The position numbers were made by a program, and so were the translations under genes. A DNA stretch of 64,000 nucleotides. It comes from Methylophilaceae bacterium. GTDB lineage: Bacteria; Pseudomonadota; Gammaproteobacteria; Burkholderiales; Methylophilaceae. Shown here piece after piece: positions 1-64,000 of this stretch. Each line of letters starts with the position of its first letter. Position 1 is the first letter of the stretch. The notes under the pieces are model-generated. The model saw nothing but the letters and a program-made list of their open reading frames with translations. It was not told the origin of the DNA and made no database searches. The stretch covers positions 1 through 64,000 of the forward strand of contig JANZZG010000005.1 of NCBI GenBank assembly GCA_026419515.1, written 5' to 3'.

Positions 1-1
1 G

Positions 2-199
2 AAGGCCAAGTTGGATGCGGCAAATCTCAAGCTCAGTGAGCGCAAGCTGATCGAGCGCGCCAAGGGCGTGCTGATGAAGCAGCGTGGTTTGGGTGAGGAA
101 GAGGCCTACGCCCTGATGCGCAAGATGGCGATGGACAGGAATATCCGGCTCGCCGAACTGGCGGGCCAGGTAGTCGAAGCGGCAAAGTTGCTGCTCTGA
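2..199 (+). CDS. nasT: ANTAR-domain transcription antiterminator (NasT-like), C-terminal part only
   Basis: The window opens inside this gene; an open frame runs from base 2 to the TGA at 197-199, giving the last 65 residues. The visible segment is an ANTAR RNA-binding domain, with the helical pattern ERKLIERAKGVLMKQRGL followed by EEEAYALMRKMAMDRN. ANTAR domains bind paired hexaloop hairpins in nascent mRNA and prevent termination; NasT-type proteins do this for nitrate/nitrite assimilation operons. Directly downstream lies a leader with exactly such hairpins, followed by the nitrate assimilation genes, so the role is well supported. The N-terminal part (REC domain in NasT, NIT sensor in NasR) lies outside the window, so the two types cannot be told apart for certain. 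Confidence 0.85.
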   Translation, partial: KAKLDAANLKLSERKLIERAKGVLMKQRGLGEEEAYALMRKMAMDRNIRLAELAGQVVEAAKLLL

Positions 200-222
200 C
201 GGCAGCAAAGAATAGACGGTGC

Positions 223-288
223 GCCCCAACGGCGGGGCTTGCCGGAATGAATGGGGCCATGGCGGCCCAGACTGGACAACGGCGTCCA
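223..288 (+). promoter_or_regulatory. ANTAR-type antiterminator RNA: two AACGGC hexaloop hairpins (P1, P2)
   Basis: P1 is GCCCC (223-227), loop AACGGC (228-233), GGGGC (234-238). P2 is TGGAC (273-277), loop AACGGC (278-283), GTCCA (284-288). Both are 5-bp stems closing a six-base loop with A at position 1 and G at position 4, the known recognition signature of ANTAR proteins; here the two loops are identical. The linker holds a further small hairpin (GGGCC 254-258 with GGCCC 264-268). The 3' half of P2 (284-288) is also part of the terminator's 5' arm, so P2 and the terminator exclude each other. Binding of the upstream gene product to P1-P2 should let transcription read into nrtA. Confidence 0.88.
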
Positions 289-330
289 ATCCCCACCGGA
301 GACGGTGGCGGGTTGGACGCTTTTCTTTTT
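282..330 (+). terminator. Regulated intrinsic terminator in the nas leader
   Basis: GCGTCCAA (282-289) pairs with TTGGACGC (313-320). An inner stem CCACCG / CGGTGG closes a GAGA tetraloop, and a T-rich run (321-330, nine T of ten) follows. It shares bases 282-288 with antiterminator hairpin P2. It lies 26 bases before the nrtA start, consistent with attenuation of the nitrate assimilation operon when the antiterminator is inactive. Confidence 0.9.
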
Positions 331-355
331 GGTGCGTATGCAATAGGAGAAAACC

Positions 356-1624
356 ATGAGCAAAGACAGCAGCAACATGGGCCCCAATCTGGGGCGCCGC
401 AATTTTGTCAAGCTGGGCGCTGCCGCGATGGGCGCATCGGCCATGATGGGGCTGGTGCCGGGCGGCATCCGCGCATCGGCATGGGCTGCGGGCAGCGACA
501 AGCCGGAGAAGGCCGAGGTCAAGATCGGCTTCATTCCGCTCACCGACTGCGCACCGGTGGTGGTGGCGGCCGAAATGGGTTTCGACAAGAAGTATGGCAT
601 CAAGATCACGCCCAGCAAGGAGGCTTCCTGGGCTGCGATCCGCGACAAGACGGTGAACGGCGAGCTGGATGCGGCCCATGTGCTGTACGGCCTGGTCTAT
701 GGGGTGCAGATGGGCATCGGCGGACAGCAGAAGGACATGGCGGTGCTGATGACGTTGAACAACAACGGTCAGGGCATCACGCTGGCCAACCAGCTGAAGG
801 ACAAGGGCGTCAAGGACGGGGCGACGCTGAAGCGCCTGCTCGACAACGAGAACCGCGACTATACCTTCGCCCAGACCTTTCCCACCGGCACTCACGCGAT
901 GTGGCTCTACTACTGGCTGGCGACCTATGGCATCAACCCCATGCGCGACATCAAGACCATCGTGGTGCCACCGCCGCAGATGGTGGCCAACATGCGCATC
1001 GGCAACATGGATGGCTATTGCGTGGGCGAGCCTTGGAATGCGCGCGCCATCTATGACAAGGTCGGTTACACCGTGGCGACGTCGCAGGAGATCTGGACCG
1101 ACCACCCAGAAAAGGTGCTGGGCACCACGGCCGATTTCGTGGCCAAACACCCCAACACGGCGCGCGCCATGATCATGGCCATCCTGGAAGCCTGCCGCCA
1201 TATCGATGCGACGGCCAATCGCGCCGCCGTGGCCAAGCTGATTTCCGGCAAGGCTTATGTCAATGCGCCGGAAGAAGTCATCGAAGGACGCTTCCTCGGC
1301 CATTATGACAATGGGATCGGCAAGAAGTGGGAAGACCCCAACTACATGAAATTTTTCAATGATGGTAAGGTAACTTTCCCCTACCTTTCGGATGGCATGT
1401 GGTTCCTCACCCAACACCGGCGCTGGGGGCTGCTCAAGACGGATCCGGACTATCTGGCGGTCGCCAGGAAGGTTAACCAGACCGATCTCTACAAGGAGGC
1501 CGCCAGCGCGCTGGGGGTGAGCGTGCCCAAGGACCTGATGCGCAGTTCCCGGCTGATCGACGGGGTGGTGTGGGACGGCAGTGATCCCAAGGCGTATGCC
1601 GCCGGGTTCAAGATCAAGGGCTGA
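356..1624 (+). CDS. nrtA: Nitrate ABC transporter substrate-binding protein, Tat-exported
   Basis: A 422-residue periplasmic nitrate/nitrite-binding protein of the NrtA/NasF family. The N-terminus has a twin-arginine motif, GRRNFVK (RR at residues 14-15), then a hydrophobic stretch rich in Ala/Met/Gly and a likely cleavage site near ASAWA (about residue 44), so it should be exported folded through Tat. The mature part begins with the family-typical KIGFIPLTDCAPVVVAAEMG. The ATG has an AGGAG-type ribosome site (taggagaaaacc). It is the first gene after the ANTAR-controlled terminator and is followed by the permease and ATPase genes, so it should deliver nitrate to that importer. The related cyanate/bicarbonate binding proteins are the main alternative, but the operon points to nitrate. 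Confidence 0.93.
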   Translation: MSKDSSNMGPNLGRRNFVKLGAAAMGASAMMGLVPGGIRASAWAAGSDKPEKAEVKIGFIPLTDCAPVVVAAEMGFDKKYGIKITPSKEASWAAIRDKTVNGELDAAHVLYGLVYGVQMGIGGQQKDMAVLMTLNNNGQGITLANQLKDKGVKDGATLKRLLDNENRDYTFAQTFPTGTHAMWLYYWLATYGINPMRDIKTIVVPPPQMVANMRIGNMDGYCVGEPWNARAIYDKVGYTVATSQEIWTDHPEKVLGTTADFVAKHPNTARAMIMAILEACRHIDATANRAAVAKLISGKAYVNAPEEVIEGRFLGHYDNGIGKKWEDPNYMKFFNDGKVTFPYLSDGMWFLTQHRRWGLLKTDPDYLAVARKVNQTDLYKEAASALGVSVPKDLMRSSRLIDGVVWDGSDPKAYAAGFKIKG

Positions 1625-1634
1625 ACGGGGAGAC

Positions 1635-2531
1635 ATGATGAGCAACGTCGTGGCGCTGAAGAAAATCGAAGCGGAACCGGGACAAGCCCAGCCTGCCCGG
1701 ATCTCCAGGCCGGTTGCGGCGCAGCCGGAAGAGACGGGTTACCGACGCACGGTGGCGCCGGAATGGCTGGTCACCGGCCTGCAGCGCGGCATCCCCATGC
1801 TGGTGGGTGTGGCACTGTTCATCGCTGCCTGGGCCATACTGGCGCAACAGTCACAGAGCCTACCCGGACCGCTCAAAACCTGGGAATCGGCCAAGCAGGT
1901 ATTTGCCCAGCCGTTCTATGTCAACGGTCCCAATGACCAGGGCATCGGCTGGAACATCCTCAATTCATTGCAGCGCGTGGGCATCGGTTTCGGCCTGGCG
2001 GCACTGGTGGGCATTCCACTGGGTTTCGTGCTGGGGCGCTTCCGCATTCTGGGGGACATGGCAGCCCCGGTGATCAGCATCCTGCGCCCGGTATCGCCGC
2101 TGGCCTGGCTGCCGATCGGCCTGCTGGTGTTCAAGGCGGCCAATCCGGCAGCGATCTGGGTGATCTTCATCTCCAGCATCTGGCCCATGGTGCTCAACAC
2201 CGCCGCCGGCGTGCAGCGCATCCCGCAGGACTATCTCAACGTGGCGCGTGTGCTCAACCTGTCCGAGTGGAAGGTGTTCACCAAGATCCTGTTCCCGGCA
2301 GTATTGCCTCATGTGCTGACGGGGGTGCGTCTGGCGATCGGCGTGGCCTGGCTGGTGATCGTCGCCGCCGAGATGCTGACCGGCGGTGTCGGACTGGGAT
2401 TCTGGGTGTGGGATGAATGGAACAATCTCAACGTCGAGCACATCATCATCGCCATTTTCGTGGTCGGCATCATCGGGCTGGCGTTGGAGCAAAGCCTACT
2501 GTTGATCGCACGCCGTATCCGTACCGAGTAA
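1635..2531 (+). CDS. nrtB: Nitrate ABC transporter permease
   Basis: A 298-residue inner-membrane permease with several hydrophobic segments and the EAA-type loop (LNVARVLNLSEWKVFTKILF) that docks onto the ATPase. It belongs to the NrtB/SsuC-like BPD_transp_1 family. An in-frame start at 1581 would overlap nrtA by 44 bases. The ATG at 1635 (or the adjacent one at 1638) follows a GGGGAG ribosome site and gives the expected length, so it is preferred. The first 50 or so residues form a polar cytoplasmic tail. With nrtA and nrtD it forms a complete importer. Confidence 0.92.
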   Translation: MMSNVVALKKIEAEPGQAQPARISRPVAAQPEETGYRRTVAPEWLVTGLQRGIPMLVGVALFIAAWAILAQQSQSLPGPLKTWESAKQVFAQPFYVNGPNDQGIGWNILNSLQRVGIGFGLAALVGIPLGFVLGRFRILGDMAAPVISILRPVSPLAWLPIGLLVFKAANPAAIWVIFISSIWPMVLNTAAGVQRIPQDYLNVARVLNLSEWKVFTKILFPAVLPHVLTGVRLAIGVAWLVIVAAEMLTGGVGLGFWVWDEWNNLNVEHIIIAIFVVGIIGLALEQSLLLIARRIRTE

Positions 2532-2544
2532 AGGAGAAACCGAC

Positions 2545-3339
2545 ATGGAAAAGTATGTACAGATGGAGGGCGTCGGCATGGTGTTCAACTCCAGGCGCGG
2601 CGCTTTCGTGGCGTTGAAAGATGTCAACCTGACCATCCGCAAAGGTGAATTCGTTTCAGTGATCGGCCATTCCGGCTGCGGTAAGTCCACGGTGCTCAAC
2701 CTGATCGCCGGATTGCTGATGCCGACCGAAGGCGTCATGTTGTGCGCCGGCCGCGAGATCGCGGGGCCTGGCCCGGAGCGCGCCGTAGTGTTCCAGAACC
2801 ATTCTCTGCTGCCCTGGCTGACTTGCTCGGAAAACGTCCATCTGGCAGTGGAACGGGTGTTCGGCGGCAAGGAGAGCAAGGCGCAGTTGGCCGAGCGCAC
2901 CCGCGCGGCGCTGGCGCTGGTGGGGTTGACGCATGCCGAACTGAAATATCCGGCCGAAATCTCCGGCGGCATGAAACAGCGTGTCGGCATCGCCCGGGCG
3001 CTGGCCATGGAGCCCAAGGTGCTGCTGCTGGACGAGCCGTTCGGCGCGCTGGACGCGCTGACCCGTGCCAATCTGCAGGACGAGCTGATGAAGATCGTCG
3101 CCGCCACTGGCAGCACGGTGGTGATGGTGACCCACGATGTCGACGAGGCGGTGCTGCTGTCCGACCGCATCGTCATGATGACCAACGGTCCGGCGGCAAC
3201 CGTCGGCGACATCCTCGAGGTCGATCTGCCGCGTCCGCGGGAACGTCTGGCGCTGGCCGAAGACCCGCACTACAACCATCTGCGCAGCGAGGTGCTCAAG
3301 TTTCTGTATGAGCGCCATGCGCACCCACTGGCCGCGTAA
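2545..3339 (+). CDS. nrtD: Nitrate ABC transporter ATP-binding protein
   Basis: A 264-residue ABC ATPase. The Walker A motif GHSGCGKST is at residues 41-49, the signature SGGMKQR and the Walker B region LLLDEPFGALDALTR are intact, and a switch His lies in VMVTHDVDEAV. It has only the ATPase domain, without the extra NrtA-like domain of cyanobacterial NrtC, so it resembles NrtD/NasD. An AAGGAG ribosome site precedes the ATG. It lies 13 bases after nrtB and energises nitrate import. Confidence 0.92.
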   Translation: MEKYVQMEGVGMVFNSRRGAFVALKDVNLTIRKGEFVSVIGHSGCGKSTVLNLIAGLLMPTEGVMLCAGREIAGPGPERAVVFQNHSLLPWLTCSENVHLAVERVFGGKESKAQLAERTRAALALVGLTHAELKYPAEISGGMKQRVGIARALAMEPKVLLLDEPFGALDALTRANLQDELMKIVAATGSTVVMVTHDVDEAVLLSDRIVMMTNGPAATVGDILEVDLPRPRERLALAEDPHYNHLRSEVLKFLYERHAHPLAA

Positions 3340-3366
3340 CCGATCCCTCATTCAAGGAGCAAGACC

Positions 3367-4821
3367 ATGCGTATCACCCGAATTCCTCTGGCGTCCGCCT
3401 TGCTGCTGGCGCTGACACCGGCGATGGCGGAAGAGGCCATGCCGGAATATACCCTGCTGGATTCGATCAAACAGGGCAAGAACATGACCAGCTTCCGGCT
3501 GCGCTACGAGCGGGTCGAGCAGGATGGCCTGCAGCCGCTCAAGTTCAATGGGGTGTCCGGTGCCAACAATCCGACGGCGAACCAGAATCTCAGGGATGCC
3601 CACGGCATCACCCTGCGCAGCCTGGTCGGCTGGCAGACCGCGCCCTTCCACAATTTGAGCTTTGCCGCGCAACTGATCAACGTGGCCAAGCTGGACGACG
3701 GTTTCAACGACAGTACCAACGGCGCCATCATCAACGCGGTGTCCAACCAGCCGGGCAAGGTGCAGTACGCCAAGATCGTCGACCCGGACGATACCGACAT
3801 CAACCAGCTGTACGTGGACTGGACCGGCATCAAGAACACCCGCCTGCGGGTCGGCCGCCAGCAGCTCAATCTCGACAACGTGCGCTTCATCGGCGACATC
3901 GGCTTCCGCCAGGTGATGCAGGTGTTCGATGGCGCGTCCGTGCTCAACAAGTCGCTACCGGATACCGAAATTTTCCTGGCCCATTTCGAAAGCGTGAAAC
4001 AGATCACCACCAAGAAACGCAACGCGGGGGCGCTGGACATCGTCAACGTCAAGTACCGCATCTCGCCGACCGAATCTCTGGTGGGGTATGGCTACCTCTC
4101 CGCGTTCGAGGATCTGGGGCTGGGGCGTGCCTGGTTCGGCAACGGCACGACGCCCCAGGCCATAGCCGAAGGCAAGGGCGGCGCAGCGAACGAAACCGCC
4201 AACCAGTCCAACCAGGTCTATGGACTGCGCCTGGACGGCGTGCGCAAGCTGAACGACGACTGGAAAGTGCTCTATACCGCGGAATATGCCAGGCAAAGCG
4301 ATTATCGGGGCGGCGACGACCGCATCGAGGCGCATTACGCCAGGTTGGGTGGTGGCGCGGCTTACGGCGATTTCGCCCTGCGTATCGATCACGAGCAGCT
4401 GTCCAGCCATGACGGCCGCTATGCCTTTCAGACGCCGTTCGGAACCAACCATTTGTTCCAGGGCTGGGTGGACAAGTTCCTCGCCACGCCGCCGGAGGGG
4501 ATCCGGGACACTTTCCTGACTGCCACCTACAAGCTCGGCGATTTCGCCTTCTTCGTCGATTACCACTGGATCCGCTCCGACGAGGACTTCCACACCGTGG
4601 GCGGTGGTACTGCCACCCGGGGCGACACCTATGGCCGGGAGTGGAATGCCGCCGTGACCTATACCCACGACAAGAACCTCATGGGCAAGGTCGAGTACGG
4701 CCGGTTCACCGAAGGCGACCATTATGCGCTGACCAGGAATGTGCCGGACGACGTGCCCGGCAACCGGGGCCGCATCCGCGACACCGAAAAGCTGTGGCTG
4801 ACCGTGATGTACACCTTCTGA
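3367..4821 (+). CDS. Alginate-export-family outer-membrane beta-barrel porin
   Basis: A 484-residue protein with a Sec signal peptide (about 21 residues, AMA before EEA). The mature part has alternating aromatic/polar strands typical of the AlgE-like 'alginate export' barrel family, e.g. RLRYERVEQDGL, LRVGRQQLNLDN and a C-terminal strand ending in VMYTF, a terminal Phe as used for outer-membrane insertion. It lies 27 bases after nrtD and 10 bases before nirB, so it is cotranscribed with the nitrate genes. The context suggests a specific outer-membrane channel for nitrate or nitrite rather than alginate, because no alginate genes are present. The substrate is an inference. Confidence 0.8.
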   Translation: MRITRIPLASALLLALTPAMAEEAMPEYTLLDSIKQGKNMTSFRLRYERVEQDGLQPLKFNGVSGANNPTANQNLRDAHGITLRSLVGWQTAPFHNLSFAAQLINVAKLDDGFNDSTNGAIINAVSNQPGKVQYAKIVDPDDTDINQLYVDWTGIKNTRLRVGRQQLNLDNVRFIGDIGFRQVMQVFDGASVLNKSLPDTEIFLAHFESVKQITTKKRNAGALDIVNVKYRISPTESLVGYGYLSAFEDLGLGRAWFGNGTTPQAIAEGKGGAANETANQSNQVYGLRLDGVRKLNDDWKVLYTAEYARQSDYRGGDDRIEAHYARLGGGAAYGDFALRIDHEQLSSHDGRYAFQTPFGTNHLFQGWVDKFLATPPEGIRDTFLTATYKLGDFAFFVDYHWIRSDEDFHTVGGGTATRGDTYGREWNAAVTYTHDKNLMGKVEYGRFTEGDHYALTRNVPDDVPGNRGRIRDTEKLWLTVMYTF

Positions 4822-4831
4822 CGAGGCAGGC

Positions 4832-7282
4832 ATGAGCACATTGAAACTGGTGGTGGTCGGCAACGGCATGGCCGGCATGCGTACCGTGGAGGAGCTGCTG
4901 AAAATCGCGCCCGACATGTATCACATCACGGTGTTCGGCGCCGAACCGCATCCCAACTACAACCGCATCCTGCTGTCGCCGGTGCTGGCCGGCGAGCAGA
5001 CGGTGGACGACATCATCCTCAACCGCCGGGAATGGTATGCCGAGCACGGCATCACCCTCCATACCGGCAGCAAGGTCACCCGCATCGACCGCGCACGGCG
5101 CCGGGTCATTGCCGAAGACGGCACCGAGGCGGAATATGACCGTCTGCTGCTGGCCACCGGCGCGACCCCGGTCATCCTGCCGGTTCCCGGCAACGACCTG
5201 GCGGGCGTGACCTGTTTTCGCGACATTCAGGATGTGGAGACCATGGTGCGATATTCCGCCGAGCGCCGGCATGCGGTGGTGATCGGCGGGGGCCTGCTGG
5301 GCCTGGAAGCTGCCAATGGATTGAGGCTGCGTGGTATGGACGTGACCGTGGTCCACAAGCACCCCTGGCTGATGGAAAAACAGCTCGATGCAGTGGCCGG
5401 CCGCATGCTGCAACAGTCGCTGGAGAACAAGGGGCTCAAGTTTCTGCTGGAGAAGGACACCGAGCAACTGGTGGGCGAAGCGGGCCATGTCCGCGCCGTG
5501 CGCTTCAAAGACGGGCAGCAGGTGCCAGCAGATCTGGTGGTGATGGCGGTCGGCATCCGCCCCAACACCGCCCTGGCGGAAGCCGCAGGCATCCATTGCA
5601 ACCGCGGCATCGTGGTCAATGACACCCTGCAGACCTTCGATCCACGCATCTACGCGGTGGGTGAGTGCGTGGTGCACCGCGGCATCAGCTACGGGTTGGT
5701 CGCCCCCCTGTTCGAGCAGGCCAAGGTGTGCGCCACGCACCTGGCCAATTTCGGCATCGGCCGCTATGCCGGCTCGGTGACTTCGACCAAGCTCAAGGTG
5801 ACCGGCATCGACCTGTTCTCTGCCGGCAACTTCATGGGGGGTGAGCATACCGATGAAATCGTGCTGCACGACAAGGTGGGCGGCGTGTACAAGAAGCTGG
5901 TGCTGGAAGGCGACCGTCTGGTGGGAGTTTGCTTATTTGGAGACACGGCCGATGGTGCGTGGTACTTCCAGATGCTCAAAGATGGCAAGGACGTACATGA
6001 GATTCGCGACACCCTGATGTTCGGCCAGAATCACCTGGGCGATACCGGGCACAAGGGCCAAACCCAGGCGGCCGCCATGGCGGACGAGGCCGAGGTGTGC
6101 GGCTGCAATGGCGTATGCAAAGGCAGCATCGTCAAGGCGATCAAGGAACAGGGCCTGTTCACGCTAGAGGACGTGCGCAAGCACACCAAGGCTTCTGCCT
6201 CCTGCGGCTCATGTACCGGCCTGGTGGAGCAGATCCTCGCTTCCTGCATCGGCGGTGCCTACCAGCCGGCCGACAGCCGCGACAAGCCGATGTGCGGGTG
6301 CACCGACCACAGCCACGGCACGGTGCGCCAGGCCATCCGTGAGCACAAGCTGCTCACCATCCCGGACGTCATCCGCCTCCTGCAATGGCGCACCCCCAAC
6401 GGCTGCGCTTCCTGCCGGCCGGCGCTCAACTATTATCTGATCTCCACCTGGCCGCACGAGGCGCAGGACGACCCGCAGAGCCGCTTCATCAACGAGCGCG
6501 CCCATGCCAACATCCAGAAGGACGGCAGCTATTCCGTGGTGCCGCGCATGTGGGGCGGCATCACCACGCCGCAGGCGCTGCGCGCCATCGCCGACGTGGC
6601 GGAAAAGTACCGGATTCCCACCGTCAAGGTGACCGGGGGCCAGCGCATCGACCTGTTGGGCGTGAAAAAGGAGGATTTGCCGGACATCTGGTCCGATCTG
6701 GCCGCGGCCGGCATGGTATCCGGCCACGCCTACGGCAAAAGCCTGCGGACCGTGAAAACCTGTGTCGGCGCCGAGTACTGCCGCTTCGGTACCCAGCTGT
6801 CCATGGCCTTGGGCGTCAAGCTGGAGAAAATGCTGTTCGGCATGTGGGCGCCGCACAAGGTCAAGCTGGCGGTGTCGGGATGCCCGCGCAACTGCGCCGA
6901 GGCCGGCATCAAGGACGTTGGCGTGATCGGCCTGGAATCCGGCTACGAACTCTATGTGGCGGGCAATGGCGGTATCAAGACCGAGGTGGCGCAGTTTTTG
7001 TGCAAGGTGGCGACCGACGCGGAGGTCATGGAATACAGCGCCGCCTTTTTGCAGCTCTACCGCGAGGAAGGCTGGTATCTCGAGCGCACCGTGCATTTCG
7101 TGCGCCGGGTCGGCCTCGATTACGTGAAAGCCCGGGTGGTGGACGATGCCGCCAGCCGCAAGGCGCTCTACGAACGGCTGCTGTATGCCCTGCAGGGCTA
7201 CCAGGACCCGTGGGCGGAGCTTGCGCGGGATCCGCGCAAGCGGCGCGAATTCCAGCTGATTCCGGTGGAGGAACCGGCATGA
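4832..7282 (+). CDS. nirB: Assimilatory nitrite reductase [NAD(P)H], large subunit
   Basis: An 816-residue cytoplasmic enzyme reducing nitrite to ammonium with NAD(P)H. In order it has an FAD-binding fold (GNGMAGM near residue 9), an NAD(P)-binding fold (VVIGGGLLGLEAA near 147), two BFD-like [2Fe-2S] segments (CGCNGVC with CGSC around 422-455, and CGC with CASC around 487-525), and the sulfite/nitrite reductase repeat with the siroheme/[4Fe-4S] cysteines KTCVGAEYC (about 643-649) and CPRNC (about 684-688). The length is close to that of other NirB proteins. The stop overlaps the nirD start (ATGA), so translation is coupled. No siroheme synthase gene is present in this stretch. Confidence 0.96.
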   Translation: MSTLKLVVVGNGMAGMRTVEELLKIAPDMYHITVFGAEPHPNYNRILLSPVLAGEQTVDDIILNRREWYAEHGITLHTGSKVTRIDRARRRVIAEDGTEAEYDRLLLATGATPVILPVPGNDLAGVTCFRDIQDVETMVRYSAERRHAVVIGGGLLGLEAANGLRLRGMDVTVVHKHPWLMEKQLDAVAGRMLQQSLENKGLKFLLEKDTEQLVGEAGHVRAVRFKDGQQVPADLVVMAVGIRPNTALAEAAGIHCNRGIVVNDTLQTFDPRIYAVGECVVHRGISYGLVAPLFEQAKVCATHLANFGIGRYAGSVTSTKLKVTGIDLFSAGNFMGGEHTDEIVLHDKVGGVYKKLVLEGDRLVGVCLFGDTADGAWYFQMLKDGKDVHEIRDTLMFGQNHLGDTGHKGQTQAAAMADEAEVCGCNGVCKGSIVKAIKEQGLFTLEDVRKHTKASASCGSCTGLVEQILASCIGGAYQPADSRDKPMCGCTDHSHGTVRQAIREHKLLTIPDVIRLLQWRTPNGCASCRPALNYYLISTWPHEAQDDPQSRFINERAHANIQKDGSYSVVPRMWGGITTPQALRAIADVAEKYRIPTVKVTGGQRIDLLGVKKEDLPDIWSDLAAAGMVSGHAYGKSLRTVKTCVGAEYCRFGTQLSMALGVKLEKMLFGMWAPHKVKLAVSGCPRNCAEAGIKDVGVIGLESGYELYVAGNGGIKTEVAQFLCKVATDAEVMEYSAAFLQLYREEGWYLERTVHFVRRVGLDYVKARVVDDAASRKALYERLLYALQGYQDPWAELARDPRKRREFQLIPVEEPA

Positions 7283-7587
7283 CGGCCTGGGTGAAAATCG
7301 CGCTTCTGGAAGACATCCCCCGGCTGGGCGCGCGGGTGGTCAAGAGCGCGCGCGGCAACATCGCCGTGTTCCGCACCGGCGAGGACCAGGTGTATGCCCT
7401 GCACGACCGCTGCCCCCACAAGGGCGGCCCGCTGTCGCAGGGCATCGTGCACGGGGCGTGGGTCACCTGCCCGTTGCATGGGTGGACCATCGGACTGCCC
7501 GATGGTTGCGCCATGGCGCCGGATCAGGGCAGAACTTCCTGTTTCGAAGTCAAGGTCGAGGATGGCCTGGTATGGCTGAAGCTGTGA
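7279..7587 (+). CDS. nirD: Nitrite reductase small subunit, Rieske-type
   Basis: A 102-residue Rieske [2Fe-2S] fold protein with the paired ligand motifs CPHKGG and CPLHGW. It is the small partner of NirB in NAD(P)H-dependent nitrite reduction. The ATG at 7279 overlaps the nirB TGA by four bases. Longer in-frame starts would lie inside nirB and are not credible. The 3' end overlaps the nasA start by 16 bases. Confidence 0.94.
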   Translation: MTAWVKIALLEDIPRLGARVVKSARGNIAVFRTGEDQVYALHDRCPHKGGPLSQGIVHGAWVTCPLHGWTIGLPDGCAMAPDQGRTSCFEVKVEDGLVWLKL

Positions 7588-10283
7588 CCGTACGGGAAAC
7601 CCGTTCCGTCTGCTGCTATTGCGGCGTCGGGTGTGGCATCCTCATCCAGTCGGAAGGCCATCGTATCGTCGGCGTGCGCGGCGATCCCGAGCATCCGGCC
7701 AATTTCGGTCGGCTGTGTACCAAAGGCGCGACGCTGCACCTTGCATCCAGTTTTGAGTGGCGGGCACTATACCCGGAATTGCGGGTGAGGCGGGATGTTC
7801 CACGACAACGGGTGGAATGGGATGTTGCGCTCGACCATGCCGCCGCCCGTTTCGCCGACATCATTCAACGCTACGGCCCGGATGCCGTGGCGTTCTATAT
7901 TTCCGGCCAGCTGCTGACCGAGGATTACTATGTCTTCAACAAGCTGGCCAAGGGGCTGATCGGCACCAACAACATCGACAGCAATTCGCGTTTGTGCATG
8001 TCGAGCGCGGTCGCCGGCTACAAGGCCACGCTGGGTGCGGATGCGCCGCCTGCCTGTTATGCCGACATCGACCACGCTGGCACGCTGTTCATCGCCGGCT
8101 CCAACATGGCCTACGCACACCCCGTCCTGTACCGCCGCATCGAGGACGCCAGGGCGCGCAACCCCGCCCTGAAAATCATCGTGGCCGATCCGCGCCGCAC
8201 CGATACGGCGCAGGGCGCCGACCTGCATCTCGCCCTCCAGCCCAGCACCGACGTCGCGCTGTTCCACGGCATGCTCCACGCGATGCTGTGGGAGGGCTGC
8301 GTGGATGCGGCCTATATCGCGGCGCACACAGCAGGGTTCGAAGCGCTCAAGGCGGTGGTGCGGGAATACACGCCGCGCCGGGTGGCCGAAATCTGTGGCC
8401 TCACCGAGGACGACATCGTGACGGCCGCGCGCTGGTTCGCTGCCGGCCCGACCCTGTCCCTGTATTGCCAGGGGCTCAACCAGTCCGCCAGCGGCACCGA
8501 CAAGAACGCCGCGCTGATCAATCTGCACCTGGCCACGGGCCAGATCGGAAAGCCGGGCGCCGGGCCGCTCTCGCTCACCGGCCAGCCCAATGCCATGGGA
8601 GGGCGTGAGGTGGGTGGCATGGCGAACTTGCTGTCCGGCCATCGCGATCTCGACGATCCGGAGCACCGCGCGGAAATCGCCCGCCTGTGGGGTGTGGACC
8701 AGGTGCCGGACAAACCCGGCAAGACTGCGGTGGAGCTGTTCGAGGCGTTGCGGCAGGGCGAAATCAAGGCTGTATGGATCGCCTGCACCAACCCGGCGCA
8801 CTCCATGCCCGATCTCGAGCGGGTGCACGCGGCGCTGCAACGCGCCGAATTCGTCGTGGTGCAGGAAGCCTGCCGCAATACCGAGACCGCGGCTTTCGCC
8901 GATCTGCTGCTGCCTGCCGCCAGCTGGGGCGAGAAGGCGGGCACGGTCACCAATTCCGAACGGCGCATCAGCCGCGTGCGGCCGGCCGTCGATGCGCCCG
9001 GCGAAGCGCGTGCGGACTGGGCCATCGCCACGGATTTCGCGCGCAGGCTGGGCCAGCGCCTGGGCAAGGACGGCGCGCGGCTGTTTCCCTATGCTGGTCC
9101 GGAGGACATCTTCAACGAGCATCGGGCCACGACCCGCGGGCGTGACCTCGACATCAGCGGCCTGAGCTATGCCTTGCTGGATCTACATGGGCCGCAGCAA
9201 TGGCCGCTGCGGGAAGGCGAGACGGCAGGCCGGGCCAGGCTCTACACCGATGGGGTGTTCGCGCAACCCGACGGCAAGGCGCGCTTTGTTGCCGTGCATT
9301 ACTGCCCGCCGGCCGAAAAGACCGACGCCCGTCATCCGCTGCATCTGACCACCGGCCGTCTGCGCGACCAGTGGCACGGCATGAGCCGCACCGGCAGCGT
9401 AGCACAGCTCTGGAACCACGTGGAGGAACCGGTATTGACCCTGCATCCTGCCGACATGGCCCGGCGCGGGTTGTCCGACGGCGACGTCGTCACGGTGACC
9501 AGCCGCCGGGGCTGCCTCACCGTGCCGGTGCGCGCCGGCGACGACATGCTGCCGGCACTGGCGTTCCTGCCCATGCACTGGGGCAGCCGTTTCATGAATG
9601 GCGCAGGCTGCAACGCGCTCACCCTGCCGGAATGCGATCCGGTCTCGAAGCAGCCCGAGCTCAAGCATTGCGCGGTCAGGGTGGAAAAGCTGGAACTGGC
9701 TTGGCGCATGGTGCTGATGCGTTGTGGACGCCACCCGCTGCGCATGCTGGAAGCCATCCAGCCTTTGCTGCATCATTTCGACTATGCCAGCTGCGGCCTG
9801 TACGGGCGTGCGGAGGGAATGGTGGTGCTGCGCGCCGCGCACCATGAGGCTCCGCCGCAGACGCTGATCGACGCGCTGGATGGGCTGCTGGAACTGACCG
9901 AGGATACGCCCTGCCTGAGCTATCGCGACCGCAGGCGCGGCATTTCCAAGCGCGTGGTGGTGGAGGACGGCAAGGTCACCGGGGTCCGGCTGCTGGGGGA
10001 AACCCGTGCCGCCGGCTGGCTGCGCGAGGTGATGCTGCACGGCGAATTCCCGGAAGAGGTGCGGGTATGGGCGCTGGCACCGCTCGGCGCGCCGCCGGGC
10101 GGCATGCGGGGACGGGGCCGCATCGTCTGCAACTGCCTGGATGTGTCGGAACACGAAATCCGGGCCGCCCTGGCCGGAGGTGCGGACCTGCCGGCCTTGC
10201 AGGCAAAACTCAAGTGCGGCACCGAATGCGGCTCCTGCGTACCGGAGCTGAGGCGCCTGGTCGGGGATAACCGCACGGCTTGA
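7572..10283 (+). CDS. nasA: Assimilatory nitrate reductase, molybdopterin catalytic subunit with C-terminal [2Fe-2S] domain
   Basis: A 903-residue Mo-bisMGD oxidoreductase reducing nitrate to nitrite in the cytoplasm. The N-terminus carries the [4Fe-4S] motif C-x2-C-x3-C (C14, C17, C21) with C49 in RLCTKG, then the molybdopterin body, with SNSRLCMSSAVAGYK and a later TGRLRDQWHGMSRTG in the dinucleotide-binding region. The last 50 or so residues form a BFD-like [2Fe-2S] domain (CNCLDVSEHEI ... CGTECGSC), as in NasA-type enzymes, which lets it accept electrons from a flavoprotein or ferredoxin. No nasB-like diaphorase lies in the operon. The ATG at 7572 overlaps nirD by 16 bases; an upstream in-frame start at 7458 would sit deep inside nirD and is rejected. 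Confidence 0.95.
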   Translation: MAEAVTVRETRSVCCYCGVGCGILIQSEGHRIVGVRGDPEHPANFGRLCTKGATLHLASSFEWRALYPELRVRRDVPRQRVEWDVALDHAAARFADIIQRYGPDAVAFYISGQLLTEDYYVFNKLAKGLIGTNNIDSNSRLCMSSAVAGYKATLGADAPPACYADIDHAGTLFIAGSNMAYAHPVLYRRIEDARARNPALKIIVADPRRTDTAQGADLHLALQPSTDVALFHGMLHAMLWEGCVDAAYIAAHTAGFEALKAVVREYTPRRVAEICGLTEDDIVTAARWFAAGPTLSLYCQGLNQSASGTDKNAALINLHLATGQIGKPGAGPLSLTGQPNAMGGREVGGMANLLSGHRDLDDPEHRAEIARLWGVDQVPDKPGKTAVELFEALRQGEIKAVWIACTNPAHSMPDLERVHAALQRAEFVVVQEACRNTETAAFADLLLPAASWGEKAGTVTNSERRISRVRPAVDAPGEARADWAIATDFARRLGQRLGKDGARLFPYAGPEDIFNEHRATTRGRDLDISGLSYALLDLHGPQQWPLREGETAGRARLYTDGVFAQPDGKARFVAVHYCPPAEKTDARHPLHLTTGRLRDQWHGMSRTGSVAQLWNHVEEPVLTLHPADMARRGLSDGDVVTVTSRRGCLTVPVRAGDDMLPALAFLPMHWGSRFMNGAGCNALTLPECDPVSKQPELKHCAVRVEKLELAWRMVLMRCGRHPLRMLEAIQPLLHHFDYASCGLYGRAEGMVVLRAAHHEAPPQTLIDALDGLLELTEDTPCLSYRDRRRGISKRVVVEDGKVTGVRLLGETRAAGWLREVMLHGEFPEEVRVWALAPLGAPPGGMRGRGRIVCNCLDVSEHEIRAALAGGADLPALQAKLKCGTECGSCVPELRRLVGDNRTA

Positions 10284-10293
10284 GCAGCGGCGA

Positions 10294-10302
10294 TGGTACA
10301 AT
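10294..10302 (+). promoter_or_regulatory. Possible extended -10 element of a gshA promoter
   Basis: TGGTACAAT reads as an extended -10 (TG at 10294-10295, TACAAT at 10297-10302), nine bases before the gshA ATG at 10312. No convincing -35 is seen 16-18 bases upstream. If real, transcription would begin within a few bases of the start codon, giving a nearly leaderless gshA mRNA. Confidence 0.4.
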
Positions 10303-10311
10303 CGCCGCACC

Positions 10312-11583
10312 ATGGTTCCTCATCTGACGACCGCCCTGACCGGCCCCCTGCTGGAGCTGGAACGCCGCATCCTGGGCGCCATGCCCGACATCGAACACTG
10401 GCTGCGCACGCAATGGCTGGAATACGGCACGCCGTTCTATGCCTCGGTGGACCTGCGCAATGCCGGTTTCAAGCTGGCGCCGGTGGATACCAACCTGTTT
10501 CCCGGCGGCTTCAACAACCTCAATCCGGAGTTCACGCCGCTGTGCGTGCAGGCGGCGATGGCCGCGGTGGAAAAGGTGTGCCCGGAGGCGCGGCGTTTTC
10601 TGCTGATCCCGGAGAGCCACACGCGCAACACCTACTACCTGCAGAACGTGGCGGCCCTGCTCGGCATCCTGCGCCAGGCCGGGCTGGAGGTGCGGGTGGG
10701 CAGCCTGTCGCCGGACATCACGCAGCCCACCACGCTGGAACTGCCGGATGGCGGCGGCTTGCGGCTGGAGCCGGTACGGCGCGCGGGGACGCGGCTGGTG
10801 CTGGACGGCTTCGATCCCTGCGCCGTGCTGCTCAACAACGATCTCTCCGGCGGCATTCCGGACATCCTGCGCGGCCTCGAGCAGACGGTGATCCCGCCGC
10901 TGCACGCCGGCTGGGCGGTGCGCCGCAAGACCCGTCATTTCACCGCTTATTCGCGGGTGGCGCGCGAATTCGCCGAGCTCATCGGCATAGACCCGTGGCT
11001 GGTCGATCCCCTGTTCGCCGGGTGTGGCCGGATCGATTTCCACGCCCGGGTGGGCGAGGATTGCCTCGCTTCCCAGGTGGCTGACCTGTTGTCGCGCATT
11101 GCCGCCAAATACCGCGAATATGGTGTCGAGCAGGCGCCTTTCGTCATCGTCAAGGCCGATGCCGGCACTTACGGCATGGGCATCATGACGGTGAAAAGCC
11201 CGGACGAGGTGCGCGGCCTCAACCGCCGGCAACGCAACAAGATGGCGGTGGTCAAGGAGGGTCTGCAGGTGCAGGAGGTGATGATCCAGGAGGGGGTCTA
11301 TACCTTCGAGAGCATCAATGACGCGGTGGCCGAGCCGGTGGTGTACATGATCGACCACTATGTGGTGGGGGGCTTCTACCGGGTGCACACCGGGCGCGGC
11401 GTGGACGAAAACCTCAATGCCCCCGGCATGCACTTCGTCCCGCTGGCGTTCGACACCGCCTGTACGCTGCCGGACTGCGCCGGCAAGCCGGATGCCGCGC
11501 CCAACCGCTTCTATGCCTACGGGGTCATCGCCCGGCTGGCCCTGGTGGCCGCAGCCATCGAGCTCAGGGAAACGGCGCCGTGA
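10312..11583 (+). CDS. gshA: Glutamate-cysteine ligase, ferrooxidans-type
   Basis: A 423-residue protein resembling the proteobacterial GshA family first named from Acidithiobacillus ferrooxidans, unlike the E. coli type. Recognisable segments include GTPFYASVDLRNAGFK, DTNLFPGGFNNLNPEFT and a late FVIVKADAGTYGMGIMTVK consistent with ATP-dependent ligation. It makes gamma-glutamylcysteine, the first step of glutathione synthesis. The ATG at 10312 is 28 bases after nasA. No clear ribosome site precedes it, in line with a possibly leaderless transcript. The stop overlaps the GTG of gshB, which supports the assignment. Confidence 0.92.
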   Translation: MVPHLTTALTGPLLELERRILGAMPDIEHWLRTQWLEYGTPFYASVDLRNAGFKLAPVDTNLFPGGFNNLNPEFTPLCVQAAMAAVEKVCPEARRFLLIPESHTRNTYYLQNVAALLGILRQAGLEVRVGSLSPDITQPTTLELPDGGGLRLEPVRRAGTRLVLDGFDPCAVLLNNDLSGGIPDILRGLEQTVIPPLHAGWAVRRKTRHFTAYSRVAREFAELIGIDPWLVDPLFAGCGRIDFHARVGEDCLASQVADLLSRIAAKYREYGVEQAPFVIVKADAGTYGMGIMTVKSPDEVRGLNRRQRNKMAVVKEGLQVQEVMIQEGVYTFESINDAVAEPVVYMIDHYVVGGFYRVHTGRGVDENLNAPGMHFVPLAFDTACTLPDCAGKPDAAPNRFYAYGVIARLALVAAAIELRETAP

Positions 11584-12533
11584 GGCTGGCGGTCATCCTC
11601 GACCCGCTGGACGAACTGAAGCCGCACAAGGACAGTTCGCTCGCCATCATGCGCGAGGCGCAGCGGCGCGGCCACGCGCTGTTCGTGCTGGAGCAGGGGG
11701 ATGTGCTGCTGCGCGACGGGCAGGTCGTCCTGCGGGTCCGGCCTTTCTCCTTTGCCGGGGAGAGCTGGCAAACCGGAGACGTGCAGGAAGTGGCGCCGCA
11801 GCACTTCGATGCCCTCCTGATGCGCAAGGATCCGCCGTTCGATCTGGAATACCTCACCAGCACCTGGCTGCTGGAGCTGGCCGAAGCGCAGGGCGCGCGA
11901 GTGATCAACAGCGCGCGGGCGTTGCGCGACTGCAACGAGAAGCTCGCCATCGCGCGCTTTCCCCAGTTTGCCCCGCCTTTTCTGGTGAGCCGCCGCATGG
12001 CCGCGCTGCGGACTTTTCTCGAGGAACAGGGCGACATCGTGGTCAAGCCGCTGGATGGCATGGGGGGGAGCAGCGTGTTCCGCCTGCAGCGTGCCGACCC
12101 CAATGTCAATGTCATCCTGGAGACCATCACCCATTTCGAGCGTCGCACCGTCATGGCGCAACGCTACCTGCCCGAGATCCGGCAGGGCGACAAGCGCATT
12201 TTGCTCATCGACGGTGAGCCCGTGCCCTACGCCCTGGCGCGCATTCCCAAGGTGGGCGAGCTGCGCGGCAACCTGGCGGCGGGCGGCACCGGCGTGGCGC
12301 AGCCGCTGTCGGCGCGCGATCGCGTGATCGCCGAAACGGTGGGGGCGGCGTTGCGTCCGCTGGGCCTGTTTTTGATTGGACTCGATGTGATCGGCGACCA
12401 TCTGACCGAAATCAACGTCACCAGCCCCACCTGCATGGTGGAGATCGCCGCCCAGACCGACTGCGACCCGGCCGTCCTGTTCGTCGATGCGCTGGAACGC
12501 CTCTGCTATAAAGCAGGGGCCGGGAAACCCTGA
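11580..12533 (+). CDS. gshB: Glutathione synthetase
   Basis: A 317-residue ATP-grasp enzyme joining gamma-glutamylcysteine and glycine. The start MRLAVILDPLDELKPHKDSS, the segment LLMRKDPPFDLEYL and the nucleotide-binding loop VVKPLDGMGGSSVF are typical of GshB; the end has EINVTSPTCMVEI. It starts with GTG at 11580, overlapping the gshA stop (GTGA), so the two are translationally coupled. A dispersed repeat begins at its last codons. Confidence 0.96.
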   Translation: MRLAVILDPLDELKPHKDSSLAIMREAQRRGHALFVLEQGDVLLRDGQVVLRVRPFSFAGESWQTGDVQEVAPQHFDALLMRKDPPFDLEYLTSTWLLELAEAQGARVINSARALRDCNEKLAIARFPQFAPPFLVSRRMAALRTFLEEQGDIVVKPLDGMGGSSVFRLQRADPNVNVILETITHFERRTVMAQRYLPEIRQGDKRILLIDGEPVPYALARIPKVGELRGNLAAGGTGVAQPLSARDRVIAETVGAALRPLGLFLIGLDVIGDHLTEINVTSPTCMVEIAAQTDCDPAVLFVDALERLCYKAGAGKP

Positions 12534-12601
12534 AAAACCGTCGCGAGCAGCTCCAAGGCTTACGCGCACGCAGCGAAGGCGACCGCGACAAAACTTGGGC
12601 G
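12523..12601 (-). repeat. Dispersed intergenic repeat, copy C (single unit)
   Basis: Read on the minus strand, this segment matches the unit at 62598-62659. It shares TGCGCGTAAGCCT (13 bases) and TTTTCAGGGTT (11 bases), with roughly 48 of 61 positions identical by hand alignment. It lies between the convergent 3' ends of gshB and the ferredoxin gene and reaches into the last codons of gshB. The rest of the gap to 12644 holds no gene. Confidence 0.7.
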
Positions 12602-12644
12602 AAGCACTACCCTGGGGCCAGGCAGCAGGTTATTCGGAAGTTTT

Positions 12645-12953
12645 TTAAACTTTGAGGCGCTCCACGATCTTGCCGCCGATCAAGTGGGTTTCGATGATCT
12701 CGTCGATGTCCTGCTCATCGATATAGGTGTACCACACCGCTTCCGGATAAATCACCAGCAGGGGACCTTCGTTGCAACGATCGAAGCAGCCGGCACGGTT
12801 GATTCGTATTTTGCCCGGTCCACTCAATCCCAGTGATTTGAGACGATTCTTGGCATATTCGAACAAGGTTTCGGCGCCGTGCTGCCAGCAACAAAGGCTT
12901 CCGTCTTCGCGCCGGTTGAGGCAGAAAAACACGTGATAGCGGTAAAAGCTCAT
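12645..12953 (-). CDS. Thioredoxin-like [2Fe-2S] ferredoxin
   Basis: A 102-residue protein of the thioredoxin-fold [2Fe-2S] ferredoxin family. The ligand cysteines are C11, C21/C22, C56 and C60 (FFCLNRR, CCWQHG, AGCFDRC), matching the family spacing. Small proteins of this type occur as free-standing electron carriers of uncertain partner; an assignment to the nitrate genes would be speculation because it lies on the opposite strand with gshAB between. It is downstream of a TonB-like gene with a gap of ten bases and may be cotranscribed with it. Confidence 0.85.
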   Translation of the reverse strand: MSFYRYHVFFCLNRREDGSLCCWQHGAETLFEYAKNRLKSLGLSGPGKIRINRAGCFDRCNEGPLLVIYPEAVWYTYIDEQDIDEIIETHLIGGKIVERLKV

Positions 12954-12963
12954 AGAGAGTCTC

Positions 12964-13884
12964 CTAGTTGCTGGATAAGGTGTCCTCGCGAGTGAAGGTC
13001 CAGGTACGGGTAATGCTCAGGATGTCGGTATCCTTGCGCATGTCTTCGGAAAAAGCTGCATAGGGTGCGGCCAATTCGACGATGCGTCGTGCCGCATCGT
13101 CCAATACTTTGTGACCGGAGCTTTGGTCGATGACGATGTCTTCCACCGTACCATCGGCGCGGATGGATACCGTCATGCGGAGCTGCCCATAGATTTTTTT
13201 GGCTCGGGCTTCTTCCGGATAATTGAGATTACCGATTTTTTCTACCTTTTGACGCCAAGATTCGACGTAAGCGGCGAACCGGTATTCCTGTACCCGGGCG
13301 CCGATGTATTTGCGCTTGGGGCGTTTTTGATATGCCTCGTGTTCTTTGGCGATTTCGGCTTCCAGCCGCGCTGCCTGCAGGCTTTGCGCGATCAGGTCGC
13401 TGGCCTTGGGAAGTGGCTGGGGAGTAGTGGTGGGGGCAGGTTCCTGTGGGATGCTGCGTTGGGCCTCGAGTTGGGTCATTGCCTGTTGCACGCGTTGTTC
13501 CAATTCTTTGACCTGTTGTTCGCGCCGCGCGGTCTCGAGCTCCAGTTCCGCTACTCGGGCTTCGGCTTGGCGCACTTCGGCGGTGGGTTTGCTGGCTGGT
13601 TGTTTCAAGCGGCTTTTGGGTACGGGCAATGCCGATTTCATTCGGCGATTGGCATCGGTGTTGCCGCCCCGGTTGAGATTGGTTTGTGCCAAGGCATCGG
13701 CTTTGTCGGGACGTGTCGGTGACTTGGCGTTGACCAGGATGATCTCGAGCGCCGGTGAATCGTCTTTTGCCTTCCTCGGGTCGGGTGGGCTGAACTTGAG
13801 GCCCAAAATGAGGGCTGCATGTACCGCCACCGAAGCGGCGATCATGAGGTTTAGGCGGTGGTCCACCTTGGGCATTTCAGTCAA
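12964..13884 (-). CDS. TonB-like energy transducer protein
   Basis: A 306-residue protein with one N-terminal membrane segment (about residues 11-29), a polar region, an alpha-helical coiled coil around 100-145 (EARVAELELETARREQQVKE), and a C-terminal TonB-type domain (NYPEEARAKKIYGQLRMTVS ... GTVEDIVIDQSSGHKVLDDAA). The proline-rich spacer of classical TonB is short and a coiled coil takes its place. No exbB/exbD lie beside it. The start overlaps the stop of mpl (ATGA), so it is translated with mpl. It likely works in the periplasm as an envelope-spanning transducer or structural protein. Confidence 0.8.
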   Translation of the reverse strand: MTEMPKVDHRLNLMIAASVAVHAALILGLKFSPPDPRKAKDDSPALEIILVNAKSPTRPDKADALAQTNLNRGGNTDANRRMKSALPVPKSRLKQPASKPTAEVRQAEARVAELELETARREQQVKELEQRVQQAMTQLEAQRSIPQEPAPTTTPQPLPKASDLIAQSLQAARLEAEIAKEHEAYQKRPKRKYIGARVQEYRFAAYVESWRQKVEKIGNLNYPEEARAKKIYGQLRMTVSIRADGTVEDIVIDQSSGHKVLDDAARRIVELAAPYAAFSEDMRKDTDILSITRTWTFTREDTLSSN

Positions 13885-15224
13885 GCTGCCAATCTTGTCA
13901 GCAGTTTTTCATGAAGGCCACCGAAGCTTCCATTGCTCATCACCAAAACGTGGTCCCCCGGGCGAGCGGCTTGGGTGATTGCTTCGATGAGCGCTTCGAG
14001 ATCGTCACGGATGATCACCCTGTCGCCCAGCGGGGCGAGCGCTTCCGCTGTATCCCATCCTAAGTGGGCGGCGTAACAGAATACCTGGTCGGCATGACGC
14101 AGGCTGGCGGGCAGTGCAGCTTTCATCACTCCCAGCTTCATGGTGTTGGAGCGCGGCTCCAGCACTGCCAGTAGGCGGCCGGTACCATTTAGCCGGGTGC
14201 GTAATCCGGCCACTGTGGTCTCGATGGCGGTGGGGTGGTGGGCAAAGTCGTCATAGACCGTAATACCGTTGACACAGCCCCGGATTTCCATGCGACGTTT
14301 TACACTACGAAAACGCCCCAGGGCCGCGCAGGCCGCAGCGGCAGGAACGCCTGCATGGCGTGCAGCTGCGATGGCGGCCAGGGCGTTGCTGCGGTTGTGT
14401 GCTCCCAGCAGCTCCCAGCAAACACGCCCTTGTGGTGTGTTGGCATACAGGACATCAAAACAGGCATCATCGCCCACCGCTTGCCATCCTTCCTTGTAGT
14501 TGAAGCGCTCCACCGGCGTCCAGCAGCCCCGCGCCAACACGCGTTCCAGGGCCGATTCGGCCCCATTGCTGACGATCAGTCCTTGCCTGGGGATGGTGCG
14601 TACCAGGTGATGAAACTGCGTCTCGATGGCGGCGAGGTCTGGAAAGATGTCGGCGTGGTCATACTCCAAATTGTTGAGGATGGCGGTGCGCGGGCGGTAA
14701 TGCACGAACTTGGAGCGTTTGTCGAAAAACGCGGTGTCGTATTCGTCGGCTTCGATGACGAAAAACGGCGTTTTGCCCAGCCGCGCCGAAATGCCGAAAT
14801 TCTGTGGGATTCCTCCGATCAGGAAGCCGGGCTGCATGCCAGCATCCTCCAGGATCCAGGCCAGCATGGAGGAGGTGGTGGTCTTGCCGTGGGTGCCGGC
14901 CACGGCCAGCACCCATCTGTCGCGCAGAACGTGTTCCGTCAGCCATTGCGGTCCGGAGACATAGGGCAGGCCGCGATCGAGGATCGTTTCCATGAGCGGA
15001 TTGCCGCGCGAGACCACGTTGCCGACGACGAACACGTCAGCCCCGATGTCGGCTTGTTCCGGCGTATAACCTTCGATCAGTTCGATGCCTTGGGCTTTAA
15101 GCTGGGTGCTCATGGGTGGGTAGACATTGGCGTCGCAGCCCGTGACACGGTGACCGCATTCGCGGGCGATGGCGGCTATACCGCCCATGAAAGTGCCGCA
15201 GATGCCGAGGATGTGCAGATGCAT
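13881..15224 (-). CDS. mpl: UDP-N-acetylmuramate:L-Ala-gamma-D-Glu-meso-Dap ligase
   Basis: A 447-residue Mur-ligase family enzyme that recycles the murein tripeptide onto UDP-MurNAc. The start MHLHILGICGTFMGGIAAIA, the ATP-binding loop AGTHGKTTTSSMLAWIL, and later AHNRSNALAAIAAARHAG and DDFAHHPTAIETT identify Mpl rather than MurC. The length fits. It is followed by the TonB-like gene (overlap ATGA), and its start overlaps the end of the carbonic anhydrase gene by one base, so the minus-strand genes form a compact unit. Confidence 0.94.
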   Translation of the reverse strand: MHLHILGICGTFMGGIAAIARECGHRVTGCDANVYPPMSTQLKAQGIELIEGYTPEQADIGADVFVVGNVVSRGNPLMETILDRGLPYVSGPQWLTEHVLRDRWVLAVAGTHGKTTTSSMLAWILEDAGMQPGFLIGGIPQNFGISARLGKTPFFVIEADEYDTAFFDKRSKFVHYRPRTAILNNLEYDHADIFPDLAAIETQFHHLVRTIPRQGLIVSNGAESALERVLARGCWTPVERFNYKEGWQAVGDDACFDVLYANTPQGRVCWELLGAHNRSNALAAIAAARHAGVPAAAACAALGRFRSVKRRMEIRGCVNGITVYDDFAHHPTAIETTVAGLRTRLNGTGRLLAVLEPRSNTMKLGVMKAALPASLRHADQVFCYAAHLGWDTAEALAPLGDRVIIRDDLEALIEAITQAARPGDHVLVMSNGSFGGLHEKLLTRLAA

Positions 15225-16003
15225 CAGTGTGCCGCAGCCTTTTTATTATCGGCGGGTTTGCCAGCAGGTTTTTTGTCCAGCTTGATGCCGGCACCCGTCA
15301 GCTTCATCAAACCAGATAGGATGCTGGAAGAATCGGTGTTGCCGTTGATGTTGATGACGACCAGTCTACCCTGACCTTGATGCTTGGCGTTCAGGAAATC
15401 ATATACCGCGCCGATCACCGTGAGCCGACCTTCCTTGACTTCGTTTGCGAATTTCTTGAGGGCGACGTCCACCTGATAGTGGACATTGGCGTCTACACCG
15501 CGCAACCACTCTTCCTCCTCATCATTCTTGGGATTGCGCTTGGGCAGTTTGAGGGTCTCCAGTTCACGTCTGATGGAGGCTTCCAGCTTGGAATAATCAC
15601 CTTGTGCCGCCTTGATGGCGCCACACGCCACGTGGCCGATGATGATGAGAAGCGGGGTGTGCAGATGCAATACGCCATATTCCACCGAGCCTTCGGCAGT
15701 AGCGATCTGGTTGCCGATGTTGCGTACCATGAACAAATCACCATCCGGGGTCTTGTCGAAGGCGTGGGTATGTACGCGTGAGTCGGAACAGGTGACCACT
15801 GTGGCGCGCGGACGTTGTTTTTCCGCAAATGGCTTGTAGTAGTCGGATTTATGCGTTCTGGCGAATGCCGCATTGTCATCCAACAGATTGCGCACGATGC
15901 CTTGCAATCGTTCCGTCTCGCTTCCTGCGGGCTCTTCGTTGGCAATCGCCAGCTCGCTCATCAACGCGACGACACAAGAAACGCCCGCGATCCAGATTCT
16001 CAT
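15224..16003 (-). CDS. Beta-class carbonic anhydrase with signal peptide
   Basis: A 259-residue protein with a hydrophobic N-terminal signal sequence (MRIWIAGVSCVVALMSELAIA) and the zinc set of beta-carbonic anhydrases: C72 and D74-x-R76 in TCSDSR, then H124 and C127 in GHVAC. The ATG at 16003 has an AAGGAG ribosome site; an in-frame start further upstream (16099) lacks support and would bury the signal peptide. It converts CO2 and bicarbonate, here most likely in the periplasm. The tail is Lys/Ala-rich (KPAGKPADNKKAAAH). Confidence 0.88.
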   Translation of the reverse strand: MRIWIAGVSCVVALMSELAIANEEPAGSETERLQGIVRNLLDDNAAFARTHKSDYYKPFAEKQRPRATVVTCSDSRVHTHAFDKTPDGDLFMVRNIGNQIATAEGSVEYGVLHLHTPLLIIIGHVACGAIKAAQGDYSKLEASIRRELETLKLPKRNPKNDEEEEWLRGVDANVHYQVDVALKKFANEVKEGRLTVIGAVYDFLNAKHQGQGRLVVININGNTDSSSILSGLMKLTGAGIKLDKKPAGKPADNKKAAAH

Positions 16004-16016
16004 CTTGCTCTCCTTG

Positions 16017-16847
16017 TCATACGCCGAAATACTTGGCATCGGGATGGTGCACCACGATGGCGCTGGTCGATTCTTCCGGCCACAGCTGGTCTTCCTCACC
16101 CAGCACCACCCCGATTTTCTGGGCGTCCAACAGTTCCAGGATTTTATCCTGATCGTGCAGGTTGGGGCATGCCGGGTAGCCGAAGGAATAGCGGCTACCG
16201 CGGTAGTGCTGTTTGATCAACTCTGGGATATCTCGCGCATCTTCGCGACCGAATCCGAGTTCCACGCGGATACGTTTGTGGATGTATTCCGCCAGTGCTT
16301 CGGCGCTTTCGGCATTGAGGCCGTGCCAATAGAGGTACTCTTGGTAACTGTTTTGGTGGAATAACGCACGTGCAAAATCCGAGGCACGCTGACCAACTGT
16401 CACCAGTTGGAATGCCACCACGTCGATTTCGCCGCTCTCCACTGGCCGGAAGAAGTCTGCGATGCACAACCGGCGTTCCGTCGTCTGGCGCGGGAAAGTA
16501 AAGCGGCAGCGTTCTTCACGGCTATCGGGCGAGGCGTAAACGATGAGATCGTTGCCTTCCGACTGGCAGGGAAAGTAGCCATAGACGGCCTGTGGCACCA
16601 GGATACCTTCGGCCTCGCTTTGCTTGACCAGGCGATTCAGGATCGGATCGACCTCGAGGCGGATGAATTCCCGATATTCCCGTTCGTTGCGTCCTTTGGT
16701 TTTGTAGCCCCACTGGAACTTGTACAGTGCCGTGCGGTTGATGTAGGGAACCACGGCGCGCAAGGGGATGTGTTCGATGGTTTTCGCCCCCCAAAATGGC
16801 GGTACGGGGATGGGATTGTCATTACGAATGGGAGAACGTTGCGACAT
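16017..16847 (-). CDS. Free-standing AdoMet-binding reactivation domain of methionine synthase
   Basis: A 276-residue protein matching only the C-terminal reactivation domain of MetH. Evidence is FWGAKTIEHIPL near the start, the AdoMet-binding stretch with R219 and GYPACP at 223-228, and ESTSAIVVHHPDAKYF at 259-274, all as at the end of full-length MetH. In E. coli this domain binds AdoMet and supports reductive methylation of oxidised cobalamin. The MetH core encoded at 19149-21728 lacks it, so the two should act as partners. The ATG at 16847 is chosen because earlier starts run into the divergent GGDEF gene. Downstream on the same strand is the carbonic anhydrase gene. Confidence 0.9.
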   Translation of the reverse strand: MSQRSPIRNDNPIPVPPFWGAKTIEHIPLRAVVPYINRTALYKFQWGYKTKGRNEREYREFIRLEVDPILNRLVKQSEAEGILVPQAVYGYFPCQSEGNDLIVYASPDSREERCRFTFPRQTTERRLCIADFFRPVESGEIDVVAFQLVTVGQRASDFARALFHQNSYQEYLYWHGLNAESAEALAEYIHKRIRVELGFGREDARDIPELIKQHYRGSRYSFGYPACPNLHDQDKILELLDAQKIGVVLGEEDQLWPEESTSAIVVHHPDAKYFGV

Positions 16848-16881
16848 GCGGCTGGTAGGCCATTCGAACTGAAGAACGACG

Positions 16882-16887
16882 TATAAT
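16882..16887 (+). promoter_or_regulatory. Perfect -10 hexamer before the GGDEF gene
   Basis: TATAAT lies 24 bases upstream of the ATG at 16912, in the short divergent region between the MetH reactivation-domain gene and the GGDEF gene. No good -35 is present at 16-18 bases upstream, so this is a tentative promoter call. Confidence 0.35.
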
Positions 16888-16911
16888 AAGCCATTTAAAA
16901 GTGTTTGGGGC

Positions 16912-17883
16912 ATGCGGGTGAGTAGCCAGATCGTCAAAACGGCTCGTGCAGCATTGCATTTGTTGACGGCGCGTGGCTTGCCGCCTACTCCGGAAAATTA
17001 TGCCCGAGTCTATCGGGAGATTTCTGGTGAATCGACCATGTCTTCCCCCGATCAGGAAGTTTCTCCGGAAACTCCCCTCAGCGTCGAGCAGAAACTCGAC
17101 AACAGCCGTGAATTGGTCGAGCTGATACGTGTCCTGGTGTCCGCAGTGTCCGAGCAGGCGGAACATCTTGCGGTGGATCTCGACCAGCACAGCCGTAGCA
17201 TGAGACAGTCGATAAGCGACTTGCAACAGACTGATAACAAGCAAGAGATTGCCAATCTTCTCCAGATCATTTTGGGTACGGCGCAGACCTTGCAGAACTC
17301 AGTGGACGAAGCTCAACGTGAAATCACCTGCAGCCGGCAGATGCTGGATCACATGCGCGAGGAGCTGCAAGAAACAAGGCGCCAACTGTTGCTTGATCCA
17401 CTCACGGGTGCACGCAACCGATTTGGCATGGAGGCAAGCCTGGGCCAAGAAATCGCCCGCGCGCGGCGCAGCGAAGGTAAGTTGGCCATTACCATGGTGG
17501 ATTTGGACCATTTCAAGAAACTCAATGACGAATATGGGCATGAAGCAGGCGATTTGGCATTGGTGTACTTCGCCCAGCTATGTCGTGCCGTGTTGCGCGA
17601 ATCCGATACCTTGTACCGCTATGGTGGGGAGGAGTTTCTGATCACATTGCCCGAAACCGATGTCCGTGGCGCGACATTCATGCTGGAACGCTTGGCCCAG
17701 ATGCTGGCCAAATCGCCGCTCCACTACAAGGAACATCTAATCGGCTTGACCTTCAGCGCGGGGTTGACGTGTCTGAAAGAGGGGGATACGCCCCAGACCC
17801 TGCTGGCGCGTGCCGACGCGGCAATGTATCGGGCAAAGCAGGAAGGACGTAACCGTATCGTGGTGGATGAGGTGGCGACATGA
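16912..17883 (+). CDS. GGDEF-domain diguanylate cyclase
   Basis: A 323-residue protein with no membrane segment. An N-terminal helical region (about 1-150) includes ARGLPPTPENYARVYREISG, common in betaproteobacterial diguanylate cyclases, and ends in a coiled-coil-like stretch. The C-terminal GGDEF domain has active-site GGEEF at 238-242 and an intact inhibitory RxxD site (R229-D232) five residues before it, so it should make cyclic di-GMP and show product inhibition. Its stop overlaps the start of the next gene (ATGA). Cyclic di-GMP targets nearby include the MshE ATPase of the pilus locus. Confidence 0.92.
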   Translation: MRVSSQIVKTARAALHLLTARGLPPTPENYARVYREISGESTMSSPDQEVSPETPLSVEQKLDNSRELVELIRVLVSAVSEQAEHLAVDLDQHSRSMRQSISDLQQTDNKQEIANLLQIILGTAQTLQNSVDEAQREITCSRQMLDHMREELQETRRQLLLDPLTGARNRFGMEASLGQEIARARRSEGKLAITMVDLDHFKKLNDEYGHEAGDLALVYFAQLCRAVLRESDTLYRYGGEEFLITLPETDVRGATFMLERLAQMLAKSPLHYKEHLIGLTFSAGLTCLKEGDTPQTLLARADAAMYRAKQEGRNRIVVDEVAT

Positions 17884-19124
17884 GCGTCACACCCGACGTC
17901 TATCTGGGACGGCAGCCTATCCTCGATCGGGCTCAGAATGTGGTGGCGTACGAGTTGCTGTTTCGCTCTGGCGACATGACGAGCTCGGGTGTGGCGGATG
18001 ATCTTTTGGCTTCGGCCAATGTGATCATCAACACCATCAGTCAATTCGGGATCGACAGTGTGCTGGGCGGGCAGACCGGTTTTCTCAATGTGTCCGAAGC
18101 CTTGCTGATGAGCGATGCGCTGGAATTGTTGCCGCCCGAGCGCATAGTGCTGGAGATCCTGGAAACCGTGGCAGTGGATGACCGCCTCATCGATCGCTGC
18201 CGAGAACTCAAGGAAAAAGGCTTTCGGCTGGCGCTCGACGACTTCACTTATCACGCCATGTATGACCCCATGTTCGAGCTGGTCGATATCGTCAAGCTCG
18301 ACCTGCTGGCCATGGATACGAAAGAAGTCGAACGGACCTTGCAACGGTTACGTCAGTGGCCCCATTTGCAGCTGTTGGCGGAAAAAGTCGAAGATCATCA
18401 ACATTTTCAACAGTGCAAGGAATTGGGCTTTGCACTTTTTCAAGGCTATTTTTTTGCGAGACCTACGATATTGGCTGGCAAGCGGGCTAACCCCAACCAG
18501 CTGACTTTGATGAAAGTGCTCGACCAGCTGATGCGGGACGTGGAGATTCCCGAAATCGAGCGCACTTTCAAGGAAAATCCGACGCTGACGCTTGGTCTGT
18601 TGCGCCTGGTCAATTCCGTGGCCATGGGATTGCAACACAAGGTGGGATCGGTGCGCCAAGCCTTGGTGGTACTGGGGCGCCGCCAGCTGCAGCGTTGGGT
18701 GCAATTATTGCTTTATGCCCGTAGCAACGGTGAGATTGCGGGACCGTTGATGACCATGGCCGCCGTGCGCGCCAGATTGATGGAAAATCTTTGCAGGACT
18801 CTGCCTGGCCAGGGCCAGAAGGAAGAAGTGGTCGAGCAGGCTTTCATGACGGGGATTCTGTCCTTGGTGGACGTCGTGCTCGGTATGCCCATGGAAGAAG
18901 TGCTCAGGCAGTTCGGCCTGGCGGATGAAGTCAGAAATGCCGTGCTGAAAAAAGAGGGATTGCTCGGGCAGTTGCTGACGTTGATGGCGCAAGTGGAAGC
19001 AGGTGAATTCGGATTGGTGTCCGACAGCTTGGCGCGACTGGGGTTGACCGTGGAAACCTTCAACAAAGCCCAACTCGAGGCCATCCAGTGGGCGGCCAAT
19101 CTCGATCGGGAAATCCAGGGCTGA
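17880..19124 (+). CDS. EAL-HDOD signalling protein, EAL degenerate
   Basis: A 414-residue protein of the YuxH-like EAL+HDOD type. The N-terminal EAL-like part (about 1-200) has YELLFR in place of EALLR, and DDFTYHAMYD replaces the DDFGTGYSS loop, so phosphodiesterase activity is unlikely. The HDOD part follows (about 205-400; NPTLTLGLLRLVNSVAMG). Such proteins probably bind nucleotides or partners rather than hydrolyse cyclic di-GMP. Start coupling (ATGA) with the diguanylate cyclase suggests the two act together. metH follows after 24 bases. Confidence 0.88.
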   Translation: MSVTPDVYLGRQPILDRAQNVVAYELLFRSGDMTSSGVADDLLASANVIINTISQFGIDSVLGGQTGFLNVSEALLMSDALELLPPERIVLEILETVAVDDRLIDRCRELKEKGFRLALDDFTYHAMYDPMFELVDIVKLDLLAMDTKEVERTLQRLRQWPHLQLLAEKVEDHQHFQQCKELGFALFQGYFFARPTILAGKRANPNQLTLMKVLDQLMRDVEIPEIERTFKENPTLTLGLLRLVNSVAMGLQHKVGSVRQALVVLGRRQLQRWVQLLLYARSNGEIAGPLMTMAAVRARLMENLCRTLPGQGQKEEVVEQAFMTGILSLVDVVLGMPMEEVLRQFGLADEVRNAVLKKEGLLGQLLTLMAQVEAGEFGLVSDSLARLGLTVETFNKAQLEAIQWAANLDREIQG

Positions 19125-19148
19125 GTGCTTTGGTTTGAGGCGTAGACG

Positions 19149-21728
19149 ATGATGACGTTCATCGAAAGATTGCAGCAACGCGTTTTGCTTTGTGATGGGG
19201 GCACAGGGACCCTGATCCAGGCCGAAAAATGGGATGTGGAAAAAGATTTTCTGGGACTGGAAAACTGCTCCGAAATCCTGGTGCACACCCGGCCGGATTT
19301 CGTCGAACAGGTGCACCGCGCCTATTTCGAGGCGGGCGCCGATTGTGTGGAGACCAACACTTTCGGCGCCAACAAGGTAGTGTTCGCCGAGTTTGGCCTG
19401 GTCGAGCGCACCTATGAGCTCAACCGTCGCGCTGCCGAGATCGCCCGAAAAGTGGCAGACGAATTCTCCACCGACAGCTGGCCGCGTTATGTGCTCGGTT
19501 CAATGGGACCGGGAACTCGGCTGCCAAGCTTGGGGCACATCAGCTACGACATTTTGGAGGACTCCTACGCCGAACAGGCACGTGGTCTGCTCGACGGCGG
19601 CATCGACTGCTTTCTGCTGGAAACCCATCAGGATCTGCTCACCGTCAAGGCGGCCGTCAACGGCTGCAAGATCGCACGCCGTGAAAGGGGGAAGGATATC
19701 CCCATCTTCGTGCAGATCACCATCGAAACCACCGGCACCATGCTGGTGGGAAGCGACATCGCCTGTGCCGCCACCGTCATCGATGCACTGGAGGTGGATG
19801 GCATGGGTCTCAACTGTGCCACCGGTCCGGCGGAAATGGCCGAGCATATCAAGTATCTGGGCGAAAAGTGGCGCAAATTCATCTCCGTCATGCCGAATGC
19901 CGGGCTGCCCATGTTGGTGGAAGGCAAAACCGAATATCCCTTGCTGCCATTCGAGCTGGCGGAGTGGCAGCAGCGTTTCGTCGAGGAAGACGGCGTCAAC
20001 CTGATCGGCGGCTGTTGTGGCACCGGACCGGCGCACATCCGCGAATTGCGCGCCATGCTGGATGCCCGTATCGACCCTTCTCCCGCCAGGCGCAAGCCGC
20101 AATGGGAGCCAGCGGTATCGTCTCTCTATACCTCGGTTGCATTGCGGCAGGAGAATGCCGTGTTCGCCATCGGCGAGCGCAGCAATGCCAATGGCTCCAA
20201 GAAGTTCCGCGACCTACTCAACGCGGAGGATTGGGATGCATTGGTCACCATCGGCCGCGAACAGGTGAAGGAAGGTTCGCATGCGCTGGATGTGTGCACG
20301 GCTTACGTTGGCCGTCCCGAAGTGTCCGACATGTGCGAGGTAATCTCCCGCTACCGGGGACAGATCACCGTGCCGCTGGTGGTGGATTCCACCGAGCTAG
20401 CGGTGATCGAGGCGGCGCTCAAACTCATTGGTGGCAAGCCCATCATCAACTCGATCAATTTCGAAGAGGGCGAGGAAAAGGCACACCAGATCCTGGTGCT
20501 GGCCAAGAAATTCGGTGCCGCCGTGGTCGCGCTCACCATCGACGAGCAGGGCATGGCCAAATCGGTGGAGGACAAGCTGCGTATCGCCCATCGCCTCTAT
20601 GACTTCGCGGTCAACCGGCATGGCCTGCCGGCCTCCGATCTACTGTTCGATCCATTGACTTTCACCATTTGTACGGGTGCTGAAGACGATCGCATGCATG
20701 GTGTCAATACGCTGGATGCAATCGAGCGTATCGCCAAGGAATTGCCCGAGTGCCAGATTCTGCTGGGGTTGTCCAACATCAGCTTCGGCCTCAATCCGGC
20801 AGCGCGCCATGTACTGAATTCGGTCTTCCTCGCCCATGCCCAGAGACGTGGACTGACGGCAGCCATCATCCATGTGTCCAAGATCATGCCATTGCACAAA
20901 ATCGAAGAAGCTCAGCGCATCGCCGCCGAGGACTTGATTTTCAATCATTGGCGAGATGGCAAGGATCCATTGCTGACCTTCGTCGACATGTTCAAAGACG
21001 TGCAAGCGGTGGAAACCGCCAAAAAGCGGCCGGAAACCATCGAGGAAGTGCTCAAGCAGCGCATCATCGACGGCGACAAGCAGGGGCTCGAGCAGGACCT
21101 TGCCAAGGCCATGGAGACATATTCGCCTTTGGATATCATCAATGACATCCTGCTCGATGGCATGCGCGTGGTGGGCGATCTATTCGGCGCCGGCGAGATG
21201 CAGCTGCCTTTCGTGCTGCAAAGCGCGGAAACCATGAAAGCCGCGGTGGCGTATCTGGAACCCTTCATGGAAAAGGTGGAGGGGCAGGAGAAAGGCGTGC
21301 TGGTGCTGGCCACGGTCAAAGGTGACGTGCACGACATCGGCAAGAATCTGGTGGACATCATCCTCTCCAACAACGGCTACAAGGTGATCAACCTCGGCAT
21401 CAAGCAGCCGGTGGGCGCCATCATGGAAGCAGCACGTCAACATAGCGCGGATGCCATTGGCATGTCTGGCCTGCTGGTGAAATCGACCGTGATCATGAAA
21501 GAGAATCTGGCGGAAATGAAGAAGGAAGGCATCGACATCCCGGTATTACTGGGCGGCGCCGCGCTTACCCGGAAATACGTCGAGAACGACTGCCGTTTCG
21601 CCTATACGGTGCCGGACCTGGTGTATTATGCCAAGGATGCGTTTGCGGGTCTCAAGCTCATGGATCAGATCATGGCGTCCAAACGGGCTACTTCCGGTTG
21701 CAAGTGTGGGAGGGGCCATGGGGGGTGA
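19149..21728 (+). CDS. metH: Cobalamin-dependent methionine synthase core, lacking the reactivation domain
   Basis: An 859-residue enzyme moving the methyl group of methyltetrahydrofolate to homocysteine through cobalamin. Domains in order: homocysteine-binding barrel (about 1-310) with zinc cysteines in GLNCATGP and GGCCGT; pterin-binding barrel (about 330-610; IGERSNANGSKKF); B12 cap (about 630-720); B12-binding domain with DVHDIGKN near 726-733 and SGLLVKSTV later. It ends at about 859 in a short Cys/Gly tail (CKCGRGHGG) where E. coli MetH continues for a further 330 or so residues as the AdoMet domain. That domain is encoded separately at 16017-16847. No cobalamin riboswitch can fit in the 24-base gap upstream. 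Confidence 0.95.
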   Translation: MMTFIERLQQRVLLCDGGTGTLIQAEKWDVEKDFLGLENCSEILVHTRPDFVEQVHRAYFEAGADCVETNTFGANKVVFAEFGLVERTYELNRRAAEIARKVADEFSTDSWPRYVLGSMGPGTRLPSLGHISYDILEDSYAEQARGLLDGGIDCFLLETHQDLLTVKAAVNGCKIARRERGKDIPIFVQITIETTGTMLVGSDIACAATVIDALEVDGMGLNCATGPAEMAEHIKYLGEKWRKFISVMPNAGLPMLVEGKTEYPLLPFELAEWQQRFVEEDGVNLIGGCCGTGPAHIRELRAMLDARIDPSPARRKPQWEPAVSSLYTSVALRQENAVFAIGERSNANGSKKFRDLLNAEDWDALVTIGREQVKEGSHALDVCTAYVGRPEVSDMCEVISRYRGQITVPLVVDSTELAVIEAALKLIGGKPIINSINFEEGEEKAHQILVLAKKFGAAVVALTIDEQGMAKSVEDKLRIAHRLYDFAVNRHGLPASDLLFDPLTFTICTGAEDDRMHGVNTLDAIERIAKELPECQILLGLSNISFGLNPAARHVLNSVFLAHAQRRGLTAAIIHVSKIMPLHKIEEAQRIAAEDLIFNHWRDGKDPLLTFVDMFKDVQAVETAKKRPETIEEVLKQRIIDGDKQGLEQDLAKAMETYSPLDIINDILLDGMRVVGDLFGAGEMQLPFVLQSAETMKAAVAYLEPFMEKVEGQEKGVLVLATVKGDVHDIGKNLVDIILSNNGYKVINLGIKQPVGAIMEAARQHSADAIGMSGLLVKSTVIMKENLAEMKKEGIDIPVLLGGAALTRKYVENDCRFAYTVPDLVYYAKDAFAGLKLMDQIMASKRATSGCKCGRGHGG

Positions 21729-22581
21729 GAAGCAGTCTGTGGTTACGTCGCCCAAGCCGCTGGAAGGATCTGAAATCGAGAAAATCCTGGGACATGGGGT
21801 GACGATTCCACCTCAGCCCAAAGTGCTGATGGAAATCGAGCAGCTGGTGGAGCAGCCCCAGGTCAGCGTGAAAAAAGTCGCTGCGCTGATCGCCAAAGAC
21901 CCGGCTCTTCTAGCCGGGGTATTCAGGGTGGTCAATTCTCCAGCCATGGGTTTGGTGCGCCGCATCGACTCAGTGGAAACCGCCATCTCATTGCTGGGTC
22001 TCAAACAGGTGACCAATCTGCTCAAGAGTATCGCAATCCGGCAGGCGCTGGGCGGACAGACCCAGGCCTATGAAAAATTCTGGGAACGCTCGGGGGACAT
22101 TGCCCAGATCGCTGCCATCATCGCCCACAAACAGGTTTCGGTGTGCAATGTGTTTCCCGACCAAGCCTACTTGGCGGGACTGTTTCACGATTGTGGCGTG
22201 CCGGTGCTGATGCAGCGCTTTTCTGGCTACTGCGCTGGACTCAATGCCGGGATATGGCCCGATCTGGCCGGGGAAGACCGCAATTTCGACACCGATCACA
22301 GCGTGGTCGGCTATCTGGTAGGCAAGCATTGGCGCCTGCCGGATTTCATCCTGGGCGGGATCCGCTACCACCACGAAATCCTGTCGGTGGTCCACCCCGC
22401 CAGAACCGTCGTAGCCATGCTGCAGATGGCGACCCATATCTACCTTCTGGCCATGAAGCAGCAAGACGAGCCGGAATGGGAGGCTTGCTGGGAGGTGGTC
22501 ATCGAGGAACTCGGGATCGCGCACGAGGGCCTGTGCGAATTCGAGGAGGACGTGATCGAGGAGTTCACGGCGGCCAGATAG
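21718..22581 (+). CDS. HDOD-domain protein
   Basis: A 287-residue soluble protein made mostly of one HDOD domain (IPPQPKVLMEIEQLV ... LIAKDPALLAGVFRVVNSPAMG, then GLFHDCGVPVLMQRF). HDOD proteins resemble HD phosphohydrolases without reliable catalysis and serve as signalling adaptors. The ATG at 21718 follows a GGGAGGGG ribosome site inside the metH tail, so the genes overlap by 11 bases; a further upstream start at 21628 is less likely. It is the second HDOD gene beside metH and converges with valS. Confidence 0.85.
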   Translation: MGGEKQSVVTSPKPLEGSEIEKILGHGVTIPPQPKVLMEIEQLVEQPQVSVKKVAALIAKDPALLAGVFRVVNSPAMGLVRRIDSVETAISLLGLKQVTNLLKSIAIRQALGGQTQAYEKFWERSGDIAQIAAIIAHKQVSVCNVFPDQAYLAGLFHDCGVPVLMQRFSGYCAGLNAGIWPDLAGEDRNFDTDHSVVGYLVGKHWRLPDFILGGIRYHHEILSVVHPARTVVAMLQMATHIYLLAMKQQDEPEWEACWEVVIEELGIAHEGLCEFEEDVIEEFTAAR

Positions 22582-22593
22582 CCGCCCGCACCA

Positions 22594-25407
22594 TCACCGG
22601 AGCCGGGCAAGCTGTGTTTGCAGCTTTTCGAGCGTGGCCCGGAATCCCGCCAGGCGCTCTTTTTCCTGCAACACCACGGCTGCCGGCGCGCGTTCCACGA
22701 AGCTGGGGTTGGATAGTTTGGCCTCGGCCTTGGAGATTTCGCCTTCCAGCCGGGCAATTTCCTTGCCCAGGCGGGCTTTTTCTGCAGCCATGTCGACTTC
22801 GATCTTGAGCATCAGGCGGAAATCGCCCACCACGGCGATTGGCGCTTCGGCCTCTGGCAGCGTGGGGACGAGGCTGCAATCGGACAGTCTGGCCAGCGCT
22901 TTGAGGTAAGGCGCGAACGCCGTCAAGGTGGTTGCGTCGCCTTCGGCCACCAGTGGCACCCGCTGGGCGGGGGATATGCCCATTTCGCCGCGCAGGCTAC
23001 GGCACGCGTCCACCAGTTTTTTGAGCGTGGCCACCCAGTTCTCCGCGGCTTCATCGATCTTTTGCGGCTGCGCCGTGGGATAGGCCTGCAGCATGATGGT
23101 GTCGGCCTTCTGGCCGGTGAATCCGGATATGGTCTGCCACAGCTCCTCGGTGATGAACGGGATCACCGGATGCGCCAGACGCAGCACGGTTTCCAGCACG
23201 CGCAATAAAGTGCGCCGCGTGGCACGCTTCTGCGCATCGCTGCCGTCGGCGAGCTGCACTTTGGCGATTTCCAGATACCAGTCACAATACTCGTCCCACA
23301 CGAACTTGTAGATCGCCTGCGCCACGTAGTCGAAACGATATTCGGCAAAGCTTTCCTCGACGTCGGCCACGGTTCGTTGCAGCACGCTGACGATCCAGCG
23401 GTCGGCCGGTGAGAAATCCAGATAACCTTGCGGCCCGCAGTCGTGCCGGCAAGGCTCCATGCCACAGTCCTGGCCCTCGCAGTTCATCAGCACGAAACGG
23501 GTGGCATTCCACAGCTTGTTGCAGAAATTGCGGTACCCCTCGCAGCGGTGCATGTCGAACTTGATGTCGCGTCCAGGGCTGGCGAGCGAGGCAAAGGTGA
23601 AGCGCAGCGCGTCCGCGCCAAAAGCGGGGATGCCGTGCGGGAATTCCTTGCGCGTACGCTTTTCGATGGCTTCCGCCTGCTTCGGGTTCATCAGGCCCGT
23701 GGTACGCTTCTTGACCAACGCTTCGAGGTCGATACCGTCGATGAGGTCGATCGGATCCAGCACGTTGCCTTTGGACTTGGACATCTTTTGACCTTCCGCG
23801 TCGCGGATCAGGCCGTGCACATAGACATCTCGGAACGGGATCTTGCCGGTGATGTGCTTGGTCATCATCACCATGCGCGCCACCCAGAAGAAAATGATGT
23901 CGAAGCCGGTGACCAGCACGCTGGAAGGTAGATAAAGATCGAGCGCAGGATTGGATTTGGCTGGCCACTCCGGCGTCCAGTCCAGGGTGGAAAACGGCCA
24001 CAGTGCGGAGGAATACCACGTATCCAGCACATCCGGGTCGCGCGTGAGCACGCCCGCATACCCCTCCTCATCCGCAAGACGGCGCGCCTCCTGCTCGTCG
24101 TGCGCCACGAACACCTCGCCGTTGATGCCATACCAGGCCGGAATCTGGTGGCCCCACCACAGCTGGCGCGAGATGCACCAGTCCTGGATGTTGTTGAGCC
24201 ACTGGTTGTAGGTGTTCACCCAGTTTTCCGGGTGGAACTTGATCTCGCCGTTCGCCACGACCTCCAGCGCCTTTTCGGTGATGCTCTTGCCATCCCTGCC
24301 AGGCTTGGTCATGGCGACGAACCACTGGTCGGTGAGCATGGGCTCGATCACCACACCGGTGCGGTCGCCACGCGGCACTTTCAATTTGTGCTTGTCGATC
24401 TTTTCCAGCAGCCCGAGCGCTTCGAGGTCAGCCACGATCGCCTTGCGCGCCTCGAAACGGTCCATGCCCTGGTATTTCTGTGGCGCGTGGTGGTTGATCC
24501 TGGCATCCAGTGTCAGGATGGAGATCATGGGGAGTTTATGACGCTGGCCGACGGCATAGTCGTTGAAATCGTGCGCCGGGGTCACCTTGACCACACCGGT
24601 GCCGAATTCGGGGTCCACATAGGCGTCGGCGATGACGGGGATTTCGCGTTCGGTGAGCGGCAGTCTGACCATTTTCCCAATGAGATGCCGGTAGCGCTGG
24701 TCTTCCGGGTGCACCATGACGGCGCTATCGCCCAGCATGGTTTCCGGGCGGGTGGTGGCCACGGTGAGATGGCCGGAACCGTCCGCCAGGGGATAGCGGA
24801 TGTACCAGAGCAAACCTTCTTCTTCTTCGCTCACTACTTCCAGGTCGGATATCGCGGTGTGCAGCTTGGGATCCCAGTTCACCAGGCGCTTGCCCCGGTA
24901 AATGAGCCCTTCGCGGTAGAGGCGGACGAAGGTTTCGGTGACGGTTTTGGACAGCCCTGCATCCATCGTGAAGCGTTCGCGCGACCAGTCGCACGAGGCA
25001 CCGAGGCGGCGCATCTGGCGGGTGATGGTGGAACCGGAATGCGCTTTCCACTCCCATACCTTTTCCAGGAATTTTTCGCGACCGAGGTCGTGGCGGGAGA
25101 TGCCTTGCTGTTCGAGCTGGCGCTCGACGACGATTTGTGTGGCGATACCGGCATGGTCGGTGCCGGGCTGCCACAACGTATTGGCACCGCGCATGCGATG
25201 GTAGCGAACCAGTGCATCCATCAGGGTCTGGTTGAAACCATGTCCCATGTGCAAAGTGCCGGTAACGTTGGGAGGGGGGAGCAGGATGCAGAAGTTTTCG
25301 GGTTTGGTCGGATCGAAACCAGCCCTGAAAAAACCGCTGGATTCCCAGAAAGAATACCAGCGCGCTTCTATGTTCTTGGGCTCAAAGGATTTGGCAAGTT
25401 CGGTCAT
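22594..25407 (-). CDS. valS: Valyl-tRNA synthetase
   Basis: A 937-residue class I synthetase charging tRNA-Val. The HIGH motif appears as TLHMGHGF (about residues 46-53) and the KMSKS loop as [10 protein letters not shown]. The editing domain lies between them, and the C-terminus has the ValS coiled-coil arm ([20 protein letters not shown]). The start at 25407 ([12 protein letters not shown]) is chosen over one six codons upstream because it fits the family N-terminus. It converges with the HDOD gene, with 12 bases between the stops. Confidence 0.97.
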
Positions 25408-25511
25408 GGGGCGCGATTCTACCACAGCGACGCTCTCGCAGCCCTGGCTGCATCATCTGGAGGACGCGATAATCTGGTAGGATGAAGCACCGCGTGAAAG
25501 GGGAAAATACC

Positions 25512-25961
25512 ATGCTCGATCCGCTCTGGTTGTGGGGGATACTGGGAGTGCTGCTGCTGGGTGTCGAGATGCTGACGGGCACTTTCTACATTCTGTGGTT
25601 CGGCATCGCGTCCTTGTGCGTGTCCTTGCTGCTGTTTGTGTTCCCCCACACTCCCTTCGCCCTGCAGCTGCTGTCGTTTTCCTTGCTCTCGCTGGCTTCC
25701 CTTGTCGTGTGGAAATTCAGATATGCGCAACAATCCCTACGGTCGCGCGTCGGGCAGTCGCGCGGCGATGCCATCGGCAGGGTGGGCCGGGTGATAGAGG
25801 CCGTGTCTGCGCAGCGAATGGGGCGCATCGTATTTACCATTCCGGTGATGGGCAGCCGGGAATGGACCGCCGTTTCGGATGAAACGCTGGAAGCTGGAGT
25901 ATACGCCGAAGTGGTGGCTATAGAGGGCAATTATTTGCGTGTGAAAGGAGTCGAGAAATGA
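25512..25961 (+). CDS. NfeD-family membrane protein
   Basis: A 149-residue protein with two to three N-terminal membrane segments (LWLWGILGVLLLGVEMLTG and following) and a C-terminal OB-like NfeD domain (GRVGRVIEAVSAQRMGRIVF ... VEGNYLRVKG pattern). Start at 25512 with a GGGGA ribosome site; an earlier in-frame start ten codons upstream is less likely. Its end overlaps the stomatin-like gene by four bases. NfeD and SPFH proteins are commonly encoded in pairs and work in membrane organisation or quality control. Confidence 0.88.
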   Translation: MLDPLWLWGILGVLLLGVEMLTGTFYILWFGIASLCVSLLLFVFPHTPFALQLLSFSLLSLASLVVWKFRYAQQSLRSRVGQSRGDAIGRVGRVIEAVSAQRMGRIVFTIPVMGSREWTAVSDETLEAGVYAEVVAIEGNYLRVKGVEK

Positions 25962-26800
25962 TCGAGTTTTTGTTGGTGTTGTTGTTTCCGGTCGTCGTCG
26001 GCGTTTGGCTTGGCGTGCGCATCGTGCCGCAGGGCGAGGAATGGGTGGTAGAGCGTTTAGGGCGTTTGCATCGCGTGATGGAGCCGGGACTCAACGTCAT
26101 TTTCCCCTTCATTGATCAGGTGCGTTACAAAGTGACGACCCGGGACATCATTCTCGATATCCCGGAGCAGGAAGTCATCACCAAGGACAATGCCGTCATC
26201 CTGGCCAATGCAGTCGCCTTCATCAAGGTCAGCAATGTCGAGCGCGCGGTCTATGGCGTCGAAAATTTCAGGGAAGCCATGCGCAACATGGTACAGACCA
26301 GTCTGCGTTCCATCATCGGCGGCATGGAGCTCAACGCCGCGCTGTCCTCCCGCGAGCAGATCAAGGCCGCGCTCAAGAACGCGATCGCCGACGAGGCAGT
26401 GGACTGGGGGCTGACCGTGAAGTCGGTGGAAATCCAGGACATCAAGCCATCACCCAACATGCAGAAGGCGATGGAAATGCAGGCCTCGGCAGAACGCGAG
26501 CGGGTGGCACTGGTGACCAAATCCGAAGGCGAGAAGCAGGCCATCATCCTCAACGCCGAAGCGCGTCTGGAAGCGGCTCGGCGGGATGCCGAGGCGCAGG
26601 AGGTGGCGGCAAAAGCCAGCGCCGAGGCCATGCGCATCATTGGCGATGCGGTCAAGGACAGCAACAGTGCTGCTACTTTCCTGCTCGGTGATCGTTACAT
26701 CCAGGCTCTGCATCGCTTGTCGGCATCGGACAACAGCAAGCTGGTGGTAGTGCCGGGCGATCTGGTGGGGGCGGTGAAAGCGCTGATCGCCGGCAAGTAG
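25958..26800 (+). CDS. SPFH/stomatin-like membrane protein
   Basis: A 280-residue protein with an N-terminal membrane anchor (about 1-20), an SPFH/Band 7 domain (VPQGEEWVVERLGRLHRVMEP ... RNMVQTSLRSIIGGMELN) and a C-terminal alpha-helical region rich in Ala/Glu/Arg (EAEAR type) that forms coiled coils. It is close to the slipin/QmcA group. Translationally coupled to the NfeD gene (ATGA), forming the typical NfeD-stomatin pair. Confidence 0.92.
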   Translation: MIEFLLVLLFPVVVGVWLGVRIVPQGEEWVVERLGRLHRVMEPGLNVIFPFIDQVRYKVTTRDIILDIPEQEVITKDNAVILANAVAFIKVSNVERAVYGVENFREAMRNMVQTSLRSIIGGMELNAALSSREQIKAALKNAIADEAVDWGLTVKSVEIQDIKPSPNMQKAMEMQASAERERVALVTKSEGEKQAIILNAEARLEAARRDAEAQEVAAKASAEAMRIIGDAVKDSNSAATFLLGDRYIQALHRLSASDNSKLVVVPGDLVGAVKALIAGK

Positions 26801-26804
26801 GCAC

Positions 26805-27563
26805 TTACCGCCCGCTGCAGACCCTGCAGGCGGGGTCACGGCCCAACCGGATGCCGCGCCACTCCATCGCCAGCACGTCGAGCAGCAGCAGGCGTCCTTG
26901 CAGGCTGTCGCCGATGCCGAGCAACAATTTCATCGCCTCCGCTGCCTGCGTGGTGCCGATCATGCCCACCAGCGGCGCGAACACACCGAACTCGGCGCAG
27001 CGCATCTCGCCCACCCCATCCCCAGCGCCCGTGTCGGGAAACAGGCAGTGATAGCACGGACTGTCATCACGACGCAGATCGAATACCGTGACCTGGCCTT
27101 CGAAACCGATCGCCGCGCCTGATACCAGCGGCTTCTCGAGCGCGACGCAGACGCGGTTGAGCGTATAGCGCGTGCGGAAGTTGTCGCTGCAGTCGATGAC
27201 GACATCCGCCTCCCGCGCCAGCGCGGTGAACTCATCTTCGGAAGATTTGCGCGGGATGGGAACGACCGTGATTTCGGGGTTGATCGCCTGCAAAGCCCGT
27301 TGTGCCGAGATTGCTTTGTTGACGCCGATGGTCTGCGTGGTGTGGATGACCTGGCGCTGCAGGTTGGACATGTCCACGCTGTCATAGTCGCAGATGGTCA
27401 ACCGGCCGACGCCGCCGGCACCGAGATACAGCGCCACCGGCGAACCCAGCCCGCCGGCACCGACGATCAGCGCGTGCGATCGCCCCAGTTGCTCCTGGCC
27501 TTCATACGCAATTTGCGGCAGCAGGATATGGCGGCTGTAGCGGAGAAGCTGCTGGTCGTTCAT
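26805..27563 (-). CDS. moeB: MoeB/ThiF/HesA-family adenylyltransferase
   Basis: A 252-residue E1-like enzyme that adenylates the C-terminus of a small sulfur carrier (MoaD or ThiS). The nucleotide loop GAGGLGSPVALYL, the segment DYDSVDMSNLQRQ, the zinc pairs CYHC and CRVC near the C-terminus, and a Cys in the GEMRCAEFG loop are present. There is no rhodanese domain, as in E. coli MoeB. It lies four bases downstream of the prepilin gene on the same strand and could ride on the pilus transcript, although function suggests molybdopterin synthesis, which nasA also needs. Confidence 0.9.
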   Translation of the reverse strand: MNDQQLLRYSRHILLPQIAYEGQEQLGRSHALIVGAGGLGSPVALYLGAGGVGRLTICDYDSVDMSNLQRQVIHTTQTIGVNKAISAQRALQAINPEITVVPIPRKSSEDEFTALAREADVVIDCSDNFRTRYTLNRVCVALEKPLVSGAAIGFEGQVTVFDLRRDDSPCYHCLFPDTGAGDGVGEMRCAEFGVFAPLVGMIGTTQAAEAMKLLLGIGDSLQGRLLLLDVLAMEWRGIRLGRDPACRVCSGR

Positions 27564-27566
27564 GCG

Positions 27567-28400
27567 CTATGGCAACTGGCCGGCGGACACCAGTCGTCCA
27601 AATACCGTACTGTATGATGCCCAGTCCATCACGTCGTCGAATTCGCCATTGGGAGCCGTGTTGGCAGTTGGGGCATGGCTGACGAACACGCTGTCATTAT
27701 TGAGGTTGGCTGTTTCGTCGGCGCCGGGACTGCCAGTGGCCGTGTTTTTGCCAGTCGAATAGACGATGAACACCGCGCCATTCGTCAACCGGTTAGTGGC
27801 TGGACCACAGTCGGCGGCCGTGATGCCGCTGGCGGAAGCACAAACGAAAAGCAAATTCTGGGTCGCGATCCAACTCATGCCAGCACCGCCGCTGGCGTTT
27901 TTCATCCCTGCAGATTTGGTGAACACATAAGTTGCATAGGCATCATCGGACAAATTGGCCACGGCATAACGGATAGGGTTGTCCCAGCCGTCCAGGATGT
28001 AGCCGCTGCTGTTGGCAGGGGTGAGCCCCAAGGTAACGCCCGGCAGAAAACCGTTGAAGAAACCGGCGCAGATGCCGTTGACCGGATTGCCCGCGCTGGG
28101 GCTGGTGGCAAAAGCCTCCACGGCGGTCACGCCGGGGGAGGGGGCGGCCGCCGGGCATGGAAAGCGACCGTGGGCCATGGCATAGCCGAGCAGGGCCTCG
28201 CGTGCGTTCTCAAGCCGGGCACGCGTCTCGAGCAGGCGCTTCTGATCCAGCTGGGCCGATAGAGGTACCAGGACTGCTCCCAGCAACAAGCCGAGGATGA
28301 CCAACACCACGGCCATTTCGACCAAGCTGAAGCCTTGGTATTTGCGCTGCGGAAACAATGGCAGTTCCACTTCACGGAGCGACGATGAAGACTTGGTCAT
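27567..28400 (-). CDS. Class III prepilin, MSHA-like minor pilin
   Basis: A 277-residue protein with a prepilin leader. The sequence QG|FSLVEMAVVLVILGLLLGA gives cleavage after G23, F24 as the methylated residue and E28 at position +5, then one hydrophobic helix. The head domain has ARLENAREALLGYAMAHGRF with FPCPAA, then DGWDNPIRYAVAN and GAVFIVYSTGKN. The ATG at 28400 overlaps the previous gene by 29 bases; starts upstream of it would lie inside that gene. It is the last pilus gene of the operon and the only one with a textbook prepilin signal. It may be the structural subunit or a minor pilin. Confidence 0.82.
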   Translation of the reverse strand: MTKSSSSLREVELPLFPQRKYQGFSLVEMAVVLVILGLLLGAVLVPLSAQLDQKRLLETRARLENAREALLGYAMAHGRFPCPAAAPSPGVTAVEAFATSPSAGNPVNGICAGFFNGFLPGVTLGLTPANSSGYILDGWDNPIRYAVANLSDDAYATYVFTKSAGMKNASGGAGMSWIATQNLLFVCASASGITAADCGPATNRLTNGAVFIVYSTGKNTATGSPGADETANLNNDSVFVSHAPTANTAPNGEFDDVMDWASYSTVFGRLVSAGQLP

Positions 28401-30102
28401 TATACTGTCTTGTTCTAGGGGTATTGGGCGCGTCAAAGACGAGATCGGCGTTTGTATTTTCCAGGCTGTCCAGATAATCGTTGAGTGCGCAAGAGGGCCG
28501 GACCTGTGCGCTGCCTTTGGCAACCACAAACGGTGAACTGGTAATCGGTTTACCCGTGCCGACCAACAACGCTTGGATGCCGGACCTGTTGCCGACGGTC
28601 ATGGTCGGGGAAGAGCGGGATAGTCGGTAGTAGAAAAAATCCTGCCATTTGTTGGCAGAAAACCATGCGGGTAGGCTACTCAGGGGCGGATCGCTGCACG
28701 CGGATGTGGTGAATGAACCCGTGGTAGAACAGGTCACGGTGGTGCTGCCACACCCGCCCGCTAGGCTGCATCCTCCACTGGCACTGTCCACGTTCATGCC
28801 GGAAAAAGTGTAGGTTCCAGTGGTATTGGCTTCGCAAGTCACCCCATCATCACGGCATCGGAACCAGCGCGACCCCGTGGTGTTCTGGCAAAAGCCGGGA
28901 CCCGTGCATAGGCAGGTTTGCGTAGTGGGCCGGGTGCACAGATTCGGGTTGCCCGGCGTCAATACGCCAGCGGTCACGGCCGAGGCAGGAATCGTCGTCG
29001 GGGGCACGGCCCAGGTCGAGGCGCCGCTTCTGGTGTAGGCGACGTTCCCGATGGCCCCGAAACTACAGGTACAGCTGAAAGCCGCGCCAACCGTACAATT
29101 ACACGTCGTGCCTGCGGCACTGGGGCCAATTGGCAGCATTCCTTCCAGAGTGTTATCTTTGCACACATAGCCACTGCTGGTGCCCAGTGGTGCCGCGTAG
29201 GGAAAACGGCCTTGTGCCGAAAAATACGCTTTCAAGACGGTTTTGGCATCACCAGCGACCCGTTTCGTCACTTCTGCCATCAGTTCGTCGATGGTGATGT
29301 AGACCAGCTTGTCATTGAACTCATAGGGTTGCTCATAGAGGGCATCGTCACTGCGGATAGCTTTGTCATCTTCTCCCATGACGAAATCTTCGTCTGGCAT
29401 GGCGTATGTCCTGTTGGAATAGGTGACCGCGCCAATACGGAAGCGGTCAAGGTACTCCGCAGGACCGGCGATTCCACTGCTCCGATTTTGGCTGGGCAAA
29501 GGCGGGCCAGGGGCGATGATGACTGCAGCGACACGGTCGGAGACGACGTTCCCCTTTTTATCGAGTACTTGCATCCATGGATAGGTGGGGTTATCGATGA
29601 TCCCAGGGTTGATGATAGGATCGCTGACGGGTGAGTAGCTATGAACCAGATTCCTGGATACCGCATACCAAAGCGGTTCATCGCTACCGTCGCGGAATTC
29701 CTTGCCCAGACCAGGAAGCAGTACACCACAGTCAGCATAGTCTCCCGCTTTCCAAGGCAGGCGCCCGATCAGATGTGAGTAGTTGGTCGGTCCCCCGGGG
29801 CAGTCGCTTTGTCCATCGTAATTGCCGTCTGCGCTACGGTCTGGAAAAGGCATCAGGCCGGGCCACATGGGGTGGTTCACGGACCAGCCGATCAAGGCGG
29901 TCTTGGCTTGTTCTAGCGCATTGAAGGTTTTTTCGTCCCGGTCGATTTTTGATGCGAAATCGTTCGAAGCATGCAGGAGAAGCGCGGTGGCCGCCAGCCC
30001 CAGTAAAAATGCCAGGATGATCAACATCACTCCTCGTTGGCGCAGTGTGGTGCTGCCGGACTGAACGTGGCGTGTCGGCACAGACATCTCGGACGGCTTC
30101 AA
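28372..30102 (-). CDS. Large cysteine-rich pilin-like protein with duplicated head module
   Basis: A 576-residue protein of unclear family in the pilus operon. The N-terminus (about 21-44; RQRGVMLIILAFLLGLAATA) looks like the hydrophobic helix of PilX/MshP-type proteins but lacks the usual Glu+5 and clear cleavage residue. A module with ALEQAKTALIGW and MPFPD (61-88), LWYAVSRN (144-151) and VAAVIIAPG (191-199) is repeated as AKTVLKAYFSAQGRFPYAAP (286-305), FFYYRLSR (489-496) and GIQALLVGTGKP (508-519). The second copy contains an insert with 15 cysteines between residues 314 and 469. The C-terminus (NDQVFIVAP) matches NDSVFVSHAP of the adjacent prepilin. Start overlaps the upstream stop (ATGA). 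Confidence 0.72.
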   Translation of the reverse strand: MKPSEMSVPTRHVQSGSTTLRQRGVMLIILAFLLGLAATALLLHASNDFASKIDRDEKTFNALEQAKTALIGWSVNHPMWPGLMPFPDRSADGNYDGQSDCPGGPTNYSHLIGRLPWKAGDYADCGVLLPGLGKEFRDGSDEPLWYAVSRNLVHSYSPVSDPIINPGIIDNPTYPWMQVLDKKGNVVSDRVAAVIIAPGPPLPSQNRSSGIAGPAEYLDRFRIGAVTYSNRTYAMPDEDFVMGEDDKAIRSDDALYEQPYEFNDKLVYITIDELMAEVTKRVAGDAKTVLKAYFSAQGRFPYAAPLGTSSGYVCKDNTLEGMLPIGPSAAGTTCNCTVGAAFSCTCSFGAIGNVAYTRSGASTWAVPPTTIPASAVTAGVLTPGNPNLCTRPTTQTCLCTGPGFCQNTTGSRWFRCRDDGVTCEANTTGTYTFSGMNVDSASGGCSLAGGCGSTTVTCSTTGSFTTSACSDPPLSSLPAWFSANKWQDFFYYRLSRSSPTMTVGNRSGIQALLVGTGKPITSSPFVVAKGSAQVRPSCALNDYLDSLENTNADLVFDAPNTPRTRQYNDQVFIVAP

Positions 30103-30662
30103 CGGGTAGGTGCAGGTGACGCAGCTGCGGTTGCTGCGGTGGGGGAGCCTGCTCCAGTTTTGTCATCTTTGACCAGCCTGTTGGGATCGGGAAGGCCTTC
30201 CGTATGCCGGGCCGGTAAATCTCTTGGGCTATCGGCCAGAATATGGCTCACCGGGTCATAGCTTTGACCGGGCTTGAGCTTCACGGTCTGGCTGGCTGCT
30301 GGTAGTCGGATCTGCACCTGGGAAGTGTTGCCGTGGAGTCGACCGACCTCAAATGCTTGCTCGGCGGATTTTTCTCTGACTGGCTGGCCATTGACCCATA
30401 CCGTTCCTTTGCCATCATTGCGTTTGACATAGCCTTGCACGGTGATGACCGGCAGCAGCTCGGTAGGGGCGACTTCGGTCGTGTTTTCTTCTTCTACCGT
30501 GCTTGAATCGATTATTTTTTCCGGTGCTTTGTTGTTTTGGCGCACAATGTCGAGCGCCGCACGCTCGGCTGGCGTCAAGAAGAGGCGTCCTAGTGTGGCG
30601 TTTTCTGCCAGTACGGGAAAAGGCAGCAACAAAAAAGCGGTGATACGTAGTAAGTTTTTCAT
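30099..30662 (-). CDS. MshK/PilP-like pilus assembly lipo- or periplasmic protein
   Basis: A 187-residue exported protein: Sec signal (MKNLLRITAFLLLPFPVLA), a region with LTPAERAALDIVRQ, and a core VQGYVKRNDGKGTVWVNGQP resembling the GspC/MshK/PilP-type beta fold that contacts the secretin. The tail is Ala/Pro-rich. Both ends overlap neighbours by four bases (ATGA), so it is tightly coupled to the PilO-like and large pilin-like genes. The family assignment rests on a short motif and gene position. Confidence 0.62.
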   Translation of the reverse strand: MKNLLRITAFLLLPFPVLAENATLGRLFLTPAERAALDIVRQNNKAPEKIIDSSTVEEENTTEVAPTELLPVITVQGYVKRNDGKGTVWVNGQPVREKSAEQAFEVGRLHGNTSQVQIRLPAASQTVKLKPGQSYDPVSHILADSPRDLPARHTEGLPDPNRLVKDDKTGAGSPTAATAAASPAPTR

Positions 30663-31276
30663 GTCGGGCCTCCATGGCGAGGAGGTTCGGTAATGGTGAG
30701 CCAGTCAATCTCACAGGTCGCGTTCAGATTGGGCAGGAACTTTCCACGGCCTCCTCCAGGCAACCGCTCGATGATACAGTCGCGTACCATGAAAGGCGGG
30801 TTGTTTTGCTTGGGCAATTCGTGGAGCAAGGTGAACAGGTCGTTTTCATGCAACAGGGGAAAAGAGATTTTCATCACTGATCGATGCAGGCCGAAATTGC
30901 CGATCTCCAACGGGAAAGCGGGTTTGTAGTCTTCTTGTGCCGCAATGTCATAACTGATACCAAACAGTTTGTAGCGCAGGTTGATGTTACGCAGGTCATC
31001 GATCCAGTCCACGCGTTGTTCTTCCCCGACGAAGCCGCGGCGGATCAGTTGTTCGTATGCCGGTAGGTATTTGAGAATGTTGTCTCTTTCCTGGCCAGAA
31101 GACTGATAGCGCTGCTGAGCTTGCAAGAGTGCACTTTGCTGGACTTTGAGGAGTTGCTCTAGCCTGGTTTTGCGCGTTTCGGTGGTCGAATACAGCAACG
31201 TGGCCAGAATCAGTACTACACCCAAGGTAATGAGCGGGAGCTGGAGCTTGCGCAAATCATGAGCATTGAATGTCAT
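30659..31276 (-). CDS. PilO-like inner-membrane pilus assembly protein
   Basis: A 205-residue protein with one N-terminal membrane helix (about 12-30), a coiled coil (ETRKTRLEQLLKVQQSALLQ) and a ferredoxin-like periplasmic domain typical in layout of PilO/MshJ. Start and stop overlap flanking genes (ATGA both sides). It is expected to form the alignment complex with the PilM/PilN-like fusion and the MshK-like protein. Confidence 0.7.
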   Translation of the reverse strand: MTFNAHDLRKLQLPLITLGVVLILATLLYSTTETRKTRLEQLLKVQQSALLQAQQRYQSSGQERDNILKYLPAYEQLIRRGFVGEEQRVDWIDDLRNINLRYKLFGISYDIAAQEDYKPAFPLEIGNFGLHRSVMKISFPLLHENDLFTLLHELPKQNNPPFMVRDCIIERLPGGGRGKFLPNLNATCEIDWLTITEPPRHGGPT

Positions 31277-32847
31277 GAGGCATCTCCTGATTTGAGGACG
31301 AGCCGTAGCTTGAAATGGGCCGCCGGCATTTGCTGGGCTTGTTGATCCAGCGTGGTTCCCTGTAGCTTGACCAGAGAACTGGTATTGACCGGCTGTTGGA
31401 GGATGACGACTTGTTCGACCTGCGGATTCCGCCTGAGATTTTCGGCCAAGCGATTCACGCTTTCCAATGCGGCACGGTAATCTCCTTTGAAATCATTGAT
31501 TTCGCCATCGATGAAGCCTATTTCATAGAGACCGCTGGGTGATTGCGGCGGCAAAGAAGGAAGCGGCACATTGGCAGGATTGGACGAGCTCTCATCCATG
31601 GCTTGTGGATCTGTGCCATAGTGCCAACGCAGCCGGTTGATCCGAATTTCCCTCTGGGCGTCCAATACCGCGCTGGTGACCTGCATCAGGCGGAGTGGCG
31701 TGCGGTTCAACCCATCGATTTTCTGTGCCAGTTCGACGGCCAGCTTGAGATCGTTTCCTGAGACGGGAGTTTTGGGGAAATTCTGCGCCACCTCGTTATA
31801 GAGTGCTTCCTGACGATGCGTTTGTTCGGTCATCGTAGCAAGTTTGCGCCCCAGTTCTGCCGCCTGCATCAGGTTGAAGGTCGCAAGCACGATGGCACCC
31901 GTCACGCAAAGGGCACTGGCGAAATTGATGCCAATACGTAATTTGAACAGCTGGTAAGACCGCGTCTGCCTGGCGGATACCAAATTGCATGCTGGGCGCT
32001 GCCATGCCAGCATTTGCATGTGGATGAGATCTGGATAGTGTTGTAGCATTTCCTGTTTGAGTCCCAGATGGCGCGCCAGCGTTTCCGGGCCCAGAATGAG
32101 ACAACGGCTTCCATGGCTGCTTGCGAGACTGCTGGCAAGACGGGCATCTTCCGCTTCCAGAGCGAGAAAAACTACGTGCAACGGTGTTTCCCGCCCGATG
32201 ATGCGCAGGCTCTCCAGATACAGGCGGGTTTTTTCCATTTCACTGACATAAAACGTGCCGAGCTGGCGTGAATCTATTCCTGTTAGTGGGGTCAGTCGAC
32301 TCACGCGCAACTGCTGGCCAGAGAAGTAGGTCTGGCGCAAGCCGGCGCAGTGATGTGTCATCAGCAGTAGCTCGCTTTGTTTCAGCTTAAGTTTCTTGAC
32401 CAACAGTTGGCTGATCACGGGGAGCAGATAGACGCCTGCAAGTGGCGCTTGGATGCCTTCGAGTAAGTTCATCCAGGGCGCGACGATATCCGGGTTGGTC
32501 AGTGCCATCATCAGGAAGCGATCATCGCGGCGCTTGTCGGCTTCGCGGCCGGCGTAAAGTGCCGCACGGTAATGGGTATTGCGATAAAGCTGGTTGAGTT
32601 TGCGCTCCACCATTTCCTGCCGGGCACTGCCAATGGTATGTGGCAACGACTCTAGGCGGAAATCTGCCTCGACGGCATCGACGATGACATGCACTGGTGT
32701 GTTGGGATGACGCTGTAAAAACTGGCGAAACTCACCATGTCCAGATGGTGAATTGGGAAAGAGGCTACACGCAACCAGCCGCCCCATCCGCCATAGGCCC
32801 ACGGTTGCTTGTAGAGGGGTAACGCACAGGATGATCTTGGAGAGCAT
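31273..32847 (-). CDS. Fused PilM/PilN-like (GspL/MshI-like) assembly platform protein
   Basis: A 524-residue protein. Residues 1-300 are cytoplasmic and resemble the actin-like PilM/GspL/MshI part (SKIILCVTPLQATVGLWRMG, then ARQEMVERKLNQLYRNTHYR and GTFYVSEMEKTRLYLESLRI). A membrane helix follows near 308-330 (FASALCVTGAIVLATFNLMQ), then a PilN-like periplasmic part with a helical segment and an end rich in beta strands. This joins in one chain what the type IV pilus system makes as PilM and PilN. No ribosome site is obvious at the ATG. It overlaps the PilO-like gene. Confidence 0.72.
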   Translation of the reverse strand: MLSKIILCVTPLQATVGLWRMGRLVACSLFPNSPSGHGEFRQFLQRHPNTPVHVIVDAVEADFRLESLPHTIGSARQEMVERKLNQLYRNTHYRAALYAGREADKRRDDRFLMMALTNPDIVAPWMNLLEGIQAPLAGVYLLPVISQLLVKKLKLKQSELLLMTHHCAGLRQTYFSGQQLRVSRLTPLTGIDSRQLGTFYVSEMEKTRLYLESLRIIGRETPLHVVFLALEAEDARLASSLASSHGSRCLILGPETLARHLGLKQEMLQHYPDLIHMQMLAWQRPACNLVSARQTRSYQLFKLRIGINFASALCVTGAIVLATFNLMQAAELGRKLATMTEQTHRQEALYNEVAQNFPKTPVSGNDLKLAVELAQKIDGLNRTPLRLMQVTSAVLDAQREIRINRLRWHYGTDPQAMDESSSNPANVPLPSLPPQSPSGLYEIGFIDGEINDFKGDYRAALESVNRLAENLRRNPQVEQVVILQQPVNTSSLVKLQGTTLDQQAQQMPAAHFKLRLVLKSGDAS

Positions 32848-32869
32848 GGAGTGTGGGTATCGGCTTAGC

Positions 32870-34075
32870 CTAAAAATTCATTTTGGAAAGCGTATCGTAC
32901 ACTGGCGAGAGTACGGAAAACATGATTATCGCCAATAACCCGCCCAAAATCACGGTGAGGGTAGGCTCCAGCATCTTCAGCATTTTCTCCACCGAATCCT
33001 TGACATCCCGGTCGTAGAAATAGCTGATGTTCAGTAACGCGGTATCCAACGCCCCGGTGCCTTCACCAACGCGTATCATGCGTACCACCAAGGGCGGGAA
33101 CAGCCCGAGGGTGTGAAACGTTTCGCTCATACTATCTCCTGCGTTGATCTGCTGGTAGGCCCGCTCGAGCCCATCGGCCACCACACGGTTGCCGACGATG
33201 TCCTGGCAGGTTTTGATGGCATCGAGAATGGGGATGCCGGTCTGGTACATCAGGGCGAAATAGCGAGCAAAGCGTGCCATGATGATTTTTTGCAGTACTG
33301 GCCCGATCATGGGCAGGTGCAGTTTCAGGTAATCGAAATGGTAACGTGCTTGGGGGTGGGTTTTGACGATGAAGCTCAAAATGAGGAACAGGAGCACGGG
33401 AACACCCAGAAAAACCCACCACCCATCGACCATGGCTTGGGAGACCGTGATGAGAAGCTGGGTCTGCAAAGGAATTGCTTGGCCCATGTTCTTGAAAAAG
33501 CCCACCATCTGCGGAACGAGATAAGTCATCAAGAACACCGTTGCACCGAGTACCACCACCAGCAAGAACATCGGGTATGCCAGCAAGCGTTTGGTTTGCG
33601 CCAAGAGTTCGTCCTGCCACTTCAGGGTCGAGGCGAGATGGTCCAACACTTCGGCCAGTTTACCCGTCTGCTCGCCAGCGCGCACCAGATTGACGAAAAC
33701 TTGGCTGAAGACCTTGGGGTGCTGCGCCATGGCCTGTGACAGCATGAGGCCCCCCTCCACAGCAGAAGCGAGCTGGCCAATGACTTCGCGGAAGCTTAGG
33801 TTGGCCGTACTGTCGCGCAGGTCGGCCAGGCTTTCCAGAATGGGGACTCCGGCGCGCGTCAGCTGTTCTAGTTGAAAGCAGAACATGATGAGGTCCTGCA
33901 AGCCGACCCCAGCATGGGTGAACAAAGGCATGCGTTTGCGTGCCTCTCGGTAAGTGATGAGGTCCAAGCCGATGCGTTTGAGGCGCAGCTCCAAATCGAC
34001 GTCATTGATGGCTTCCATTTCTCCCCGTGCGGGCTTGCCATTCTGGTCGACTGCCTTGTAGTGGAAGGTCGGCAT
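32870..34075 (-). CDS. mshG: Type II secretion F-domain inner-membrane platform (MshG/PilC)
   Basis: A 401-residue polytopic protein with two T2SS-F domains. The start PTFHYKAVDQNGKPARGEME is typical, the first domain covers about 65-190 (FCFQLEQLTRAGVPILESLA), membrane segments follow (MFLLVVVLGATVFLMTYLVP and FLGVPVLLFLILSFIV), and the second domain covers about 265-390 (RFARYFALMYQTGIPILDAI). It anchors the assembly ATPase at the membrane. It lies 18 bases after mshE. Confidence 0.92.
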   Translation of the reverse strand: MPTFHYKAVDQNGKPARGEMEAINDVDLELRLKRIGLDLITYREARKRMPLFTHAGVGLQDLIMFCFQLEQLTRAGVPILESLADLRDSTANLSFREVIGQLASAVEGGLMLSQAMAQHPKVFSQVFVNLVRAGEQTGKLAEVLDHLASTLKWQDELLAQTKRLLAYPMFLLVVVLGATVFLMTYLVPQMVGFFKNMGQAIPLQTQLLITVSQAMVDGWWVFLGVPVLLFLILSFIVKTHPQARYHFDYLKLHLPMIGPVLQKIIMARFARYFALMYQTGIPILDAIKTCQDIVGNRVVADGLERAYQQINAGDSMSETFHTLGLFPPLVVRMIRVGEGTGALDTALLNISYFYDRDVKDSVEKMLKMLEPTLTVILGGLLAIIMFSVLSPVYDTLSKMNF

Positions 34076-34093
34076 GCCCGTCGGCGTCGAAAC

Positions 34094-35800
34094 CTAATGT
34101 ACCCTGCCCGTGAGATCGACGACACGGGCCACTTCGGCGAGGCTGGTATAGCCCTCCAGTATCCTCCGGATGCCATCCTCTGCCAGTGTCTTGAGCCCCT
34201 TGGCCTTGGCAACGTCGCGCAGCTCATCCAGGTGGGCCCGGCGGGCGATCATGGCGTCGAGATCGGCATCGACACGCAGCAATTCAAAAATGGCCATACG
34301 CCCTTTGTAACCCGTATAACCACAATATTTGCATCCGACCTGATGATAGATTTTGATACGGTCGCGAGGGCTTACCCCCAAGACTTTGCATTCTTCTTCG
34401 CTGGGCTCATAAGCTTCTTTGCAGTGCGCGCACAGGATACGTACGAGCCGTTGGGCGATCACACCGATGACGTTGCCCGACATGATCTCGGGGGAGATGC
34501 CGATGTCGAGCAGGCGTGGGAAGGTGCCCAGCGCGGAATTGGTATGCAACGTAGTGAACACTTGGTGGCCCGTCATGGCGGCACGGAATGCCATTTCAGC
34601 CGTCTCCTGATCACGTATTTCGCCAACCAGGATGATGTCCGGGTCTTGGCGCATGATGGAACGGATGCCGTTGGCGAAATCGACTTTGTTGACTTCTGCG
34701 ACGGAGGTCTGGCGCATCAAGGTGACGGGGTATTCGACCGGATCCTCCAGGGTCATGATATTGACCGATTCATTGTTGAGATAGGAGAGCAGAGAGTACA
34801 AGGTCGTGGTTTTACCACTGCCAGTAGGGCCGGTGACGATGATGATGCCTTCCGGTCGCGCCATCATCGTTTTCAACTGTTCCAGTACTTCTGGACGTAG
34901 TTGCATACGGTCTAGAGGAATGATGGATTTCTCGCGATCGAGCACCCGCAATACGATGTTCTCGCCGTGTATGGTAGGGTGACTGGCGACACGGAAGTCG
35001 ATGGTGCGCCCGCATAGCGTGATGTTGATGCGGCCATCCTGCGGCGAGCGGGTCTCGGCGATATCCATGCCACTGATCACTTTGAGTCGTACCGCGATGC
35101 CAGGCCAATAAGACTTGTGCAGACTGCGAATCTGCTGTAGGACGCCATCGATGCGATAACGAATCCGCAAAAAGGCGTATTCTGGCTCGAAATGGATGTC
35201 GGATGCACCGCGCTTGACGGCGTCCATCAACAACGCGCCCACCAGTCGCACCACCGGCTGGGTGTATTCCTCACCGGCTGCCGTCTGCAGGCTGCCATAG
35301 TCGATTTCGCCAGTTTCGATCTCGCGTAGGATGCCATCGACCGAGAGTTCATAACCATAAAACTGGTCGATGTATTCTTCCAGCTGGGCTTCGGCTGCCA
35401 GCACCGGTTTGATCTGGATTTGCCCACCCAGCATGGCGCGCAGCTGGTCCAGCGCCACCACATTGAACATGTCCGCCATCGCCACCACCAATGACTTGGC
35501 GGCGTCATCGAACGCAATGGGCAACAGGTGGTGGCGACGAGCGAAATCTTGCGGTACCAGTTTGAGTGCTTCGTTGTCGGCGATGACGGTGGCCAGATCG
35601 ACGCTTTCCTGACCAATGGTATGCGCCACCAGATCGCGCACCATAGCCTCGGTGACGAACCCAAGCCGCACCAGCTGGCGTCCGAGCGGGATGTTGTTCT
35701 GCTCCTGCTCCATCAACGCAATGCGCAGCTGGTCTTGGCTGATCAGGCCTTGCTGCACCATCAACTCGCCGAGGCGCATTTTTTTTCTGGCTTCAGACAT
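34094..35800 (-). CDS. mshE: Pilus assembly ATPase with MshEN c-di-GMP-binding-type N-terminus
   Basis: A 568-residue GspE/PilB-family hexameric ATPase. The N-terminus starts RLGELMVQQGLISQDQL followed by a Gln spacing and IPLGRQLVRLGFVT, which fits the two-part MshEN motif that binds cyclic di-GMP in MshE of Vibrio. The catalytic part has GPTGSGKTTT (Walker A), LEDPVEYP, the Asp/His boxes (VGEIRDQETAEMA, TTLHTNSA) and a zinc tetracysteine (CAHC ... CKYC). The ATG at 35800 is preferred to one 20 codons upstream because it begins at the family start. Confidence 0.94.
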   Translation of the reverse strand: MSEARKKMRLGELMVQQGLISQDQLRIALMEQEQNNIPLGRQLVRLGFVTEAMVRDLVAHTIGQESVDLATVIADNEALKLVPQDFARRHHLLPIAFDDAAKSLVVAMADMFNVVALDQLRAMLGGQIQIKPVLAAEAQLEEYIDQFYGYELSVDGILREIETGEIDYGSLQTAAGEEYTQPVVRLVGALLMDAVKRGASDIHFEPEYAFLRIRYRIDGVLQQIRSLHKSYWPGIAVRLKVISGMDIAETRSPQDGRINITLCGRTIDFRVASHPTIHGENIVLRVLDREKSIIPLDRMQLRPEVLEQLKTMMARPEGIIIVTGPTGSGKTTTLYSLLSYLNNESVNIMTLEDPVEYPVTLMRQTSVAEVNKVDFANGIRSIMRQDPDIILVGEIRDQETAEMAFRAAMTGHQVFTTLHTNSALGTFPRLLDIGISPEIMSGNVIGVIAQRLVRILCAHCKEAYEPSEEECKVLGVSPRDRIKIYHQVGCKYCGYTGYKGRMAIFELLRVDADLDAMIARRAHLDELRDVAKAKGLKTLAEDGIRRILEGYTSLAEVARVVDLTGRVH

Positions 35801-35892
35801 TTGATTGCGTTCAGGCTTGGACACTGGGCATTTTAGCCCGATTATGCTCGAATCGGTCAACCCTTGGGCTGGGTCAAGGCCTCGGAAAAAGG

Positions 35893-37188
35893 TTATCGAC
35901 CAAGGGCGGAGCGTAGCTGGGTAATGCGTGATTCCAGAGCGGCGCGATCCACGTTACCCCCTTTGCCGGTTAGCAGTTCCAATGCGCGTTGGTAGTAGTC
36001 CAGGGCGAGCTCGGTTTTGCCCAACTGATCCAGGCTGACGGCCAGGTTGAAAGCATGTTCCGCATTGCCGGGATCGAGGCGGAAAGCCTGGAAATAGGCT
36101 TGCTGCGCGTCATTCCACTGATTTTGTTCCGCATACAGGCCACCCAGCACGGCGTGAAGATAGGCATCGTCCGGCTGCCGGGCCAGCAGGGATTTCACTC
36201 GACTTTGTGCTGCGACCGGGTCGCTGCCGCCCACCAGCGCAGTGAGACCGGCATGCGCCACAGTGTTTTTCGGGTCTAGTTCGAGCGCGCGTGCATAGTA
36301 GCCAGCCGCCTCGTCCCCTTTGTCCTGACGCGCTGCAATCGCGGCCAGCCCCAGCAGCGCATCGACACTGCGCGGATCGGCTTGCAGCAGCTGACGGTAG
36401 AGCCGCGCGGCCGCTGCATCGTCGCCCGCGGTAAACGCCTGGTAGGCGGCCAGTGCAGTGGGATCGATCGCGGGCTCGGATTTGCGACTGCGCTTGATCT
36501 CGATCGCCGGCTTGGCATCGGCGGTTGTTGCCGCGACGGGAGGAGAGGGCTTGTTCTTCGAGCCGGAGGTGCTGGTCGTGACCAGCAGCTTTTCGGTGAC
36601 CGGCTCGACCGGCTTGGTGGTTGGCGGCTCGGCTGTGACGGCAACGGGTGCGGGGACAGTCGCGGGTGGGGCCGCGGGTTCGGGCATGGAGGAAGCCGGA
36701 ACGGGAATGCTCTGCTCCATCGGGGCAGCCGGTGGAGCAGAAGGCACCGGAGCTTGCGCAATGGGCTGCGGGCGCGGCGGGAGGGGGCGTGCCACCACCA
36801 GCGCCGGTTGTTGCAGGGAATCTAGGTAGAGATAAAAGCCGATGCCGACCAGCAGCAAGAGCGCGAGCCCACCCAGTCCCAGCCAGAATGCCCGCCGGTC
36901 GCCCGGATCAGTCACTTCTTTGGCGCGGAACACTTTGGCGGCGGTTTCACGCGCTGGGCTAGGCTCCGAAACTGTGGCTGGCTGGGCGGAAGAGCCACCC
37001 GACACAGCCCCATTACGGGGGCGGTGGAATTCCGAAAAGCCACTTTCTTCTGCCAAAGAAAGTGCCTGCTCGGACACTTCGGGGTGAGGAGCAAGCTCCA
37101 GACGTAGCGCATCGTCCTCTGCTTTTTCGGCTGTGGCAGCTTGTTTGCTTTGTTCAGCTTTTTGTAGGGCTTTAATCAGCAGGCTCAT
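35893..37188 (-). CDS. mshN: MshN-like TPR protein with membrane anchor
   Basis: A 431-residue protein. The N-terminus MSLLIKALQKAEQSKQ is typical of MshN-type proteins. A single membrane segment lies around 101-122 (FWLGLGGLALLLLVGIGFYL), then a long Pro/Ala/Val-rich linker (about 125-250), then at least four TPR-like repeats (for example DDAAAARLYRQLLQADPRS and YYARALELDPKNTVAHAGL). It overlaps the mshL gene by 17 bases. It probably scaffolds pilus assembly parts in the periplasm. Confidence 0.8.
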   Translation of the reverse strand: MSLLIKALQKAEQSKQAATAEKAEDDALRLELAPHPEVSEQALSLAEESGFSEFHRPRNGAVSGGSSAQPATVSEPSPARETAAKVFRAKEVTDPGDRRAFWLGLGGLALLLLVGIGFYLYLDSLQQPALVVARPLPPRPQPIAQAPVPSAPPAAPMEQSIPVPASSMPEPAAPPATVPAPVAVTAEPPTTKPVEPVTEKLLVTTSTSGSKNKPSPPVAATTADAKPAIEIKRSRKSEPAIDPTALAAYQAFTAGDDAAAARLYRQLLQADPRSVDALLGLAAIAARQDKGDEAAGYYARALELDPKNTVAHAGLTALVGGSDPVAAQSRVKSLLARQPDDAYLHAVLGGLYAEQNQWNDAQQAYFQAFRLDPGNAEHAFNLAVSLDQLGKTELALDYYQRALELLTGKGGNVDRAALESRITQLRSALGR

Positions 37189-38977
37189 CGGTGGTGATGA
37201 CCGGCAATTGTTCGGGCAGGAACTGCTTGAACGCTTTCAGTTCTTCGCTTTCCAGGCTGGCGTTGGGGATGACGCTGGGGCGGATGAAGATGACCAGTTC
37301 GGATTTGCGAGCAGAATGGTTTTTCCCTTCGAAAAGTTTGCCGAGCAAGGGGAGCTTGGAGATGGTGGGTACCGCATCAGTGTTACGGGCCACTTCGTCT
37401 TGCATGAGCCCTCCCAATACGACGGTCTGTCCGCTGCTAACCTGGAGTACGGACTCCATTTCGCGTACCTGAATTTGCGGGATGAAGCTTCCCTCATTCA
37501 CTGGATCAGGAATTCCGTTACCCGGCAATTTCCTGGAAATCGTGGGCCGGACGTTCAAGGTCACACTTCCGTTTTCATTGATTTGTGGCGTTACACTCAT
37601 GACCACGCCCACTGGGACGGTGTGAGGCGTGGAAGTCCTACTCTGGGTTTGTACGCCTTGGGTTGCGGTGACGTCGGTCTTCACGGTGAAATAGACCAGG
37701 TTGTCCACTACCTTGAGAATGGCGGTCTGGTTGTTAAGCGCCATCAGTTTGGGACTAGACAGTACTTTGGTGCTACCAAACGTCTCTAGCAGTTTGATGG
37801 AGGCAGCAATGTCTCCTAATTTGCCAGCGGTGTTGAAATAACCCACCACGAAGTTCGGATTGTCCAATACACCCGAAGTGCGGGTGGCGCGCGGCCCCAA
37901 GGTCTGCTCGAAGGTGAATCCTTTGTTGCCGCCCCTGCTGCCCAGCCGACTCCAGTCGATACCGGTCTGGAATTCATCGTTGAGTGTGACTTCGACGATG
38001 GTCGTCTCGATCAGCACCTGGCGCTGGGCAGCGGCCATCACCGTATCCAGGTATTGCTGGATGAACTGATGCTGGCGCTCGGTTGCCATCACCGTGACGG
38101 TGCCCGCTACGGCATTGACGATCACTTCTTCATTGACTTTGCTGATCTGGTCTTTGGCCAATCTGATCAAATCCTTTTGAGCCCTTTCCGCTGCTTGACG
38201 CTCGGCACTGGAAGTCGAGGTCTGGTCGCTGCTACTGCTGGCTTGCTCCATGGCTTTGTCCGCTATGGTCTGTAACATCATGGTTTCATAGGCGGTGGCA
38301 GTCTGACTCTTGGTGGTCCTGAGAATGTTCCTGATGTTGTCGCTGAGTACCTCCCAGAAATTGTTCTGGGATTTGCTGTCCACGGTGGTATTCGAGTTGT
38401 TTTTACTGCCGCTGATACTGCTGCCTCCCCCCCCCGTTGCGGCGCTTGCAGCAGCGCCCGTCGATGCGATCTCGGCTGCAACACCGATGGTGGATTTGGT
38501 ATCCCGACTCATGTTGACGTAGTTGACCTTGTAGGTGCGTAGGGTAGGAATGTCTGGCGTGATCGAAATCGAATTGCCTTCGATTTTGTATATCAGGTCG
38601 ACTTGTTTGGCGAGTCGGTCCAGAATGGACGGTAGCGTCTGGTCAACTGCATTCAGCGTCACATTGCCTGAAATGGCCGGGTGGATATCGATGTTCATCT
38701 TGCTTTCGCGCGCCAGGGCGAACAGGATTTCCCGCACCGGCACGTCGCTCACCACCACGCTATAGGTCTGCTCTCTGACCTTGGGTTTGGGTGGGGGGAC
38801 ATAACTGGGTTTTTTGACCGGCTTGGGGATGTCTCCCATGGGAGGGGCGGCCGCGGTCGGTGCATTTTCCACAGAACCGATGTGACCCTGAGAAGGGGTC
38901 ACGGTACTTTGGTGGGCGCATCCAGCCAGACTCAGGAATAAGCAGGTGTGCCAGAGTTTTCTCATCATGGATGCCAT
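37172..38977 (-). CDS. mshL: MSHA-type secretin, outer-membrane channel
   Basis: A protein of about 601 residues with a lipoprotein signal (lipobox LAGC), a Pro/Lys-rich linker, the secretin N-domains (YSVVVSDVPVREILFALARE ... IEGNSISITPDIPTLRTY), a Ser/Asn/Gly-rich disordered loop and the C-terminal secretin barrel (GVVMSVTPQINENGSVTL, GQTVVLGGLMQDEVARNTD). The MshL family is the best match. The ATG at 38977 follows a GGAT sequence; a TTG two codons earlier or ATGs three and four codons later are possible. An AT-rich 57-base gap to mshM precedes it. Confidence 0.93.
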   Translation of the reverse strand: MASMMRKLWHTCLFLSLAGCAHQSTVTPSQGHIGSVENAPTAAAPPMGDIPKPVKKPSYVPPPKPKVREQTYSVVVSDVPVREILFALARESKMNIDIHPAISGNVTLNAVDQTLPSILDRLAKQVDLIYKIEGNSISITPDIPTLRTYKVNYVNMSRDTKSTIGVAAEIASTGAAASAATGGGGSSISGSKNNSNTTVDSKSQNNFWEVLSDNIRNILRTTKSQTATAYETMMLQTIADKAMEQASSSSDQTSTSSAERQAAERAQKDLIRLAKDQISKVNEEVIVNAVAGTVTVMATERQHQFIQQYLDTVMAAAQRQVLIETTIVEVTLNDEFQTGIDWSRLGSRGGNKGFTFEQTLGPRATRTSGVLDNPNFVVGYFNTAGKLGDIAASIKLLETFGSTKVLSSPKLMALNNQTAILKVVDNLVYFTVKTDVTATQGVQTQSRTSTPHTVPVGVVMSVTPQINENGSVTLNVRPTISRKLPGNGIPDPVNEGSFIPQIQVREMESVLQVSSGQTVVLGGLMQDEVARNTDAVPTISKLPLLGKLFEGKNHSARKSELVIFIRPSVIPNASLESEELKAFKQFLPEQLPVITTDEPAD

Positions 38978-39034
38978 CGTCAAATCCGTAGCTTACCCTT
39001 TATCGCATAAATTAATTTAAAATGCAAGCATAAC

Positions 39035-40561
39035 CTATTGAACGAATTTTATTTCTTCTCTTATTCCTCCCACCGTACGTAAACGGGGTCGGTGCATCTT
39101 GAGATTTTGAGGCAAGTCGTCTAACGCCTGCAATGCCGTGGCGCGATCTGGGTAGCTGCCATACAGGATGCACATGTAAGGAGTACCATTGACGGCGGTA
39201 CGGTACACATACAGGTTTTCCAGCCCGACGATCTTTGCCAGGCGCTCGAGTTGGGCATGCATTTTTTCCAACTTGTCCGCGCTCATCAACTGAATGGTCA
39301 CCGTGTCTGGTGGCTGCTGGGTTAGCCAGATGCGGGTGATATCCAAGCGTCGTTTGAGGATATCGGTCGTGTTTTCCAATGCTTGAGTCGGCTCTGAAAC
39401 GGAGGGTGATGCTAGGGGTGTAGCGGGTGCGATGGGCTCCGTTGTGGGTTGAGGTGACGCCGTGATGGTCGGGGACGATGCCGTGGGCGCCGCCGTTGCG
39501 GAAAGCGTGGTGGATACGGAAGCTGAAACTGGAGCCGATGGGGGCGTAGTTGGCGTCTGGGGCAGGGCCGACGCAGCAGACTTCCGCTGTTCCGGTAAGA
39601 CCGAGGGTACAAGAGCCGTAGCCGAGTTTTTGTGCGCCTCTTGCCATAACAAGCCATGGAGACCGAGTCCGATGCCTAGTCCGGCTGCCAGCGCTACCAA
39701 AGCGAGCCACCACGATTGGCGTGTCTTGGGCCAGCACGCTACTTCGGTACTGAATTCGCTGTCTTGGATGGCAATTTCCACGTGCTTGGGCGTGATGGAA
39801 TAGGCATTTTCCGCAAAGGCCGCAAGCATTGCTTTGTCGGCCAAGATGTTGATGCGACGGATCAGGCCTTTCGACGCCTTGGCAATGCGGCGTATGGCTC
39901 TCTTCGTGAAAAGGGGAGGACCAAAATAACCCGCGGTGCGCAAGCGGTAGATCAAGTAATCGGCAATGTCATGCTCGGAAAGAGGCCCCAGCGTGAAACT
40001 ATGCGTGATGCGTTCCTTGAGCTGGCGAATGTGAGGTTCATTCAGGTTGGCATCGAGCTCTGGCTGGCCGAACAATACGATCTGGAGTAGCTTGTCGTTC
40101 TTGGTTTCCAGATTGGACAGCAGACGGATTTCCTCCAGCGTGGCCAGAGGCATGCCCTGTGCCTCCTCCACGAAGATCACCACTTGACGACCCTGGGCGT
40201 GGCGTTCGATGAGATGGCTCTGCAGTGCCTGCATCACCTGCAGGCGGTCCGCGCCATGTGGCAGATCGATTTGCAGCTCGAAAGCGATGGCGTGCAGGAT
40301 GTCTTCCGGCGCTACGCTGGGGTTGGCCAGATAGACCCGCTCCACGGTCTCCGGCAGCAGTGTCTCCAGCATCCGACACAGCATGGTTTTGCCGCTGCCC
40401 ACCTCGCCGACCACCTTGACGATGCCTTCGCCGCTGGTGATGGCATAGAGCAAGGCATCCAGCACGGCACCGCGGTTGCCTCCCGAGAAGAAAAATTCGG
40501 TATTGGGGGTGATCTTGAACGGAGGCTGTTTCAAGCCGAAGTGTGCGTAATACATGTGCAA
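39035..40561 (-). CDS. mshM: MshM/ExeA-like AAA+ ATPase with SPOR-like C-terminus
   Basis: A 508-residue protein. An ExeA/MshM-type AAA domain (MYYAHFGLKQPPFKITPN; Walker A GEVGSGKT at 52-59; Walker B VVIFVEEAQGMP) is followed by a membrane segment near 287-308, a Pro/Ser/Thr-rich stretch, and a C-terminal domain around 420-505 reading like a SPOR/DamX domain (YVYRTAVNGTPYMCILYGSY, then RATALQALDDLP). ExeA-type ATPases help secretins pass or gather on peptidoglycan; a SPOR domain binds denuded glycan strands. It starts two bases before the end of the regulator gene. Confidence 0.83.
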   Translation of the reverse strand: MHMYYAHFGLKQPPFKITPNTEFFFSGGNRGAVLDALLYAITSGEGIVKVVGEVGSGKTMLCRMLETLLPETVERVYLANPSVAPEDILHAIAFELQIDLPHGADRLQVMQALQSHLIERHAQGRQVVIFVEEAQGMPLATLEEIRLLSNLETKNDKLLQIVLFGQPELDANLNEPHIRQLKERITHSFTLGPLSEHDIADYLIYRLRTAGYFGPPLFTKRAIRRIAKASKGLIRRINILADKAMLAAFAENAYSITPKHVEIAIQDSEFSTEVACWPKTRQSWWLALVALAAGLGIGLGLHGLLWQEAHKNSATALVPSVLPEQRKSAASALPQTPTTPPSAPVSASVSTTLSATAAPTASSPTITASPQPTTEPIAPATPLASPSVSEPTQALENTTDILKRRLDITRIWLTQQPPDTVTIQLMSADKLEKMHAQLERLAKIVGLENLYVYRTAVNGTPYMCILYGSYPDRATALQALDDLPQNLKMHRPRLRTVGGIREEIKFVQ

Positions 40562-40562
40562 C

Positions 40563-41993
40563 CTATCTCACTTCGGTTTCACTGGTTTGCATACGACCGT
40601 ACAGTGTGGTGCGGTTGACGCCCAACATGCGCGCGGCCTGACTCAGATTGCCATGTGTCAATCTGAGTGCGGCTTCGATGTAGGATTTTTCCCATTGTCG
40701 TAGCAGTTGATCCAGGTGGATTACCGTTTCGGTTTGTAAATGCTTCTGGGCGAACTCCATCATAGCTTGAGGATCGTTGACCAGGGCACCACCACCAGGA
40801 ATGACGTCGTCTGCTACTGGATCGAGCTCGGCTTTGAGCTGGTCCACGTTCACCGTGGCACCAGCATATTTGGCCGACAGCCGGATGACGATGTTGCGTA
40901 GCTCACGTACGTTGCCAGGGAAGGGGTAGGTCTCCCATAGTCGTCGCGCTTGAGGCTCCAGCTCGAAAGGTGGGCGTTTGATTTCCCTGGAATAGAATGC
41001 ACGGAAATGCTCCAACAGTGCGAAGCGATCTTCATCCATCTCGCGCAGCGGTGGGACTTTGATGGCGAAAATGTTCAGGCGATGGTACAAATCGTGCCGG
41101 AAACGCCCCGCCCGCACTTCTTCACGCAAATCACGGTTGGTGGCTGCGATGATGCGCGCTCGGCAGATGCGGGTCTGGGTCTCACCGACTCGTTGATATT
41201 CACCATTTTCCAATACACGTAGCAGCTTGACTTGTATGTCCAGGGGCAATTCGCCGATTTCGTCCAGAAACAATGTCCCTTCATCGGCTTCTTCGAAATA
41301 GCCGGCATTCGTACCGACGGCTCCAGTGAATGCGCCTCTAGCATGACCGAATAGTAACGATTCCGCTAGGCTAGGCGAAATCGCCGCACAATTGAGTGAC
41401 AACAATAGCCCGTCTTTTCTGGCGCTGAGATTATGTAAGCAATGGGCTACCAACTCTTTGCCACATCCCGATTCGCCTTCGATCAATACCGGATAGGGTA
41501 GATCGGCGAATTGCTGGATCTGGGTGCGTAGGCTTTGCATGGCCAGACTGTTGCCGACCAGGGGGCAGCCAGTGCGGGTGGACTCGGCATGGCATTCGGC
41601 ATCCTGCAGTTGCAGCGCATTTTTCAACAGTTCCCGCAGCCGTTCCACGGCACAAGGTTTGGCAATGAATTCGGTGGCGCCAAGGGCTAGGGCATGACGC
41701 GCATTGGCGTCGTTGTTTTGCCCAGACAGTACGAAGATTTTCATGCTGGGTGCATGGGCCAGCAGTTCGCTGACGAGCTTGAACCCTTCTTCCGGTGAAT
41801 GCGGTGTCGGAGGCAGGCCGAGATCGACCAGGGCGAGCTGAGGGGGCGCATCGAGCTGGCGCAACAAGCTTTTGGCCTGCTGGCGGGACTCTGCAGCATA
41901 TACCTCGAAATCATTGCTGAGTGTGAAATGTAGAGTGTCTGTGATGATGGGGTCATCATCGATGAGAATGAGCCGAGGTTTGGTCGTAGCCAT
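40563..41993 (-). CDS. Sigma-54-dependent response regulator
   Basis: A 476-residue NtrC-family regulator: receiver domain with phosphoacceptor D57 (ALVDLGLP) and acidic pocket IDDDP, sigma-54 AAA+ domain with Walker A GESGCGKE and intact GAFTGA loop, and a Fis-type HTH (NLSQAARMLGVNRTTLYGRM). It resembles PilR/PrsR-type regulators. It is the first gene of the pilus cluster and ends two bases before mshM. No histidine kinase gene lies beside it. No convincing -24/-12 site was found within the cluster, so its targets are unknown. Confidence 0.9.
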   Translation of the reverse strand: MATTKPRLILIDDDPIITDTLHFTLSNDFEVYAAESRQQAKSLLRQLDAPPQLALVDLGLPPTPHSPEEGFKLVSELLAHAPSMKIFVLSGQNNDANARHALALGATEFIAKPCAVERLRELLKNALQLQDAECHAESTRTGCPLVGNSLAMQSLRTQIQQFADLPYPVLIEGESGCGKELVAHCLHNLSARKDGLLLSLNCAAISPSLAESLLFGHARGAFTGAVGTNAGYFEEADEGTLFLDEIGELPLDIQVKLLRVLENGEYQRVGETQTRICRARIIAATNRDLREEVRAGRFRHDLYHRLNIFAIKVPPLREMDEDRFALLEHFRAFYSREIKRPPFELEPQARRLWETYPFPGNVRELRNIVIRLSAKYAGATVNVDQLKAELDPVADDVIPGGGALVNDPQAMMEFAQKHLQTETVIHLDQLLRQWEKSYIEAALRLTHGNLSQAARMLGVNRTTLYGRMQTSETEVR

Positions 41994-42127
41994 GGCGTAA
42001 GGAAACGCAAACGAGAGCCCAACTATATCGCTTATCAGGCCGAAAGAACATAGGCCAGTAAAATCAAAGGGGTCATGAGAGAGAGGGCTGTCGCATACTT
42101 CCTTTCAGGAAACCGCCGAAGGTCTTG

Positions 42128-42298
42128 CTGTGCGGCCAAAAGGCGGTGTTGCGCGATTTTGGGCTCCGGTCACTGCGTTGCAGCTTAACGGTCGCTAGAT
42201 TCACGCAAGCCTACGCCGCAACCTGGGGGTTGTGGCTTCGGCCGCTGGGTTACATTAACGTTCGCTATGTGCTAGCCCGCTCCGCAACTTTGAGGTGT
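42128..42298 (+). repeat. Dispersed intergenic repeat, copy A (two units)
   Basis: The 315-base gene-free stretch 41994-42308 holds a repeat of two degenerate units (42128-42236 and 42241-42298). The first aligns over its length with 62465-62573, sharing GCGCGATTTT, CTGCGTTGC and CGCAACCTGGGG. Each unit ends in a small hairpin; here CAACC (42219-42223) pairs with GGTTG (42228-42232). No protein or known RNA is recognised in the stretch. Confidence 0.72.
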
Positions 42299-42308
42299 TG
42301 ATTTCATT

Positions 42309-42704
42309 TCAGGCCGCTGGGTCCTCGTCCGTAAAAGAAACGGGCTCATTAAGGTAAATCAGTTTGCCTTCCACTACTGCCCCGATATGCATTTCCAACG
42401 TTTTATAGCAAACATCCCCCGTTACACGTGACTTGGCCTGCAGCTCGACATATTCGCGCGCTCGCACGGGGCCGACGACCGTGCCGTTGATCACGGCGTG
42501 CGACACCTGGATGGCTCCTTGTATCCGTCCGTGTTCACTGAGGATCAAAGTGCCAGGCTTGTTCCCGGATTCGCTGACATTGCCATTGATGGTACCATCC
42601 ACGCGCAACCCGCCGGAAAAATCTACATCGCCATCCACGACGGTCTCCGCCCCGATCAGGGTATCGATACGATTCAGGGGTTTTTGATGGTTTCTGCGAA
42701 ACAT
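42309..42704 (-). CDS. Bactofilin-family polymer-forming protein
   Basis: A 131-residue bactofilin (DUF583). It has a short polar N-terminus, then a beta-helix of regularly spaced Gly/Val-rich turns (VDGDVDFSGGLRVDGTINGN, GRIQGAIQVSHAVINGTVVG, SRVTGDVCYKTLEMHIGAVV). Bactofilins polymerise without nucleotide and organise cell shape, polar structures or pilus placement. A GAGGA ribosome site precedes the ATG. It lies nine bases downstream of the DUF6776-like gene. Confidence 0.92.
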   Translation of the reverse strand: MFRRNHQKPLNRIDTLIGAETVVDGDVDFSGGLRVDGTINGNVSESGNKPGTLILSEHGRIQGAIQVSHAVINGTVVGPVRAREYVELQAKSRVTGDVCYKTLEMHIGAVVEGKLIYLNEPVSFTDEDPAA

Positions 42705-42713
42705 GGGATGTCC

Positions 42714-43421
42714 TCAATTCGGCAGTGGAACTTCTTGGGTCAATTTGGCCACACTGGATCCAGACGGGAAAAACTTCGCTTGTAAACTTTGCGCCACCAT
42801 GGATTCAGGCACGCTGAAATGGCCTTCTATCGGCTGATAGTACTTGAAATTGATCTTGCCCCCTTGCTGTGGCTGGCCACCAAGCACGACCCGCGTGACG
42901 GGTTTGCCATCTTGCGAGCCTACCAGTATCAGCTGCAATCCGCCTTGCACATTACGGTCGTGTCTGCCTGACTGAATCAGCAACAAACGATACTGATACT
43001 CCCCCGGGCGTGAACCACGGGTAACCTTGAAGCTGTGCAATTTCACCGTGGCAACCCCCGGACTTTCCTCGAGTATGCTCTTGTAAAAGGTGACGTCTTC
43101 TTTGAGGCGCACGTTTTCTTCTTGCAGCAGCGCCAAGGTATTGGCGAGATCGTTTTGGGCCACCGAGGTGACCTGTTGCTGCTTTTCGACATGAATGGCC
43201 TGGGTGCGCAGCATTTTGTTCTCGCGTTCCAGGCGGGCGATCTCCTCGCGCAGGAAGGTCGTACTCCCTCCTGCATAACGCCAGTAGCCAATGGCGAACC
43301 CCAGCATGATTAGCATCGCCGCCCACCCCAGATGCCAATACCACGGCAATCGGCGACGCACAGTCACCTCAATCGCGGCCGGGCCTAAATGCCGCTTGAA
43401 CCAGCGTACGATCCGTCTCAT
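42714..43421 (-). CDS. DUF6776-like membrane protein with coiled coil
   Basis: A 235-residue protein: basic N-terminus, one membrane segment (about residues 33-53; [20 protein letters not shown]), a coiled coil (about 59-108; [19 protein letters not shown]) and a beta-rich C-terminal domain ([20 protein letters not shown]). It belongs to a conserved but uncharacterised betaproteobacterial family I recognise as DUF6776-like. The ATG at 43421 overlaps the argC stop (ATGA); the open frame further upstream lies inside argC. Genes of this type commonly sit beside bactofilin, as here. Confidence 0.78.
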
Positions 43422-44470
43422 GGTGAAAGTGCGATCTGCGCAAGCCCGGTCGTTTCGGCAAACCCAAACATCAAATTCATGTTTTGGATGGCTTGTCCTG
43501 CCGCGCCTTTGACCAGGTTGTCTATGACTGACAATATCACCACGGTATCTCCACCAAGTGGGCGGTGCACGGCGATTCGGCACAGATTGGTGCCCCGTAC
43601 TGAACGGGTTTCAGGATGCGCCCCTTGCGGTAGCACGTCCACAAAGGGCTCATCGGCATAGCGTGCTTCGAACAGAGCCTGTAAATCGATTTCTCGTTGT
43701 AAGGTGGCATACAAGGTTGCGTGTATGCCACGTATCATGGGAGTCAGATGTGGTACGAAGGTCAAGACAACGGTTTTATTCGCAATCGCCTCCAATCCTT
43801 GGCGGATTTCCGGCAGATGCCGGTGCCCTCCCACACCATAGGCTTTGAAGTTTTCGGCGGCTTCGGCCAAAAGAATGTGTGTTTCGGCTTTTCGACCGGC
43901 GCCACTGACACCCGATTTGGCATCGGCAATCAAAGACGCAGGATCGATGGCCCCCGTTTCCAGCAAAGGCAGAAAACCGAGCTGTATCGCTGTGGGATAG
44001 CAGCCTGGGTTGGCAATCAGTCGTGCTTTGCGTATGGCTTCCCGGTTGATTTCAGGCAGTCCATACACGGCTTCCGCCAAAAGTTCCGGACAAGCGTGCG
44101 GCATGCCGTACCATTTTTCCCACTCTGTGGCATCTTTGAGGCGGAAGTCGGCCGCCAGATCTATCACCCGTACGCCCGCATCCAGCAGGGCGCGCGCTTG
44201 TTGCATGGCGATTCCATTGGGCGTGGCAAAAAACACCACGTCACAGCCCCGCAGGTCGGTAATGGCTGGGTCACTGAAAGACAGCGCCATGTGGTTACGC
44301 AAACTGGGGAATAGGTCACTTACCCGTTGGCCCGCTTCGCTACGCGAAGTGATGGCCACGACCTCAGCGGCAGGATGCTGGGCCAGCAAGCGTAATAACT
44401 CGACGCCCGTGTAACCGGTGCCTCCGACGATTCCGATTTTGATTTTGTCCAATCTAATATCTCTTTTCAA
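43418..44470 (-). CDS. argC: N-acetyl-gamma-glutamyl-phosphate reductase
   Basis: A 350-residue enzyme of arginine synthesis reducing N-acetylglutamyl phosphate with NADPH. The nucleotide-binding start [18 protein letters not shown], the catalytic cysteine in ANPGCYPTA and the motif HRHLPEI are all present. It starts downstream of the rpsI terminator and is coupled to the DUF6776-like gene. Confidence 0.96.
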
Positions 44471-44523
44471 AACACAGGGTTGAGAGCAAACGATGATAAA
44501 TCATGGGGATACCGAATGGCAAC

Positions 44524-44556
44524 AAAAAAGCCGCAGTACTTGAAGTACTGCGGCTT
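44524..44556 (-). terminator. Intrinsic terminator after rpsI
   Basis: GCCGCAGTACT (44530-44540) and AGTACTGCGGC (44544-44554) form an 11-bp stem with a three-base loop. On the minus strand it is followed by six T (44524-44529). It lies 27 bases beyond the rpsI stop and ends the rplM-rpsI transcript; without a strong T-run on the other side it works mainly on the minus strand. Confidence 0.93.
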
Positions 44557-44582
44557 GTGAATGGGAGTGAAAACCGTGAAAC

Positions 44583-44975
44583 TTAACGCTTGGAAAATTG
44601 TTTGCGACGACGGGCTTTGTGTAGTCCCACTTTCTTTCGTTCGACTTCTCGGGCATCCCGCGTCACGAAGCCTGCCTTGCTCAAGGTGGGTTTGAGTGTG
44701 GCATCGTAATCGATCAGTGCCCGGGTAATGCCGTGGCGCACGGCGCCCGCTTGTCCGGACTCTCCACCACCAGCCACGTTGATGAGGATGTCGAAGCTTC
44801 CGGTATGCCCTGTCAGCTCCAAAGGCTGGCGTAGGATCATGCGCGAGGTCACGCGGGAAAAATACTGGTCCGCGGATCTGCCGTTGACGATGATGTTGCC
44901 TGTGCCAGGCTTGAGAAACACGCGGGCCACGGAGCTTTTGCGGCGACCGGTTCCGTAATAGTACTTTCCGATCAT
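44583..44975 (-). CDS. rpsI: 30S ribosomal protein S9
   Basis: A 130-residue protein with the S9 pattern [16 protein letters not shown], the segment [20 protein letters not shown] and the basic C-terminus ending [11 protein letters not shown] that reaches the P site. It follows rplM after nine bases with an AAGGAA ribosome site; this pair is conserved in most bacteria. Confidence 0.98.
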
Positions 44976-44984
44976 GCGAATTCC

Positions 44985-45413
44985 TTATATTTCCAGGGGT
45001 TTCGGTTGCTGAGCCGCATGCGCATGTGTCGCGCCGGCATAGACTTTCAATTTTTTGAACATGGCATAACCCAAAGGCCCTTTGGGCAACATGCCTTTGA
45101 CCGCTTTTTCCAAGGCGCGTCCTGGGAAACGCTGCTGCATCTTGGCAAAGGTGATGCTGGTAATGCCGCCGGGGTAGCCAGAGTGGCGATGATATACCTT
45201 ACCTTCGGCTTTGTTGCCTGTCACGATGATTTTGTCAGCGTTCACCACGATGATGTAGTCACCCGTATCCACGTGGGGGGTGTAGATGGTTTTGTGCTTG
45301 CCGCGCAGGCGACGAGCAATTTCGCTGGCCAGACGGCCCAGCACCTTGCCCGAGGCGTCTACTACGAACCACTCGCGTTGTACCTCGTGCGATTTGGCGG
45401 AAAAGGTTTTCAT
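44985..45413 (-). CDS. rplM: 50S ribosomal protein L13
   Basis: A 142-residue protein: [20 protein letters not shown], then [18 protein letters not shown] and [13 protein letters not shown] are L13 signatures. The ATG at 45413 is preferred to a far upstream in-frame start that would cross the promoter. Autoregulation by L13 is known in E. coli; no leader structure of that kind was recognised here in the 41-base 5' region. Confidence 0.98.
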
Positions 45414-45453
45414 TTGGACAACCTTGTTTTCGCTTGTCTGAAGAAAGGCGCGC

Positions 45454-45482
45454 ATTCTATGCGAACCTGAGGTCGTTGTCAA
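45454..45482 (-). promoter_or_regulatory. Sigma-70 promoter of rplM-rpsI
   Basis: On the minus strand TTGACA (45482-45477) and TAGAAT (45459-45454) are separated by exactly 17 bases. The -35 is perfect and the -10 matches five of six. The expected start of transcription is 30-40 bases before the rplM ATG. The -35 abuts the ubiA stop at 45484, so the ribosomal protein pair is transcribed separately from ubiCA. Confidence 0.9.
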
Positions 45483-45483
45483 A

Positions 45484-46356
45484 TCACCTTGCTGCGTAGC
45501 TGCCGACCAGCCCGAGGAAGATGGCGGCGCCGACCCAGTTGTTGTGCAAAAACGCTTTAAAGCAGCCGGCGCGGTCACGTTGTCGGATCAAAGTATAGTG
45601 GTAGGCAGCAAGTGATGCGGCGATGGCAAGACCGACGAAATATGGCCATTTCAGATGGATCCGATAGCCGATCCAAGCGAGGATGCCGAGCATCGTGGCG
45701 TAACAAAGCATTACTGCCACTACGTCGAAGCGCCCAAATAACAACGCGGAAGAGCGGATACCGATGCGTCGGTCGTCCTCCCGGTCCACCATTGCATATT
45801 CCGTATCGTAGGCGATTGCCCAGAAGACATTGGCCACGAGCAATTCCCACGCCAGCCCAGGCACGGTATCGAGTTGTGCGGCAAAGGCCATGGGGATACC
45901 AAAGCCAAAGGCTACTCCCAAATAGGCCTGTGGTATCCAGAAAAAACGTTTGGTGAAAGGATAGGTAGCAGCCAGAAACAATGCCACGACCGACAATGCC
46001 AGGGTCAGGCGGTTGAGTTGCAATACCAGCAGAAACGCCATCGACACTAGGCAAAGCGCGAGCACTCCGGCTTCTTGCGGGCTTATTCGTCCAGCCGCCA
46101 AAGGGCGTTCCCGGGTGCGCTCCACGTGAGGATCGAAATGACGATCGGCCAAGTCGTTGATGACACAGCCGGCAGAACGCATCAATACCGTACCCAGCAC
46201 AAAAATCCACACCGTGACAAGGTCGGGATGGCCGTAACCCGAAATCCAAAGCGCCCATAACGTGGGCCATAGCAGCAATAAGATGCCAATCGGCTTATCC
46301 AGCCGCATCAATTGTTCATACAGTACCAGGCGCTGTTTGATCTGCTCCAGATTCAT
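45484..46356 (-). CDS. ubiA: 4-hydroxybenzoate octaprenyltransferase
   Basis: A 290-residue polytopic membrane prenyltransferase of ubiquinone synthesis. The two Asp-rich motifs are NDLADRHFD (with GCVIN before it) and [13 protein letters not shown]. The ATG at 46356 overlaps the ubiC stop (ATGA); the open frame upstream of it lies inside ubiC. Together with UbiC it makes prenylated 4-hydroxybenzoate. Confidence 0.96.
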
Positions 46357-46880
46357 ATTTGCATCAACCCTGGCAAAAACACTTCGGTCACCAGAATAGC
46401 GCGACCATTGCGCATGAAGACCGAGCGACGCGCCCACAAGCCGTGCCGTCCGATGCGACGCGCAATGGGGTGACGCTCGGAAAGCTTGCAAAACGACAAC
46501 GGAAAACGCTTGACGCGTGCATCCCCGAACAATACTGCGCCCAAAGGCCGTCCGCCCAGGGTACGTAGTTTACGCCAAGGTCCATTCAGGCTGGCGCGGG
46601 GCAGTATGCTGCGCGCAAATACGAGATCGGTCTCGCCATTGCGTAGCTTGACCTCACGGATCCAGGCTTTTGCCCCGCGACGTAAATGGAGAAGGCGTGA
46701 CTCGTCGGGCAGAGGGTGCGCCCAATGCTGAGTGATTTCGGCGACGTTGAAGCGCGCGCAGCGTATTTGCAGACGGCGCGTCAGCGACCCTTTGTCGATG
46801 AGCCATCGGCGATAAGGACCAATGCATGTGGGGCGCGGTCGCCAATAGGGGTCGAGTCGGTGCGGAAAGCCGGCGTTCAC
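46353..46880 (-). CDS. ubiC: Chorismate--pyruvate lyase
   Basis: A 175-residue protein with the UbiC pattern: [16 protein letters not shown], the segment VREVKL-like [19 protein letters not shown], and LGAVLFGD toward the C-terminal half. It splits chorismate to 4-hydroxybenzoate and pyruvate, feeding UbiA encoded directly downstream with a four-base overlap. Confidence 0.93.
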
Positions 46881-46952
46881 GGCCGAATTATAGCGGTGGG
46901 GTCCGACCAGAGGGTAAGGCCAATCGAGTGGCTTCGATGCAGGTTCGTATTA

Positions 46953-48965
46953 CTAGACTGTCGCATATTTCTCGGCGCGAGCCAACCAGCGACGCATATG
47001 CTTCTCGGCCAATGTCGGAGCTTCTCGTAACATCTGGATGGCCACTTCGCGTGCCATTTCCAGCAGGTCTGCATCGCGTTCCAGATCGGCAATCTTGAGC
47101 AGGGGGATGCCACTCTGCCGTACCCCCAGGAATTCGCCCGGCCCGCGCAATTGCAGGTCTGCCCGTGCCACTGCGAACCCGTCGTTGTTCTCATAGATGA
47201 TTTTCAGGCGTTGACGCGCCGTCTGCGACAAGGGGTTCTGGTAGAGCAGGATGCACACGCTCTGCTTAGCGCCCCGTCCCACCCGCCCACGCAGCTGGTG
47301 CAGCTGCGACAGGCCAAAGCGCTCCGCATGTTCGATCACCATCAGGCTGGCGTTGGGCACATCGACCCCGACCTCGATCACCGTGGTCGCCACCAGCAGT
47401 TGCAGCGCCCCCGACGAAAAGGCCTGCATCACCGCCTGCTTTTCGGCCGGTTTCATGCGGCCATGCACCAGGCCGACAGAAATTCCCGGCAACTCGGCGG
47501 CAAGCAGCGCATGGGTGTCGATCGCCGTCTGCAGCTGCAGCGCCTCGCTTTCTTCCACCAGCGGGCACACCCAATAGACTTGACGGCCCTCGGCGCAGGC
47601 GGCACGCACATGGGCGATCACTTCGGCGCGCCGTGCGTCGCTGACCAGCTTGGTGACGACCGGTGTGCGTCCCGGGGGCAGGGCATCGATCACCGATACG
47701 TCGAGGTCGGCGTAATAGCTCATGGCCAGCGTGCGCGGAATGGGCGTGGCACTCATCATCAGCTGGTGCGGCTGAATGCCTTTCATGCGCAGGGCCAAAC
47801 GCTGATGCACGCCGAAACGGTGCTGTTCGTCGATCACCGCCAGACCCAGACGGGCGAAGACCACTTTGTCCTGGAACAAGGCGTGTGTGCCCACCACCAC
47901 CGGTGCCGAACCGTCCGCACAAGCCTGCATGGCCGCCTCGCGCTCCCTTCTCGACTGCCCCCCGGAAAGCCAGACCACCCGAAGGCCGAGTGGCTCCAGC
48001 CAGCCGGAAAACTTGAGATAGTGCTGCTCGGCCAGGATTTCGGTGGGGGCCATTATCGCCACCTGCCAGCCACTTTCGACGGCTTGCAACGCAGCTAGTG
48101 CCGCCACGATGGTCTTGCCGCTGCCGACGTCGCCCTGCAGCAACCGTTGCATGGGATGGGGCTGCGCCAGATCACGGCTGATTTCGTCTATCACGCGTCG
48201 CTGGGCGGGGGTCAGCCGAAATGGCAAAGTGCGAAGCAGTCGCGCAGTCAGTCGTCCCGTCCCATGTAATGGCGGAGCATCCTGTGCGCGGCGACGGTCG
48301 TGGTGCAGCCGCATGGAGATTTGTTGCGCCAGCAGCTCGTCGAATGCCAGGCGCCGCCAGGCGGGGTGCAAACGGCTTTCCAGCGCGGACTGGAGCACGT
48401 CGGGCGGGGGGTTGTGCAGCAACCGAATACTGGCTTCGAAACTAGGGAGAGACAGTTTGTCCGACAAGCCCATCGGCAGGGATTCCGACAAATCACTTTT
48501 GGACAAGGCGAGTTGGAGCAACTTACGCAACGTTTTTTGTGTAAGCCCCGTGGTGGTGGGGTACACTGGCGTCAGTGTGTCGGAGAGGGGTTCATTTTCA
48601 CGTACTACACGGATTTGGGGATGTACCATCTCCAACCCAAAAAAGCCTGGGCGGGGCTCTCCATGGGCGCGTACACGCACTCCGGGACGCAATTGGGCCA
48701 CCTGACTGGGGTAGAAATGTAGCAAGCGCAGGTAAAGCCGACTTCCTCTTTGGTCTTGTAGCTGGCAAATCATGGCCTTACGTGGCCGATGGTGGATTTC
48801 GGCGTGAATGATGACGCCTTCGACGAGGGCCGGATTGCCCACGCTGAGATCGCGGATCGCGGTGATGCGCGTTTCATCGACATAGCGTAGCGGCAGATGC
48901 AGCAACAGGTCGAATGGCGTTTCTATACCCAGCTTTTTGAGCTTGGCGAGGATGGGCGGGGTCAC
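46953..48965 (-). CDS. recG: ATP-dependent DNA helicase RecG
   Basis: A 670-residue branch-migration helicase. An N-terminal OB wedge domain (about 30-150) precedes the helicase core with Walker A GDVGSGKTIVA, DEQHRFG in the DEAH-like position, and motif III SATPIPRTLAMS; the C-terminal helicase domain has HGRMKPAEKQAVM and IEVGVDVPNA. The start is a GTG at 48965 with an AAGG ribosome site, 33 bases after ridA. The length is slightly shorter than E. coli RecG but complete. Confidence 0.96.
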   Translation of the reverse strand: MTPPILAKLKKLGIETPFDLLLHLPLRYVDETRITAIRDLSVGNPALVEGVIIHAEIHHRPRKAMICQLQDQRGSRLYLRLLHFYPSQVAQLRPGVRVRAHGEPRPGFFGLEMVHPQIRVVRENEPLSDTLTPVYPTTTGLTQKTLRKLLQLALSKSDLSESLPMGLSDKLSLPSFEASIRLLHNPPPDVLQSALESRLHPAWRRLAFDELLAQQISMRLHHDRRRAQDAPPLHGTGRLTARLLRTLPFRLTPAQRRVIDEISRDLAQPHPMQRLLQGDVGSGKTIVAALAALQAVESGWQVAIMAPTEILAEQHYLKFSGWLEPLGLRVVWLSGGQSRREREAAMQACADGSAPVVVGTHALFQDKVVFARLGLAVIDEQHRFGVHQRLALRMKGIQPHQLMMSATPIPRTLAMSYYADLDVSVIDALPPGRTPVVTKLVSDARRAEVIAHVRAACAEGRQVYWVCPLVEESEALQLQTAIDTHALLAAELPGISVGLVHGRMKPAEKQAVMQAFSSGALQLLVATTVIEVGVDVPNASLMVIEHAERFGLSQLHQLRGRVGRGAKQSVCILLYQNPLSQTARQRLKIIYENNDGFAVARADLQLRGPGEFLGVRQSGIPLLKIADLERDADLLEMAREVAIQMLREAPTLAEKHMRRWLARAEKYATV

Positions 48966-48998
48966 GCCTTCTAGAGTTGCGAGGGTATCCAGGGCAGG

Positions 48999-49379
48999 TT
49001 AGCCTTCCAGCACCATGACCGCATCCATTTCTACCAGTGCTCCCCGTGGTAGCGCAGCCACACCAACGGCGGCACGCGCCGGGTAGGGCGGGGTGAAATA
49101 TTCGGCCATGAGGGTATTGACGAGAGCAAAATTGCCGAGGTCCGTCAAAAATACAGTGAGCTTGACCACATCAGCCAGCGACCCACCGGCGGCTTTTGCC
49201 ACGGCTTCGAGATTGGCGAATACACGATGGATCTGTCCATCGATGCCTTCCACCAGCTGCATGGACGATGGGTCAAGCCCGATCTGGCCGGACAGGTAAA
49301 CGGTATTGCCGACGCGCACTGCTTGTGAATAGGTGCCGATGGCTTGAGGGGCCAAAGCGGTATGGATGATGTGTTTCAT
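48999..49379 (-). CDS. ridA: RidA-family enamine/imine deaminase
   Basis: A 126-residue protein of the RidA/YjgF family, which hydrolyses reactive 2-aminoacrylate-type intermediates. Signatures are [12 protein letters not shown] near the start, [11 protein letters not shown], and [20 protein letters not shown] with the key Arg. It is commonly placed after spoT, as here (27 bases). Confidence 0.95.
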
Positions 49380-49406
49380 GGTGTCTCGAATGCATGATGG
49401 GAAACT

Positions 49407-51620
49407 TCAGACTTTGTCGTTTTCCGGGGCAAGCCCCTTGCTGCGACTGATGCGTACCACCTGCGGGATCTTGCGCAGCCCACGCATCAACCGGGCGAGA
49501 TGCACGCGGTTTTCTACTTGCACCGTGAAGTGCATGCTGATGTAAGCATTCTCATCGGTACTTTCTTCCATGCTGACATTGTTGATATTGGAGCCCGCAT
49601 TCGCAATGGCCGCGGCCACTTTGGCCAGCACGCCGCGCTGGTTGGCGACGGTGAGCCTGAGGTTGACCTTGAACAGGCGCCGCGTTTCGGGGTCCCACTC
49701 CACATCCAGCCATTTGTCGGGATCGTGGCGGAATTTGGCGATCGCCGGGCAATCATGGGTGTGGATCACCAAGCCTTTGCCCTTGTTGATGAAGCCCAGG
49801 ATGGGGTCGCCGGGTATGGGGCGGCAACAGTTGGCAAACTGCACTGCCATGCCTTCGGTGCCACGGATGGTGATGGTGCCCAAAGGGCGTTTGGATTTTT
49901 CTGTAGCGGGTTCCGACAATGCCAACAACTGTCGCGCCACCACTACACTGAGACGTTTGCCCAGTCCGATTTCAGTGAGTATCTCTTGTTTGCTCTTGAC
50001 TCTGTAGTCGCGCACCAGCTTGTCCCAACGACTGGCATCTATGGTGGCCGGATCGGCATGCAGGGCGCGCAGTGCCTGGTTGAGCATGCGCTCGCCGAGC
50101 TGGGCGGACTCTTCCGACTGTATGGTCTTGAAGAAATGGCGGATGTTGGAACGTGCCTTGCCGGTCACCACATAGTTGAGCCACATCGGATTGGGCTTGG
50201 CATGCGCGGCAGTGATGATCTCCACATGATCGCCATTGTGCAGCTCTGAGCGCAGTGGAGCCAGTTCATGATTGATCTTGACCGCCACACAACGGTTGCC
50301 GATGTCGGTGTGCACCGCGTAAGCGAAATCCACTGCCGTGGCGCCTTTGGGCAACGCCATGATTTCGCCTTTGGGCGTGAATACATAAACCTCGTCAGGG
50401 AACAAATCCACTTTGAAATGCTCGAGGAATTCCACCGAATCGCTGCTTTCGGACTGGATTTCCAGCAGGCGCTGCAGCCACTGGTGAGTCTGTTGCTGCA
50501 GACGGGAGATGTCCGCGTCGCTGGTTTTGTAGAGCCAGTGCGCCGCCACCCCGGCCTCGGCGATGTTGTGCATTGCGCGACTACGGATCTGGATTTCGAT
50601 GGGTGTGCCAAATGGGCCGAACAGGGTGGTGTGCAAGGACTGATAGCCGTTGGCCTTGGGGATGGCGATGTAATCCTTGAACTTGCCCGGAATGGGTTTG
50701 TACAGGGCATGTAAGGCGCCCAGCGCGAGATAGCAGGTGGGCGTATCCTTCACGATCACCCGGAAGCCGTAGATGTCGAACACTTGGGAAAACGTCCCCA
50801 CCTTTTCCAGCATCTTGCGGTAGATGCTGTAGAGGTGTTTCTCGCGTCCCTGCACCTCGGCTTCAATGTGGGCCTGGGCCAGCTGCCGGCGGATTTCCTC
50901 CAGGATCTTGCCCACAACCTCCTTGCGATTGCCCCGCGCTGCCTTGACCGAGCGCGACAGCACCCGATACCGCATCGGATAAAGGTAACGAAAGCTCAAG
51001 TCTTCCAGTTCCTGGTAAATCCTGTTAAGACCCAGCCGGTTGGCGATGGGAGCGTAAATGTCCAGGGTCTCGCGCGCGATCAGGCGCTGTTTTTCTGGTG
51101 TCATGGCATCCATCGTGCGCATGTTGTGCAGGCGGTCGGCCAGCTTGATGAGAATGACGCGCACGTCCTGCGACATCGCCAGCAGCATTTTGCGAAAATT
51201 TTCCGCCTGGGCATGGGTGGCGGTCTGAAACTCGATTTTGTCCAGTTTGGACACGCCATCCACCAGGTCGGCGACCGTTTTGCCGAATTGTTCGCTGATT
51301 TGCTGCTTGGTGACTGGTGTATCTTCCACCACGTCATGCAGTAAGGCTGCCATCAGCGCCTGCGCGTCGAGGTGCAGTTCGGCCAGAATGCAGGCGACAC
51401 TTACCGGGTGCGTGATGTAAGGCTCTCCACTTTTGCGTACTTGCCCTTCGTGGGCAAGCGCACTCAAGCGATATGCCCGCATCACCTGATCGATGTCTTC
51501 TTGCTTGAGATAAGACTTGAGCCGTACTGACAGCAGTGACTCTTCACTGTCTGCGGGCAACAAAGGAGGGGTATCCGGGTTTACGGCAAGCGGCTTACGT
51601 TCAAGTGAAGTGCTCGCCAT
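49407..51620 (-). CDS. spoT: Bifunctional (p)ppGpp synthetase/hydrolase
   Basis: A 737-residue RelA/SpoT homologue. An intact HD hydrolase domain (THPVSVACILAEL, ALLHDVVEDT) is followed by the synthetase domain (REKHLYSIYRKMLEK, DIYGFRVIV, GYQSLHTTLFGP), then TGS (VFTPKGEIMALPKGATAVDF), a Cys-containing zinc-finger-like region (FANCCRPIPGD) and ACT. Both activities should be present. It follows rpoZ and gmk as in many proteobacteria. Confidence 0.96.
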   Translation of the reverse strand: MASTSLERKPLAVNPDTPPLLPADSEESLLSVRLKSYLKQEDIDQVMRAYRLSALAHEGQVRKSGEPYITHPVSVACILAELHLDAQALMAALLHDVVEDTPVTKQQISEQFGKTVADLVDGVSKLDKIEFQTATHAQAENFRKMLLAMSQDVRVILIKLADRLHNMRTMDAMTPEKQRLIARETLDIYAPIANRLGLNRIYQELEDLSFRYLYPMRYRVLSRSVKAARGNRKEVVGKILEEIRRQLAQAHIEAEVQGREKHLYSIYRKMLEKVGTFSQVFDIYGFRVIVKDTPTCYLALGALHALYKPIPGKFKDYIAIPKANGYQSLHTTLFGPFGTPIEIQIRSRAMHNIAEAGVAAHWLYKTSDADISRLQQQTHQWLQRLLEIQSESSDSVEFLEHFKVDLFPDEVYVFTPKGEIMALPKGATAVDFAYAVHTDIGNRCVAVKINHELAPLRSELHNGDHVEIITAAHAKPNPMWLNYVVTGKARSNIRHFFKTIQSEESAQLGERMLNQALRALHADPATIDASRWDKLVRDYRVKSKQEILTEIGLGKRLSVVVARQLLALSEPATEKSKRPLGTITIRGTEGMAVQFANCCRPIPGDPILGFINKGKGLVIHTHDCPAIAKFRHDPDKWLDVEWDPETRRLFKVNLRLTVANQRGVLAKVAAAIANAGSNINNVSMEESTDENAYISMHFTVQVENRVHLARLMRGLRKIPQVVRISRSKGLAPENDKV

Positions 51621-51658
51621 TACCCATCAGCGAGCCTGAGATGACTCGCCGGGCATGG

Positions 51659-51868
51659 CTAAGCTTGCCCCCGGTTGAGGATTTCCAAGCCAACCTTGCC
51701 CGCGGCGATTTCACGCAGCGCAATCACAGTCGGCTTGTCTTTGTCGGAGCAACTCACCAAAGGCTCAGAACCATTAGCCAGCTGGCGCGCCCGATAGGCT
51801 GCCGCCAAGGTGAGCTGGAAACGGTTGGGAATTTTTTCCAAGCAATCATCTACGGTAATACGTGCCAT
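51659..51868 (-). CDS. rpoZ: RNA polymerase omega subunit
   Basis: A 69-residue protein with the omega signature [19 protein letters not shown] and [12 protein letters not shown]. It lies between gmk and spoT, the conserved gmk-rpoZ-spoT order. Omega stabilises RNA polymerase assembly and forms part of a ppGpp site. Confidence 0.97.
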
Positions 51869-51889
51869 CTCGATATCCGTCAGGACAGG

Positions 51890-52504
51890 TCATTTGAGCT
51901 GGGTGATCATTTCGGCGTAGCGACGCAGTTGTTTGTCGGCCCGTAGACGCCGGGCGCGAATGATGGACTGCAGGTCTTTCAGCGCTTCGTCGAATTGGTC
52001 GTTGATTATAACATAATCGAACTCACCCACATGTCCGATCTCCTCCCGGGCATTGGCCAGTCGGCGTGCGATGATTTCCGGCGCGTCCTGTCCACGTTTG
52101 CGCAGGCGCCGTTCCAATTCCTCGAGAGAGGGCGGCAATATGAAAATGCCGATCGCCTGTGGAAAGATGCCGCGCACTTGGGTCGCGCCCTGCCAGTCGA
52201 TCTCGAGCAGAATGTCTTCGCCTTCTTTGATATGGTCTTCCACCCAGCGCTGAGAGGTGCCATAACGTGCGCCATGGACTTGGGCACTTTCCAGGAAGTC
52301 GCCTGCTTCCTGCATTTGCAGGAAACGCGCTTCATCGACGAAGTGGTAATCCACCCCATCGATTTCACCCGGCCGTGGGGGGCGAGTCGTGTAGGATATG
52401 GAGAGTTTGAGATGAGGATCGCTTTCCAGCAATGCGCTGACCAAGCTGGTTTTGCCGGCGCCAGAGGGGGCGGTGATGATGAAAAGATTGCCCGACGTTT
52501 TCAT
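51890..52504 (-). CDS. gmk: Guanylate kinase
   Basis: A 204-residue P-loop kinase turning GMP into GDP. The loop APSGAGKTSLV, SYTTRPPRPGE and the motif VDYHFVDEARF are present, and the LLEIDWQGA segment follows. It lies 21 bases before rpoZ, ten bases after yicC. Confidence 0.97.
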   Translation of the reverse strand: MKTSGNLFIITAPSGAGKTSLVSALLESDPHLKLSISYTTRPPRPGEIDGVDYHFVDEARFLQMQEAGDFLESAQVHGARYGTSQRWVEDHIKEGEDILLEIDWQGATQVRGIFPQAIGIFILPPSLEELERRLRKRGQDAPEIIARRLANAREEIGHVGEFDYVIINDQFDEALKDLQSIIRARRLRADKQLRRYAEMITQLK

Positions 52505-52514
52505 ATTGATGACC

Positions 52515-53384
52515 TTACTCGATGTTTTGAACTTGTTCGCGGATTTGCTCGATCAGCACCTTCAGTTCCATCGACAGTTGTGAAATTTCGCCCGATACCG
52601 ATTTCGCTCCCAGAGTGTTGGCCTCCCGATGCAGCTCTTGCATCAGGAAATCCAACCGTTTGCCGACGGCGCCTCCGCGATTCAGCACACGTCGAACTTC
52701 CTGTAAATGCGTGCTCAGTCGTTCCAGCTCTTCATCCACATCAATTTTCTGGGCATAGAGTGCCAGCTCCTGATGAATGCGTGTATCGTCTGCCGTCTGC
52801 AAGACCTCATGTAACCTGGCGGCGAGCTTCTCCTGGTAGGTTTTGAGCAGATCAGGCAGCATAGGTCTGATTTTTTCGACCAGTGCTTCCATACGCGATA
52901 CACGTTCCAAAATGGTGGCAGCAAGCTTTGCACCTTCCCGTTCACGGGAGGTGGTGAATTCGTCCAGACACTGCTCCACGGCAGTCAGCACATTTTCCCT
53001 CAAATCCTCCAGGACCGCTGAATTTTTCGTCATCAGTACGCCGGGCCAGCGTAGAACGTCGGCAACCGAAAGCGGCCGGCTTTGCGGAAAATGGGCGAGC
53101 ACGGCATGGTTGAGTGTGGCCAGTTGCATGAGCATTGCCTGATCCAGCTCCATGGGGACGGGGTGGTTCGGTGCCGCTTGCAGGCTGGCTCGAAACTCCA
53201 CTTTGCCGCGGCCGATGCGTGCCGTAACCATTTCGCGCAGTTGCGGCTCGAACGCCCGCAACGCTTCGTCGAGGCGCAACTGCAACTCCAGATAGCGGTG
53301 ATTGACCGCACGCAATTCCACCATCAACGTCCCAAAGCCATATGTGCATTGGACGGTGGCAAAGCCGGTCATGCTGTATATCAT
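52515..53384 (-). CDS. yicC: YicC-family endoribonuclease
   Basis: A 289-residue protein: start MIYSMTGFA, then ELRAVNHRYLELQLRL, and the C-terminal DUF1732 part (GGAVGKRLDFLMQELHREAN) identify YicC, shown in E. coli to be an endoribonuclease. The ATG at 53384 has a GGAG ribosome site; an ATG six codons upstream would place that site within the gene. Confidence 0.94.
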   Translation of the reverse strand: MIYSMTGFATVQCTYGFGTLMVELRAVNHRYLELQLRLDEALRAFEPQLREMVTARIGRGKVEFRASLQAAPNHPVPMELDQAMLMQLATLNHAVLAHFPQSRPLSVADVLRWPGVLMTKNSAVLEDLRENVLTAVEQCLDEFTTSREREGAKLAATILERVSRMEALVEKIRPMLPDLLKTYQEKLAARLHEVLQTADDTRIHQELALYAQKIDVDEELERLSTHLQEVRRVLNRGGAVGKRLDFLMQELHREANTLGAKSVSGEISQLSMELKVLIEQIREQVQNIE

Positions 53385-53469
53385 GCTCGTTTTCTCCTGC
53401 ATTTCGTCATCTTATCAAATGCACCTTGATCCATGACAAAATAACGTGCTGCCTCAGGTGACAGGTGTC

Positions 53470-54402
53470 ATGAACGCTGCCTTCCATTACGCTTTGCCCG
53501 TCGGCTACCAGCTGCAGGAATACCGCATCGACAAGGTATTGAGCGGCGGCGGCTTCAGTTTCGTTTATCTGGCATACGACAAGCAGGGTCATGCAGTCGC
53601 CATCAAGGAATATCTACCTGGTTCGCTTGCCAAGCGCGATGGAGCAGACCGTGTGGTCGCCATTTCGGAAGCCAGCCGTGCCGGGTTTTTGCATGGCCTC
53701 AAAAGCTTTTTCGAAGAAGGCCGTGCGCTGGCCAAGATCGATCACCGTAACATCGTGCGTGTGGTGAATTTTTTTCGCGCCAATGACACCGTCTACATGG
53801 TGATGCAATATGAACGTGGTCGGTCGCTACAACAGTATATCCAGGCTCGTACAAAAGCGTTGCCGGAAAATTTCGTGCGGCGCGTGTTCGGTGAGCTACT
53901 GACTGGCCTGCGCGAGGTTCACACCCACAAGCTGCTGCACCTGGACATCAAGCCGGCCAACATCTATATCCGCATGGATGGTTCGCCGGTGTTACTGGAT
54001 TTCGGTTCGGCCCGGCAGGCGCTGGATGCCCAAGTCAAGTTGGTACCCACTTACACGCCAGGTTTCGCTGCGCCCGAGCAGTATTTCGACCGTGCACACT
54101 TGGGACCTTGGAGCGATATCTACGGCATCGGAGCCTCGATGTACGCCTGCCTGACACGGACCCCACCGCCCGCAGCCGATCGGCGTGTGCAAAATGACAC
54201 GCTGCTACCTGCGCTGAAAGCCGGACAAGGCATCTATTCCGATCGGCTGCTGGAAATCATCGACTGGTGTCTTGCGCTGGACTACATGAAGCGTCCGCAA
54301 AGCGTATTCACCCTGCAAAAATCGCTGCGCGAGGAAGGCAGTCCCAAGCCGCAAAAGAAATCATTGCTGGCAACCTTGCGCGATAGAATCGGCGGCCGTT
54401 AG
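53470..54402 (+). CDS. Serine/threonine protein kinase (Hanks type)
   Basis: A 310-residue soluble kinase with no membrane segment or extracellular sensor. The Gly loop SGGGFSFVYLA, ATP lysine in VAIKEYLP, catalytic HLDIKPANIY and LLDFGSAR are intact. The HRD arginine is replaced by Leu (HLD), a non-RD form. APE appears as AAPEQYF. A GTG start at 53446 is possible, but the ATG at 53470 gives the usual N-terminus. It is followed after 32 bases by a PP2C phosphatase gene, a typical antagonistic pair. The substrate is unknown. Confidence 0.9.
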   Translation: MNAAFHYALPVGYQLQEYRIDKVLSGGGFSFVYLAYDKQGHAVAIKEYLPGSLAKRDGADRVVAISEASRAGFLHGLKSFFEEGRALAKIDHRNIVRVVNFFRANDTVYMVMQYERGRSLQQYIQARTKALPENFVRRVFGELLTGLREVHTHKLLHLDIKPANIYIRMDGSPVLLDFGSARQALDAQVKLVPTYTPGFAAPEQYFDRAHLGPWSDIYGIGASMYACLTRTPPPAADRRVQNDTLLPALKAGQGIYSDRLLEIIDWCLALDYMKRPQSVFTLQKSLREEGSPKPQKKSLLATLRDRIGGR

Positions 54403-54434
54403 ACAAGGATGTGGTTGGACGATCGCGACTGCCA

Positions 54435-55352
54435 ATGAAGTTCACGATCTATCAAAACAGCTTACCTGGACCCCGTGACCACAACCAAGACCGTATTGCC
54501 TATTCCTATAGTAAAGATGCGCTGTTGATGGTGGTGGCCGATGGTATGGGCGGGCACCGCCATGGCGAAATCGCCGCCCAGCTGGCCGTCAAAATGCTGA
54601 CCGACGCGTTTCAGCGCATGGCACTGCCGGTTCTGGCCAACCCGGCCCGGTTTCTCAGTGACCAGATCCAGCAAGTGCATGATGCCATCCTACGTCATGC
54701 CTTGGCCAACGACCTGCCCGATTCGCCCCGCACCACGCTGGTGGCTGCCATCGTGCAGCACGACACACTTCATTGCGCGCACGTCGGGGATTCACGGCTA
54801 TACCTGATCCGGGATGGCCGTGTGATCTTCTGCACCCAGGACCATTCCAAGGTTCAGCTGCTCTATCGCAAGGGGCTGATCAAAAAGGAGGACATGCTCA
54901 CCCATCCGGAACGCAACAAGGTCTACAACTGCGTGGGCGGCGAAATTCCTCCCCGCATCGATCTCGCCCCCAGCATGGCTTTGCAAGACGGGGACATCCT
55001 CGTTTTGTGTACCGACGGGTTATGGTCGCTGGTAGAACCAGAGGAAATCTGCGAAATACTTGCGCGTGGACCGGTGACGGATACCGTACCGGTGGTACTC
55101 GGCCTGGCCGAGGCCCGTGCGAACGCCTATAGCGACAATATGAGCGTAATTGCGGTAAACTGGGGCGAGTTGCCTGGGCTGTTGCAGATTTCCACCGCAA
55201 CCATGCCGATGAATCTCACCACCACCATCCTCGGACCCCTCCCCAGCGATGGGGGGAGTGCCAAAGTGGGTGAGGTGCCCGACCTGACGGACGAGGAAAT
55301 CGAGCACGCCATTGCCGAAATCCAGGCCGCCATCAAGAAGACTTCCCGATAA
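54435..55352 (+). CDS. PP2C-family protein phosphatase
   Basis: A 305-residue phosphatase. The metal-binding motifs are RDHNQDR near residue 14, [35 protein letters not shown] and SDNMSVI. A C-terminal extension (about 245-305) ends in a helix ([17 protein letters not shown]) and is not part of the usual fold. The ATG at 54435 is preferred to a GTG at 54411, which has a ribosome site too close. It is expected to reverse the kinase encoded just upstream. Confidence 0.9.
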
Positions 55353-55368
55353 CTGCAAAGGAAACCCC

Positions 55369-56085
55369 ATGCGTCCCAGCCAACGTGCCCCCGACCAGCT
55401 GCGCCCGGTAGAAATCCTCCGCCGTTACACGCGTCATGCGGAAGGCTCGGTGTTGGTCAAATTCGGTGACACGCACGTGTTGTGTACCGCCAGCATCGAT
55501 GAAAAAGTCCCCGCTTTCCTCAAAGGCCAGGGGCAAGGCTGGCTGACGGCGGAATACGGCATGCTGCCGCGGGCGACCGGCACCCGTATGGAGCGTGAGG
55601 CCGTGCGCGGCAAACAATCCGGCCGCACCCAGGAAATCCAGCGCCTGATTGGGCGCAGCCTGCGTGCCGTCACCGATCTCGGCAAGCTGGGCGAGCGTAC
55701 CATCCAGATTGATTGCGACGTGATCCAGGCCGACGGCGGCACGCGCACGGCGAGCATCACCGGCGCTTTCGTCGCTCTTTATGATGCCGTGTCATTTTTA
55801 CTGGAAAAACAGCTGATCGCCGAATCCCCATTGCGCGACTTCGTCGCCGCCATCTCGGTCGGCATCTATCAGGGTGTGCCGGTGCTCGACCTCGACTACC
55901 CTGAAGATTCGGCGTGCGATACCGACATGAACGTGGTGATGACCGGCAGCGGCGGCTTCGTGGAAATCCAGGGCACGGCGGAAGGTGCGCCGTTCCGGCG
56001 CGCGGAAATGGAGGCCATGCTGGCGCTGGCCGAATCCGGCATCCGTCAGCTGATCGCCAGGCAAAAAGCCGTGCTCGGCCTATGA
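55369..56085 (+). CDS. rph: Ribonuclease PH
   Basis: A 238-residue phosphorolytic 3'-5' exoribonuclease that matures tRNA ends. [45 protein letters not shown] and the end [17 protein letters not shown] are family hallmarks. The ATG at 55369 has an AAAGGAAA ribosome site; an upstream in-frame start at 55312 lies inside the phosphatase gene. It overlaps rdgB (ATGA). Confidence 0.97.
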
Positions 56086-56675
56086 AGCGGCTGGTCATCG
56101 CCACCGGCAATGCCGGCAAGCTGCGCGAATTCCGCGAACTGCTCGCACCGCTGGGGATCACTGTGCTGCCACAATCCGACTTCAATGTGGCCGCAGCCGA
56201 GGAACCGCACTGCACCTTCGTCGAGAACGCCCTGGCCAAGGCCCGTCATGCCGCGCGCATCACCGGTCTGCCGGCGCTGGCCGACGATTCCGGCCTGTGC
56301 GTCGATGCACTGGGTGGCGCGCCGGGAGTGCAGTCCGCCGTGTATGCCGGGCATCCGCGCTCCGACGCGCGCAACAACCAGAAATTGATGGAGGCCATGC
56401 AGGGCGTCGTCAACCGCGCCGCGCATTACCACTGCGCCCTGGTCCTGGTGCGCCGCCCGGACGATCCGGAGCCGCTGATCGCCGAAGGGCAGTGGCATGG
56501 CACGCTGCTGGACGCCCCGCGCGGCAATGGCGGTTTCGGCTATGACCCCTATTTCCTGGATCCCGAATATCGCCAGACCGGCGGCGAGCTGCCGCTCGAG
56601 GTGAAGAACCGTATCAGCCATCGCGGCAAGGCGCTCGCCCTGCTGCTGGAAAAACTCAAGCAGTATCCGCTTTGA
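56082..56675 (+). CDS. rdgB: dITP/XTP pyrophosphatase
   Basis: A 197-residue Ham1/RdgB enzyme that removes dITP and XTP from the nucleotide pool. [45 protein letters not shown] and GGFGYDPYF are diagnostic. The ATG at 56082 overlaps the rph stop; its own stop overlaps the TTG start of hemW. rph-rdgB-hemW is a common order. Confidence 0.96.
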
Positions 56676-57823
56676 TCCGCTTGCAGCAGCTTCCCCCGCT
56701 GGCCCTCTATGTCCACATTCCCTGGTGCGTGCGCAAATGCCCGTACTGTGACTTCAACTCGCATGAAGCGCGCGGTGAAGTTCCTCAGCAGGCCTACGTG
56801 GCGGCGCTGATCCAAGACCTCGAACAGGCGTTGCCGCTGATCTGGGGACGCAAGGTCTGCTCCGTGTTTTTCGGCGGCGGCACGCCCAGTCTGCTCGCTC
56901 CGGAATGGCTCGACCATCTGCTCTCGCGCATCCGCGCCCTGCTGCCGCTCGCCTATGGCGCCGAGATCACGCTGGAAGCCAATCCCGGCACGGTCGAGGC
57001 GGCAAGGTTCGCCGCTTTTCGCGATGCCGGCATCAACCGCCTGTCGCTGGGCATCCAGAGTTTCGACGATCACCATCTCGAGGCGCTCGGGCGCATCCAT
57101 GATGGCGCGGAAGCGCGCCGCGCCGTGGAGCGTGCGTGCGCTGCCTTCGACAATGTCAATCTGGACCTGATGTATGCCTTGCCCGGCCAATCGGTGGCGC
57201 AGGCTCTGAGCGACATCCGTATCGCCATCGATCACGGCCCGCAGCACATCTCGGCCTACCACCTCACCATCGAACCCAATACCACTTTCCACCACAGGCC
57301 GCCGCCGGTGCCGGACGAGGATGCGGCGTCGGTGATGCAGGATGCGATCGAGGCTGCGCTGGATGCCGCCGGCTACCGCCAATACGAGATTTCCGCCTTT
57401 GCCCGGACCGGCCGGCAGTGCCGGCACAACCTCAATTACTGGCAGTTCGGCGATTATCTCGGCATCGGTGCCGGCGCCCACAGCAAGCTGAGTTTTCCCG
57501 ACCGCATCCTGCGCCAGGCCCGTACCAAGCACCCTCAAGCCTATCTGTCCGGGGTAGGATCCGGCCGGCACATTGAGAGTGAACGGCCGCTCACCCGCCA
57601 GGATCTGGGATTCGAGTTCATGATGAACGCACTCCGCCTGACCCACGGGTTCCCGCCCAGGCTGTTCATGGAAAGGACCGGGTTGCCGATCAGCATGCTG
57701 GAACGAGCCATGGCAGAGGCGCAGGAAAAAGGGTTGCTGCTGCGCGACCATCAGCGCATTGCGCCCACCCCGCTCGGACGGCGCTTTCTTAACGAGCTGC
57801 TTCAAATTTTTCTGGATGACTAA
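56672..57823 (+). CDS. hemW: HemW-type radical SAM heme chaperone
   Basis: A 383-residue radical SAM protein. The cluster motif is CVRKCPYC in YVHIPWCVRKCPYCDFN, with FFGGGTPSLL, GINRLSLGIQSF and AYHLTIEPNT following, as in HemW (formerly called HemN-like). It has CxxxCxxC without the extra N-terminal HemN extension, so it is a heme chaperone rather than coproporphyrinogen dehydrogenase. The start is a TTG at 56672 overlapping the rdgB stop; a second TTG at 56681 cannot be excluded. Its stop overlaps the stop of the FimV-like gene by four bases. Confidence 0.92.
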   Translation: MIRLQQLPPLALYVHIPWCVRKCPYCDFNSHEARGEVPQQAYVAALIQDLEQALPLIWGRKVCSVFFGGGTPSLLAPEWLDHLLSRIRALLPLAYGAEITLEANPGTVEAARFAAFRDAGINRLSLGIQSFDDHHLEALGRIHDGAEARRAVERACAAFDNVNLDLMYALPGQSVAQALSDIRIAIDHGPQHISAYHLTIEPNTTFHHRPPPVPDEDAASVMQDAIEAALDAAGYRQYEISAFARTGRQCRHNLNYWQFGDYLGIGAGAHSKLSFPDRILRQARTKHPQAYLSGVGSGRHIESERPLTRQDLGFEFMMNALRLTHGFPPRLFMERTGLPISMLERAMAEAQEKGLLLRDHQRIAPTPLGRRFLNELLQIFLDD

Positions 57824-59280
57824 AACGGCTTCAATTCCGGAAGCGTATCGCGCAGCTCCAGCACGGCCAGCAGCAACAGGATTTCCTGCAGCACTTCCAT
57901 GCTGAACCCTTGGCGCTCGCCCCCACGGTTGTCCTGGAGGAGATGGTTGAGATAATCCTGTGCGTCCAGTGTTCCCCAGCTTTCGGTGAGGCGCGCCATG
58001 ATGTGCGGGAATTCGGTTAGACTGCGCGGCACCACCATCATGGTCTGCGCGGGGGGTTCCCATTGTGGTGCGATGACGTTGAACGACTGATGGAAACGTT
58101 TGGCGAGCGCGGTGAACTCATCGCGCCGGTTCAGGTTGCGATACAGATCCAATAGATACAGCCAGGGGTTGGCGGACGTGCGCGGATGGGCGTTGATATA
58201 TTCTTCCAGCATCGCGATGGCGCGCTCGGTGCGCCCGAGCGCGACGAGTACCCTGGCTTCTTCCACCACCGAGTCGATTTCGTCTACCATCATCGTATCA
58301 GGCGGTGGGCGGGATTGGTTCGGCGCCGGTGCATTGGGTGTAGATTCTGCGTTGGCCGGCTCGGTAATGACCTCGACTTCCATTTGGGTCATGGGAAACG
58401 GCGGCAGGGTTGCCGGGGCAGCAGCGGCCTTGTGCGATGGCCTTGCGTGGCGGCGCCGCATCCATACGACGGCCGAGCCGGCAACGATGACAGCAAGCAT
58501 GGAGAGCCAGTGGAGCGGTGTAGGCGAGAGCAGCGACCCGGCTGTCAGGGAAGGGGAGGCTGGCCGCGATCCGGGCTTGGGCGGCGGCAGACGGGCGGGT
58601 GTGGCGGAACGGTCCTGCATACGCAGAAGTGTGGCACGCATCTCGGCAACACTCTTCTCCAGCGCCGCAATGCGCGCCTCCAGCCGCTCCTGCTCTGCCT
58701 TGAGCACCGCATTATGCGCCATCAGTGCATCGATCACGGAACGTATCCAGGAATCGAAAGCCACTGCAGTCCGGGTGGAGCGAATCTGCCCGGCTGGAAT
58801 GAGTCGGACATTTTCCCCTGCTGAAGGCAGCGGCTGAGTCGCCCCGTTGGGGGCGAGCGTAAGCTGTGCGCTTATTTGCAGCGGTGCCGGATGCGCGCCC
58901 TGGACACTGGGCTGCATGGCGGGTAGCTGCGGACGTAGATAATGGCGTGGCCGGGCGGACGCAGTCGCCAGGTTGGCCAACTGCTTGAGGTCGGGTAGCC
59001 AGATCAGGGTTTCCCGCTCGAATGGATCCTCGGCTCCGAAGCCGGAGAAGACGGTCGGGTTCTGACGGATCGCGGCGTCGATGAAATGACGCTGCATCGC
59101 CGGATCACGCGGATAGATGTGCTGCGCCAGCTGGCGCAACGACTCGCCCGGCAACATCGGCCACTCCAGCAGGCGCGGCGGCGGCGCGTCTCCGACTTCG
59201 TTCGCGCTTCCCAGAACGGCAGGGTATGGCAGGCTCCCAATGACGAACAGCAGTATCGTTACAAGGCGCTTCAATCGCAT
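57820..59280 (-). CDS. FimV-like LysM/TPR membrane protein
   Basis: A 486-residue protein laid out like FimV: a signal or anchor at 1-25, a periplasmic LysM-like region ([20 protein letters not shown] ... [15 protein letters not shown]), a coiled coil around 182-212, a membrane segment near 258-275 ([17 protein letters not shown]), and a cytoplasmic part with TPR-like helices ([20 protein letters not shown]). FimV organises polar type IV pilus assembly in Pseudomonas; here it sits beside an AlgZ/AlgR-like system. The start overlaps the argH end by ten bases. Confidence 0.8.
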
Positions 59281-60659
59281 CCCAGTGCTTTGCGGGCCCT
59301 CGCAATCGCGGCCCGTACTTGTTCCGGCGCGGTCCCGCCGATATGCCGACGGCTGGCGAGCGAGCCCTCCGGTGTCAGCACGCCATAGACGTCCGCATCG
59401 ACCAGTGCGCAGAAAGCGCGCAATTCTTCCAGCGAAAGATCAGAAAGATCACATCCTTTGGCCTCTGCATGGCGCACTGCCCGCGCCACCGCCTCATGGG
59501 CGTCCCGAAAGGGCAGCCCTTTTTTCACCAGATAGTCGGCAAGGTCGGTCGCGGTGGCAAACCCTTCCAGTACGGCTTGGCGCATGGCTGCTTTATTGAC
59601 CTGGATGCCGCGCATCAGGTCGGCATAGAGCGTGAGGGTATCGACCAGGGTATCCACGGTGTCGAACAACGGCTCTTTGTCCTCCTGGTTGTCTTTGTTG
59701 TAGGCCAGCGGCTGACCTTTCATCAGGGTCAGCAGCGCGACCAGATGTCCGTTGATGCGGCCGGTCTTGCCACGCACCAGCTCGGGCACGTCCGGATTTT
59801 TCTTCTGCGGCATGATGGAAGAACCGGTACAATAGCGGTCGGCAATACTGATGAAGCCGAAGCGCGGTGAAGACCACAGGATCAGCTCTTCTGAAAGGCG
59901 CGACAAGTGGGTCATCAGCAATGCCGCCGCTGCGGTGAATTCGATGGCGAAATCGCGATCGGACACCGCATCCAGGGAATTTTCACACACGCCTTCGAAC
60001 CCCAGACTACGTGCCACGCTTTCGCGATCCAAGGGGAAGCTGCTACCGGCCAACGCTGTAGCTCCCAGTGGCAGGCGGTTGATGCGACGGCGGCAGTCGG
60101 TGAGGCGCTCCGCATCGCGTTTGAGCATTTCGAAATAGGCCATCAGATGGTGGCCGAACGTCACCGGCTGAGCGACCTGCAGATGGGTGTAGCCCGGCAT
60201 CACGGTATCCGCGTGCTGTTCGGCCAGGTCCAGCAGGGTGAGCTGCAACCGGCGAATCAAGCCCAGGATGTCATCCACGGCAGTGCGCAGCCAGAGCCGC
60301 ACGTCGGTCGCTACCTGATCGTTTCTCGAGCGACCCGTGTGCAGGCGCTTGCCAGCATCCCCTACTTTGTCGGTCAGGCGCTTTTCGATGTTGAGGTGAA
60401 CGTCTTCGAGGTCTATCGACCATTCAAAGCGGCCACTGCGAATTTCCTGGAGGATTTCCGCCAGACCCCGTTCGATCGCGGCGAGATCTTCTTTGCTGAT
60501 GATGCCTTGAGCAGCCAGCATGGACGCATGGGCGAGTGAACCCTGAATGTCGAATTCGGCCAGACGTTTGTCAAACGCGACGGAAGCGGTGTAACGCTTG
60601 ACCAGTGCGTCCACGGGCTCGGAAAAACGCCCTGACCATCCTTTGCTTTTGTCTTGCAT
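59271..60659 (-). CDS. argH: Argininosuccinate lyase
   Basis: A 462-residue fumarase/aspartase-family enzyme, last step of arginine synthesis. [30 protein letters not shown] and the active loop [12 protein letters not shown] are intact. It is upstream of, and overlaps, the FimV-like gene on the minus strand, and is divergent from algZ with 29 bases between start codons. Confidence 0.98.
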
Positions 60660-60675
60660 GCCAGCCCATCATCGT

Positions 60676-60681
60676 TACAAT
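60676..60681 (+). promoter_or_regulatory. Possible -10 hexamer close to the algZ start
   Basis: TACAAT lies seven bases before the ATG at 60689, in the narrow divergent gap to argH. A weak TTGCAT is 16 bases upstream (60654-60659, inside the argH start region). A transcript from here would be nearly leaderless, as proposed for gshA. Confidence 0.35.
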
Positions 60682-60688
60682 TGAAACC

Positions 60689-61702
60689 ATGGCAAGTATA
60701 AAGCAAAACCCTCCGGCGCTTCCGGTGGCGCTGCCGGATTTCCGCAATTTGGGGTTTTGCTTACGCACCCTGGTGTTCGCCAACCTCATGGGGCTGGCGG
60801 CGGCACTGGTGCGCACTTCATCCTTGCCAGGCCTGTGGCAGGAAGTGCTGTCCATTGCCTCCGTTCTTCAACCGCTGGTATTGGCAAGCCTGCTTGTGCT
60901 TTATGCCTGCAATCCGCTGCTGGGCAGCCTCCCTTACCGACAAGGCGTCGCTGCCGTGCTGGTGCTGGAAACCGGCATCACGGCCCTGCTATGGATGTTC
61001 AATAGGTATTTGTTCGGCGCAGAAAACGTCGCGGGGCTGGGCCACTGGTGTCTGCTCAGCCTGATGGCGAGCGGCAGCCTGTTGGTCTATTTCAACCTGC
61101 GTAGCCGCGCACTTTCCCCGGCACTGACCGAAGCCAGACTACAGGCCTTACAAGCGCGCATCCGGCCACATTTTTTGTTCAATAGCCTGAATGCCGTGCT
61201 GGCACTGATCCGGGATGATCCCAGACGGGCCGAAACCGCACTGGAGGACATGGCCGATCTGTTTCGCGTATTGATGGCCGACAACCGCCAGCTGGTTCCG
61301 TTGGATGACGAGCTCGCATTGTGTCGCAAATACCTCGATCTGGAGAAACTACGCTTGGGACACAGGCTACGCGTGGTGTGGGATACGACGCATCAACCCG
61401 AGGGGGTCATGATTCCTCCACTGGTATTGCAGCCGCTGTTGGAGAATGCGGTATATTACGGCATCGAACCCAGTGAGGCGGGGGGTGAAATCTTAATCAA
61501 GATTGGTACTTGGGGTGACCAGGCCCGCATTACGCTCACCAACCCGTACTGTGAAGGTGCAGCCCACCATGCCAGCAACCACATGGCCATTGACAACATC
61601 CGTGAGCGCCTGGCGTTGCATTTCGACTATGAAGCCAGTTTGAGTTCCAAAATCGAGAATGGCCAATACCGGGTCGACATTCTGCTCCCCTGCCGGAAAT
61701 GA
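60689..61702 (+). CDS. algZ: AlgZ/LytS-type sensor histidine kinase
   Basis: A 337-residue kinase. Four membrane segments in the first 130 or so residues (for example TLVFANLMGLAAALV, VLQPLVLASLLVLYAC) precede the His_kinase domain with the H-box RIRPHFLFNSLNAVL (H near residue 160) and a LytS-type ATPase (LVLQPLLENAVYYGI, AIDNIRERLALHF). It has no separate sensor module. The ATG at 60689 is preferred to an upstream in-frame start inside argH. It is coupled to the regulator gene by overlapping ATGA. Confidence 0.88.
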   Translation: MASIKQNPPALPVALPDFRNLGFCLRTLVFANLMGLAAALVRTSSLPGLWQEVLSIASVLQPLVLASLLVLYACNPLLGSLPYRQGVAAVLVLETGITALLWMFNRYLFGAENVAGLGHWCLLSLMASGSLLVYFNLRSRALSPALTEARLQALQARIRPHFLFNSLNAVLALIRDDPRRAETALEDMADLFRVLMADNRQLVPLDDELALCRKYLDLEKLRLGHRLRVVWDTTHQPEGVMIPPLVLQPLLENAVYYGIEPSEAGGEILIKIGTWGDQARITLTNPYCEGAAHHASNHMAIDNIRERLALHFDYEASLSSKIENGQYRVDILLPCRK

Positions 61703-62439
61703 GCCCACTCAAAATACTCATTGCGGATGATGAGGCCCCGGCACGCCACCGCCTGAAATCCTTGCTGGCCGAGATTCCCAATTGTATCGTCGTCGGCGAG
61801 GCAGCCAACGGCCGGGACGTGCTTTCGATGGCTGCCGCGGTGCAACCAGACGTGCTGCTGCTGGATATCCGCATGCCCGTGATGGATGGCATCGAAGCGG
61901 CCAAGCACGCGCAGAAACTCAGCTGCCCGCCTGCCATCATCTTCACCACGGCCTACGATGCCCATGCCATGCAGGCTTTCGAGCTCCATGCAGTCGATTA
62001 CCTGCTCAAACCGATACGTCTGGACCGTCTGCGCATGGCGCTCGCCCGAGCGCACGCGCTGCGGCCGGCCCAAATGGCAGCAGTGCACGCCCTTTCGCCA
62101 CAACGGACCCATTTCAGCATCCATGAACGCGGCCGTGTGCTGTTGGTACCGGTAGATGATGTGCTTTATCTGCGCGCGGAGATGAAATATCTCACCGTGC
62201 GAACCGCGGCGCGCGAATACTTGCTGGAGGATTCACTCACTCAGATCGAACAAGAATTTCCCCACCGCTTTTTGCGCATCCATCGCAATTGCCTAGTCAA
62301 TCGCGACGCCGTGCAAGGCTTCGAGCGACGTCGAGAAGAGAGCGGCGAGACACACTGGGTGGTATTGCTCAAGGGGCTGCAGGAAGCATTGCCGGTCAGT
62401 CGGCGGCAGCAGCATCTCGTGCGCGAGCTAGGCCGTTAG
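61699..62439 (+). CDS. algR: AlgR-type LytTR response regulator
   Basis: A 246-residue regulator: receiver with D56 (VLLLDIRMPVMDG) and DDEAPAR pocket, then a LytTR DNA-binding domain from about 140 (HFSIHERGRVLLVPVDDVLY, FPHRFLRIHRNCLVNRDAV). In Pseudomonas the same order, argH-algZ-algR-hemC, is found, and AlgR controls pilus minor pilins and alginate. Targets here are not known. Transcription runs toward repeat copy B. Confidence 0.9.
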   Translation: MSPLKILIADDEAPARHRLKSLLAEIPNCIVVGEAANGRDVLSMAAAVQPDVLLLDIRMPVMDGIEAAKHAQKLSCPPAIIFTTAYDAHAMQAFELHAVDYLLKPIRLDRLRMALARAHALRPAQMAAVHALSPQRTHFSIHERGRVLLVPVDDVLYLRAEMKYLTVRTAAREYLLEDSLTQIEQEFPHRFLRIHRNCLVNRDAVQGFERRREESGETHWVVLLKGLQEALPVSRRQQHLVRELGR

Positions 62440-62464
62440 GGTCAGGAACTCTCTGAATGACCTA

Positions 62465-62659
62465 CTGCGCGGTTGGATGGCGGCGTGGCGCGATTTTTTC
62501 TATGGCCGCTGCGTTGCGGCTCAACGTTTGCTCCATTCATGCGAGCCTGCACCGCAACCTGGGGTTGTCGCTCCTACACCCAACTTTATGTTTGGTCTTG
62601 GTCGCGTTCGTTCTTTGCGCGTAAGCCTGCAAGCCCTCGCAACGGGTTTTCAGGGTTGC
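62465..62659 (+). repeat. Dispersed intergenic repeat, copy B (two units)
   Basis: Unit B1 (62465-62573) aligns with copy A at 42128-42236; unit B2 (about 62598-62659) aligns with copy C. B1 contains the perfect hairpin CAACC (62555-62559), loop TGG, GGTTG (62563-62567); B2 has GCAAC and GTTGC arms. Both units carry a GCGNRAGCCTGC core followed by CGCAAC. It fills the gap between the convergent stops of algR and the 87-residue gene. Confidence 0.75.
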
Positions 62660-62660
62660 C

Positions 62661-62924
62661 TTAAGAGGATTTCTTGGCGTTGCGCTCGCGAAACACGCGT
62701 TCCAGTGCTGGTACCAAAATGGCGAGGTCCTGTGCGGTGAGAAAAGGAAAAGCCTCGTGGAGTGCCGGGAATGCATGGCGCAGCAACGGGCGTCCGCCCC
62801 ATCCCTGGGCAGGGTCGAGAAACGGCAAGGCTACTTCATAAGCCTGTTCGAACACTTCGCGCAGATGATAATGCGTCCGTCGCTCGTGGTCGGGTTGCAT
62901 GGAAGGCGGGTTGGATTGTTCCAT
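62661..62924 (-). CDS. Small hypothetical protein, 87 residues
   Basis: An 87-residue protein I do not recognise. It has a polar His/Arg-rich N-terminus, then a helical, aromatic- and Leu-rich core (VFEQAYEVALPFLDPAQG, FPFLTAQDLAILVPAL) and a basic end. No signal peptide, cysteine motif or membrane segment is evident. It interrupts the algR-hemC order on the opposite strand and is flanked by repeat B. A divergent -10-like TAGAAT is upstream on the minus strand, in an inverted repeat shared with hemC. Coding status is likely but unproven. Confidence 0.55.
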   Translation of the reverse strand: MEQSNPPSMQPDHERRTHYHLREVFEQAYEVALPFLDPAQGWGGRPLLRHAFPALHEAFPFLTAQDLAILVPALERVFRERNAKKSS

Positions 62925-62977
62925 ACTGAAATTCGCGCTCCAAAAACCTCAGGGGTATGGTATCTCGAAACAAACGC

Positions 62978-63016
62978 AATTCTAGCGGCAAATGAGACTA
63001 GGGGCATGCTAGAATT
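62978..63016. promoter_or_regulatory. Inverted repeat in the divergent hemC promoter region
   Basis: AATTCTAGC (62978-62986) and GCTAGAATT (63008-63016) are perfect inverted 9-mers 21 bases apart. Each arm, read outward, contains TAGAAT, a -10-like hexamer facing hemC on one side and the 87-residue gene on the other. No good -35 elements pair with them. It may be paired divergent promoters or an operator. Confidence 0.4.
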
Positions 63017-63048
63017 AAAAAATTTAGATTATTTCATCATCCCTTGGC

Positions 63049-63987
63049 ATGAGTGTGCCTTCCTCCCGCCTGGTTATTGCAACACGCGAAAGCGCCCTGG
63101 CCTTGTGGCAGGCACGACACATTCAGGCGCGTCTACAGACACTGTATCCGCACATGGCCGTGGATATCCTCGGCATGACCACCACTGGCGACCAGATCCT
63201 CAACTCACCGCTGGCGCGTATCGGCGGCAAAGGCTTGTTCGTCAAAGAACTGGAACAGGCGCTGGATGACGGCCGCGCCGACATCGCCGTGCATTCCATG
63301 AAAGACGTCCCGATGAACCTGCCGCAAGGGTTCGAGCTGGCAGCCATCGGCGAGCGCGAGGATCCTCGCGATGCTTTCGTATCCAACCGTTATGTCCACC
63401 TGGAAGACCTACCGGCAGGAAGTGTCGTCGGCACTTCCAGCCTGCGTCGGCAAAGCCAGCTGATGGCCCGTTTCCCGCATCTGAAAGTCGAGTCGTTGCG
63501 CGGCAACCTGCAGACACGCATCAGGAAGTTGGACGAAGGCCAATACGATGCCATCATCCTCGCTGCTGCTGGACTCAAGCGACTCGGACTGGACAGTCGC
63601 ATCACCGCATTGATCGCGCCAGAACAGAGCATTCCCGCAGTCGGCCAAGGTGCGCTGGGCATCGAGGTACGCGCCGGACGTCCTGAGCTCCGCGCCCTGC
63701 TGGCCCCGCTCAATCATCCAGAGACGGCCATTTGTGTCACTGCCGAGCGTGCAGTCAGCCGTGCTCTGGCAGGCAGCTGCCAGGTGCCTCTTGGTGCCCA
63801 TGCGCGCCTTCAAAACGGGGTTCTCGTCATCACCGGCTTCGTCGCCAGTATCGATGGTAGGCACTTGGTACGTGCCGTGACCAGTGGCGATCCGTGCGAT
63901 CCCGAGGCGGTGGGTGACCAGCTTGCTCAGCAGTTGGTCGCACAGGGTGCCGACCGCATACTCGCAGAACTTGAACAGCACGCCTGA
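63049..63987 (+). CDS. hemC: Porphobilinogen deaminase
   Basis: A 312-residue enzyme joining four porphobilinogens into hydroxymethylbilane. [54 protein letters not shown] and the dipyrromethane-cofactor cysteine in [11 protein letters not shown] (about residue 244) are intact. The AT-rich region before the ATG holds the inverted repeat described above. The window ends 13 bases after the stop; hemD may follow. Confidence 0.97.
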
Positions 63988-64000
63988 TCACCCGCTCGCC

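Follow-up and report, generated by a model that had tools for sequence, protein, structure and literature searches.

In the window analysed here, i.e., the whole stretch of 64,000 nucleotides from a Methylophilaceae bacterium, a pilin-like protein of 576 residues is encoded next to last in a gene cluster of the MSHA type, which raises the question of what such a protein may do in the filament. MSHA-type pili have been regarded as too poorly characterised to be tabulated beside other type IV filaments (PMC10191384). Our analysis led us to regard the protein as a minor type IV pilin that would be laid down first in an MSHA-type filament, cap its tip, and display a swappable binding module, a reading to which we assign a probability of roughly two in three.

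The open reading frame (ORF) that the initial annotation had placed at positions 28372–30102 was borne out. It lies on the minus strand, as do all other features of the window given below, with a TTG start codon at 30102 and a stop codon at 28372–28374. The TTG overlaps the stop codon of the upstream ORF, and an ATG at codon 6 is a possible alternative start. Searches with the 576-residue protein in Pfam, NCBIfam, PHROGs, and the PDB sequences resulted in zero matches, with no Pfam family at E values up to 1, and Pfam domains of PilY1/MshQ-type tip adhesins were absent. The 60 aligned members of its family revealed nothing in Pfam, NCBIfam, or PDB chains beyond single weak chance matches, and as judged by sequence searches, the family is unannotated in Pfam, NCBIfam, and PHROG.

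Two pilin heads in tandem

The protein displays the architecture of a type IV pilin, namely a long hydrophobic helix (alpha1; residues 25–75, 29878–30030), seen as helix 24–75 in the AlphaFold2 model, followed by an alpha/beta head that is homologous to that of a neighbouring N_methyl prepilin (27567–28400). This prepilin of 277 residues has a canonical GFSLVE leader (PF07963 over cut-off) and a single head (AlphaFold2 pLDDT of 87.8), and all ten structural matches listed for its model were pilins or pseudopilins.

It had been proposed that the motifs of the prepilin head occur twice, in order, in the 576-residue protein, and this duplication proved to be real and collinear. Head 1 (residues 76–270, 29293–29877) comes after an ALIGW helix and harbors the motifs PFPD, LWYAVS, VAAVIIAPG, and FNDKLVYIT. 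Head 2 consists of an N-terminal part with the motif RFPYAAP (residues 298–330, 29113–29211) and a C-terminal part (residues 471–576, 28375–28692) with the motifs LPAWF, FYYRLS, ALLVGTG, DYLDSLENT, and YNDQVFIVAP. For comparison via HHalign, we used profiles of head 1 (residues 50–276), head 2 (residues 277–330 and 472–576, with the insert removed), and the prepilin head (52 sequences). Head 1 matched the prepilin head at 99.2% (E 5.6e-20) and head 2 at 97.8% (E 1.2e-12), and head 2 matched the prepilin head at 97.0% (E 8.9e-11), all three alignments being collinear across most of their length. Blocks matching between head 1, head 2, and the prepilin were WYAV, YYRL, and RYAV; VAAVIIAPG, IQALLVGTG, and GAVFIVYSTG; DFV, LVF, and VFV; and FNDKLVYIT, YNDQVFIVA, and FDDVMDWAS, respectively. 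Chance repetition of the motifs was ruled out, since scores never exceeded 0.2% with reversed profiles or 5.2% with column-shuffled ones, of which 20 were run for each pair.

AlphaFold2 prediction of the whole protein from a 60-row alignment (pLDDT 87.1, pTM 0.83) revealed strands at residues 145–148, 177–180, 186–197, 239–241, and 265–270 in head 1 and at 490–494, 501–509, 511–515, and 570–573 in head 2. Both heads are joined by a single helix (residues 271–297, 29212–29292), in which the C-terminal helix of head 1 is continuous with alpha1C of head 2. With the halves modelled within the whole protein and the order of strands compared, this order was equal in both heads and in the separately predicted prepilin. 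Together with the controlled HHalign results, the strand order supports the suggestion of the initial annotation that two pilin heads are fused, so that the protein, as far as profiles and models go, carries two of them in tandem. A Foldseek search with the full-length model resulted in no significant match. At two related loci (L077 and L161, genome G211), a head-1 ORF of 290 residues is followed by head 2 in an overlapping frame of its own, which is either a true gene split or a sequencing error.

A variable insert in the second head

Between the two parts of head 2 lies an insert (residues 331–470, 28693–29112), which is all beta in the AlphaFold2 model. In total, the protein contains 18 cysteines, located at residues 101 and 125, at fifteen positions from 314 to 469, and at residue 538. 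Thus, the fifteen cysteines previously counted between residues 314 and 469 are exact in number, but only 14 of them belong to the insert proper, as Cys314 precedes it in head 2. The described richness in Thr, Gly, and Ser was likewise recovered (Thr 21%, Gly 14%, Ser 11%, and Cys 10% over residues c. 331–470). Among the family members, the cysteines corresponding to 314 and 469 co-vary (both in 16, neither in 11, and 3 discordant), as do those corresponding to 334 and 346 (20 both, 6 neither, 4 discordant), these counts being uncorrected for kinship. Such co-variation suggests disulfides for both pairs.

By profile comparison, the insert matched neither head 1 nor head 2. In a structure comparison (VIA) of the model of the whole protein, the matched rows covered the insert only and were of the immunoglobulin V-type with Z scores up to 6.4; beyond this Ig-like match, the insert corresponded to no named domain. 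A Z score of 6.4 is below the level that would be telling and may mean only a common arrangement of strands.

Among nine close members of the family, identity in the insert was 34%, compared to 58% in head 1 and 55% in the C-terminal part of head 2. The insertion site itself is constant, i.e., between the helix/FPYAA region of head 2 and LPxWF, while its content is absent, Cys-rich, of other sequence, or of about 700 residues. Members of 402–442 residues lack the insert, others harbor unrelated inserts of similar size at the same site, and two carry about 700 residues there. Since relatives are without the insert or have quite different ones at this site, we consider it a separate module set into the second head, as had been proposed. 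The region 28693–29112 shows no shift in GC content, and recent transfer of the insert as a compositional outlier was ruled out on this basis.

By eye, the two inserts of about 700 residues (L108, 11985–15344; L109, 4531–7464, minus strand) display repeated modules of the form GSTxTLIDxxxDF ... GDxVxNxTDGS. The giant inserts of L108, L109, and L112 revealed no Pfam match. At locus L112 (genome G318; 4804–12600, minus strand), a protein of 2598 residues matches the family with head 1 only; this gene is followed by four family-like pilins of 351–444 residues, and Msh genes are absent from that stretch. Moreover, single-headed members with the same leader lacking Glu5 were identified (L088/L160 with 251 residues, L153, L154, and L155). 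Single-headed homologs of the putative tip protein adjoin an enlarged prepilin of 474–594 residues (L155, 4131–5915, minus strand; L157, 6333–8105; L154, 6495–7919), as if the module had moved to the partner pilin. In L155, this prepilin contains an extended region rich in Ser and Thr as well as a C-terminal domain bearing cysteines.

Operon, leader, and proposed position in the filament

The cluster is headed by a sigma-54-type response regulator (40563–41993), assigned by sequence and synteny and kept in relatives, followed by an MshM-like ATPase (39035–40561; position and synteny), the secretin MshL (37172–38983; TIGR02519 with 264.2 bits against a cut-off of 250.2), an MshN-like TPR protein (35893–37188; TPR families), the extension ATPase MshE (34094–35860; PF00437), and the platform protein MshG (32870–34075; PF00482, E 5.5e-52). 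Genes in the positions of mshI (524 residues, 31273–32847), mshJ (205 residues, 30659–31276), and mshK (187 residues, 30099–30662) were assigned by position; the last has homologs at the same place in relatives, with no family match in Pfam and NCBIfam. The tandem-head gene and the prepilin gene complete the cluster. Thus, mshE, mshG, mshL, and mshM of the published MSHA model (PMC6668835) are present, mshM by synteny only. Since MshE carries the c-di-GMP-binding MshEN domain (PF05157; NF053729 over cut-off), the pilus is probably under c-di-GMP control, as far as sequence can tell.

In regard to its distribution, the tandem-head family was present in 103 of 187 genomes of the same taxonomic family, in 55 of 229 of the class and, at a stricter cut, in 22 of 299 genomes sampled from the phylum. 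A profile search of contigs with a 9-row alignment revealed mostly Methylophilaceae (Methylotenera, Methylobacillus) among the named relatives; Methylotenera mobilis 13 and Methylotenera versatilis 7, both cultivable, also have the operon. MSHA-type E-G-I(-J-K) clusters hold 26 of the 28 other family loci examined, and the prepilin with Glu5 adjoins the family gene at nearly all examined loci.

The leader (residues 1–24, 30031–30102) ends in RQRG; Gly occupies –1 in every one of the 60 aligned members and Gln occupies –3 in 57 of them. Glu5 occurs in none of the 60 members, compared to 52/52 of the aligned neighbouring prepilins. Position +1 is V here in place of the usual Phe and varies across the family (A, M, V, S, F, or I), and the N_methyl models PF07963 and TIGR02532 matched neither the protein nor its 60-member family. 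Taken by themselves, the missing N_methyl match and the lack of both Phe1 and Glu5 would fit a pilin-derived accessory that stays in the cell, anchored in the inner membrane, and aids initiation of assembly from the periplasm. The conserved G-1 and Q-3 argue for a maintained leader, the pairing with an E5 prepilin is fixed, and initiating pilins elsewhere also lack Glu5 (PMC5207764), so that we consider this the least likely of the alternatives.

According to published work, tip complexes are capped by the sole subunit lacking Glu5 (PMC10191384), a minor pilin of large size whose residue +5 is hydrophobic may mark the first subunit (PMC5207764), and the tip is the only place that can accommodate bulky inserted modules (ComZ, PMC6561018; PilB, PMC8179133). 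The absence of Glu5 in 60/60 members, the large size, and the MSHA operon, read along with the signatures in PMC5207764 and PMC10191384, thus lend indirect support to the tip location that the initial annotation had put forward.

A tip subunit could also belong to a secretion pseudopilus, in which the protein would be the GspK-like tip, the MSHA-type machine would work as a piston for secretion, and an exported substrate would be recognised by the insert. As in GspK (PMC5207764), Glu is absent at +5 and the pilin fold is interrupted by a large extra domain, the machine is of the MshL/E/G type, and the nearest structural matches of the prepilin are GspG-type pseudopilins (Z 5.3–6.0), tied with a type IVb pilin. 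However, the GspK models resulted in no Pfam match and in one NCBIfam match (E 0.03) in a single one of the 60 members, the secretin scores over the cut-off for MshL and under that for GspD, and the content of the insert varies freely among close species, like that of surface-binding modules. We therefore regard a secretion role as improbable, though the best placed of the alternatives.

The genome encodes one prepilin peptidase and further pilin sets. No mshA gene was found in the locus itself; MshA-like pilins are located on contig C39 and a candidate pilin on contig C20. Contig C39 (L044) carries MshE/G-like genes, two MshA-like pilins, a PglL/O-antigen-ligase-like protein, and C-, D-, O-, and P-like pilins. 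A second MshL is encoded on contig C45, and contig C56 harbors a set resembling T4aP minor pilins. The pilin on contig C20 (L046; 250 residues, GFTLIE leader; 1323–2075, minus strand) belongs to a family that lies within about 5 kb of the tandem-head/prepilin pair in 11 other loci. It was detected in 98/103 genomes with the tandem-head family compared to 18/84 without it, uncorrected for kinship; among these 18, a profile revealed a clear family member in at least one, and another contains a fragment. Genomes lacking the tandem-head family can also harbor pilins of the C20 type. From these patterns of sequence occurrence, the C20 family is the likely best candidate for the main filament subunit, not exclusive to this system.

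Proposed role and comparison with known systems

In the tip-subunit reading that we prefer, the N-terminal helix would insert into the inner membrane and the leader would be cut after G-1 by the single prepilin peptidase. Lacking Glu5, the protein could not dock under another subunit and would thus be the first subunit laid down, partnered by the E5-bearing prepilin encoded next to it, and would cap the filament tip during growth. Head 1 would be the true filament-facing head and pack with the prepilin, while head 2, without a membrane helix of its own and carried on a helix that runs on from head 1, would be a platform pointing outward. The hypervariable insert, which here would be beta-rich and stabilised by disulfides, would form an exposed binding module swapped between species, and the third pilin family, that of contig C20, would probably build the filament.

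A broader proposal, which we hold with about equal belief and doubt, is that the pilin fold was duplicated and the membrane-free head 2 became a platform whose single fixed grafting site is refilled by evolution with different modules, in an unannotated family beside MSHA-type machines in about one quarter of the sampled class genomes, and that these represent a distinct MSHA subclass with two E5 pilins. MSHA-type pili would gain a candidate tip subunit, which is absent from the protein-family libraries, together with its partner pilin and a candidate for the main pilin, all searchable across many genomes. The data also suggest a route by which pili could change their binding partner, in which each lineage would refill a single fixed site within the duplicated head.

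Compared to the Vibrio cholerae MSHA pilus, the locus shares MshL/M/N/E/G in one place and the c-di-GMP-type ATPase domain, but lacks MshA–D and MshO–Q and has two head-sharing pilins instead; a second set with MshA-like pilins is found on other contigs.

ComZ of Thermus thermophilus, which is located at the pilus tip, also combines a pilin fold with a large domain in the sheet and an adjacent partner pilin (PMC6561018). This closest architectural parallel would allow for a tip receptor for DNA in uptake instead of an adhesin. However, ComZ has a single head, a beta-solenoid insert, and a competence locus, and the protein studied here differs in all three; PDB chains gave no sequence match to the family beyond weak chance level. 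No competence gene was seen in the cluster, and DNA binding would give no obvious reason for inserts that are species-specific and often missing, which makes a DNA receptor quite unlikely.

GspK/XcpX, the tip pseudopilin of type II secretion, is a large minor pilin without Glu5 as well, and is a proposed tip subunit with an extra domain set into the pilin sheet (PMC5207764), but its single head bears an alpha-helical insert, in contrast to the tandem heads here, the second of which holds a hypervariable beta insert. The modular pilins PilB and PilC of Streptococcus sanguinis carry a binding module (PMC8179133), as would the protein studied here if its insert binds; their module is fused behind the pilin and not placed inside a second, duplicated head, and the leader signature used in the survey of modular pilins (PMC8179133) is missing from the tandem-head family. 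In the open-licence literature, we found no relevant report of tandem or duplicated pilin heads and thus no precedent for a second head as a graft platform, which by analogy would work like the arrangements in GspK, ComZ, and the modular pilins.
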